Part shown: positions 1 to 25,444 of the stretch, piece by piece
How positions within the stretch are numbered: position 1 is the first letter of the stretch
How the letters are laid out: each line of letters opens with the position of its first letter
Virus record (IMG/VR): IMGVR_UViG_3300027976_000197
Coordinates: 1 to 25,444 of that record
From: a virus
Reading direction: 5' to 3' (one strand)
DNA: 25,444 nucleotides
Notes under the pieces: generated by a model
The model's input: the letters and a program-made list of their open reading frames with translations, nothing else
The model's database searches: none
What the model was told of the DNA's origin: nothing
Translations under genes and position numbers: made by a program

Positions 1-567
1 AAAATATATGCTAAAATTCACAACTCTGCAGACAAAGAAACATTTGACGATAAACAATGGACTCCATTGGAATTAAAAGACAATATCGACAGGTTTAGTA
101 ATGAAAATGCTGACATCATTGAATATACGTATGGATTACCTCAATACCCTGAAACATATGAAAATCTTACTGGTGAATTCACAACAATAAGCGGAAACAA
201 TGTTGTACAAGCTGTCGTTGATCCTTCGGCTAGTGTTATAGCCGGCGATTTGGTTAAAATCTATAATCCTCTATTGCCTGATAATCATGAAGTTTTTGTT
301 GTTGCATCATCGAATTCTACATCAATCAGTGTAAACAAAGATATAAGCAATTTAAATATTGTAGGAAGTGTTTACGTTGATAGAATGAAATACAAAGGCA
401 CTGCCTGGAACAATATAGCAAATGATGATATTTCAAGATATGTAAATTCAGCATCTGCGGAATTCGATACATTTAATACTATGCAACTTAAAATAGTATT
501 CTACTCTGACAATTCATATAGTGTTCCGAAAGTAGAACAAATTCAAGCTATAGGCGTTTCTGCATAA
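1..567 (+). CDS. C-terminal part of a large virion structural protein (5' end outside window)
   Basis: The reading frame is open from base 1 and ends at TAA 565-567, so the window holds only the last 188 codons; an internal TTG at 67 is not a convincing start. The fragment is beta-rich. A small inserted module with alternating hydrophobics (residues about 60-120, including 'AGDLVKIYNP' and 'SSNSTSISV') is followed by a terminal segment that alternates short strands and ends 'VPKVEQIQAIGVSA'. From memory, this kind of ending ('...KIV..S.....P.I....AI.') closes large baseplate or fibre-attachment proteins of marine T4-like phages. The next gene starts within its stop codon (TAATG), indicating one transcription unit with the small coiled-coil gene and the fibres. 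The exact baseplate role cannot be assigned from this fragment. Confidence 0.6.
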   Translation, partial: KIYAKIHNSADKETFDDKQWTPLELKDNIDRFSNENADIIEYTYGLPQYPETYENLTGEFTTISGNNVVQAVVDPSASVIAGDLVKIYNPLLPDNHEVFVVASSNSTSISVNKDISNLNIVGSVYVDRMKYKGTAWNNIANDDISRYVNSASAEFDTFNTMQLKIVFYSDNSYSVPKVEQIQAIGVSA

Positions 568-752
568 TGGAAGATATTAAATATAAAAAGAATCCAGACA
601 ATGGTGTAATAATAAATAATGATATTAGTGATTATCAAAAAATTCTTCAAATGAGAAAAAATAAAAAAGTACAAAACGATTTGACAAACACTATTGAAAA
701 TCTCACTAGAGACATACAAACAATTAAAGATTTTTTAGGAATTAAAGACTAA
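567..752 (+). CDS. Small coiled-coil protein of the tail/fibre cluster
   Basis: This is a 61-residue charged protein. Its N-terminal half reads 'NPDNGVIINNDISDYQKIL', and its second half is a heptad-like segment ('QNDLTNTIENLTRDIQTIKDFL') likely to form a short coiled coil. Small proteins with a similar 'G.IINND...Y' beginning and coiled-coil end are, from memory, frequent next to baseplate genes of marine T4-like phages, usually annotated only as coil-containing or hypothetical. Start and stop are fixed by one-base overlaps (TAATG) with both neighbours, so translation is probably coupled across all three genes. A small trimeric structural or connector role is plausible, but this is inference; no catalytic motif is visible. 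Confidence 0.7.
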   Translation: MEDIKYKKNPDNGVIINNDISDYQKILQMRKNKKVQNDLTNTIENLTRDIQTIKDFLGIKD

Positions 753-2353
753 TGTCTAAGAATACATCAAATACGGATATAATTGTAGACACATGGGAAA
801 TAGCTCTATTAAAACTTAATAGTCTCCTGTATTCATTATCGACTGAAATTATAACTGCAAACACAACATATGCGAATACTGGTAATACTAGTGTAGCTCG
901 TACTTCACAATTGTGGGGCACGTTTGGTTCAAATACTATTGTTGTTGGTGATGTGCTACGTGGTGGGAATGTAAATGGTTTATCAGCGAATTTAAACATT
1001 AACAGTAATGTTAATGTAACAAATGCTACATCTAGTGTTATAAACATATTAGTATCTAATAGTACTTCTTTGTCTACTTTAACACCAACATCATTATCCA
1101 TTGGGAATACTACTTCTAATACATTCAGTAATACTAGTACTATTATAACACAAAGCAACACAACTGTCAACACAAATATTACGAGTTCGCTAATAAAGGT
1201 TGAGAATGCTACGTCATCTGCTAATATAACATCTGGCTCGTTTAGTACAGGTTTATTTTTAGCTAATACGAGTGTAATATCAATTGGTGCTAATGTGGTA
1301 TCTAATACTACAACGATAAGAGTCAACGGTGAATCTGTTAATACGGTTATCAATTCAACCAAAGTATTTCTTGGTAATAGTACTTCTAATTCTACATTAA
1401 CTCAGATAAGTCTTGGCGTAGCAAATGCTACTCATAATACTAATATTACACCAAATTCTATTAATACGGGCAACGCTACTTCGAACAGTGTATTAAGTCA
1501 ATCACTCGTGTCAGTATCGAATTCTACATCGAACACAATTATTACTCCAGCCACAATTACTGTCGGCAATAGTACTATCAATTTAGCCGTATCACAAAAC
1601 ACTATTAGTGGTGCTTTCAGAGCAGTTGATGCTGTGGCAATGTCGAATACTTTAGCAGTAACTGGCGCTACCACATTATCAAATACTTTAATAGTTACAG
1701 GCACAGCAACATTTAACGGGGATGCTATATTAGGTGATGCTGTAACCGACACTATTACAGTAACTTCTAGAATTGGTTCTAATGTAGATCCAGTATCTAG
1801 TATCCTCAATTTCGGTTCTACTACTAGAAGATGGAATGTAAATTCTAACAACATAAATTCTAGTGGAACACTAGTAGTAACTGGCACAGCAACTCTTTCT
1901 AATACTTTAAATGTAACCGGGTTTGCAAATGTTCAGTCAACATTACAAGTTGGTACTAATTTATCGGTTGGAGCGAATGTGAGTATTGGTGAAACTATAC
2001 TAATTAAAAGCGATTATTTAATACAGGTTGAATCTAATACTGATATCGGTCTTACTACTGGAAGCGAAGTCTTAGTATATAGATTCCCAAAGAGTGTTTA
2101 TTCGTCTGGGAAATTTGAAGTACAAATCAAAAACACTGGAAATACTCAAATATCAGAATTTGTACTCGCACATGATGCTACTAACGTATATATTACAGTA
2201 TACGGAACGATAGCTTCTCCTGCTGCAGCTAATGGTTCTATCTCACCACTTGGCAACTTTTCCGCAAATGTAAATGGTGCTAATGTTGATGTATTACTAA
2301 CACAAACAAATCCAAATTCTGCGGTGAAAATCGTAGCACATTTAATTAAGTAA
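752..2353 (+). CDS. Repeat-rich tail fibre / virion structural protein
   Basis: This 533-residue protein has a very biased composition (Asn, Thr, Ser, Val, Ile; almost no Cys or Trp). Residues 1-90 form a non-repeating head, probably the attachment end. Residues about 114-285 consist of repeats of about 17 residues with the core 'GN(A/S)TSN'. Residues about 300-420 contain further modules of the type 'VTGTATLSNTLNVTG'. The last 110 residues look like a compact beta domain (for example 'LVYRFPKSVY', 'GKFEVQIKNTGNTQ'), possibly a receptor-facing or trimer-capping head. The stop is 8 bases before the next fibre gene. No chaperone or peptidase domain is visible here, unlike the next gene. The fibre assignment rests on composition, repeats and context. 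Confidence 0.7.
   Translation: MSKNTSNTDIIVDTWEIALLKLNSLLYSLSTEIITANTTYANTGNTSVARTSQLWGTFGSNTIVVGDVLRGGNVNGLSANLNINSNVNVTNATSSVINILVSNSTSLSTLTPTSLSIGNTTSNTFSNTSTIITQSNTTVNTNITSSLIKVENATSSANITSGSFSTGLFLANTSVISIGANVVSNTTTIRVNGESVNTVINSTKVFLGNSTSNSTLTQISLGVANATHNTNITPNSINTGNATSNSVLSQSLVSVSNSTSNTIITPATITVGNSTINLAVSQNTISGAFRAVDAVAMSNTLAVTGATTLSNTLIVTGTATFNGDAILGDAVTDTITVTSRIGSNVDPVSSILNFGSTTRRWNVNSNNINSSGTLVVTGTATLSNTLNVTGFANVQSTLQVGTNLSVGANVSIGETILIKSDYLIQVESNTDIGLTTGSEVLVYRFPKSVYSSGKFEVQIKNTGNTQISEFVLAHDATNVYITVYGTIASPAAANGSISPLGNFSANVNGANVDVLLTQTNPNSAVKIVAHLIK
1091..1606 (+). repeat. 17-residue (51-base) Asn/Ser/Thr repeats in the fibre gene
   Basis: Successive units aligned by eye include 'SLSIGNTTSNTFSNTST', 'IITQSNTTVNTNITSSL', 'IKVENATSSANITSGSF', 'KVFLGNSTSNSTLTQIS', 'LGVANATHNTNITPNSI', 'INTGNATSNSVLSQSLV' and 'VSVSNSTSNTIITPATI'. 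Each is 17 residues with a central (G/S/E)N(A/S/T)T and a following Asn. One irregular unit occurs near the middle. The period is consistent with a beta-helical or triple-stranded fibre shaft (inference). The DNA is less conserved than the protein, so the repeats are old rather than newly duplicated. Confidence 0.75.
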
Positions 2354-2361
2354 GGTTATAG

Positions 2362-4674
2362 ATGGCAAATACTGCATTTAAAATAGACAATGGATTGGTT
2401 GTATCTGGTCAATCCGCCGACATCTATTCTCCAGTAAAAATATTTAGTACACTAAATGTGTCTTCATCAGTTACGATTGGTGGGTCTTTAACAGTAACTG
2501 GAAACTTAACATACTCTAACACTCAAATTTCAGGTGAGTTGGTTCCAACGTCATCTGGCATACCTCTAGGCAACACCGCAAACAGATTTGATTTATATGC
2601 TAGAAATATATATGTTGCAAATAATGTATTGCCGACAGCTAATGGTATTGTTCTAGGTGGAGTTTCCGCAAGATTTGATGGATATTTTACAAACATAAAT
2701 TCAAATGGTATTATAACAGTTGGCACCACTACATTAAATTCTACATTCTATGCCGCCACCGCGAACAACGCAAATACAGTATTTGGGCTTGGTGCTAATG
2801 GTATCGTAGTAAGAACTGGAAGCGGATCAGGCGCCGTTAGAACTCTTCAATCATCCAATGGTATGTCTATAACAAATGCTAATGGTGTTAGTGGTGATCC
2901 TACTATGACATTGTTGATACAGGATGGTTTATTTTCTAATACTACTGGCATGTATATTAATGCGTCTGCAATAGCTATTGGTACATTACCAATAACTCAT
3001 GGTGGTACTGGTAGTACTAGTCAAGCGGGTGCAGCAAATAACATATTACCGGCTCAAGGCGCTCCAGCTATAGGTCAGTTTTTAAGATCAACAGGAAGCG
3101 CCGTTGAGTGGGCGGATGGTCCACTTGGATTTACCGGTTCGAAGGGATTTACTGGTTCTCAGGGCACGACAGGATCTGTGGGTTTTACAGGATCTAAAGG
3201 TGATATGGGTAACACTGGCTCGACCGGCCCTCAAGGTCCAATAGGATTTACTGGATCAGCATCAACTGTAGTAGGACCGACTGGTCCAACCGGAGCAGGC
3301 GGGTCTATAGGATTTACTGGCTCGTTGGGTGCGGTTGGACCGACTGGTCCAACCGGTGGAATAGGACCAGCTGGTTTCACTGGGTCTCAGGGTAATCTTG
3401 GGTATATTGGGTCTGCTGGTACAAATGGTACAAATGGGTTCACTGGATCAAAAGGTGATCAAGGAGTTATAGGATATACTGGATCGCGTGGTAATACTGG
3501 CTATACTGGTTCGTTAGGTGGGACCGGACCACAGGGAGTACAAGGCGTACAAGGACCACAGGGCGTACAAGGTGTTATAGGTTATACCGGTTCGCGTGGA
3601 CCTGATAAATTAGTATCTGCTGGTCAAATAGTAAAGTCGGCGACTGGTTCTTTAACTTCTGGCGATACTGGATCCCATATATTAGCTACGACTGCTGGTA
3701 TTACGCTGACATTACCAACTTCTGCTGTTAATGGAAGTATAATTTCATTATCAAACATAACTACTGGTACTATTACACTTTCATATTCTGGCTCTGCTGG
3801 AACAGATGGTCCTACTTCATTAGAAGCTGGTGGTTCGTTGATGTTAATATCTGATGGGAACTCCCCTCCTTTCTGGAGAAAATTCTTCTTCAGTGGTGGT
3901 ACAGGAATTGCGACTCTTACAGCGAACTATTTACCTAAGGGAAACGGAACCGCTGCTTTCAGTGCTTCACAAATAAATGATAACGGCACTGATATTGGGT
4001 TTGGAGTTGTACCCGTCCAACAAAACGGGAAGGCATTCCACTTCTACAATAGCGCAGGCCCTATAGACCTTCGGTTGACGAACAACACAACTGGCACATC
4101 ATATGACGATGGTGGATTGCTTTCTATGATCGGATCCGATATGCATCTATGGAATATGGAAAATGCGCCATTGATATTCGGAGCGTATAACTCGGAGAAA
4201 ATGCGTATAGCAAACGATTATGTATTAGTAAATACCACAGCCAGCATAGACTCAGTTTCCTATCTCAAATTACAAGTTCTAGGCGGAATATCGACTAAGA
4301 TCGGCGGGACAAGTGCTGCCAGCCAAGTCTCGTTTTTTAACAATAATGGTCGGGTTGGGTACATTGGGACTGATGGCACGACCACAACTTATTTTACGTC
4401 ATCCGATATTCGATTGAAGAAAAACATTACCTACGCAGATGATACAGCTACTATAATTGATAACATCAAGGTCCGTAAATTTGATTGGAAAGTCGATGAT
4501 AACCACCAACGCTACGGCTTTGTTGCTCAAGAGCTACATACGATATACCCAGAAGCGGTCGGAGTAATGAACGATCCCGAGGCATCGATGTCGGTGGATT
4601 ACTCTAAACTAGTACCCGTGCTTGTGAAAGAGATACAGTCATTACGTGCACGCGTATCCGCACTTGAAGTGTGA
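2362..4674 (+). CDS. Collagen-like tail fibre with C-terminal S74 intramolecular chaperone
   Basis: This 770-residue fibre protein is modular. The N-terminal about 130 residues contain two related units ('ELVPTSSGIPLGNTANRF', 'VLPTANGIVLGGVSARF'), a pattern common in marine phage fibres. Residues about 253-414 form a Gly-X-Y stretch of roughly 50 triplets rich in GFT, GSK and GPT. A globular region (about 420-675) follows, then a peptidase S74 / endosialidase-type chaperone from about residue 681: 'SSDIRLKKN' with the Ser-Asp cleavage site and downstream Lys, 'YGFVAQEL', and a coiled end 'PVLVKEIQSLRARVSALEV'. In this family the chaperone trimerises the fibre and then cuts itself off before the Ser; here that would leave about 680 residues. 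From about 3870 onward the DNA looks richer in G+C than upstream, suggesting a swapped 3' module. Confidence 0.9.
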   Translation: MANTAFKIDNGLVVSGQSADIYSPVKIFSTLNVSSSVTIGGSLTVTGNLTYSNTQISGELVPTSSGIPLGNTANRFDLYARNIYVANNVLPTANGIVLGGVSARFDGYFTNINSNGIITVGTTTLNSTFYAATANNANTVFGLGANGIVVRTGSGSGAVRTLQSSNGMSITNANGVSGDPTMTLLIQDGLFSNTTGMYINASAIAIGTLPITHGGTGSTSQAGAANNILPAQGAPAIGQFLRSTGSAVEWADGPLGFTGSKGFTGSQGTTGSVGFTGSKGDMGNTGSTGPQGPIGFTGSASTVVGPTGPTGAGGSIGFTGSLGAVGPTGPTGGIGPAGFTGSQGNLGYIGSAGTNGTNGFTGSKGDQGVIGYTGSRGNTGYTGSLGGTGPQGVQGVQGPQGVQGVIGYTGSRGPDKLVSAGQIVKSATGSLTSGDTGSHILATTAGITLTLPTSAVNGSIISLSNITTGTITLSYSGSAGTDGPTSLEAGGSLMLISDGNSPPFWRKFFFSGGTGIATLTANYLPKGNGTAAFSASQINDNGTDIGFGVVPVQQNGKAFHFYNSAGPIDLRLTNNTTGTSYDDGGLLSMIGSDMHLWNMENAPLIFGAYNSEKMRIANDYVLVNTTASIDSVSYLKLQVLGGISTKIGGTSAASQVSFFNNNGRVGYIGTDGTTTTYFTSSDIRLKKNITYADDTATIIDNIKVRKFDWKVDDNHQRYGFVAQELHTIYPEAVGVMNDPEASMSVDYSKLVPVLVKEIQSLRARVSALEV
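3118..3603 (+). repeat. Collagen-like Gly-X-Y repeat region
   Basis: The stretch reads as continuous G-X-Y triplets (GPL GFT GSK GFT GSQ ... GYT GSR GPD) with one break after the triplet GSA, where 'STVV' intervenes. X is often Phe, Tyr, Pro or Ser; Y is mostly Thr, Lys, Gln or Arg. Prolines lie at X, not Y. The most repeated hexapeptide is GFTGSK/GFTGSQ. Such segments form triple-helical shafts in phage fibres. Confidence 0.9.
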
Positions 4675-4847
4675 TAAGAGAAAAGACAACAGTTCCAGCG
4701 AAACAATAAATAGAAAGAATGTTAATTAAAAATTATAGATAGGAAATCGCCTTCTTCTGGGTCGGGTTCTTCGAGTTCTGGTAAAAACCCGCCAACAAAC
4801 AACCTAGATCAGTAAAATAAACAATTTAATAAAAGAAAGAAAATAAA
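4675..4847 (+). other. 173-base gap between fibre and oxygenase genes, with a Ser/Gly-rich coding remnant
   Basis: No complete gene is visible. One frame is open from 4726 to the stop at 4813-4815 without an ATG and encodes a Ser/Gly-rich end ('SPSSGSGSSSSGKNPPTNN'), which looks like the last codons of a lost structural or fibre gene. An AATAAATA at 4705-4712 is a weak late-promoter candidate. CGGGTT (4763-4768) and AACCCG (4786-4791) could pair, but no T-run follows. AAGAAAG shortly before 4848 may act as the ribosome binding site of the oxygenase. Confidence 0.4.
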
Positions 4848-5417
4848 ATGAATAAATTATGGCAAGTGTGGTATGGTACACTATCAAAGGAACAAGTAGA
4901 TCATCTAGTAGCTATAGGCGAAAGGGCTCCGTTAGGAAATCCTGGTCTTGGTTTTGGCGGAGAATCTAAAAATAATGATGTGCGAAAAACTGAAATCAGT
5001 TGGATTCCTAAAAATACACCAGACGGTGATCATGCAGAATTAGTATTAAGACACTATGCAATGGAAGCAAACAAAAATGCATTTGGATTTAATGTCGATG
5101 ATTTGAGTGATATGCAATATACCAAATATTCTGCAGATTCTGGTGGAAAATATGATTGGCATATTGACACATTCTGGGCAAATCCAACTGCATACGATAG
5201 AAAAATTAGCGTTATTGTCCAATTAAGTGACGGAGGCGATTATGAAGGTGGTGATTTTCAAATAGATCCTCAATATGAAAATCCAGATCCAAAACTATTA
5301 AGACAAAAAGGAACTGTAATCGTATTTCCATCGTTTCTACCACATAGAGTTACCAAGCTAACAAGCGGTAATAGAATATCATTAGTATCTTGGTTGCAGG
5401 GTCCCAAATTTAGATAA
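4848..5417 (+). CDS. 2OG-Fe(II) oxygenase (prolyl-4-hydroxylase-like)
   Basis: This is a 189-residue enzyme of the 2-oxoglutarate/Fe(II) dioxygenase superfamily. The jelly-roll motif is intact: 'YDWHIDTFW' supplies the first two iron ligands (H105, D107), 'FLPHRVTKL' the distal His (H166), and R176 in 'SGNRISLVSW' is positioned to bind 2-oxoglutarate. 'GDYEGGDFQI' is the usual strand between the metal motifs. Family members hydroxylate proteins or small molecules; the phage substrate is unknown. Similar genes are frequent in marine T4-like phages near tail and fibre genes. Its position directly after the collagen-like fibre makes that fibre a candidate substrate, but this is inference. An AAGAAAG sequence precedes the ATG. 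Confidence 0.88.
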   Translation: MNKLWQVWYGTLSKEQVDHLVAIGERAPLGNPGLGFGGESKNNDVRKTEISWIPKNTPDGDHAELVLRHYAMEANKNAFGFNVDDLSDMQYTKYSADSGGKYDWHIDTFWANPTAYDRKISVIVQLSDGGDYEGGDFQIDPQYENPDPKLLRQKGTVIVFPSFLPHRVTKLTSGNRISLVSWLQGPKFR

Positions 5418-5425
5418 TGTTCTCT

Positions 5426-5433
5426 TATAAATA
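5426..5433 (+). promoter_or_regulatory. T4-type late promoter octamer upstream of gene 13
   Basis: An exact TATAAATA lies in the short gap after the oxygenase gene, 22 bases before the gp13 start. This is the consensus recognised by the gp55/gp33-modified host RNA polymerase in T4. It probably drives the 13-14-15-16-17 unit. Confidence 0.75.
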
Positions 5434-5455
5434 ATTAAAATATTGGGATATTTAA

Positions 5456-6196
5456 ATGAGACCTACATCACGAAAAGAATTTAAAGAGTATTGTTTACGT
5501 AAACTTGGTGCTCCAGTCATTGAAATTAATGTTGATGATGATCAAGTCGAAGATAGAATAGATGAAGCAATAAGTTATTATTGGGATTATCACTTTGATG
5601 GTTCTGATAAGACGTATTATCGTCATCAAATAACTGAGACTGATAGAACTAATAAGTATATTACTCTACCAGAAAATATCATTGGTGCTGTTAGTGTGTT
5701 TCCACTTGGTGATCCATCTATAAGCTCTAATGATTTATTTAATATCCAGTATCAGATAGCTTTAAATGATCTTTACACACTAACATCAGTTTCTATGGTT
5801 CCATATTATATGACAATGGAACACTTATCGCTTATTAGTGAAATACTGGTAGGTAAAGTTCCAATACGATATACTAGACATAAAAATAGACTTTATATAG
5901 ACATGGATTGGAATAAAACAATAACTGTTCAATACATATTAGTAGAAGCATATGAAGTAATTAATCCTGATGTTTACATCGATGTGTGGGCTGACAGATG
6001 GCTACAAAATTACACCACTGAAAAAATTAAATATCAATGGGGTCAACATCTTACCAAATTTGTTGGAATGTCTCTTCCAGGTGGAGTTCAGTTTAACGGG
6101 CAGCAGATTCTGATGGATGCACAACAAGCTATAGAAAAACTAGAATCGGAAATGATAACATCATACTCATTACCGGTCACTGATATGGTAGGATAA
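5456..6196 (+). CDS. gp13: Neck protein gp13 (head completion)
   Basis: This 246-residue protein matches the gp13 neck family in size class (somewhat shorter than T4 gp13), composition and position immediately before genes 14-17. Its N-terminus ('SRKEFKEYCLRKLGAPVIEINVDD') and the Trp/Tyr-rich segment 'YIDVWADRWLQNYTTEKIKYQWG' are recognisable features of gp13 in marine T4-like phages. In T4, gp13 and gp14 form the neck that closes the filled head at the portal and accepts the tail. A GGGAT sequence precedes the ATG at suitable spacing, and a TATAAATA late promoter lies just upstream. gp14 follows after 10 bases. Confidence 0.85.
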   Translation: MRPTSRKEFKEYCLRKLGAPVIEINVDDDQVEDRIDEAISYYWDYHFDGSDKTYYRHQITETDRTNKYITLPENIIGAVSVFPLGDPSISSNDLFNIQYQIALNDLYTLTSVSMVPYYMTMEHLSLISEILVGKVPIRYTRHKNRLYIDMDWNKTITVQYILVEAYEVINPDVYIDVWADRWLQNYTTEKIKYQWGQHLTKFVGMSLPGGVQFNGQQILMDAQQAIEKLESEMITSYSLPVTDMVG

Positions 6197-6206
6197 CTTA
6201 TATCTA

Positions 6207-6929
6207 ATGAGTAATCTTTACTTTAATAACTACAACAATTCGCAAGAACAGCTTCTCATTGAAAATCTTATCATTGAGAGTATTAATATTTACGGACATG
6301 ATATTTACTATGTTCCTAGAATTATCATGAATAAAAATGAAGTGTACGGTGAAGATAATGTTTCTGAATATAGAAATCCATATTTCACAACAATGTACAT
6401 AAGATCATATGACAATTATCAGGGTGATGGTACTTTCTTATCTAAGTTTAATCTAGAAATTAGAGATCAAATGGTGTTCTCTGTTGCACAGAGAGTATTT
6501 GCTGAAGAAGTTGGTAATGAAAGTGATCTTATAAGACCTCAAGAAGGTGATCTTATCTGGTCTACAGTGCTTAAAAGACTTTTTGTAGTTATGTACGTTG
6601 ACAAGAAAGCTATATTTTATCAAATGGGTGCACTTCAGTTGTATGATTTAACATGTGAAGTCTTCGAATATTCAAATGAGAAATTAAGAACTGGTGTAGA
6701 AGAGATTGATAGATTAGAAACAAAATATTCATTTGATATAGAAGATCAAGGAATATTAACAAATGACGGATATACTATATCAGACAATCTTGGATATAGT
6801 TTGATAAACTCAGAATTTGATCATGATACTCAATTAACAGATTGGTTCTCTGATAATGATGAAATAAGCGAAGAAGCATCTATTATAACAGATTGGTCTA
6901 CTAGAGATCCTTTCAGTGAAGGAATTTAA
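6207..6929 (+). CDS. gp14: Neck protein gp14
   Basis: This 240-residue protein is close to T4 gp14 in length and lies in the conserved 13-14-15 order. The N-terminal 'EQLLIENLIIESINIYGHDIYYVPR' and the internal 'NPYFTTMYIRSYDNYQGDG' fit the gp14 neck family. It should form the ring between the gp13 layer and the tail terminator gp15. The C-terminal quarter is acidic and low in complexity ('DWFSDNDEISEEASIITDW'). Its start has little Shine-Dalgarno sequence, so it may depend on coupling to gp13, 10 bases upstream. gp15 begins 3 bases after its stop. Confidence 0.85.
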   Translation: MSNLYFNNYNNSQEQLLIENLIIESINIYGHDIYYVPRIIMNKNEVYGEDNVSEYRNPYFTTMYIRSYDNYQGDGTFLSKFNLEIRDQMVFSVAQRVFAEEVGNESDLIRPQEGDLIWSTVLKRLFVVMYVDKKAIFYQMGALQLYDLTCEVFEYSNEKLRTGVEEIDRLETKYSFDIEDQGILTNDGYTISDNLGYSLINSEFDHDTQLTDWFSDNDEISEEASIITDWSTRDPFSEGI

Positions 6930-6932
6930 CTA

Positions 6933-7748
6933 ATGTTTGGTCAAATTTTCACAAATAGATCTATTAGAAAATACGTCATATTTTTTGGTTCATTGTTTGA
7001 TAATGTATATCTTACGAGGGATAATGCCTCTGGTGAAAGACAACAGACAATGAAAGTTCCACTCAATTATGGACCCAAAGAAAAATTTCTAGCTAGACTA
7101 GAAGGCAATCCTGATTTGGATAGAGAAATTGCTCTACAATTACCGAGAATGTCTTTTGAAATAACAAATATGTACTATGATTCTACAAGAAAGCTTTCTT
7201 CTGTTGGCATTATTAGATGTCCAGATCCCAATGATAAGAATAAGGCTACTTATAGATATAATCCACTTCCATACAACATTGATTTCGATTTAAATATTAT
7301 GACGAAAAGTATTGAAGACGGATATAGAATATTAGAAACAATTCTTCCATTCTTTGGACCAGAATTTACTGGCACATTAAAAATATTTGATGATGCGTCA
7401 TATGATATTCCAGTAGTGCTAAGAAGCACGAATCATACAGATTCATATGAAGGTGAATTTACAACTCGTCGAGCTCTTATATGGACACTGTCATTTACTC
7501 TTAAGGGATATCTATTCGGTCCTACTAGAAGTGGTGGAGTTATTAAGCAAGCTGAAATTAGTATTAAAATACCACCAGAATTTTCAATGATAGACGAAAC
7601 AATGCCGCCATCAGTATTTGTAACCACAACACCTGGTCTGACTGCAAACGGTGAGCCAACTACAGACCCATCAACAACTATTGATAAGAGTTTAATTGGA
7701 CCAGACGATAACTACGCATATATCGTAGATATAATGGAGACAATATGA
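6933..7748 (+). CDS. gp15: Tail terminator / sheath stabiliser gp15
   Basis: This 271-residue protein is almost the length of T4 gp15 (272). The opening 'MFGQIFTNRSIRKYVIFFGSLF' and the segment 'YRILETILPFFGPEFTGTL' are typical of the family. gp15 forms a hexameric ring that caps the tube and sheath and joins the tail to the neck. The last about 60 residues ('KIPPEFSMIDE...' onward) are Pro/Thr-rich and probably flexible. Its stop overlaps the gp16 start by four bases (ATGA), implying translational coupling to the terminase genes. Confidence 0.88.
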   Translation: MFGQIFTNRSIRKYVIFFGSLFDNVYLTRDNASGERQQTMKVPLNYGPKEKFLARLEGNPDLDREIALQLPRMSFEITNMYYDSTRKLSSVGIIRCPDPNDKNKATYRYNPLPYNIDFDLNIMTKSIEDGYRILETILPFFGPEFTGTLKIFDDASYDIPVVLRSTNHTDSYEGEFTTRRALIWTLSFTLKGYLFGPTRSGGVIKQAEISIKIPPEFSMIDETMPPSVFVTTTPGLTANGEPTTDPSTTIDKSLIGPDDNYAYIVDIMETI

Positions 7749-8206
7749 AAAAAGATTTAAATAAATCATTAGATTTATCACCCAATGCATATGATACTAA
7801 AGATGGTGTGGATAATATTAAAAATGTTCCAGCTATTGTTGATGCAGACTGTGAGGTTGTGAAATCTGAAATTGAAGAAGATATCGACAATAGTAGAAAT
7901 TCAATTTATGAATTACTTGACATCGCAAACGACGCGATTGCTGACATGGTAGATATTGCTAAACAATCTCAACATCCTAAAGCATATGATACGTTAAACA
8001 GTATGCTTAAAACTACAGCAGGTCTTTATAAGGATATACTTGGTGTTCAGAGTAGAAAGAAAGAGTTGATGAACAACACTAACAATCAACCACAATCTCC
8101 AGAAACTGATGGTGCTATTCATAACACACAGAATATATTTGTGGGTTCTACGACTGAACTTCAAAATCTTTTAAATGATATGAGAAAGGATAAAGATGGA
8201 AGTTAG
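7745..8206 (+). CDS. gp16: Terminase small subunit gp16
   Basis: This 153-residue protein matches T4 gp16 (164 residues) in size, position and architecture. An acidic N-terminus is followed by a long helical central segment ('NSIYELLDIANDAIADMVDI' and 'AYDTLNSMLKTTAGLYKDIL') that in the family forms the oligomerising coiled coil, and then a flexible tail. gp16 forms rings that recognise DNA and regulate the gp17 ATPase and nuclease. It overlaps gp15 by 4 bases and the first terminase fragment by 11 bases. The gp17 ribosome binding site (AAGGA) lies inside this gene. Confidence 0.88.
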   Translation: MKKDLNKSLDLSPNAYDTKDGVDNIKNVPAIVDADCEVVKSEIEEDIDNSRNSIYELLDIANDAIADMVDIAKQSQHPKAYDTLNSMLKTTAGLYKDILGVQSRKKELMNNTNNQPQSPETDGAIHNTQNIFVGSTTELQNLLNDMRKDKDGS

Positions 8207-8579
8207 AGGTTATAACGGTAATCCATTACTCAAAAAGCCAAGACAGAGTCACAATTGGTCACCAGAGCAAGTTAAAGAATGGGTAAAGTGCGCAAATGAT
8301 CCAATCTATTTCGCGCAGACATACATAAAAATTGTTCACGTTGATCGTGGACTCATTCCAATTGATTTGTATGATTACCAAGAAGAAATCATTAATAAGA
8401 TAACAAATAACCGTCGAGTTACTGTTGTAACATCTCGTCAGGCCGGTAAGTGTGTCGAAGCTTCAACAGTTATAAATATAAGAAACAAGTTAACCAATAA
8501 AATACAACGAATGTCGGTGGGTGAATTTTATGAAATACAAAAAGCACATAGTGAGAATGATACTGAAGATAAGAAATGA
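8196..8579 (+). CDS. gp17: Large terminase gp17 fragment 1: N-extein (to Walker A Lys) + N-intein 1
   Basis: This 127-residue product has two parts. Residues 1-85 are the N-terminus of a T4-type TerL: 'HNWSPEQVKEWVKCANDP', 'YDYQEEII' (adenine-binding/Q-motif area) and the Walker A 'SRQAGK', which stops at the Lys. Residues 86-127 begin with Cys and read as intein block A ('CVEASTVINIRNK', then 'MSVGEFYEI') before a TGA. The missing Walker A Thr is the first residue after the C-intein at 9920. The product therefore cannot be an active ATPase alone; it should be joined in trans to the 9548 product. The N-intein is unusually short (42 residues) and lacks block B. AAAGGA precedes the ATG inside gp16. 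A chance frameshift does not explain the clean Cys...His-Asn/Thr boundaries. Confidence 0.93.
   Translation: MEVRGYNGNPLLKKPRQSHNWSPEQVKEWVKCANDPIYFAQTYIKIVHVDRGLIPIDLYDYQEEIINKITNNRRVTVVTSRQAGKCVEASTVINIRNKLTNKIQRMSVGEFYEIQKAHSENDTEDKK
8451..8576 (+). other. Split intein 1, N-half (Walker A insertion)
   Basis: It starts at Cys (TGT 8451-8453), directly after the Walker A Lys, and ends at TGA 8577-8579, giving 42 residues. Cys1 is the nucleophile expected for the first acyl shift. Only block A and the next strand/helix ('RMSVGEFYEI') are present; block B (TxxH-like) is on the C-half. This is the atypical early split position. Confidence 0.9.
8471..8478 (+). promoter_or_regulatory. Late-promoter-like TATAAATA inside N-intein 1
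   Basis: This is an exact match to the octamer found upstream of genes 13, 18, 19 and 67, but located within N-intein coding sequence (residues VINI). It lies 51-78 bases before the possible starts of the endonuclease gene. The AT richness makes chance matches possible. Confidence 0.4.
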
Positions 8580-9555
8580 TATTCATACATTTTCAGATTT
8601 AAGAACCATCATCGCAATGCAACAATATGGAATCAAAAGAGTGGTGGGTCGAAGTGATAATATGGCCAGGATAATGAAATCTGGATTATCCTGGCAGCAC
8701 AGGATCGTGTGGATGAAAAATATAAATTCCTATATAGGTAAGAAGGGTGAAAATGTTGGTTGGTTAACAGTCGTGCATAATGATAATGGTGAATATGCCC
8801 ATGACACAATTAGTATGAAATCTGAAAGATGGTCGAATAAAAACAACCCCGGCCACAACCATGGTGGTAGACTATCAGTATACTCTAAAAATAATCCAAA
8901 ATTTAATGCTAAAGCTGCTGAAGTTGCAAAACTAAAAAACAAAGAAAAACAATTAAATGGTTCTTCAATCAGAACACTTCAATATTGGATTAACAAAGGA
9001 TATCCTATTGAAGAAGCTAAAATCAAACTATCTGAACATCAAACGACATTCAGTCTTAAAAAATGCATAGGTGAACATGGTAAAGAGATGGGTCTTGAGA
9101 GATGGAATGAACGCCAAACCAGGTGGCTGAATACACTTAACAACAAAACACAAGACGAAATTGATGCAATTAATATTAAAAAGGCATCAAAAATAAATTA
9201 TAGAACATTGTGGTCGAATAAAATTGATCATCCAGGAAGACTTTATTTAATAAAAATTGGTGATAATCTAAAAATAGGTATTACTACAAAAACTATAAAT
9301 GAAAGATTCTCGCGATGCGGGCTTGAATACAATATTATTGTAGATGATGAAATGAATATTGGTAAGGCGTTTGAGCTTGAGCAACTTACATTAAGAATAT
9401 TTAAGAATTACAGATTTTCCACTAAAGTAACTACAGAAAATTTTAAATATGAATGTTTATCAGAACTATTAATTTTTTTAGAAAAAAATTCTCAAAGAAG
9501 TTACGAATCATTAAATGAAGAATTAAGAAACATAATAAGAGAAAACAATGCATAA
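8557..9555 (+). CDS. Homing endonuclease inside split intein 1 (C-terminal GIY-YIG/T5orf172-like domain)
   Basis: A basic protein (332 residues from ATG 8557) lies between the two halves of intein 1. The N-terminal about 90 residues are unassigned ('VGWLTVVHND', 'YAHDTISMKSERW'). Next come modules I recall from phage homing endonucleases: 'NNPGHNHGGRLSVYS' and 'KKCIGEHGKEMGLERWNERQ', probably DNA-binding. The last about 100 residues carry a GIY-YIG-like core of the T5orf172/MUG113 type: 'LYLIKIGDNLKIGIT', the Arg in 'INERFSR', and a later acidic position. The start is uncertain: GTG 8521 and ATG 8530, 8557 and 8617 share the frame, and none has a strong ribosome binding site; the first two lie deep in N-intein coding. 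The stop overlaps the C-intein 1 start by 8 bases. Its likely role is homing to intein-free terminase genes, by analogy. Confidence 0.75.
   Translation: MILKIRNDIHTFSDLRTIIAMQQYGIKRVVGRSDNMARIMKSGLSWQHRIVWMKNINSYIGKKGENVGWLTVVHNDNGEYAHDTISMKSERWSNKNNPGHNHGGRLSVYSKNNPKFNAKAAEVAKLKNKEKQLNGSSIRTLQYWINKGYPIEEAKIKLSEHQTTFSLKKCIGEHGKEMGLERWNERQTRWLNTLNNKTQDEIDAINIKKASKINYRTLWSNKIDHPGRLYLIKIGDNLKIGITTKTINERFSRCGLEYNIIVDDEMNIGKAFELEQLTLRIFKNYRFSTKVTTENFKYECLSELLIFLEKNSQRSYESLNEELRNIIRENNA
8665..8695 (+). repeat. Perfect 11-base inverted repeat in the endonuclease gene
   Basis: GCCAGGATAAT (8665-8675) pairs perfectly with ATTATCCTGGC (8685-8695) around a 9-base loop. The first arm includes the AT of an in-frame ATG at 8674, and another ATG lies at 8662. 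The hairpin could hide an internal start or act as a regulatory or processing site. No T-run follows, so it is not a terminator. Confidence 0.6.
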
Positions 9556-9919
9556 ACTTTCAGAAACAGTAGAGCGCAAATTTGTAGCATCTTTTGATGT
9601 TGATGAATGGGAAATTGAAACTGATACTGGTTGGGAAGACATTTCAGCTATCCATAAAACTATAGTATATGATGAATGGAAAATTGAAACATCATCCGGT
9701 AAAAAATTAATGTGTGCTGATAATCATATCCTTTTTGATGAAAATTTAAACGAAATATTTACTAAGAACTGTAAACCAAAAGTAACTCATATTATGACTA
9801 AAGATGGTCCAGAATTGGTATTTAAGTGTAATAAAACTGAAAAATCATCTAATATGTATGATATTACTGTAGACAGCGACAATCATAGATTCTATACTAA
9901 TGATATTTTAAGTCACAAT
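9548..9919 (+). other. Split intein 1, C-half
   Basis: It is 124 residues from ATG 9548 to Asn at 9917-9919. Visible blocks are B ('WKIETSSGKKLMCADNHILF', with His as catalytic block B residue), F ('MYDITVDSDNHRFYTNDI') and G ('LSHN'), followed by +1 Thr at 9920. The penultimate His and terminal Asn needed for Asn cyclisation are present. A strand pair before block B ('WEIETDTGWEDIS') belongs to the part normally on an N-intein. Confidence 0.92.
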
Positions 9920-11029
9920 ACTACAACTGCAGCATGTGTGATTCTCCATTATATATTATTTAACGAAGTAAAGCTTGTGGCTTTACTTGCACAGAAGGGT
10001 GATGCTGCTCGAGAAATTTTAGACCGTGTTAAGTTATCATATGAATCTTTACCTGACTGGTTACAACAAGGTGTTGTTTCTTGGAACAAGGGTTCTATTG
10101 AATTAGAAAATGGTTGTAAAGTTATTGCAGCTGCTACATCATCTTCAGCTATTCGTGGTAAATCTGTTAACCTATTGTACATTGATGAATGTGTAGAAGG
10201 CAATTCTTTTGTGTGTGTAGAAATTAAAGATAGATATTTTTATTCTAAAATTGCAGATTTTATAAATATAAATGAAAGCGACTTCATCAATAAGATTGTG
10301 AATAATATGAGTGCAGCAATTTATAAAACTATCAATAAAATAAACGGTAAAGAATATGTAGGTTTACATAGAATATCATCTCCAGATATTCTATACGAGA
10401 TGAGTGAAAGTGGGTCAATTTTTTCCGATGGATATCTAGGGTCTGGTATTAGAATAAAAGATGCTATAGTAAAATATGGCCCAGAAAATATGAGACAAGA
10501 ACTAATATTCTTTTCGGATGATATTAATAAAGTTTCAAATTACGAAGAAATGATAGTTACAAAGGAATACGTAAAGAATGATAATACTTATAATCTCAAA
10601 GTAGGTGGATTAAATTACATCTTAACAGAAACACAGAGGTTGAGTAAGGGTGATAAAATAAAGCATTGGATTCGTAATAACCCAGAAAAACATAAAGAAA
10701 GAATGGATAAAATTAATAAAAATCCAGACAAGATTGCTAAAACTGCGGCCAAACATAGTGGTATGAAAAGATCAGCCGAAACAATAAAAAATATATCTGA
10801 ATCATTGAAGGGCAGTATCCCATATAACTTAGGTAAGAAATATATGCACAATTCCGTCACCGGTGAGATACAGGAATTTGACAGTGAATTACCAGCCGGT
10901 TGGAAATTAGGGACTGGGTGTTCTAATGGGCCTAAAAATAAAAAAGCTTATTTTAATTCTGAAACTCTTCAAATTAAGTTTTACGTTGAAGACTCCGAAC
11001 CGTTTGGTTGGAGTCTAGGAAGAAAATGA
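9548..11029 (+). CDS. gp17: Large terminase gp17 fragment 2: C-intein 1 + middle ATPase extein + N-intein 2 fused to GIY-YIG endonuclease
   Basis: This is a 493-residue composite. Residues 1-124 are C-intein 1, with block B 'SGKKLMCADNH' and the end 'YTNDILSHN'. Residues 125-214 are terminase: 'TTTAACVILHY' completes Walker A, and the segment ends at Walker B 'LLYIDE'. Residues 215-253 are N-intein 2, starting 'CVEGNSFVCVEI'. From Met254 a GIY-YIG nuclease follows in frame: 'AIYKTINKINGKEYVGLH', 'YLGSGIRIKDAIVKYG', the Glu of 'NYEEMIVTKEYV', and 'YNLKVGG'. A NUMOD3-like 'HSGMKRSAETIKNISESLKG' and two 'GW.LG' modules follow. The nuclease could be made as a fusion or start separately at ATG 10307. 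ATG 9548 overlaps the upstream endonuclease stop; the TGA overlaps the next start (ATGA). After splicing on both sides only 90 residues remain in the mature terminase. Confidence 0.92.
   Translation: MHKLSETVERKFVASFDVDEWEIETDTGWEDISAIHKTIVYDEWKIETSSGKKLMCADNHILFDENLNEIFTKNCKPKVTHIMTKDGPELVFKCNKTEKSSNMYDITVDSDNHRFYTNDILSHNTTTAACVILHYILFNEVKLVALLAQKGDAAREILDRVKLSYESLPDWLQQGVVSWNKGSIELENGCKVIAAATSSSAIRGKSVNLLYIDECVEGNSFVCVEIKDRYFYSKIADFININESDFINKIVNNMSAAIYKTINKINGKEYVGLHRISSPDILYEMSESGSIFSDGYLGSGIRIKDAIVKYGPENMRQELIFFSDDINKVSNYEEMIVTKEYVKNDNTYNLKVGGLNYILTETQRLSKGDKIKHWIRNNPEKHKERMDKINKNPDKIAKTAAKHSGMKRSAETIKNISESLKGSIPYNLGKKYMHNSVTGEIQEFDSELPAGWKLGTGCSNGPKNKKAYFNSETLQIKFYVEDSEPFGWSLGRK
10190..10306 (+). 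other. Split intein 2, N-half (Walker B insertion)
   Basis: It starts at Cys (TGT 10190-10192), immediately after the Walker B Asp-Glu. About 39 residues read as block A ('CVEGNSFVCVEI', 'YFYSKIADF') before the frame continues without a stop into the GIY-YIG endonuclease at Met254. Block B is absent here and present on the C-half at 11026. Confidence 0.87.
10261..10268 (+). promoter_or_regulatory. Late-promoter-like TATAAATA inside N-intein 2
   Basis: An exact TATAAATA in the coding sequence for 'FINI' of N-intein 2 lies 38 bases before the ATG (10307) that could start the GIY-YIG endonuclease alone. It resembles the element in N-intein 1. Function is inferred only. Confidence 0.4.
10307..11026 (+). 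other. GIY-YIG homing endonuclease domain with NUMOD3-like tail
   Basis: These are 240 codons in frame with N-intein 2. The GIY-YIG catalytic signature is complete in variant form: Tyr of 'IYK', 'YVG', Arg in 'GSGIRIK', and the Glu/Asn region 'EEMIVTKEY...YNLKVGG'. A basic NUMOD3-like region (about 10700-10840) and two copies of a short module ending 'GWKLG' and 'GWSLG' should bind DNA. It could be translated as part of fragment 2 or from its own ATG at 10307. Confidence 0.85.
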
Positions 11030-11322
11030 AAATCTTAGGTATTGAAGAGTTTGTAGAATTTGAAGGGTTTAAAGAAACTGGAATTAAAAGATGTCTAAAA
11101 ATTATTTTTTTAGACGGATCAAATTTCACGTGTTCAGAAAATCATGCAATAAAGATATCTGATAATAAAGAGTGGTCTTTAGCAAGAGAACTGATTGTAG
11201 GCGATGATCTTAACAGTAAGTCTATAAAAAGTATAGAATCAGTAGGGAATACTCAAACATATTCTCCAATAAATGTTGGAACAGACTTTACTTATTATTC
11301 ATCTGGTTTTTACAATCACAAT
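11026..11322 (+). other. Split intein 2, C-half
   Basis: It is 99 residues ending 'FYNHN' at 11320-11322, followed by +1 Cys (11323-11325). Block B 'SNFTCSENH' has the expected Cys/Thr...His arrangement. His-Asn at the end supports C-terminal cleavage. It is shorter than C-intein 1 and clearly different from it in sequence. Confidence 0.92.
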
Positions 11323-11697
11323 TGTGCGTTTGTCGAAAACTGGGATGAGTTCTTTGCAGCTGTTTTTCCAACAATTTCTTCTGGTAAAACAACAAAAATT
11401 CTATTCACGTCTACTCCTAATGGATTAAATCACTTCTATAAGACTTGTATGGGTGCTAGAGATGGTTCTAATGGTTACCAATATGTTGAAGTGCCGTGGC
11501 AACAAGTTCCTGGTAGAGATGAAGAGTGGAGAAAAGAAACGCTCGCGGCTATGGACTTTGATCTTGAGAAATTTGCTCAGGAATTCGAATGTGTAGCTGG
11601 TGATAGTATGATAGATATTATGAACATAGAAACTAATGAAGTATTCAACATACCAATATCTAGCTTTTATAATTGGGTAATGTTGGAAAATTCATAA
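11026..11697 (+). CDS. gp17: Large terminase gp17 fragment 3: C-intein 2 + ATPase extein + N-intein 3
   Basis: This product is 223 residues from ATG 11026. That start is preferred to the GAG-overlapping start at 11008 because AGGA lies 5 bases upstream and the ATG overlaps the endonuclease TGA (ATGA). Residues 1-99 are C-intein 2: block B 'DGSNFTCSENHAIKI', a block F region 'YSPINVGTDFTYYSSG', end 'FYNHN'. Residues 100-188 are terminase: 'CAFVENWDEF' continues Walker B, then 'ISSGKTTKILFTSTPNGLNHFY' contains the coupling motif, up to 'FAQEFE'. Residues 189-223 are N-intein 3 ('CVAGDSMIDIMNIE', 'IPISSFYNW'), ending at TAA. The fragment therefore has intein halves at both ends, must splice on both sides, and contributes 89 residues to the mature enzyme. 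Confidence 0.92.
   Translation: MKILGIEEFVEFEGFKETGIKRCLKIIFLDGSNFTCSENHAIKISDNKEWSLARELIVGDDLNSKSIKSIESVGNTQTYSPINVGTDFTYYSSGFYNHNCAFVENWDEFFAAVFPTISSGKTTKILFTSTPNGLNHFYKTCMGARDGSNGYQYVEVPWQQVPGRDEEWRKETLAAMDFDLEKFAQEFECVAGDSMIDIMNIETNEVFNIPISSFYNWVMLENS
11590..11694 (+). other. Split intein 3, N-half (ATPase-nuclease junction)
   Basis: It is 35 residues from Cys (11590-11592) to the TAA at 11695-11697. It starts 'CVAGDSMIDIM' after extein 'QEFE'. The insertion point and very short N-half correspond to what I recall of the AceL-TerL split intein (25-residue N-intein, found in a metagenomic phage terminase), which also follows an EFE-type sequence. Confidence 0.88.
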
Positions 11698-11731
11698 TTA
11701 ATAAATATTTTAGACAAAAGAGGTATTAGGT
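11698..11731 (+). promoter_or_regulatory. Intergenic break of intein 3: TTAATAAATA promoter-like element and ribosome binding site
   Basis: The two intein 3 halves are separated by only 34 bases. TTAATAAATA at 11698-11707 is identical to the decamers before gp22, gp23 and the gene at 22234. AGAGG at 11719-11723 is a good ribosome binding site for GTG 11732. There is no room for an endonuclease. Confidence 0.6.
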
Positions 11732-12013
11732 GTGAAGACTTCACGTAAGTATATGATACTCACACCAACTGGGTGGAGTAATTTTTCTGGAATAAGAAGA
11801 AAACACTCTACTAATGTTATTAAAATTGATGACGGCATCGCGACATTAAAGTGTACAAAAGATCATCTAATTAAAATAGATGGAAACTTTACACAAGCTC
11901 AACATCTAATTGAAAAATTTACAATAACAGATGAATCTTCTCAAGATGTATACGATATCTTAGATGTCGAATTAAATAACGAATATATTACAAATGGATT
12001 TATTAGCCACAAT
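11732..12013 (+). other. Split intein 3, C-half (AceL-TerL-like)
   Basis: It is 94 residues ending 'FISHN' at 12011-12013, followed by +1 Cys (12014-12016). 'MILTPTGWSNFSGI' and 'YITNGFISHN' resemble what I recall of the AceL-TerL C-intein ('KILSPNGFSNFNGI', 'YITNGVVSHN'). Block B is 'LKCTKDH'. The terminal His-Asn and +1 Cys are present. Confidence 0.9.
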
Positions 12014-12853
12014 TGTGCATGGCTTGGTAGTTCTGGTACACTGATATCTGGTGCTGTACTAAAAACTCTAGTTGGTCAAATTCCAATTAAAGCTCACGAT
12101 GGGCTTAAAATGTATTTCGAACCAGACCCGCTTAGAAAATATACCATGACTGTAGATACGTCACAGGGCAAGGGTTTAGACTATTCTTCGATACAAATCA
12201 TAGATATAACTGAAATGCCATACCAACAGGTATGTACTTTTAAAAACAATCTCATGACGCCAGGCGATTTCTCTGAATTAATTTTCAGAATGAGTAAGAC
12301 ATATCACGATGCTACCATATTGATAGAATTAAATGATGTAGGACATACAGTCGCAGAGACCATCTATAATGAATATGAAGCAGAAACTCTAATTTCAACT
12401 GAAAGTGCTGGAGCTAGAGGTAAAAGAATATCAGCTGGATTTGGTAAATCATCAGAGAAGGGTATTAGAGTATCAAAATCTGTTAAAGGATTAGGTTGTT
12501 CTGTACTTAAATTGTTGATAGAACAGCGCCAACTTATCATTAACGATCATGATACTATTCATGAATTGTCACGATTTTCTAAAAAGGCCAATTCCTATGA
12601 AGCAGAATCTGGAGCACATGACGATTTAGTTATGCCTCTAGTCATATTTGCATGGATGACTGATCAGCAATACTTTAAAGATCTTACAGACATAAATACT
12701 CTAATGAAACTCAGAGATAAAACTGAAGATCAGTTGATGAATGAACTAAGTGGATTTGGATTTGTGGACGATGGAAGTTCGTATCATCAAGAAGAAGATA
12801 CAATAATTGATATGACAACTGACTTTCGTCAAGAGTTCCGCGGGCTTTTTTAA
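11732..12853 (+). CDS. gp17: Large terminase gp17 fragment 4: C-intein 3 + nuclease-domain extein
   Basis: This product is 373 residues from GTG 11732, chosen for the AGAGG 8 bases upstream; ATG 11753 is the alternative. Residues 1-94 are C-intein 3: 'MILTPTGWSNFSGIRRK', block B 'ATLKCTKDHLIKI', end 'YITNGFISHN'. Residues 95-373 are the terminase C-terminal part, opening 'CAWLGSSGTLISG'. The RNase H-like nuclease residues are intact: D142 in 'TMTVDTSQGKGLDYSS', E199 in 'ILIELNDVG', and D297/D298 in 'AHDDLVMPLVIF'. These would cut concatemeric DNA during packaging. Summed exteins (85+90+89+279) give 543 residues, near other T4-like TerLs (T4: 610). GGCTT/AAGCC around the stop could form a small hairpin. 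Confidence 0.93.
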   Translation: MKTSRKYMILTPTGWSNFSGIRRKHSTNVIKIDDGIATLKCTKDHLIKIDGNFTQAQHLIEKFTITDESSQDVYDILDVELNNEYITNGFISHNCAWLGSSGTLISGAVLKTLVGQIPIKAHDGLKMYFEPDPLRKYTMTVDTSQGKGLDYSSIQIIDITEMPYQQVCTFKNNLMTPGDFSELIFRMSKTYHDATILIELNDVGHTVAETIYNEYEAETLISTESAGARGKRISAGFGKSSEKGIRVSKSVKGLGCSVLKLLIEQRQLIINDHDTIHELSRFSKKANSYEAESGAHDDLVMPLVIFAWMTDQQYFKDLTDINTLMKLRDKTEDQLMNELSGFGFVDDGSSYHQEEDTIIDMTTDFRQEFRGLF

Positions 12854-12864
12854 GCCACGTTTAT

Positions 12865-12872
12865 TATAAATA
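12865..12872 (+). promoter_or_regulatory. T4-type late promoter octamer upstream of gene 18
   Basis: An exact TATAAATA lies in the 65-base gap after the terminase, 46 bases before gp18. A strong GGGAGA ribosome binding site follows just before the ATG. Confidence 0.75.
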
Positions 12873-12918
12873 TTAAAATAAATCACAATAAACAAACGCC
12901 TTTCGTAGGGAGATTAAG

Positions 12919-15219
12919 ATGCCGTTTCAAGTTAGTCCTGGAATTAATACAAGTGAAATTGATCTTACAACATCAGTACCAGCGGTTGCTACAACCGAAG
13001 CTGGCATAGGTGGTGTATTTAACTGGGGTCCAGTTGGCAAGATTACTTCAATTAATTCAGAAAATTCATTAGTTGCTAGATATGGCAAACCAACCAACGA
13101 AAATTACGAAACATTCTTTAGTGCTGCGAACTTCTTAGCATATTCGAGTAGTTTGTATGTTAGTCGTGCTGCTGTAACAACTGGTGATGATGTTACAGTT
13201 TCAGTAGATCTTGGTGGTAATACCACAATATTAATTGATGCTATTAGCACTGGTATCGCGAATGCTCAAAGTGTTTATGGTGCTGGTATCGTAGACGGAA
13301 CTACAGTTTCTGGTCTTACATCTAATGCTACACATACAACTATAACCCTGAGTGCTAATGCAACTCTTGGTAATTCTTCGGTGTCAAGTACACAGAGCGT
13401 TAATTTCTTTGATACAAATCTTTCTTTCAATGCCGTAGCAAATTCTACAATTGCAGTTGACAGAAAAGACTATATTGTTAAAAATCTTGATGATTTTGAA
13501 AATGTTACTATACCATCTGGCGTAGAATATGTAACTAAATATCCAGGCAATCTTGGTAATTCACTTAAGATTTCTGTATGTGATACGGTTGATCAGTATA
13601 GTTCAGTTGTAAATCCATTTGCATTAGTGGGATATACAAACACTTCAATAATTCCAGGCTCATCTGGTATCGATATTGCCGTTAATTCTACTACTGCTAA
13701 CGTTTACATTTCAAACTCTGCAACACTGGCCTTCGCTACTACATACACTGCTGCTGGTGCATTAAAAAATTCATTTATTGTTGGTGATTATATCGAAGTT
13801 GGTAATACCACTATCGGTAAACAAACACTTAAAATTAAAACTGTTGGTGCTCTACAAAATACCAATCCATTGTCACCAACAGGTACATCGTATTTTAATC
13901 TGGAAGTTGAAACACCATTCAGTAAATCTACCAATTGGACAGATACTAGTGTTACACGTAAGTGGGAATATTACAACTTAGTTGATAGTGCACCAGGAAT
14001 ATCAGAAACTGTATCTGATCTTAATATTTCGGTAGTAGATCAAATAAGTGCTGTTGTTGTTGACGAAGATGGTAAGTTTTCTGGTTCTAGTGGAACCGTT
14101 CTTGAAGTATTCCAAAATCTTTCAAGAGCTACTGATTCTAGAAATTCAGACGGTACTTCAAATTATTATAAAACTGTAATAAATGACAATTCTAAATATG
14201 TTTGGGTTGCAAACGCAACTGCAGATGCACCTGTTGCTGTAGCAACGGCCATTGCAAATTCTACAAGAGCTGCACCATATACAAAATCATTTGGTGGTGG
14301 TACTAATGGGGTTTCAGAAGGTAGTACTTCAATGGCAGCATTAGCCAATGCATATGATCTCTTTGCAGATTCAAAAAGCGTTGATGTATCGCTTCTAATT
14401 ACAGGTAAATCTATTAATGGTGCACAATTAGCCAACTATATAATAGATAATGTTGCAGAGGTTCGCAAGGATTGTGTTGTATTTGTATCACCAGAAAGAG
14501 ACGATGTCGTTGGAACTGGAGTTGAGGGTCAACAGGCTGATAATTCAATTGCATTTAGAAACACTATGAGATCATCATCTTATGCATTCCTTGACAGTGG
14601 ATATAAGAAACAATACGACAAATATAATGACGTATTTAGATTCATTCCATTAAACGGTGATATTGCCGGTCTTGCTGCAAGAACCGATGATGTTAGAGAT
14701 GCGTGGTTTTCGCCAGCTGGATTTAGCAGAGGACAAATCAAGAATATATTTAGTCTTGCATGGAATCCTAATCAGGTTGAGAGAGATAATCTCTATAGAG
14801 CTGATGTTAATCCAGTAGTATCATTCCAAGGACAGGGTACTATTCTATATGGAGATAAAACTGCATTAGGTAAACCAAGTGCATTCGATAGAATCAACGT
14901 TCGTAGATTGTTTATTGTTCTTGAAAAGGCAATTGCAAATGCATCACAATCAACATTGTTTGAATTCAACGACGAATTTACAAGAGCTCAGTTTAAGAAC
15001 TTGGTTGAACCATTCTTAAGAGATGTTCAAGGTCGTCGTGGCATTTATGATTTCAGAGTAGTCTGTGACGAAACAAACAATACAGAAGAAGTTATTGATA
15101 CTAATAGATTTGTTGGTGATATCTATATCAAACCAGCAAGATCTATCAACTTCATCCAACTTAATTTTGTATCGGTTAGAAGTGGTGTAGAATTTACAGA
15201 AATCGTAGGTCGTTTCTAA
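12919..15219 (+). CDS. gp18: Tail sheath protein gp18
   Basis: This 766-residue contractile sheath protein is longer than T4 gp18 (659). The N-terminus ('FQVSPGINTSEIDLTTSVPA', 'GGVFNWGPVGKI') and C-terminus ('VRRLFIVLEKAI', 'FVGDIYIKPARSINFIQLNF') are strongly sheath-like; these parts form the conserved core and the extended arms that link subunits. The middle (about residues 90-200, containing 'SNATHTTITLSANATLG') is a low-complexity, Thr/Asn/Ser-rich beta insertion exposed in other sheaths and typical of marine phages. GGGAGA lies about 6 bases before the ATG, and a TATAAATA promoter precedes it, fitting very high late expression. It is followed directly by the tube gene with its own promoter. 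Confidence 0.93.
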   Translation: MPFQVSPGINTSEIDLTTSVPAVATTEAGIGGVFNWGPVGKITSINSENSLVARYGKPTNENYETFFSAANFLAYSSSLYVSRAAVTTGDDVTVSVDLGGNTTILIDAISTGIANAQSVYGAGIVDGTTVSGLTSNATHTTITLSANATLGNSSVSSTQSVNFFDTNLSFNAVANSTIAVDRKDYIVKNLDDFENVTIPSGVEYVTKYPGNLGNSLKISVCDTVDQYSSVVNPFALVGYTNTSIIPGSSGIDIAVNSTTANVYISNSATLAFATTYTAAGALKNSFIVGDYIEVGNTTIGKQTLKIKTVGALQNTNPLSPTGTSYFNLEVETPFSKSTNWTDTSVTRKWEYYNLVDSAPGISETVSDLNISVVDQISAVVVDEDGKFSGSSGTVLEVFQNLSRATDSRNSDGTSNYYKTVINDNSKYVWVANATADAPVAVATAIANSTRAAPYTKSFGGGTNGVSEGSTSMAALANAYDLFADSKSVDVSLLITGKSINGAQLANYIIDNVAEVRKDCVVFVSPERDDVVGTGVEGQQADNSIAFRNTMRSSSYAFLDSGYKKQYDKYNDVFRFIPLNGDIAGLAARTDDVRDAWFSPAGFSRGQIKNIFSLAWNPNQVERDNLYRADVNPVVSFQGQGTILYGDKTALGKPSAFDRINVRRLFIVLEKAIANASQSTLFEFNDEFTRAQFKNLVEPFLRDVQGRRGIYDFRVVCDETNNTEEVIDTNRFVGDIYIKPARSINFIQLNFVSVRSGVEFTEIVGRF

Positions 15220-15222
15220 ACA

Positions 15223-15230
15223 TATAAATA
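15223..15230 (+). promoter_or_regulatory. T4-type late promoter octamer upstream of gene 19
   Basis: An exact TATAAATA starts 3 bases after the gp18 stop and lies 34 bases before gp19. AGGAGAG follows as the ribosome binding site. Confidence 0.75.
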
Positions 15231-15264
15231 AATTTAAGAATTAAATAAGTAGGAGAGTCATAAT

Positions 15265-15801
15265 ATGGCATTTAATATTAACGACATCAGAAGTCAATTA
15301 ACATATGATGGCGCTAGACAGAATCTATTCCAGGTTCAAATTACCAATAGAGGTAATTCTGTTGCAGATTTAAAAGTGCCATTTATGGTACAGGCAGCGT
15401 CTTTGCCTGCTTCTAATCTTGGAACTATACAGGTACCATATTTCGGAAGAATGATGAAGTTGGCTGGTGATAGAACATACGATCCATGGGTTGTAACTAT
15501 CATCAACGATGAAGACTTTCTTGTAAGAAATGCTATGGAGGAGTGGTCTAATAAAATTAATCGTTTCGAAGGAAACATTAGAGATATTAGAAACTATAAG
15601 TCGCAGGCTCAAGTAATTCAATATGCTAAAGATGGAAAAGTCTTAAGAGTATATGAGTTTAATGGTCTCTTTCCATCAGTAATTTCACCAATCGATCTTG
15701 GATGGGACTTGAATGATTCTTATGAATTATTCCAAGTAGAATTCCAATATGATAATTGGGAAGTTAAAGGCGGAACGACTGGTAACGCCGGCGGAAAATA
15801 A
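15265..15801 (+). CDS. gp19: Tail tube protein gp19
   Basis: This 178-residue protein is slightly longer than T4 gp19 (163) and lies directly after the sheath gene. 'NLFQVQITNRG', 'PFMVQAASLPASNLGTIQVPYFGR', 'DPWVVTIIND' and 'DLGWDLNDSYELFQVEFQYDNW' are characteristic of the T4-type tube family, whose hexamer rings stack to form the channel for DNA. The last 10 residues are Gly/Thr/Asn-rich. It has its own late promoter and the strong ribosome binding site AGGAG, consistent with the need for many copies. A hairpin follows the stop immediately. Confidence 0.93.
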   Translation: MAFNINDIRSQLTYDGARQNLFQVQITNRGNSVADLKVPFMVQAASLPASNLGTIQVPYFGRMMKLAGDRTYDPWVVTIINDEDFLVRNAMEEWSNKINRFEGNIRDIRNYKSQAQVIQYAKDGKVLRVYEFNGLFPSVISPIDLGWDLNDSYELFQVEFQYDNWEVKGGTTGNAGGK

Positions 15802-15802
15802 T

Positions 15803-15824
15803 GAGAGGGATTAATTTCCCTTTC
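15803..15824 (+). terminator. Hairpin after gp19
   Basis: GAGAGGGA (15803-15810) pairs with TCCCTTTC (15817-15824), with one G-T wobble, around the loop TTAATT. It starts one base after the gp19 stop. Only ATTTAATTT follows, not a clean T-run, so it may be a weak terminator or an mRNA-stabilising hairpin. Confidence 0.5.
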
Positions 15825-15881
15825 ATTTAATTTAATGAATTATAATGTACAACATCGTAATGTTAGAAATTTGGGAGAAAG

Positions 15882-17432
15882 ATAATCAACTTTTTTGGTT
15901 TTGAAATTAAAAGAAAAGAAGAAGAACCTCTATCGTTTGCCACTCCGCAAACTGATGATGGGGCAGTTGTTGTTTCAGAAGGTGGAATCTATGGCACATA
16001 TGTTGACATGGAAGGAAGCATTAAGTCTGAAGCAGAGCTTATAACAAAATATAGAGATATGGCAAGTCATACAGAAGTTGATATTGCCATAGATCACATT
16101 GTGAATGACGTGATTGTTCAAGAACCTGAAACTAAGAGTGTTTCCATCTTCTTAGATGAAATAGAATATTCTGAAAGCATTAAAAAGAAAATGTCGGAAG
16201 AGTTTGAAGAGATTTTGCGTCTGCTTCAATTTAATGAATTATCTTATGACACATTCAGAAGATGGTACATCGATGGTAGATTATATTATCACTGTATTGT
16301 AGATGAATCTAATCCACTAAACGGTATTACAGAACTTCGTTACGTAGACCCAAGAAAAATAAGAAAAATTCGTTCATATGAAGATAAGCGTTCTTCAGCT
16401 GGTGTATCATTCAAGAGAACTAAGAGTGAATACTACATTTACAACGAAAAGGGTTTTGCAAAAACGAGCGGCAACCAAGCAGTCCCGTCGAATAACTCAG
16501 CAACTGGTTTAAAGCTTGCTAAAGATTCTATTATTCATTGCACATCCGGTCTTACAAGCAACAATGGTGATTTAGTATTAGGTCATCTACACCAAGCGAT
16601 TAAGCCACTTAATCAGCTCAAAAGTTTAGAAGATTCTCTAGTTATCTATAGAATTTCTAGAGCACCAGAAAGAAGAGTGTTCTATATTGATGTTGGTAAT
16701 CTACCAAAATTAAAAGCTGAACAATATGTTCGTGACTTAATGACTAAGTTTAAAAATAAAATCGTATACGATCAAGAAACTGGTCAAATTCGTGATACTC
16801 GTAAATTTATGACTATGTTAGAAGACTTTTGGTTGCCTAGAAGAGAAGGTGGTAAGGGTACTGAAATTACAACACTTCCTGGTGGTGAAAATCTTGGTCA
16901 GATAGATGATATTCTATATTTCCAAAAACTTCTTTACAAATCACTTAAAGTTCCAACGTCTAGATTAGATTCAGATGTTAATTTTAATCTTGGTAGATCA
17001 AGCGAAATAAGTAGAGATGAAGTTAACTTTGGTAAATTTATTCAGAGACTTAGAAACAAGTTTTCAGTACTATTCTTAAGAATACTTGAAAGACAGCTTA
17101 TTCTTAAGAACATTATTACTCCAGAAGACTGGGATTCTATTAAAGATAATATATCTTTTAGATATGCTCAAGATAACTACTATGCTGAACTAAAAGAACA
17201 AGAAGTATTACGTGAACGTATAACATTGCTTAGAGATATAGATGATTATGCTGGCAAGTATTACTCACACATTTGGATCAGAAAACAAGTTCTTAGACAA
17301 GCTGAAGATGAAATCGATAAAATCGATGAACAGATTGAAGAAGAAAGAAATGATCCGCAATATAATCCGCCAATTATGCCAGGTGAAGAGCCAGATGGTG
17401 GAGGCGATCCGCCACAGGGCCCGCCTCAGTAA
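15882..17432 (+). CDS. gp20: Portal protein gp20 (apparent non-AUG start)
   Basis: This is the portal vertex protein, 12 copies at the DNA entry point. From codon 15882 it is 516 residues (T4: 524). The first ATG in frame is 16008, but the frame is open back to 15867, and the upstream 42 codons ('INFFGFEIKRKEEEP', 'EGGIYGTYVD') look like a genuine gp20 N-terminus. GGGAG at 15873-15877 is placed for a start at ATA 15882 or ATC 15885; no ATG, GTG or TTG is available. Core family features are 'SEAELITKYRDMASHTEVD', 'LRYVDPRKIRKIR', 'YRISRAPERRVFYIDVGNLP' and 'LDSDVNFNLGRSSEISRDE'. The C-terminus is acidic, then Pro/Gly-rich. A +1 shift at the CTTTTTTGG run from an upstream ATG is an alternative. 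Confidence 0.88.
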   Translation: MINFFGFEIKRKEEEPLSFATPQTDDGAVVVSEGGIYGTYVDMEGSIKSEAELITKYRDMASHTEVDIAIDHIVNDVIVQEPETKSVSIFLDEIEYSESIKKKMSEEFEEILRLLQFNELSYDTFRRWYIDGRLYYHCIVDESNPLNGITELRYVDPRKIRKIRSYEDKRSSAGVSFKRTKSEYYIYNEKGFAKTSGNQAVPSNNSATGLKLAKDSIIHCTSGLTSNNGDLVLGHLHQAIKPLNQLKSLEDSLVIYRISRAPERRVFYIDVGNLPKLKAEQYVRDLMTKFKNKIVYDQETGQIRDTRKFMTMLEDFWLPRREGGKGTEITTLPGGENLGQIDDILYFQKLLYKSLKVPTSRLDSDVNFNLGRSSEISRDEVNFGKFIQRLRNKFSVLFLRILERQLILKNIITPEDWDSIKDNISFRYAQDNYYAELKEQEVLRERITLLRDIDDYAGKYYSHIWIRKQVLRQAEDEIDKIDEQIEEERNDPQYNPPIMPGEEPDGGGDPPQGPPQ

Positions 17433-17448
17433 TTGCAAACCAAAAGAT

Positions 17449-17456
17449 TATAAATA
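17449..17456 (+). promoter_or_regulatory. T4-type late promoter octamer upstream of gene 67
   Basis: An exact TATAAATA lies in the 46-base gap after gp20, 22 bases before the gp67 start, with AGAAGGA as ribosome binding site. It should drive the prohead core/protease genes. Confidence 0.75.
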
Positions 17457-17478
17457 TATTTAAAAGAAGGACATAACG

Positions 17479-17766
17479 ATGCCAACCACTAAAGATTTAC
17501 TTCAACTTGCTGTTTCAGGCGATGCTATTGGATTCACTAAAACATATGGTGAAATAATGGACGAAAAAATTGCTGATGCTGTTGAAGTTAGAAAGCTTGA
17601 AATCGCTGACAGTATTTATGGTTCTGAAGAAGTTGTCGAACAATTCGAAGATGAAGATTTGGACGAAAGTTTAGATCATGATCTCGATTTAGAAGATCTT
17701 GATATTGATATTGATGCCGAATTAGAAATCGACGAAGATCTAGAGGAACTAGAAGACAATGACTAA
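17479..17766 (+). CDS. gp67: Prohead core protein gp67
   Basis: This is a 95-residue protein with a basic/neutral helical N-terminus ('KDLLQLAVSGDAIGFTKTYGEIMDEKIADAVE') and an extremely acidic Asp/Glu tail. This two-part layout and the position between portal and protease are those of T4 gp67 (80 residues), a scaffold-core component that is largely destroyed by the gp21 protease during maturation. AGAAGGA and a late promoter lie upstream. Its end overlaps the next gene by 8 bases. Confidence 0.85.
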   Translation: MPTTKDLLQLAVSGDAIGFTKTYGEIMDEKIADAVEVRKLEIADSIYGSEEVVEQFEDEDLDESLDHDLDLEDLDIDIDAELEIDEDLEELEDND

Positions 17767-18544
17767 GTCCATTAAAGATTTTTTTGAAGTGTATAGTCCT
17801 AAGCCAAAGGGTGAAAAACGCTTTGTGGATAAACACGTTGTGATCAAACATAAAGATAAAAATGGTAATGGTGACGATGTATTTAAGGCTACTAATGTGA
17901 AAGGTGTCGAAAGATCACCGAATCATGGTTATAATCCTGGCGAAGATGAGAAAGTTTATGAAGGACTCGATGAAATCATCGTCGGAGTTAAAGCATATTT
18001 TGAAGAACTCGGTGAAGATATCTCTGACGATGACGCTAAAATATTTGCTGAAAACCTATACGACGATCTTATTACTGACCTTGCTGAAGCATGCTCTGGA
18101 ACCGAAGAAGCTTTAGATGAATTGTCTAAGGGGACTTTAGGAAATTATATTAAGGGTGCTTCGGATGAAGCAGTTGGTGATGCAAGTAGCGCTGGAAGTT
18201 GGCACAGGGCAAAAAAAGATACTAAAGTATTACAAAGACTTAAAGGTATTTCTAAAGCTACTGATAAACTTACCAAAGAAGATGTAATTAATAATTTCGT
18301 TACAGATAAAGTTAAAACTGCTGTATTAGAAACAATATCTAATGAAAACAAATTAAGAGCTAATCTTGAAGAGCATATTTCACAAACACACATCAACAAA
18401 ATTCTTGAATTGTTTTCTGAATTAAATGAAGACAACCAAATTCTTATGTTGAATCATTTAATAGATGAAGAATCTATCAATGATGTGTTAAACTTCATCA
18501 TAGAAAACAACGATACTGATGAGGATGTAACAAATGACGATTAA
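17759..18544 (+). CDS. Putative prohead core protein in the gp68 position
   Basis: This 261-residue charged protein sits between gp67 and the protease, where T4 has gp68 (141 residues). Residues 1-60 are basic ('KPKGEKRFVDKHVVIKHKDK'); the middle contains 'LSKGTLGNYIKGASDEAV' and 'RLKGISKATDKLT'. A similar motif pair (LSK.TLG.YI.KAS ... GI.KA..KL) occurs, from memory, in many phage head or internal proteins. The last 80 residues are helical and acidic. No enzymatic motif is seen. A core/scaffold role is inferred from place and composition; identity with gp68 is not shown. It overlaps gp67 by 8 bases and the next gene by 11. Confidence 0.55.
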   Translation: MTKSIKDFFEVYSPKPKGEKRFVDKHVVIKHKDKNGNGDDVFKATNVKGVERSPNHGYNPGEDEKVYEGLDEIIVGVKAYFEELGEDISDDDAKIFAENLYDDLITDLAEACSGTEEALDELSKGTLGNYIKGASDEAVGDASSAGSWHRAKKDTKVLQRLKGISKATDKLTKEDVINNFVTDKVKTAVLETISNENKLRANLEEHISQTHINKILELFSELNEDNQILMLNHLIDEESINDVLNFIIENNDTDEDVTNDD

Positions 18545-18929
18545 TATCACATCGAATAAAAAGAATCTTTCAGCTGCAGTTCATCTTAACGCAAATGCTA
18601 CTATCGTAGTAACTGGAAACAGCACTACTATTACAGCTAATAGTACTATTAGCTCTATAGCAATTTCTGATGAAAATCTTACCGGAGCAACTATTACACA
18701 AACATTTGCTGGTTGCGATGGAACTGGTCACATAAGAATAGAAAGAGGTGGCGAAGTTGTTGCCATATATGACTCCACTGGATGGTATGATTATGCCGGT
18801 TCTGGTATGTCTATGAATGTTAATAAGACCGCTAACGTTAACGTTACATTTGTTGGTTCTTCTAACTGTTATGTTTTCTTTGAATTACAAAAAGAAGGTA
18901 CATTTACTAGTGAATATCTAGTAGGTTAA
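18534..18929 (+). CDS. Small beta-rich putative virion protein
   Basis: This 131-residue protein is rich in Thr, Asn, Ser and Val with alternating hydrophobic strands ('ATIVVTGNSTTITANSTIS', 'GHIRIERGGEVVAIYDSTGWYDY', 'ANVNVTFVGSSNCYVFFELQKEG'). It has no signal peptide or membrane segment and only two Cys. I do not recognise a family. The fold looks like a small jelly-roll or Ig-like domain. Lying between core genes and the protease, it may decorate the capsid or be a minor head component (inference). It overlaps the upstream gene by 11 bases and ends 13 bases before the preferred gp21 start. Confidence 0.6.
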   Translation: MTINITSNKKNLSAAVHLNANATIVVTGNSTTITANSTISSIAISDENLTGATITQTFAGCDGTGHIRIERGGEVVAIYDSTGWYDYAGSGMSMNVNKTANVNVTFVGSSNCYVFFELQKEGTFTSEYLVG

Positions 18930-18942
18930 TGGGATGACGAAT

Positions 18943-19593
18943 ATGAAATTAATCACCGAAGTCAATCAAGACATTGAAATTGTCACAGAAGAATTGAATG
19001 AGGGCAAAGAGAAAAACCTTTATATTAAAGGCATATTTCTCCAGTCGGCCATTCAAAACAGAAACGGTCGAGTTTATCCAGAAGAAATAATGGACAACGA
19101 AGTCGGAAGATATATCAACGAAAGCATAGACAAGAAACGTGCTATGGGCGAGCTAGGTCATCCATCTGGTCCATCTATAAATTTAGATAAAGTTTCTCAT
19201 GTTATTACTGAACTAAAGAAGATCGGTACTAATTGGCATGGTGTTGCAAAAATCACCAATACACCAATGGGTGATATTGCTAGAGGATTAATAGAATCTG
19301 GTGTATCACTGGGAGTATCTTCAAGAGGTATGGGTTCAATTAAAGCCAATAGTAAAGGCATTAATGAGGTACAAAACGATTTTAAATTGGCTACAGCAGC
19401 AGACATTGTTGCAGATCCATCAGCACCTGACGCGTTTGTTAATGGTATTATGGAAGGTGTAGAATGGGTTTGGAAAAACAATGTTCTAGTCGCAGAGAAA
19501 ATAGAAGAAGAAATCGAACAGGCTGTGGCATCTAGAACACTAAATGAGAATGCTAAGCTTAAATTATTCAGAAAATACGTAAACAGTATTTAA
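18943..19593 (+). CDS. gp21: Prohead core protease gp21
   Basis: This is a 216-residue serine protease (T4: 212). The start at ATG 18943 ('MKLITEVNQDIEI') is chosen over 18934 because GGG at 18931-18933 sits at proper spacing for it and abuts the earlier ATG. Family landmarks are 'NLYIKGIFLQSAIQNRNGRVYP', the catalytic His in 'AMGELGHPSGPSI', the nucleophile Ser in 'SLGVSSRGMGSI', and 'DIVADPSAPDAFVNGIMEG'. In T4 it cleaves scaffold and capsid proteins after (L/I)xE before Ala or Gly and finally itself. It lies just before its substrates gp22 and gp23. Confidence 0.92.
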   Translation: MKLITEVNQDIEIVTEELNEGKEKNLYIKGIFLQSAIQNRNGRVYPEEIMDNEVGRYINESIDKKRAMGELGHPSGPSINLDKVSHVITELKKIGTNWHGVAKITNTPMGDIARGLIESGVSLGVSSRGMGSIKANSKGINEVQNDFKLATAADIVADPSAPDAFVNGIMEGVEWVWKNNVLVAEKIEEEIEQAVASRTLNENAKLKLFRKYVNSI

Positions 19594-19604
19594 AAAATTA
19601 GATT

Positions 19605-19614
19605 TTAATAAATA
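19605..19614 (+). promoter_or_regulatory. Late-promoter variant TTAATAAATA upstream of gene 22
   Basis: The decamer TTAATAAATA, which contains AATAAATA (7 of 8 matches to the T4 late octamer), lies 28 bases before gp22. AAGGAG is the ribosome binding site. The same decamer precedes gp23 and the gene at 22234. Confidence 0.65.
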
Positions 19615-19642
19615 AAATATAAATTACCCAAAGGAGTACAAA

Positions 19643-20704
19643 ATGGATCCAGTAGATAACACACTTCCTAATGAAGAAGCAGAAGACATTTCTTCAATAG
19701 AAGAAGGCACTGCTGCAGCAGAAACACTAAAGCCGGGCGGTGGGTCAGGTGCTTCAGAATCAAAAGCTAAGATGCTAGATACTTTTGTATCTTTGATGTC
19801 TCAGCTTGGTAAAGAAGATCTTTCAAAATTTATGAACGATGCTCTTGCACAAATTGGTAAAGAAGCAGACAAGGTTCCAGACGGAGCAGCTGCATCTAAT
19901 AAAAATAGTATTTCAGCAAAAGCTTCTGCAGCTAAAGCTGTTAAAGAAGATCTTGATGAATTCCTTGGTGAAGAAGAAGATTTCACTGAAGATTTTAAAG
20001 AAAAAGCATCTACACTCTTTGAAGCTGCTGTTAATACTAGAATCAATTTGGAAACAGTTCGTCTTGAAGAAGAATTTGCTGATAAAGAAATTGAATTAAG
20101 AGAGCAACTTGAAGCTGATCTGCAAGAAAACGCAAATACAATTTTTGAACAACTAACTGAAAAGTTAGACCAGTATCTAAACTATAATGTGGAAACATAT
20201 ATGGAAGAAAATACTGTTGAACTTGAATCACAACTTCGCAACGAAATTGCTGAAAACTTTATTTATGGATTACAAAATCTATTCGCTGAAAGTTTTATTA
20301 AAGTTCCAGAAGATAAGATTGATATCCTCGGTGAAATGAAAGCTGAAATCGCCGATCTTAAAGAAAAATTGAACGAAACAATTAATACTAAGATTGAACT
20401 TGAAAGAGTTGTCGAAGATAATAATAAAAAGAATATCGTTGATGCTATTTCAGCCGATCTAGTAGATACACAAAGAGAAAAAATGGCTTCACTTGCTGAA
20501 GGTCTAGAATATGCCGACAGTGACGGTTTCAAGAAAAAGCTTGAAATCATCAAAGAAAGTTATTTTGGTAAGAAAGCAACTTCAGCAAAAACCGGTATGA
20601 TCACTGAAGAAATCGACGGTGAAGTTGGTTCTACTGAAGAAGAAGTTAATACTACCCCAGAGATGCAGCGCTACCTAGCACAAGCTTCTAAGGGTGCAAA
20701 ATAA
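19643..20704 (+). CDS. gp22: Major prohead scaffold protein gp22
   Basis: This 353-residue protein is Glu/Lys/Ala-rich and almost entirely helical (T4 gp22: 269). It has an acidic, Gly/Ser-containing N-terminus, a central helical part ('ADKEIELREQLEADLQENA', 'FIYGLQNLFAESFIKVPEDKID') and a coiled coil ('EMKAEIADLKEKLNETINTKIELERVVEDN'). The FIYGL...VPE segment is a hallmark of gp22 scaffolds. It forms the prohead core around which gp23 assembles and is then degraded by gp21; 'IEEG' near residue 20 fits the protease consensus. AAGGAG lies upstream. It lies between the protease and the major capsid gene, each with its own promoter element. Confidence 0.92.
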   Translation: MDPVDNTLPNEEAEDISSIEEGTAAAETLKPGGGSGASESKAKMLDTFVSLMSQLGKEDLSKFMNDALAQIGKEADKVPDGAAASNKNSISAKASAAKAVKEDLDEFLGEEEDFTEDFKEKASTLFEAAVNTRINLETVRLEEEFADKEIELREQLEADLQENANTIFEQLTEKLDQYLNYNVETYMEENTVELESQLRNEIAENFIYGLQNLFAESFIKVPEDKIDILGEMKAEIADLKEKLNETINTKIELERVVEDNNKKNIVDAISADLVDTQREKMASLAEGLEYADSDGFKKKLEIIKESYFGKKATSAKTGMITEEIDGEVGSTEEEVNTTPEMQRYLAQASKGAK

Positions 20705-20708
20705 TAAT

Positions 20709-20718
20709 TTAATAAATA
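20709..20718 (+). promoter_or_regulatory. Late-promoter variant TTAATAAATA upstream of gene 23
   Basis: The decamer starts 5 bases after the gp22 stop and lies 41 bases before gp23. A strong AAGGAGAAG ribosome binding site follows. Confidence 0.65.
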
Positions 20719-20759
20719 ATTAAAACCAGCTAAAATGGTTAATTAAGGAGAAGTAATAA

Positions 20760-22100
20760 ATGTCGTATCTAGCCGAAGAAATTCAAAATAAGTGGAAGCC
20801 GCTTCTAGAAGCAGAAGGCCTTTCGCCAATTAAAGACGCGCACAGACGTGCCGTTACTGCACAGCTTTTAGAAAATACTGAAAAATCTCTTAATGAGGGC
20901 CGTCACGAATTTCTATCAGAAGCTGCGCCAACAAACGCAACAGGTTCAGCAGTCGATAACTTTGACCCAGTACTTATTTCACTGGTTCGCCGTTCGATGC
21001 CTAACCTGATCGCTTATGATATCTGTGGTGTTCAGCCAATGACTGGTCCAACCGGTCTTATCTTTGCTCTCAGAGCACGCTACGACGGTCAAGCCGGTGC
21101 TGAAACATTCTACAACGAAGTTGATACTGCACATGCAGGTCGTGGTGGTGCTAATGCATCTCCTACCGATGCTGGTTACGCAACAGCAAACGTTGTTGGT
21201 GGTCAAGCTACAAACGTAGGTACCGTTCCTGGTTCTGCTAACAACGTTGGTGCTAATACATACAACTTCGGTGGTGGTGTTCAGACCGCTCTTGCTGAAG
21301 GTCTTGGATCTAACACAACTGCTATCTTCCCAGAAATGGCGATCAGCATTGAGAAGGTTACAGTTTCTGCAAAGTCAAAAGCTCTAAAAGCTGATTACTC
21401 GCTTGAACTAGCACAAGACATGAAAGCAATTCACGGTCTTGACGCTGAAACCGAACTATCGAATATCCTTTCGGCAGAAGTTCTTTCAGAAATCAACCGT
21501 GAAGTGGTTAGAACTATTCTAACAACTGCTGAACGTGGTGCTACTGAAGGTACAACCAATGCTGGTGTATTCGACCTTGATACAGACGCAAACGGCCGTT
21601 GGTCAGTTGAAAAATTCAAGGGTCTTCTTTTCCAGATTGAAAGAGAAGCTAATGCGGTAGCTAAGGGTACCAGACGTGGTAAGGGTAATATCATCATCTG
21701 TTCTTCAGATGTTGCTTCTGCTCTAACAATGGCTGGTGTTCTGGATTATACTCCAGCTCTTGCTAATTCACTTGAAGTTGATGATACTGGTAATACTTTT
21801 GCTGGTGTTCTTAATGGTAGAATGAAAGTTTACATCGATCCATACACAACAGGCAACTATCTAGTTGTTGGTTATAAAGGTGCTTCACCTATGGATGCTG
21901 GTTTATTCTACTGCCCATATGTTCCCCTTCAGATGGTTCGTGCGGTTGATCCTAACACATTCCAACCAAAAATCGGGTTTAAAACTCGTTATGGTATGGT
22001 AGCAAATCCTTTTGCTGAAGGTCTTAATGAAGGTCTTGGTAGATTAGAACAGGATAGCAATAAATATTATCGTAGACTTATTGTTACGAATTTGATGTGA
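20760..22100 (+). CDS. gp23: Major capsid protein gp23
   Basis: This is a 446-residue HK97-fold major capsid protein of the T4 family (T4: 521). The N-terminal propeptide ('EEIQNKWKPLLEAEG', 'RRAVTAQLLENTEKSL') ends in 'FLSE|AAPTNAT', which fits gp21 cleavage after residue 54. Family landmarks follow: 'DPVLISLVRRSMPNLIAYDICGVQPMTGPTGLIFALR', 'KADYSLELAQDMKAIHGLDAE' and 'NPFAEGLNEGLGRLEQDSNKYYRR'. The codon use is richer in G+C-ending codons than the neighbours, as expected for the most abundant virion protein. It has its own promoter element, a strong ribosome binding site and a strong terminator downstream. No gp24-like vertex gene follows. Confidence 0.96.
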   Translation: MSYLAEEIQNKWKPLLEAEGLSPIKDAHRRAVTAQLLENTEKSLNEGRHEFLSEAAPTNATGSAVDNFDPVLISLVRRSMPNLIAYDICGVQPMTGPTGLIFALRARYDGQAGAETFYNEVDTAHAGRGGANASPTDAGYATANVVGGQATNVGTVPGSANNVGANTYNFGGGVQTALAEGLGSNTTAIFPEMAISIEKVTVSAKSKALKADYSLELAQDMKAIHGLDAETELSNILSAEVLSEINREVVRTILTTAERGATEGTTNAGVFDLDTDANGRWSVEKFKGLLFQIEREANAVAKGTRRGKGNIIICSSDVASALTMAGVLDYTPALANSLEVDDTGNTFAGVLNGRMKVYIDPYTTGNYLVVGYKGASPMDAGLFYCPYVPLQMVRAVDPNTFQPKIGFKTRYGMVANPFAEGLNEGLGRLEQDSNKYYRRLIVTNLM

Positions 22101-22156
22101 TTGGTTATAATTAACTTGGTGTAATATCAATAATAACAAAAATAAAAAATAAACTA

Positions 22157-22181
22157 GAGGGACTTCGGTCCCTCTTTTTTT
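22157..22181 (+). terminator. Strong rho-independent terminator after gp23
   Basis: GAGGGAC (22157-22163), TTCG loop (22164-22167) and GTCCCTC (22168-22174) are followed by seven Ts. It is a perfect 7-base stem with a stable UUCG tetraloop. It separates the capsid gene from the next unit, which has its own promoter element. Confidence 0.95.
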
Positions 22182-22195
22182 GTAAGAAGCCAGAT

Positions 22196-22205
22196 TTAAT
22201 AAATA
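22196..22205 (+). promoter_or_regulatory. Late-promoter variant TTAATAAATA upstream of the gene at 22234
   Basis: The decamer, followed by a second AATAAATA-like copy and AATATAAA, lies between the gp23 terminator and the unknown gene. AAGG at 22221-22224 is the ribosome binding site. Confidence 0.6.
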
Positions 22206-22233
22206 ATAAATAAATATAAAAAGGCGAGTGTTC

Positions 22234-24423
22234 ATGGATTTACAATTACTTATAGAAAACTACTTACTACTTGAAAACGCGAAAAGAATAGATTTTCTAA
22301 ACGATCACTTTAAAGATGGATTTGATACTAGTCACGATACGCTTGCTAAACATACAGAGACAAAGGATATCATTAATCACTTTGCAAAGAAAGCTGATCC
22401 TACTTCTAATAAATCGCATAGTCAATGGGTTCTAAATCAGTATAAGCAAGGAAACATCCGTCAAGAAGATGCTGGCAGTATCAAGAAAACATTAAAAGAT
22501 TTTGATAAATCTAAAGATCATCTCGAAAAGAAAGATATCAATCAATATAAACATGTTGCTGATTTAAGAGATGCTGTTGTTTCTAAAGTACAAATTGCTA
22601 ACGACAAAGAAAAAGAGAAGAAGAAACTTGCTGATAATAAAGGCGAAGATCTTCACCAATTATATGACAAAGATGGAGTAACTGGTTTTAAAATACCGAA
22701 TAGAGAATCATCTATTCGTAATTATGGTGCTAATGGTACTAAATCCAAAACAAATTGGTGTACAGCAGCAAATTCAACAAACAATATGTTTAACCACTAT
22801 AAGGGTGGTAAGTACACTATGCATTTTCCTAATGGACATGTTCTCCAATTTCACCATCAATCAAGACAGATTATGGATGAAAAAGATGTACCTGTAGATT
22901 CAAACGATCCCAGATATCATGACAACCTGAATCATGTTAATGATTTCTTAAATCACACGCATGAATTAGAGAAACACCCAGATACAAATCTTAAAGACAA
23001 GTATAAAAGATATAGCCCTGAAGAATCCAATGAACATATGAACAGACTTGTTAAAGGCGAGTCTAACTATCAACATGAGAATGCTTTAGACAATATAATT
23101 TCTAATAATAAATTGTCTAAAGAACATGTCGCGGCGCTGACAGATCATAATGGTAATTATAATCTGGAAAAGCATTATAACAAATATCTTAAAAAGAATC
23201 CTCATGTTAATGCAAACGGCATACCCGAGGATGATTGGAAACACTTAGCTGCAAATGAGCACAGAAGTTCTGATATGCTCCATCATGAACTAGACAATCT
23301 TGATAAATATCATCCAAATGCATCTTCGAATAATCGCATTAATGACTATGCTACAACAATTCAAAGCGCCCATAATAGAAATGATGATCATCTAACAAAA
23401 ATATTAAATAACCCCAAATTTACGGATTCTTTGACAGGGGCGGTGTTTGATACTAATGCAAAAAATGTATCTCATACAAATCAAGAAAAATACGCATCGA
23501 TGTCACCAGAAAATACTAAAAGAGTTTTAAACAATCAAAAAGACATAAGTCCAAAATTATTAGACGTTGGGTCGAAGGAATATCCAGAAGAATTTTCTAA
23601 ACATATGATGAAGCCCGAATCTGCCGACAATTTACATCAACATCACTTTGAAAATATATTAAAATCGGGTGATGAGTTGTTAAATAGAAATCCTAATGAT
23701 CATGACACACATCACACTATATCAAATATTACTAATCATATATTACACACTAAAAACCCAGAGGCCGATGGATATAAAGCATCAGCAGTGAATTTATTTC
23801 ATAATATGCTTTCACATGATAAAAATAAAGAGAAGCTGTACTCCAATCACGCTTCTAATTCGGTTCTCACGTCAAATAAACTTAGTAAAGATGACGTAAA
23901 TTCTTTATGGGATGCTACTAAAGATAACAATCCAGCGAGGTCGGAACTAGCTAAAAACGATAAAATTGATGGAGATAAATTACACGATCATATCGATGGT
24001 GGTAATGCCAGGGCTGATATCATAGATAATAAAAACATTAAGGGCGAACATTTAGAAAAGTTAATTAAAGACGCATACAACCCTGAAAGAATACTAGACC
24101 ATAAGAAATTTGATCATGAAAATATGAATAGATCATTCTCTGACGCTAAAGACCATGGCCTCGTCGGTTCTATGTTGCATCATCCAAAGGTTACACAAAC
24201 TATGCAAATGAAAGCATTGACAACTCCACATCAACATGCTCACTTAAGTTCATCACCATTCACATCGCCATCAATTTTACATAAATTGGCGGACTCTCCA
24301 GTTACATTTATTAGAAAGAATGTCGCACAACATAAAAATACAGACAATGATACGTACAAAAAACTTCTAAATGACAAAGATAGTGAAGTAAGCGAAATTG
24401 CAAACAAGAAGGTAAAACACTAA
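22234..24423 (+). CDS. Large His/Asn/Lys-rich protein with WCTA-type domain and degenerate repeats
   Basis: This protein is 729 residues from ATG 22234. The GTG at 22228 is only 3 bases after the AAGG site, so the ATG is preferred. The N-terminus is short and hydrophobic-helical ('LQLLIENYLLLENAK'), then charged. Residues about 140-225 contain 'TNWCTAANSTNNMFNHY', 'GGKYTMHFPNGH' and 'RQIMDEKDVPV'; I recall this pattern (WCTA...N.F..Y...G.LY...D..D.P) from uncharacterised phage proteins. The remaining about 500 residues are loosely repetitive helical units, and the end ('LHKLADSPVTFIRKNVAQH', 'LLNDKDSEVSEIANKK') resembles leucine-rich-variant/HEAT-like repeats. It is soluble, with no signal peptide. 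A packaged internal protein or host-directed effector is possible, but function is unknown. Its own promoter element lies upstream, and it shares TAATG with the next gene. Confidence 0.8.
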   Translation: MDLQLLIENYLLLENAKRIDFLNDHFKDGFDTSHDTLAKHTETKDIINHFAKKADPTSNKSHSQWVLNQYKQGNIRQEDAGSIKKTLKDFDKSKDHLEKKDINQYKHVADLRDAVVSKVQIANDKEKEKKKLADNKGEDLHQLYDKDGVTGFKIPNRESSIRNYGANGTKSKTNWCTAANSTNNMFNHYKGGKYTMHFPNGHVLQFHHQSRQIMDEKDVPVDSNDPRYHDNLNHVNDFLNHTHELEKHPDTNLKDKYKRYSPEESNEHMNRLVKGESNYQHENALDNIISNNKLSKEHVAALTDHNGNYNLEKHYNKYLKKNPHVNANGIPEDDWKHLAANEHRSSDMLHHELDNLDKYHPNASSNNRINDYATTIQSAHNRNDDHLTKILNNPKFTDSLTGAVFDTNAKNVSHTNQEKYASMSPENTKRVLNNQKDISPKLLDVGSKEYPEEFSKHMMKPESADNLHQHHFENILKSGDELLNRNPNDHDTHHTISNITNHILHTKNPEADGYKASAVNLFHNMLSHDKNKEKLYSNHASNSVLTSNKLSKDDVNSLWDATKDNNPARSELAKNDKIDGDKLHDHIDGGNARADIIDNKNIKGEHLEKLIKDAYNPERILDHKKFDHENMNRSFSDAKDHGLVGSMLHHPKVTQTMQMKALTTPHQHAHLSSSPFTSPSILHKLADSPVTFIRKNVAQHKNTDNDTYKKLLNDKDSEVSEIANKKVKH

Positions 24424-25304
24424 TGGATATAGAAATTCACGGCAGAAAAACAGACAAGCACCCGGGTTTTACTCATGAATTTTATGATAAGAGTACTGGT
24501 GAACCAATCCTTCATGCTAAAAAGAGTGACTATGGAGACAATATATATTCGTCAGAACCACATAAAGATTTTTTAGCAGCGCATAAACACGTATTATTAC
24601 CACATCTTATCGGAGACATGTCTAGACATAATCTCAAGCCCGATCATATACGCAATAAAGCATATCAAGCACTCAATAGGGCTTATAAGGAACATTATAG
24701 CGCTGATGAACCAAAAACATCATATACACATGAAGGAGTTCATCATTTTAAAAATAGTAATGGTGATAAATTAAAATATGAAAAATATGCGCTTCATGAC
24801 AAAGACAAAAAACACATATTAGACTTCTACACTGAAAAAGCACCAGGGCTTTTAGGATCCGGTACACCGATTAAACATATAGTAAAAAATGATGACTATG
24901 AGGGAATTCATCACTACGATACTGCTAAAGTGAAACATTCACGACTTAATGTAGATAATATGAAAAATATAGGCGATTATATCCACGAGCTTAAAAATAA
25001 ACCAGAACCAAGATTTGTTGGAGCCAATTCGGCATCAGCTCAACACAAAACATTCAAAACAAGTCTACCCCAGAAAGAAGCTATTGATGCATTCACATCA
25101 CATTTACTGGATAAAAATTCAGATTTAGATTTACATTCTAAGAGCGAACATGGAAGTGTATTGAAAACAAATGCTGAAAAGGCTGGTCAATATGGGACGA
25201 GAAACACACACATGATTCACTATATGGATGGACATATTCATCATACAGTATCAAATGATAGTAACTCTATATCTAATTCTACTATCATAGAATCGGCGCA
25301 ATAA
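24423..25304 (+). CDS. His/Lys/Asn-rich protein of unknown function
   Basis: This 293-residue protein starts within the stop of the upstream gene (TAATG), so the two are very likely co-translated partners. Composition is similar: many His, Lys, Asn and Asp ('KHIVKNDDYEGIHHYDTAKVKHSRLN'). 'HIRNKAYQALNRAYKEHY' may be a helix, and 'YMDGHIHHTVSND' lies near the C-terminus. No known family, catalytic motif, signal peptide or membrane segment is visible. A late gene with this position and composition could encode an internal or minor virion protein; this is only inference. A hairpin terminator follows the stop. Confidence 0.75.
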   Translation: MDIEIHGRKTDKHPGFTHEFYDKSTGEPILHAKKSDYGDNIYSSEPHKDFLAAHKHVLLPHLIGDMSRHNLKPDHIRNKAYQALNRAYKEHYSADEPKTSYTHEGVHHFKNSNGDKLKYEKYALHDKDKKHILDFYTEKAPGLLGSGTPIKHIVKNDDYEGIHHYDTAKVKHSRLNVDNMKNIGDYIHELKNKPEPRFVGANSASAQHKTFKTSLPQKEAIDAFTSHLLDKNSDLDLHSKSEHGSVLKTNAEKAGQYGTRNTHMIHYMDGHIHHTVSNDSNSISNSTIIESAQ

Positions 25305-25307
25305 AAA

Positions 25308-25324
25308 GGGGGGCATTGCCCCCC
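25308..25324. terminator. GC hairpin between convergent genes, probably bidirectional
   Basis: GGGGGGC-ATT-GCCCCCC forms a 7-base G/C stem. On the minus strand it is followed by TTTTT, and on the plus strand, after four more Cs, by TAATTTT. It lies just after the + strand stop (25302-25304) and 25 bases past the minus-strand stop, so it can serve both. Confidence 0.75.
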
Positions 25325-25348
25325 CCCCTAATTTTAGATTTGGTTTAC

Positions 25349-25444
25349 TTAAGCCCGTTTGGTGTATGGTTTGAAAACGTGTTCGCCAACAATGTTCTTT
25401 GGGCTGATGCGCTTCTGAACACCGCTACGAGAGTTTTCAACGAT
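25349..25444 (-). CDS. C-terminal end of a convergent minus-strand gene (truncated by window)
   Basis: On the minus strand the frame entering at 25444 is open for 31 codons to TAA (25349-25351). The peptide ends 'GEHVFKPYTKRA' and is basic. The codons are noticeably richer in G+C than the + strand genes nearby. The convergent layout with the hairpin at 25308-25324 supports it being a real gene end. The fragment is too short to assign a product. Confidence 0.6.
   Translation of the reverse strand: MVENSRSGVQKRISPKNIVGEHVFKPYTKRA

What the first reader, a model, noticed from the sequence alone, without database searches (positions are those of the whole stretch)
8196..12853. One large terminase made from four polypeptides through three different split inteins
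The conserved gp17 sequence is interrupted three times. At each break the upstream product ends with a Cys-starting N-intein and the downstream product starts with a C-intein ending His-Asn, followed by Thr or Cys. Joining the exteins gives a continuous T4-type TerL of 543 residues (85+90+89+279) with Walker A, Walker B, coupling motif and nuclease triad all restored. Fractured genes with single split inteins plus endonucleases were described from marine metagenomes (Dassa et al. 2009), and AceL-TerL is a single split intein in a terminase. Three split inteins in one essential gene, requiring three trans-splicing events, is a much more extreme arrangement.
Basis: partly seen in the sequence, partly recalled or inferred. 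Interest (0 to 1): 0.93.

Follow-up and report, generated by a model that had tools for sequence, protein, structure and literature searches.

The report
Phage motor gene in four pieces
A phage's DNA-packaging motor gene is broken into four separate genes at three places, and each break carries the two halves of a different self-splicing protein element that should stitch the pieces back into one working motor.

Summary
T4-type TerL (gp17) is encoded at 8196-12853 as four extein pieces (85+90+89+279 aa). Each break carries an N-intein starting with Cys and a C-intein ending His-Asn. The joined exteins align without gaps over all three joints to T4 gp17 and to 59 of 59 uninterrupted relatives. 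The breaks fall between the Walker A Lys and Thr, directly after the Walker B Asp-Glu, and near the ATPase/nuclease boundary.

It is not an artefact. A near-identical contig has inteins 1 and 2 but a seamless third joint. A second, diverged lineage (two contigs) is also split three times, its middle break 8 codons away. Of 104 distinct sequences classified at all three sites, 4 are interrupted at all three, 2 of these by splits only. Named phage records carry single-split TerLs.

The inteins are of known families with short N halves: 2 and 3 match the AceL/GOS-TerL consensus Cat, 1 is a split form of a Walker A TerL intein. Endonucleases accompany inteins 1 and 2 only.

Splicing itself is inferred. 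The papers I could search showed no triple-split gene, but key papers were not held. New variant of a known kind.

The parts
8196..8450 (+). TerL extein piece 1 (85 aa), ending at the Walker A lysine
8451..8579 (+). N-intein 1 (42 aa, Cys1) with stop codon
   Evidence: 54.8% identical to L107 N-intein 1; 41.9% to the start of the contiguous BX-1 intein
8521..9555 (+). homing endonuclease frame 1, overlapping N-intein 1 and C-intein 1 (GIY-YIG type by homology with L107)
   Evidence: 49.9% identical to L107 HEG1, which hits MUG113 above cut-off; no Pfam hit of its own at E<=1
9548..9919 (+). C-intein 1 (124 aa), ends SHN|T
   Evidence: 41-46% to TerL inteins of Vibrio phages Kuja, VPALA, BX-1; family profile hits gp41-1 inteins E=3.7e-13
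9920..10189 (+). TerL extein piece 2 (90 aa), ending at Walker B Asp-Glu
   Evidence: Terminase_6N 7e-11
10190..10306 (+). N-intein 2 (39 aa, Cys1), fused in frame to the endonuclease
   Evidence: the end of the N half is inferred from the Met at 10307
10307..11029 (+). GIY-YIG (SegE-like) homing endonuclease 2, in frame with N-intein 2
   Evidence: PHROG homing endonuclease E=1.3e-20; SegE_GIY-YIG 5e-4 and NUMOD3 0.0028, both below their cut-offs
11026..11322 (+). C-intein 2 (99 aa), ATG overlaps the endonuclease stop (ATGA), ends NHN|C
   Evidence: CatC 6DSL E=7.3e-7; the same ATGAAAAT start in 6 of 6 loci looked at
11323..11589 (+). TerL extein piece 3 (89 aa) with coupling motif TSTPNG
11590..11697 (+). 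N-intein 3 (35 aa, Cys1) with stop codon; no endonuclease follows
   Evidence: precisely absent from L005
11732..12013 (+). C-intein 3 (94 aa from GTG 11732; 87 aa from ATG 11753), ends SHN|C
   Evidence: family profile hits CatC 6DSL E=3.9e-17; most similar row is C-intein 3 of L236, the same contig as L107 (64%)
12014..12853 (+). TerL extein piece 4 (279 aa), nuclease domain
   Evidence: Terminase_6C 1.4e-9

Best explanation
This is an essential T4-type large terminase gene invaded three times by split inteins. The phage makes four polypeptides: E1-N1; C1-E2-N2-endonuclease; C2-E3-N3; C3-E4. Each N-intein pairs with its own C-intein and ligates the flanking exteins, so three trans-splicing reactions rebuild a 543-residue TerL. 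The breaks separate the P-loop Lys from its Thr and cut right after the Walker B Asp-Glu, so unjoined pieces should have no ATPase activity and splicing should be obligatory. The two endonucleases at inteins 1 and 2 probably drive spread of those inteins by homing; intein 3 has lost its endonuclease or never had one. Shown by sequence: anatomy, joints, family membership, recurrence in a second lineage, an empty-site allele. Inferred: splicing, its correct pairing, and homing.
For: Gap-free joints against T4 gp17 and 59 of 59 uninterrupted TerLs. Intein profiles match solved inteins: family 3 to CatC (6DSL) E=3.9e-17 and VidaL 8.5e-10; intein 2 to CatC 7.3e-7 alone and 3.6e-18 as a profile with three relatives; family 1 to gp41-1 E=3.7e-13. 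Cys at the residue after joint 2 occurs in 0 of 59 uninterrupted relatives (48 Ala, 11 Thr) but is present here, as splicing would need. In the pair window/L024 (the L005 contig) changed codons are 30 synonymous and 0 nonsynonymous in exteins, 5 and 0 in inteins 1 and 2, against 2 and 5 in the two endonucleases once a micro-inversion is masked (3 and 7 unmasked): Fisher 2.5e-5 for all spliced parts, 0.028 for inteins alone. A second lineage, L106/L107, is split at three sites, and its 77 kb record has no terminase match other than the pieces of this gene. HN|[CST] stands at 78 of 80 interrupted sites of distinct survey sequences; at sites 1 and 3 the N-intein starts with Cys in 60 of 63 testable cases, Ser in 2, Thr in 1. 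Phages TG1 and Thanatos-2 have single-split TerLs at the same joint 2.
Against: No splicing experiment. The window is a 25 kb fragment, so an intact terminase elsewhere is not excluded; in the record of L026 a third, sub-threshold Terminase_6N match lies apart from terL (E=3.6e-4). T4 has Cys after joint 2 without an intein, so that Cys is not proof of splicing. Block B of inteins 1 and 2 has Ala and Ser where Thr is usual (motif recalled). C2 and C3 belong to one family (30% identity over 76 residues), so cross-pairing is conceivable. C-intein 2 is on a very long branch. The comparison of inteins 2 between window and L107 is not allelic (different insertion point) and shows weak constraint (pN/pS 0.79). 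The selection counts are small.
Confidence: 0.87

Rival explanations
1. Genes-in-pieces without splicing, or a decaying gene: the fragments act non-covalently, or TerL is supplied by an intact copy elsewhere, and the intein halves are relics.
For: The record is a fragment, so a second copy cannot be ruled out. A ribonucleotide reductase split by an endonuclease gene keeps function as two peptides (stated in PMC10448857, passage seen). L026's record holds an extra sub-threshold terminase match.
Against: The breaks sit between the Walker A Lys and Thr and right after the Walker B Asp-Glu. Inteins 1 and 2 show only synonymous change between window and L024 while the endonucleases do not. Splicing residues are kept in both triple-split lineages. 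No other terminase match in the 77 kb L107 record.
Confidence: 0.07
2. Assembly or sequencing artefact: contiguous inteins broken by indel errors, or a chimeric contig.
For: The stop at 11027-11029 is one frame step from the C-intein 2 start, so a single-base error could fuse them.
Against: The ATGAAAAT start of C-intein 2 recurs in 6 of 6 loci looked at, and in L107 and L026 the endonuclease stop overlaps that ATG as in the window. L005, another record, repeats breaks 1 and 2, and L106/L107 are two records of the second lineage. N halves ending in a stop recur at many of the split sites printed.
Confidence: 0.01
3. The interruptions are RNA introns with endonuclease genes, removed from the mRNA.
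For: ICP1 phages splice a terL transcript next to an endonuclease gene (PMC10448857, passage seen).
Against: No Rfam match in the window at E<=1. Each gap is bounded by coding intein halves whose C parts are homologous to solved inteins; these would have no role in an RNA intron.
Confidence: 0.01

Closest known systems
AceL-TerL / GOS-TerL atypical split inteins (Cat consensus; PMC11766414, passages read)
   Same: Split inteins of a phage TerL with a short N half (25 and 37 aa there; 35-42 here) and a long C half; inteins 2 and 3 match CatC 6DSL.
   Different: In the passages seen each is described on its own; here two of this family plus a third of another lineage serve one protein.
Fractured genes with split inteins and endonucleases (Dassa et al. 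2009; not held; known here from citations and recall)
   Same: Essential gene broken at a split intein with an endonuclease at the break (breaks 1 and 2).
   Different: Three breaks in one gene; the endonucleases are GIY-YIG rather than Vsr-like (Dassa family recalled); break 3 has none.
TerL inteins of mycobacteriophages (Kelley et al. 2016, PMC5050341, passages read)
   Same: [quoted passage not shown] sites at P-loop Lys|Thr, Walker B and C-motif of the ATPase domain; splicing of five and endonuclease activity of two were shown.
   Different: Sites and phages differ and no split intein is described (the word split does not occur in the text).
crAss-like phage TerL with two inteins (PMC7886860, passages read)
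   Same: More than one intein in one TerL.
   Different: Three in-frame fragments separated by two inteins, not separate polypeptides joined by split inteins.
Yersinia phage TG1 and Shewanella phage Thanatos-2 (records)
   Same: TerL in two frames split at YIDE|C, the window's joint 2.
   Different: One split only; their endonuclease looks Vsr-like by eye (not tested).
Walker A TerL intein of Vibrio phages Kuja and BX-1 (Ackermannviridae) and VPALA
   Same: Same joint (GK|T) as intein 1 and 41-46% identity over the C half.
   Different: Contiguous and single.

Membership tests
T4-type large terminase (gp17) | N-terminal ATPase with Walker A/B and coupling motif plus C-terminal RNase H-like nuclease | tested here: met
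   3EZK E=3.8e-112 over residues 6-493; Terminase_6N and 6C hits; motifs
Split intein | N half starting Cys/Ser, C half ending His-Asn before Cys/Ser/Thr, on separate polypeptides; C half homologous to solved inteins | tested here: met
   N halves are too short to have been tested against a library on their own
Split intein | Protein trans-splicing activity | not testable with these tools
   needs expression
AceL/GOS-TerL (Cat) atypical split intein, inteins 2 and 3 | Sequence homology with CatC and a short N half | tested here: met
   N halves 39 and 35 aa
AceL/GOS-TerL (Cat) atypical split intein, intein 3 | Same insertion site in TerL | not tested
   site of AceL-TerL only recalled (EFE|C); Bachmann and Mootz 2015 not held
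Fractured gene (Dassa 2009) | Endonuclease gene between the two intein halves, breaks 1 and 2 | tested here: met
   at break 2 it is fused to the N half
Fractured gene (Dassa 2009) | Endonuclease gene between the two intein halves, break 3 | tested here: not met
   only 34 bases between 11697 and 11732
Fractured gene (Dassa 2009) | Vsr-like endonuclease family (recalled) | tested here: not met
   HEG2 is GIY-YIG by PHROG/Pfam; HEG1 has no Pfam hit but is homologous to a MUG113 protein
Walker A TerL intein (Ackermannviridae), intein 1 | Insertion between Walker A Lys and Thr, and sequence homology | tested here: met
   all 40 site-1 C-inteins of the tree lie on one side of a branch (100/99)

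The most novel reading that the evidence does not exclude
The two middle products (C1-E2-N2 and C2-E3-N3) are natural tandem trans-splicing segments, each flanked by halves of two different inteins. If pairing is faithful, the phage has evolved three mutually orthogonal split inteins and the obligatory three-step assembly delays or gates the packaging motor. If it is leaky, it makes skipped (E2-E4) or circular E3 products.
Probability: 0.2. Interest if true: 0.85.

Novelty: new variant of a known kind. Interest (0 to 1): 0.68.

Why it matters
It pushes the fractured-gene arrangement to four polypeptides for one essential motor, and related phages show intermediate states (0, 1, 2 or 3 interruptions, split or contiguous), so stepwise accumulation can be studied. 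It offers three split inteins with short N halves that must work side by side in one cell, a natural test of orthogonality and a possible source of tools for multi-segment protein assembly. An empty-site allele in a near-identical relative makes homing and cost measurable.

Tried and rejected
RNA introns: rejected, no Rfam hit at E<=1. Frameshift artefact: rejected by the recurrent start overlap and the second lineage. HEG1 of the window has no Pfam hit, only a weak PHROG match of unknown function (E=0.048); its nuclease type rests on L107. dS against L107 is infinite or above 1 for all parts, so pN/pS there is only indicative. My first SNP count read a micro-inversion in HEG2 as seven substitutions; masking it changed the endonuclease codons from 3 and 7 to 2 and 5 and the low-divergence tract from 30 of 6091 to 23 of 6060. 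The classifier's site-1 call for L242 is spurious (no intein ends) and site 2 of L202/L203 lacks a clear His-Asn. In the final table (263 sequences, 172 distinct groups) 104 groups were classified at all three sites, L242 among them; 68 were not: 38 at no site and 30 at one or two, of which two (L001, L002) are pieces of the window. Scans kept only the best 80 of 283, 456 and 452 confirmed places, and several queries were inteins, so the counts are not frequencies. The co-conversion reading of the SNP tract cannot be polarised and its boundary was chosen after seeing the data. Not used: structure prediction, the genome-contig scan, the last viral scan. Dassa 2009 and Bachmann and Mootz 2015 are not held.
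Full report
Observation. The joined extein aligns to T4 gp17 at E=3.8e-112 without a gap at any joint; the large gaps lie elsewhere. Its best matches among phage records are intact TerLs of Sinorhizobium phages such as phiN3 and phiM12 at 55.8%. Against 59 distinct uninterrupted single-ORF TerLs from the survey (57-79% identical) the alignment is gap-free within 4 residues of all three joints in 59 of 59.

Where the breaks lie. Joint 1 separates the Walker A Lys from the following Thr (T4 K166|T167, numbering recalled). Joint 2 follows the Walker B Asp-Glu directly (T4 E256|C257, recalled). Joint 3 lies a few residues before GSSGTLISG, near the ATPase/nuclease boundary (boundary recalled). No single piece holds a complete ATPase site. 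At joint 1 the next residue is Thr in 58 and Ser in 1 of 59 uninterrupted relatives. At joint 3 the pair is E|C in 53, C|C in 4, C|V in 1 and E|N in 1. At joint 2 the relatives have Ala (48) or Thr (11), never Cys, while this phage has Cys, the nucleophile that splicing needs. T4 also has Cys there without an intein, so this is suggestive only.

The inteins. Intein 1 (42+124 aa) is the split form of a TerL intein that is contiguous at the same joint in Vibrio phages Kuja, BX-1 (Ackermannviridae) and VPALA (41-46% identity over the C half). A search with its C half matched 311 of 50,697 phage records; I looked at only some of them. Its family profile matches gp41-1 inteins (E=3.7e-13). Inteins 2 (39+99 aa) and 3 (35+94 aa) match the Cat consensus of AceL/GOS-TerL inteins (names from PMC11766414). 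In a tree of 61 C-inteins all 40 from site 1 fall on one side of a branch (100/99) and those of sites 2 and 3 are mixed. The window's intein 3 lies in a supported set of three with intein 3 of L236 (same contig as L107) and a long-branched site-2 intein of L191 (97 columns, half of the forks open). So the gene holds inteins of at least two lineages.

Endonucleases. Between N1 and C1 lies a frame overlapping both. It is 49.9% identical to its counterpart in L107, which matches MUG113 above cut-off (MUG113 as a GIY-YIG relative is recalled). N-intein 2 runs in frame into a GIY-YIG endonuclease (PHROG homing endonuclease E=1.3e-20) whose stop overlaps the start of C-intein 2. Break 3 has 34 bases and no endonuclease; at the same joint L003/L004 have an ORF between the halves, in L003 GIY-YIG by PF01541 above cut-off. 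L026 carries at site 1 an ORF whose first two thirds match HEG1 (34% over residues 3-224) with a different end that looks Vsr-like by eye (not tested).

Relatives with other states. Contig IMGVR_UViG_3300027848_000260 (L005/L024) is 98.8% identical over 7.7 kb, has inteins 1 and 2, and reads straight through joint 3. L003/L004 have only a split intein at joint 3, and L006-L016 none. L106/L107 (two records differing at 3 of 12,600 positions) are split three times: joints 1 and 3 as here, but the middle one 8 codons upstream (GKS|C). In the 77 kb record of L107, terminase profiles match only the pieces of this one gene. L026 and L027 are split at joint 1 and the upstream middle site and carry a contiguous intein at joint 3; L026's record also has a separate sub-threshold Terminase_6N match (E=3.6e-4). 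In the final survey 104 of 172 distinct sequence groups were classified at all three sites: 58 uninterrupted; 4 interrupted at all three, namely 2 split at all three (window; L106/L107) and 2 split-split-contiguous. Nine groups have at least two split sites, one of them (L202/L203) with an unclear second site; L242 is left out because its site-1 call is spurious. These are not frequencies: several queries were inteins, three scans were capped at 80, and 68 groups stayed partly or wholly unclassified.

Named phage records. Yersinia phage TG1 and Shewanella phage Thanatos-2 have TerL in two frames split at YIDE|C, with an N-intein starting Cys and a C-intein ending His-Asn before CAF. Vibrio phage K469 is split at joint 3 with an endonuclease resembling HEG2 fused to the N-intein, as in intein 2 here. 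Vibrio phage VmeM-32 has a C-intein at joint 1 and a contiguous intein at joint 2. SCTP-2 and Campylobacter phage F341 have C-inteins at joints 1 and 2 respectively, whose N halves I did not locate. That such phages were isolated is taken from their records and names; it suggests that a split terminase is compatible with growth. I did not examine every phage record, so I cannot say that no isolate is split three times.

Selection. Between window and L024 the changed codons are: exteins 30 synonymous, 0 nonsynonymous (piece 4 only as far as 12630); inteins 1 and 2, 5 and 0; gp16 3 and 0; the two endonucleases 3 and 7 as first counted, 2 and 5 after masking a micro-inversion in HEG2. Fisher with masking: 2.5e-5 for all spliced parts, 0.028 for inteins alone. 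Small numbers, but they suggest that the intein halves are kept while the endonucleases are not. Against L107, pN/pS is 0.22-0.35 in exteins, 0.33-0.43 in N1, C1 and C3, 0.50 in N3, 0.46-0.53 in the endonucleases and 0.79 in C2, which is not allelic; synonymous sites are near or at saturation.

Recombination. With the inversion masked, window and L024 differ at 23 of 6060 positions between 5450 and 11540, a stretch holding both endonuclease-bearing inteins, but at 27 of 670 from 11541 to 12630 and 57 of 1558 before 5450. This fits a recent shared tract around inteins 1 and 2 that stops about 50 bases before joint 3. It could equally reflect gain or loss of intein 3 with its flanks; the direction cannot be told, and the boundary was set by eye. 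L017, from the same sample and starting 6 bases beyond the end of L005 in window coordinates, carries a GIY-YIG-like ORF at the start of gp18 that the window lacks.

Alternatives. RNA introns (no Rfam match at E<=1), sequencing error (recurrent ATGAAAAT start of C-intein 2 in 6 of 6 loci; second lineage) and a dead gene (selection, catalytic-core breaks) are each unlikely. Non-covalent function of the pieces cannot be excluded by sequence but is hard to reconcile with a P-loop cut between Lys and Thr.

Literature. Read as passages only: PMC5050341, PMC7886860, PMC11766414, PMC3868846 (a TerL intein in phage Maynard), PMC10448857, PMC6892783, PMC7090010, PMC12707363, PMC4031507, PMC7765530. Dassa 2009 and Bachmann and Mootz 2015 were not held. 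The lists shown by searches held no paper that I recognised as reporting three split inteins in one natural gene; several lists were cut (for example 20 of 68) and the library lacks most subscription papers, so this is weak evidence of novelty.

Verdict. A real four-piece TerL, very likely rebuilt by three protein trans-splicing events; a new, extreme variant of the known fractured-gene/split-intein arrangement.

Noticed in passing
L017:287-916: A GIY-YIG-like endonuclease ORF sits at the start of gp18 in a close relative; its first five residues (MPFQV) equal those of the window's gp18, as if it had taken over the gp18 start. The window lacks it.
   Followed up: partly
window 10374-10390 versus L024: A micro-inversion inside HEG2: the L024 sequence is the reverse complement of the window's over 17 bases whose ends are inverted repeats (ATATC/GATAT); also seen as a minus-strand match.
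   Followed up: partly
window 5450-11540 versus L024: A 6.1 kb stretch covering inteins 1 and 2 is nearly identical (23 of 6060 differ) in two phages whose adjacent sequence differs by about 4%, suggesting recent transfer.
   Followed up: partly
L107:5015-6004 and L026:6723-7661: Endonucleases related to HEG2 (53% identical in L107) sit in inteins inserted 8 codons away from the window's site 2, so related endonucleases accompany different intein insertions in the same gene region.
   Followed up: partly
L161 and relatives, site 3: N-intein starting with Ser and C-intein followed by Cys, like the GOS-TerL nucleophile pair described in PMC11766414.
   Followed up: no
site-1 part of the tree: Contiguous Walker A inteins lie nested among split ones, so fusion of split inteins or repeated splitting may have happened.
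   Followed up: no
window 2362-5417: A tail fibre ORF with collagen-like repeats is followed by a 2OG-Fe(II) oxygenase (phrog_61), a possible hydroxylase of the fibre repeats.
   Followed up: no
window 22228-25304: Two long ORFs after the major capsid gene without Pfam (E<=0.1) or PHROG (E<=0.1) matches; the first contains a TNWCTA stretch.
   Followed up: no
L242: A 340 kb viral contig with two stretches resembling the TerL N-terminus and a split intein at site 3.
   Followed up: no

What the first reader, a model, noticed from the sequence alone, without database searches (positions are those of the whole stretch)
10190..11029. Intein 2: GIY-YIG endonuclease fused in frame to the N-intein, with an ATGA restart at the C-intein
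The N-intein runs without a stop into a complete GIY-YIG nuclease with a NUMOD3-like tail, and the C-intein begins at an ATG overlapping the nuclease stop. This looks like an intermediate between a normal bifunctional intein (endonuclease inside one protein) and a fully fractured gene with a separate endonuclease. Most endonuclease-containing inteins use LAGLIDADG or HNH domains, so an in-frame GIY-YIG domain after an N-intein is unusual.
Basis: partly seen in the sequence, partly recalled or inferred. Interest (0 to 1): 0.75.

Follow-up and report, generated by a model that had tools for sequence, protein, structure and literature searches.

The report
Phage split intein fused to nuclease
In a virus of bacteria, the gene for the DNA-packaging motor is cut into pieces that rejoin as proteins, and at one cut the rejoining element (a split intein) runs straight into a DNA-cutting enzyme without the stop signal that normally separates them; this is a rare variant of a known arrangement, and it recurs in cultured Vibrio phages where it can be tested.

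Summary
The T4-like terminase gene (terL) carries three split inteins. At the second (Walker B, DE|C) the N-intein (10190-10306) runs stop-free into a GIY-YIG homing endonuclease (10307-11026); the C-intein starts at an ATGA overlap (11026) behind its own Shine-Dalgarno. An independent contig (98% identical nuclease) has the same arrangement.

The inteins are of the AceL-TerL/Cat "atypical split" class. In 64 other split clusters at these terL sites the N-intein ends in a stop after 24-56 residues; 49 of them carry a separate endonuclease-sized ORF, most often GIY-YIG. So GIY-YIG is usual here and the missing stop is the rare part. It recurs, with a different GIY-YIG lineage and at another terL site, in cultured Vibrio phages (K469, 1.244.A, VP-1), conserved despite saturated synonymous sites.

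A T4 late-promoter motif lies inside the N-intein before the GIY-YIG start, as before free-standing endonucleases in 25 of 40 fractured loci. The locus is best read as a fractured gene lacking the N-intein stop, not a step away from a bifunctional intein. Most likely the terL-intein-nuclease fusion trans-splices with the separately started C-intein. Splicing, cleavage and use of free versus fused nuclease are untested.

The parts
8196..12853 (+). terL (gp17-like terminase large subunit) in four extein pieces with three split inteins; spliced product 543 aa
   Evidence: Concatenated exteins align over 100% with intein-less phage TerL (56% to Sinorhizobium phage phiM12)
8451..8579 (+). N-intein 1 (Walker A site, SRQAGK|C), ends in a stop
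8530..9555 (+). ORF between intein 1 halves, presumed endonuclease of unknown family (GTG start at 8521 also possible)
   Evidence: no Pfam/PHROG match; TATAAATA at 8471 upstream
9548..9919 (+). C-intein 1
   Evidence: with N-intein 1, profile match to contiguous terL mini-inteins, 4e-24
9920..10189 (+). TerL extein 2, ends at Walker B YIDE
10190..10306 (+). N-intein 2 (39 aa, Cys1), in frame with the nuclease
   Evidence: IN+IC matches engineered Cat intein 6DSL, E 9.6e-8
10261..10268 (+). TATAAATA, T4-type late-promoter motif inside N-intein 2
   Evidence: same motif within 60 nt of free-standing nuclease starts in 25/40 fractured loci vs 0.5 expected
10307..11029 (+). GIY-YIG homing endonuclease (240 aa), weak internal Shine-Dalgarno at ATG 10307
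11017..11022 (+). AGGAAG, Shine-Dalgarno for C-intein 2 inside the nuclease gene
   Evidence: anti-SD energy -5.9 kcal/mol vs -1.5 at ATG 10307
11026..11029 (+). ATGA start/stop overlap; preceded by an A run (possible slip site)
11026..11322 (+). C-intein 2 (99 aa, penultimate His, final Asn)
11323..11589 (+). TerL extein 3, begins with +1 Cys
11590..11697 (+). N-intein 3, ends in a stop, no nuclease follows
11732..12013 (+). C-intein 3; the whole of intein 3 is absent from the close relative L002
12014..12853 (+). TerL extein 4 (nuclease domain)
   Evidence: Pfam Terminase_6C 1.4e-9

Best explanation
This is an atypically split (AceL-TerL/Cat type) intein in a T4-like terL gene, carrying a GIY-YIG homing endonuclease cassette at the N-intein/C-intein break: a fractured-gene locus that lacks the N-intein stop codon. 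Translation of terL piece 2 continues through N-intein 2 into the nuclease, giving an extein-N-intein-nuclease fusion (follows directly from the sequence). The C-intein with extein 3 starts separately at the ATGA overlap from its own Shine-Dalgarno, possibly by termination-reinitiation (inferred). The two halves then associate and trans-splice, and the nuclease leaves as a C-terminal appendage of the excised N-intein (inferred). A late-promoter motif inside the N-intein may also give free nuclease from ATG 10307 (inferred). The nuclease would cut intein-less terL alleles so that the cassette homes (inferred).
For: Stop-free fusion and ATGA overlap, conserved in an independent contig. IN+IC together match contiguous mini-inteins of terL (67 bits for the pair, 57 for IC alone) and the engineered Cat intein 6DSL. 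Good SD at the C-intein start in the window, K469 and 1.244.A (-5.9, -7.3, -9.5 kcal/mol). Fractured terL loci share the break position, and their nucleases carry the late-promoter motif just upstream (25/40 vs 0.5 expected, 0/40 upstream of C-inteins). Same fusion in Vibrio phages K469, 1.244.A and VP-1 at another terL site; K469 vs 1.244.A collinear over 653 codons, nuclease pS 0.83 vs pN 0.12 in the core. Of the 80 closest terL matches, 79 span both insertion sites at uninterrupted length. GIY-YIG catalytic columns intact and I-TevI-like fold.
Against: No biochemical evidence for splicing, reinitiation or cleavage. N-intein 2 alone scores weakly (6 bits). An A run before TGA would allow -1 frameshifting. 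The open frame could arise by chance about 14% of the time. The late-promoter motif is not in excess in the window as a whole (6 found, 4.2 expected) and its reversed control is as common; the case rests on position and on the other loci. The Vibrio fusions have no such motif in the N-intein.
Confidence: 0.72

Rival explanations
1. The fusion is a by-product. The working nuclease is made free from the nested late promoter and ATG 10307; the frame is open only because a stop was lost by chance, with no function for the fusion.
For: TATAAATA at 10261, 38 nt before ATG 10307; same promoter-nuclease spacing in free-standing loci; chance of an open frame about 14%.
Against: Weak Shine-Dalgarno at ATG 10307 (-1.5), though many free-standing ones are weak too. 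The Vibrio phages keep a fusion over long divergence with no such motif in the N-intein.
Confidence: 0.3
2. A programmed -1 frameshift at A-AAA-TGA just before 11029 joins all parts into one chain, so this is a cis-splicing bifunctional intein with GIY-YIG in the middle.
For: AAAA immediately before TGA; a -1 slip reads straight into ATG 11026 and the C-intein.
Against: C-intein has its own SD and ATG. The Vibrio loci need +1, have no comparable run and have even stronger SDs. In the other split terL clusters the N-intein stop and the C-intein are well apart or in separate ORFs.
Confidence: 0.1
3. Decaying element: the intein or nuclease is inactive and the lost stop is the first sign of decay.
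For: Nuclease differs by 12 nt from L002, 5 of 8 changed codons nonsynonymous, including a 7-base block.
Against: No stops or indels; IN unchanged and IC with four synonymous changes only; catalytic residues intact. TerL needs splicing.
Confidence: 0.1
4. Sequencing or assembly error removed a stop.
For: Contig from a metagenome.
Against: Same arrangement in an independent contig carrying its own SNPs and in sequenced phage isolates.
Confidence: 0.02

Closest known systems
AceL-TerL / GOS-TerL / Cat atypical split inteins (described in PMC11766414; Cat structure 6DSL)
   Same: terL host gene, short N-intein (25-39 aa) and long C-intein (about 100 aa), Cys1 in most, HN end; IN+IC matches the Cat sequence
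   Different: Those N-inteins are described as separate short fragments; here the N-intein runs into a nuclease. This one sits at Walker B.
Fractured genes with free-standing homing endonucleases (Dassa et al. 2009, full text not held here; cited in PMC6892783 and PMC10448857)
   Same: Conserved phage enzyme gene broken at a split intein with an endonuclease gene in between
   Different: The endonuclease is not free-standing in the reading frame: no stop after the N-intein, although a nested promoter could still free it
AceL NrdHF split intein (PMC7891396)
   Same: GIY-YIG endonuclease between the halves of a split intein
   Different: Class 3 intein, canonical split site (98+48 aa), described as an intervening endonuclease
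Vibrio phages K469, 1.244.A and VP-1 terL (annotated as terminase pieces)
   Same: N-intein in frame with GIY-YIG, C-intein ORF overlapping its end
   Different: Site 3 instead of site 2, different GIY-YIG lineage, no late-promoter motif in the N-intein
LAGLIDADG bifunctional inteins
   Same: Endonuclease carried by the intein polypeptide
   Different: One chain and canonical insertion site there; here two chains and the N-proximal break

Membership tests
Atypically split terL intein (AceL-TerL/Cat class) | Short N-intein and about 100-aa C-intein that together make one HINT sequence | tested here: met
   39 + 99 aa; profile and Cat matches
Atypically split terL intein (AceL-TerL/Cat class) | Catalytic residues Cys1, block-B His, penultimate His, final Asn, +1 Cys | tested here: met
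   C1, SENH, HN|C in the alignment and sequence
Atypically split terL intein (AceL-TerL/Cat class) | Trans-splices | not testable with these tools
   needs expression
Fractured gene | Host gene broken at a split intein with an endonuclease gene between the halves | tested here: met
Fractured gene | Endonuclease free-standing, separated from the N-intein by a stop | tested here: not met
   no stop from 10190 to 11026; 49 other clusters have the stop
GIY-YIG homing endonuclease | GIY-YIG catalytic motif and fold | tested here: met
GIY-YIG homing endonuclease | Cuts intein-less allele near the insertion site | not testable with these tools
   empty sites exist in relatives; cleavage not testable
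Single-chain bifunctional intein | Both intein halves and the endonuclease in one reading frame | tested here: not met
   C-intein is in the -1 frame behind its own start; frameshifting not excluded

The most novel reading that the evidence does not exclude
Natural split inteins in which the N-half and a GIY-YIG nuclease are one selected polypeptide, so that the excised intein is a two-chain splicing-plus-homing complex, having arisen at least twice (Walker B site here, site 3 in Vibrio phages) from fractured genes, while a promoter nested in the N-intein can additionally release free nuclease.
Probability: 0.35. Interest if true: 0.62.

Novelty: new variant of a known kind. Interest (0 to 1): 0.5.

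Why it matters
How homing endonucleases enter inteins, and how split inteins arise, is an open question. Here one terL gene shows three states side by side (separate ORF, in-frame fusion, no nuclease), and relatives show contiguous, fractured and fused forms at the same sites. The Vibrio phages are isolates, so whether a fused nuclease helps or hinders trans-splicing and homing can be tested directly. Three different atypical split inteins in one gene are also of practical interest for protein ligation.

Tried and rejected
Sequencing error: rejected by L002 and the Vibrio isolates. Only L002 was found as a close relative of the nuclease or C-intein 2 in viral contigs; in genome contigs there was one 30% match in an archaeal MAG. 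A viral-contig search with the Vibrio fusion found nothing. PDB sequence search with the nuclease gave nothing meaningful. Dassa et al. 2009 is not held, so its examples could not be checked for fusions. 67 further site-3 C-intein loci could not be classified, being truncated or without a recognisable N-part. Two apparent 'contiguous' loci (L132, L167) are intein-less and were removed from the count. The reversed-motif control for TATAAATA in the window was not lower than the motif, so no claim is made from the window count alone.

Full report
What is there. The window is an IMG/VR virus contig of 25,444 bases from a T4-like myovirus; terL lies at 8196-12853. Removing three inteins gives a 543-aa TerL that aligns over its full length with intein-less phage TerL proteins, best 56% with Sinorhizobium phages phiM12/phiN3. 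The inteins sit at Walker A (GK|T), Walker B (DE|C) and further on (FE|CAWLGS, 'site 3'). Each is split near its N end. Intein 1 has a separate overlapping ORF between its halves, intein 2 has the GIY-YIG nuclease in frame, intein 3 has nothing. A close relative, L002, has inteins 1 and 2 but an empty site 3.

The finding itself. From Cys 10190 the frame runs without a stop through Met 10307 to TGA 11027-11029; C-intein 2 starts at ATG 11026 in the -1 frame. L002 keeps the same arrangement, with 12 substitutions and no indel in the nuclease, no change in the N-intein and four synonymous changes in the C-intein.

Is it an intein? N-intein 2 plus C-intein 2 score 67 bits against a profile of contiguous mini-inteins from terL sites 2 and 3 (shuffled controls 0-2 bits; the C-intein alone 57; the N-intein alone only 6), with Cys1, block-B His and His-Asn end. 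The best solved structure by sequence is the engineered consensus atypical intein, 6DSL, E 9.6e-8, then VidaL at 0.13. The short N-intein and long C-intein match the AceL-TerL/GOS-TerL/Cat class (review PMC11766414).

Is it a GIY-YIG nuclease? PHROG homing endonuclease E 1e-20; Pfam only below cut-off. Catalytic columns are intact. The AlphaFold2 model is confident only over the GIY-YIG domain (block means of pLDDT 83-89 for residues 41-60 and 91-120; whole model 60) and its best match is the I-TevI catalytic domain, 1LN0, probability 0.99, TM-score 0.70 by target length, although E is only 0.065.

How usual is the missing stop? With the phage records added, 80 clusters were classified; two prove intein-less. 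Of 78: 11 contiguous mini-inteins, 49 fractured with an N-intein stop and an ORF of 100 aa or more between the halves, 15 split without such an ORF, 3 fused. The fused ones are the window/L002 pair, Vibrio phage K469 and Vibrio phage 1.244.A; the two Vibrio phages were found through the window's own C-intein and through K469, so they do not give a frequency. Among site-3 clusters from the pattern scans none was fused. Of 43 endonucleases (40 from fractured loci, 3 fused) Pfam GIY-YIG hits 20, HNH_3 7, and Vsr-like DUF559/MTES_1575 4.

The parallel case. In Vibrio phages K469 (seven near-identical records), 1.244.A/1.255.O and VP-1 the N-intein at site 3 runs in frame into a different GIY-YIG protein, and the C-intein frame overlaps its end. 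1.244.A and VP-1 are filed under Ackermannviridae. K469 and 1.244.A are collinear over 653 codons; synonymous sites are saturated in the nuclease (pS 0.83) while pN is 0.12 in the core and 0.23 overall. VP-1 is 44% identical over 257 aa. A tree of GIY-YIG domains puts the window and Vibrio nucleases apart, with modest support. So the fused state looks to have arisen at least twice, and lasts in one lineage. In VP-1 no clear start for the C-intein was found; that case is less clear.

Expression. The C-intein start has a good Shine-Dalgarno in window, K469 and 1.244.A (-5.9, -7.3, -9.5 kcal/mol), the internal nuclease Met of the window a weak one (-1.5). TATAAATA, the T4 late-promoter motif (established knowledge), occurs six times in the window, all on the + strand and within about 60 nt before ORF starts, one inside N-intein 2 and one inside N-intein 1. 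The count alone is not in excess (4.2 expected) and the reversed word is as common. But in fractured loci the motif lies within 60 nt upstream of the free-standing endonuclease in 25 of 40 divergent clusters, against 0.5 expected for random stretches of the same loci, 1 on the other strand and 0 before C-inteins. I therefore infer that the window's nuclease kept the promoter of a free-standing endonuclease. The Vibrio fusions lack TATAAATA or CTAAATA in the N-intein, although a CTAAATA motif precedes their sheath gene.

Mechanism. Follows from the sequence: a ribosome that makes terL piece 2 goes on into the nuclease. Inferred: reinitiation or independent initiation at ATG 11026; association and trans-splicing; release of the nuclease on the excised N-intein; extra free nuclease late in infection; homing into intein-less terL. 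Empty target sites are abundant: of the 80 best terL matches in IMG/VR, 79 (67-77% identical) span sites 2 and 3 at uninterrupted length and the other is the L002 contig; that ranking favours uninterrupted genes.

Verdict. Observation confirmed; interpretation partly supported. New variant of a known kind: a fractured-gene split intein lacking the N-intein stop. I found no published description of an N-intein-endonuclease fusion in a natural split intein in the papers I could search, but the founding paper (Dassa et al. 2009) was not held, so priority is not established.

Noticed in passing
L202 (IMGVR_UViG_3300035661_000851), 3663-4832 on the - strand: The ORF between the two halves of a terL site-3 split intein looks like an IS605 OrfB/TnpB protein (one member of alignment A1 hits OrfB_IS605 at 6e-31; start of the L202 ORF), which would put a TnpB-type nuclease in the place of a homing endonuclease.
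   Followed up: partly
L014, L018, L021, L023, L026, L030 (132-135 kb phage genomes, possibly Campylobacter phages): The terL C-part begins with a C-intein right after a neck-like gene and no N-intein was seen in the 1.9 kb upstream, so the two terL halves seem to lie apart in the genome.
   Followed up: no
window 8530-9555: The ORF between the halves of intein 1 has no Pfam or PHROG match; possibly an undescribed endonuclease family.
   Followed up: no
window 11590-12013 and L002: Intein 3 is present in the window and precisely absent from the otherwise near-identical L002: a presence/absence polymorphism of a nuclease-free split intein.
   Followed up: partly
L208 (Vibrio phage VP-1) 3160-3420: The C-intein frame overlaps the end of the nuclease ORF with no clear ATG plus Shine-Dalgarno near the C-intein start; the annotated start at 3408 cuts the C-intein short.
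   Followed up: partly
   Followed up: partly
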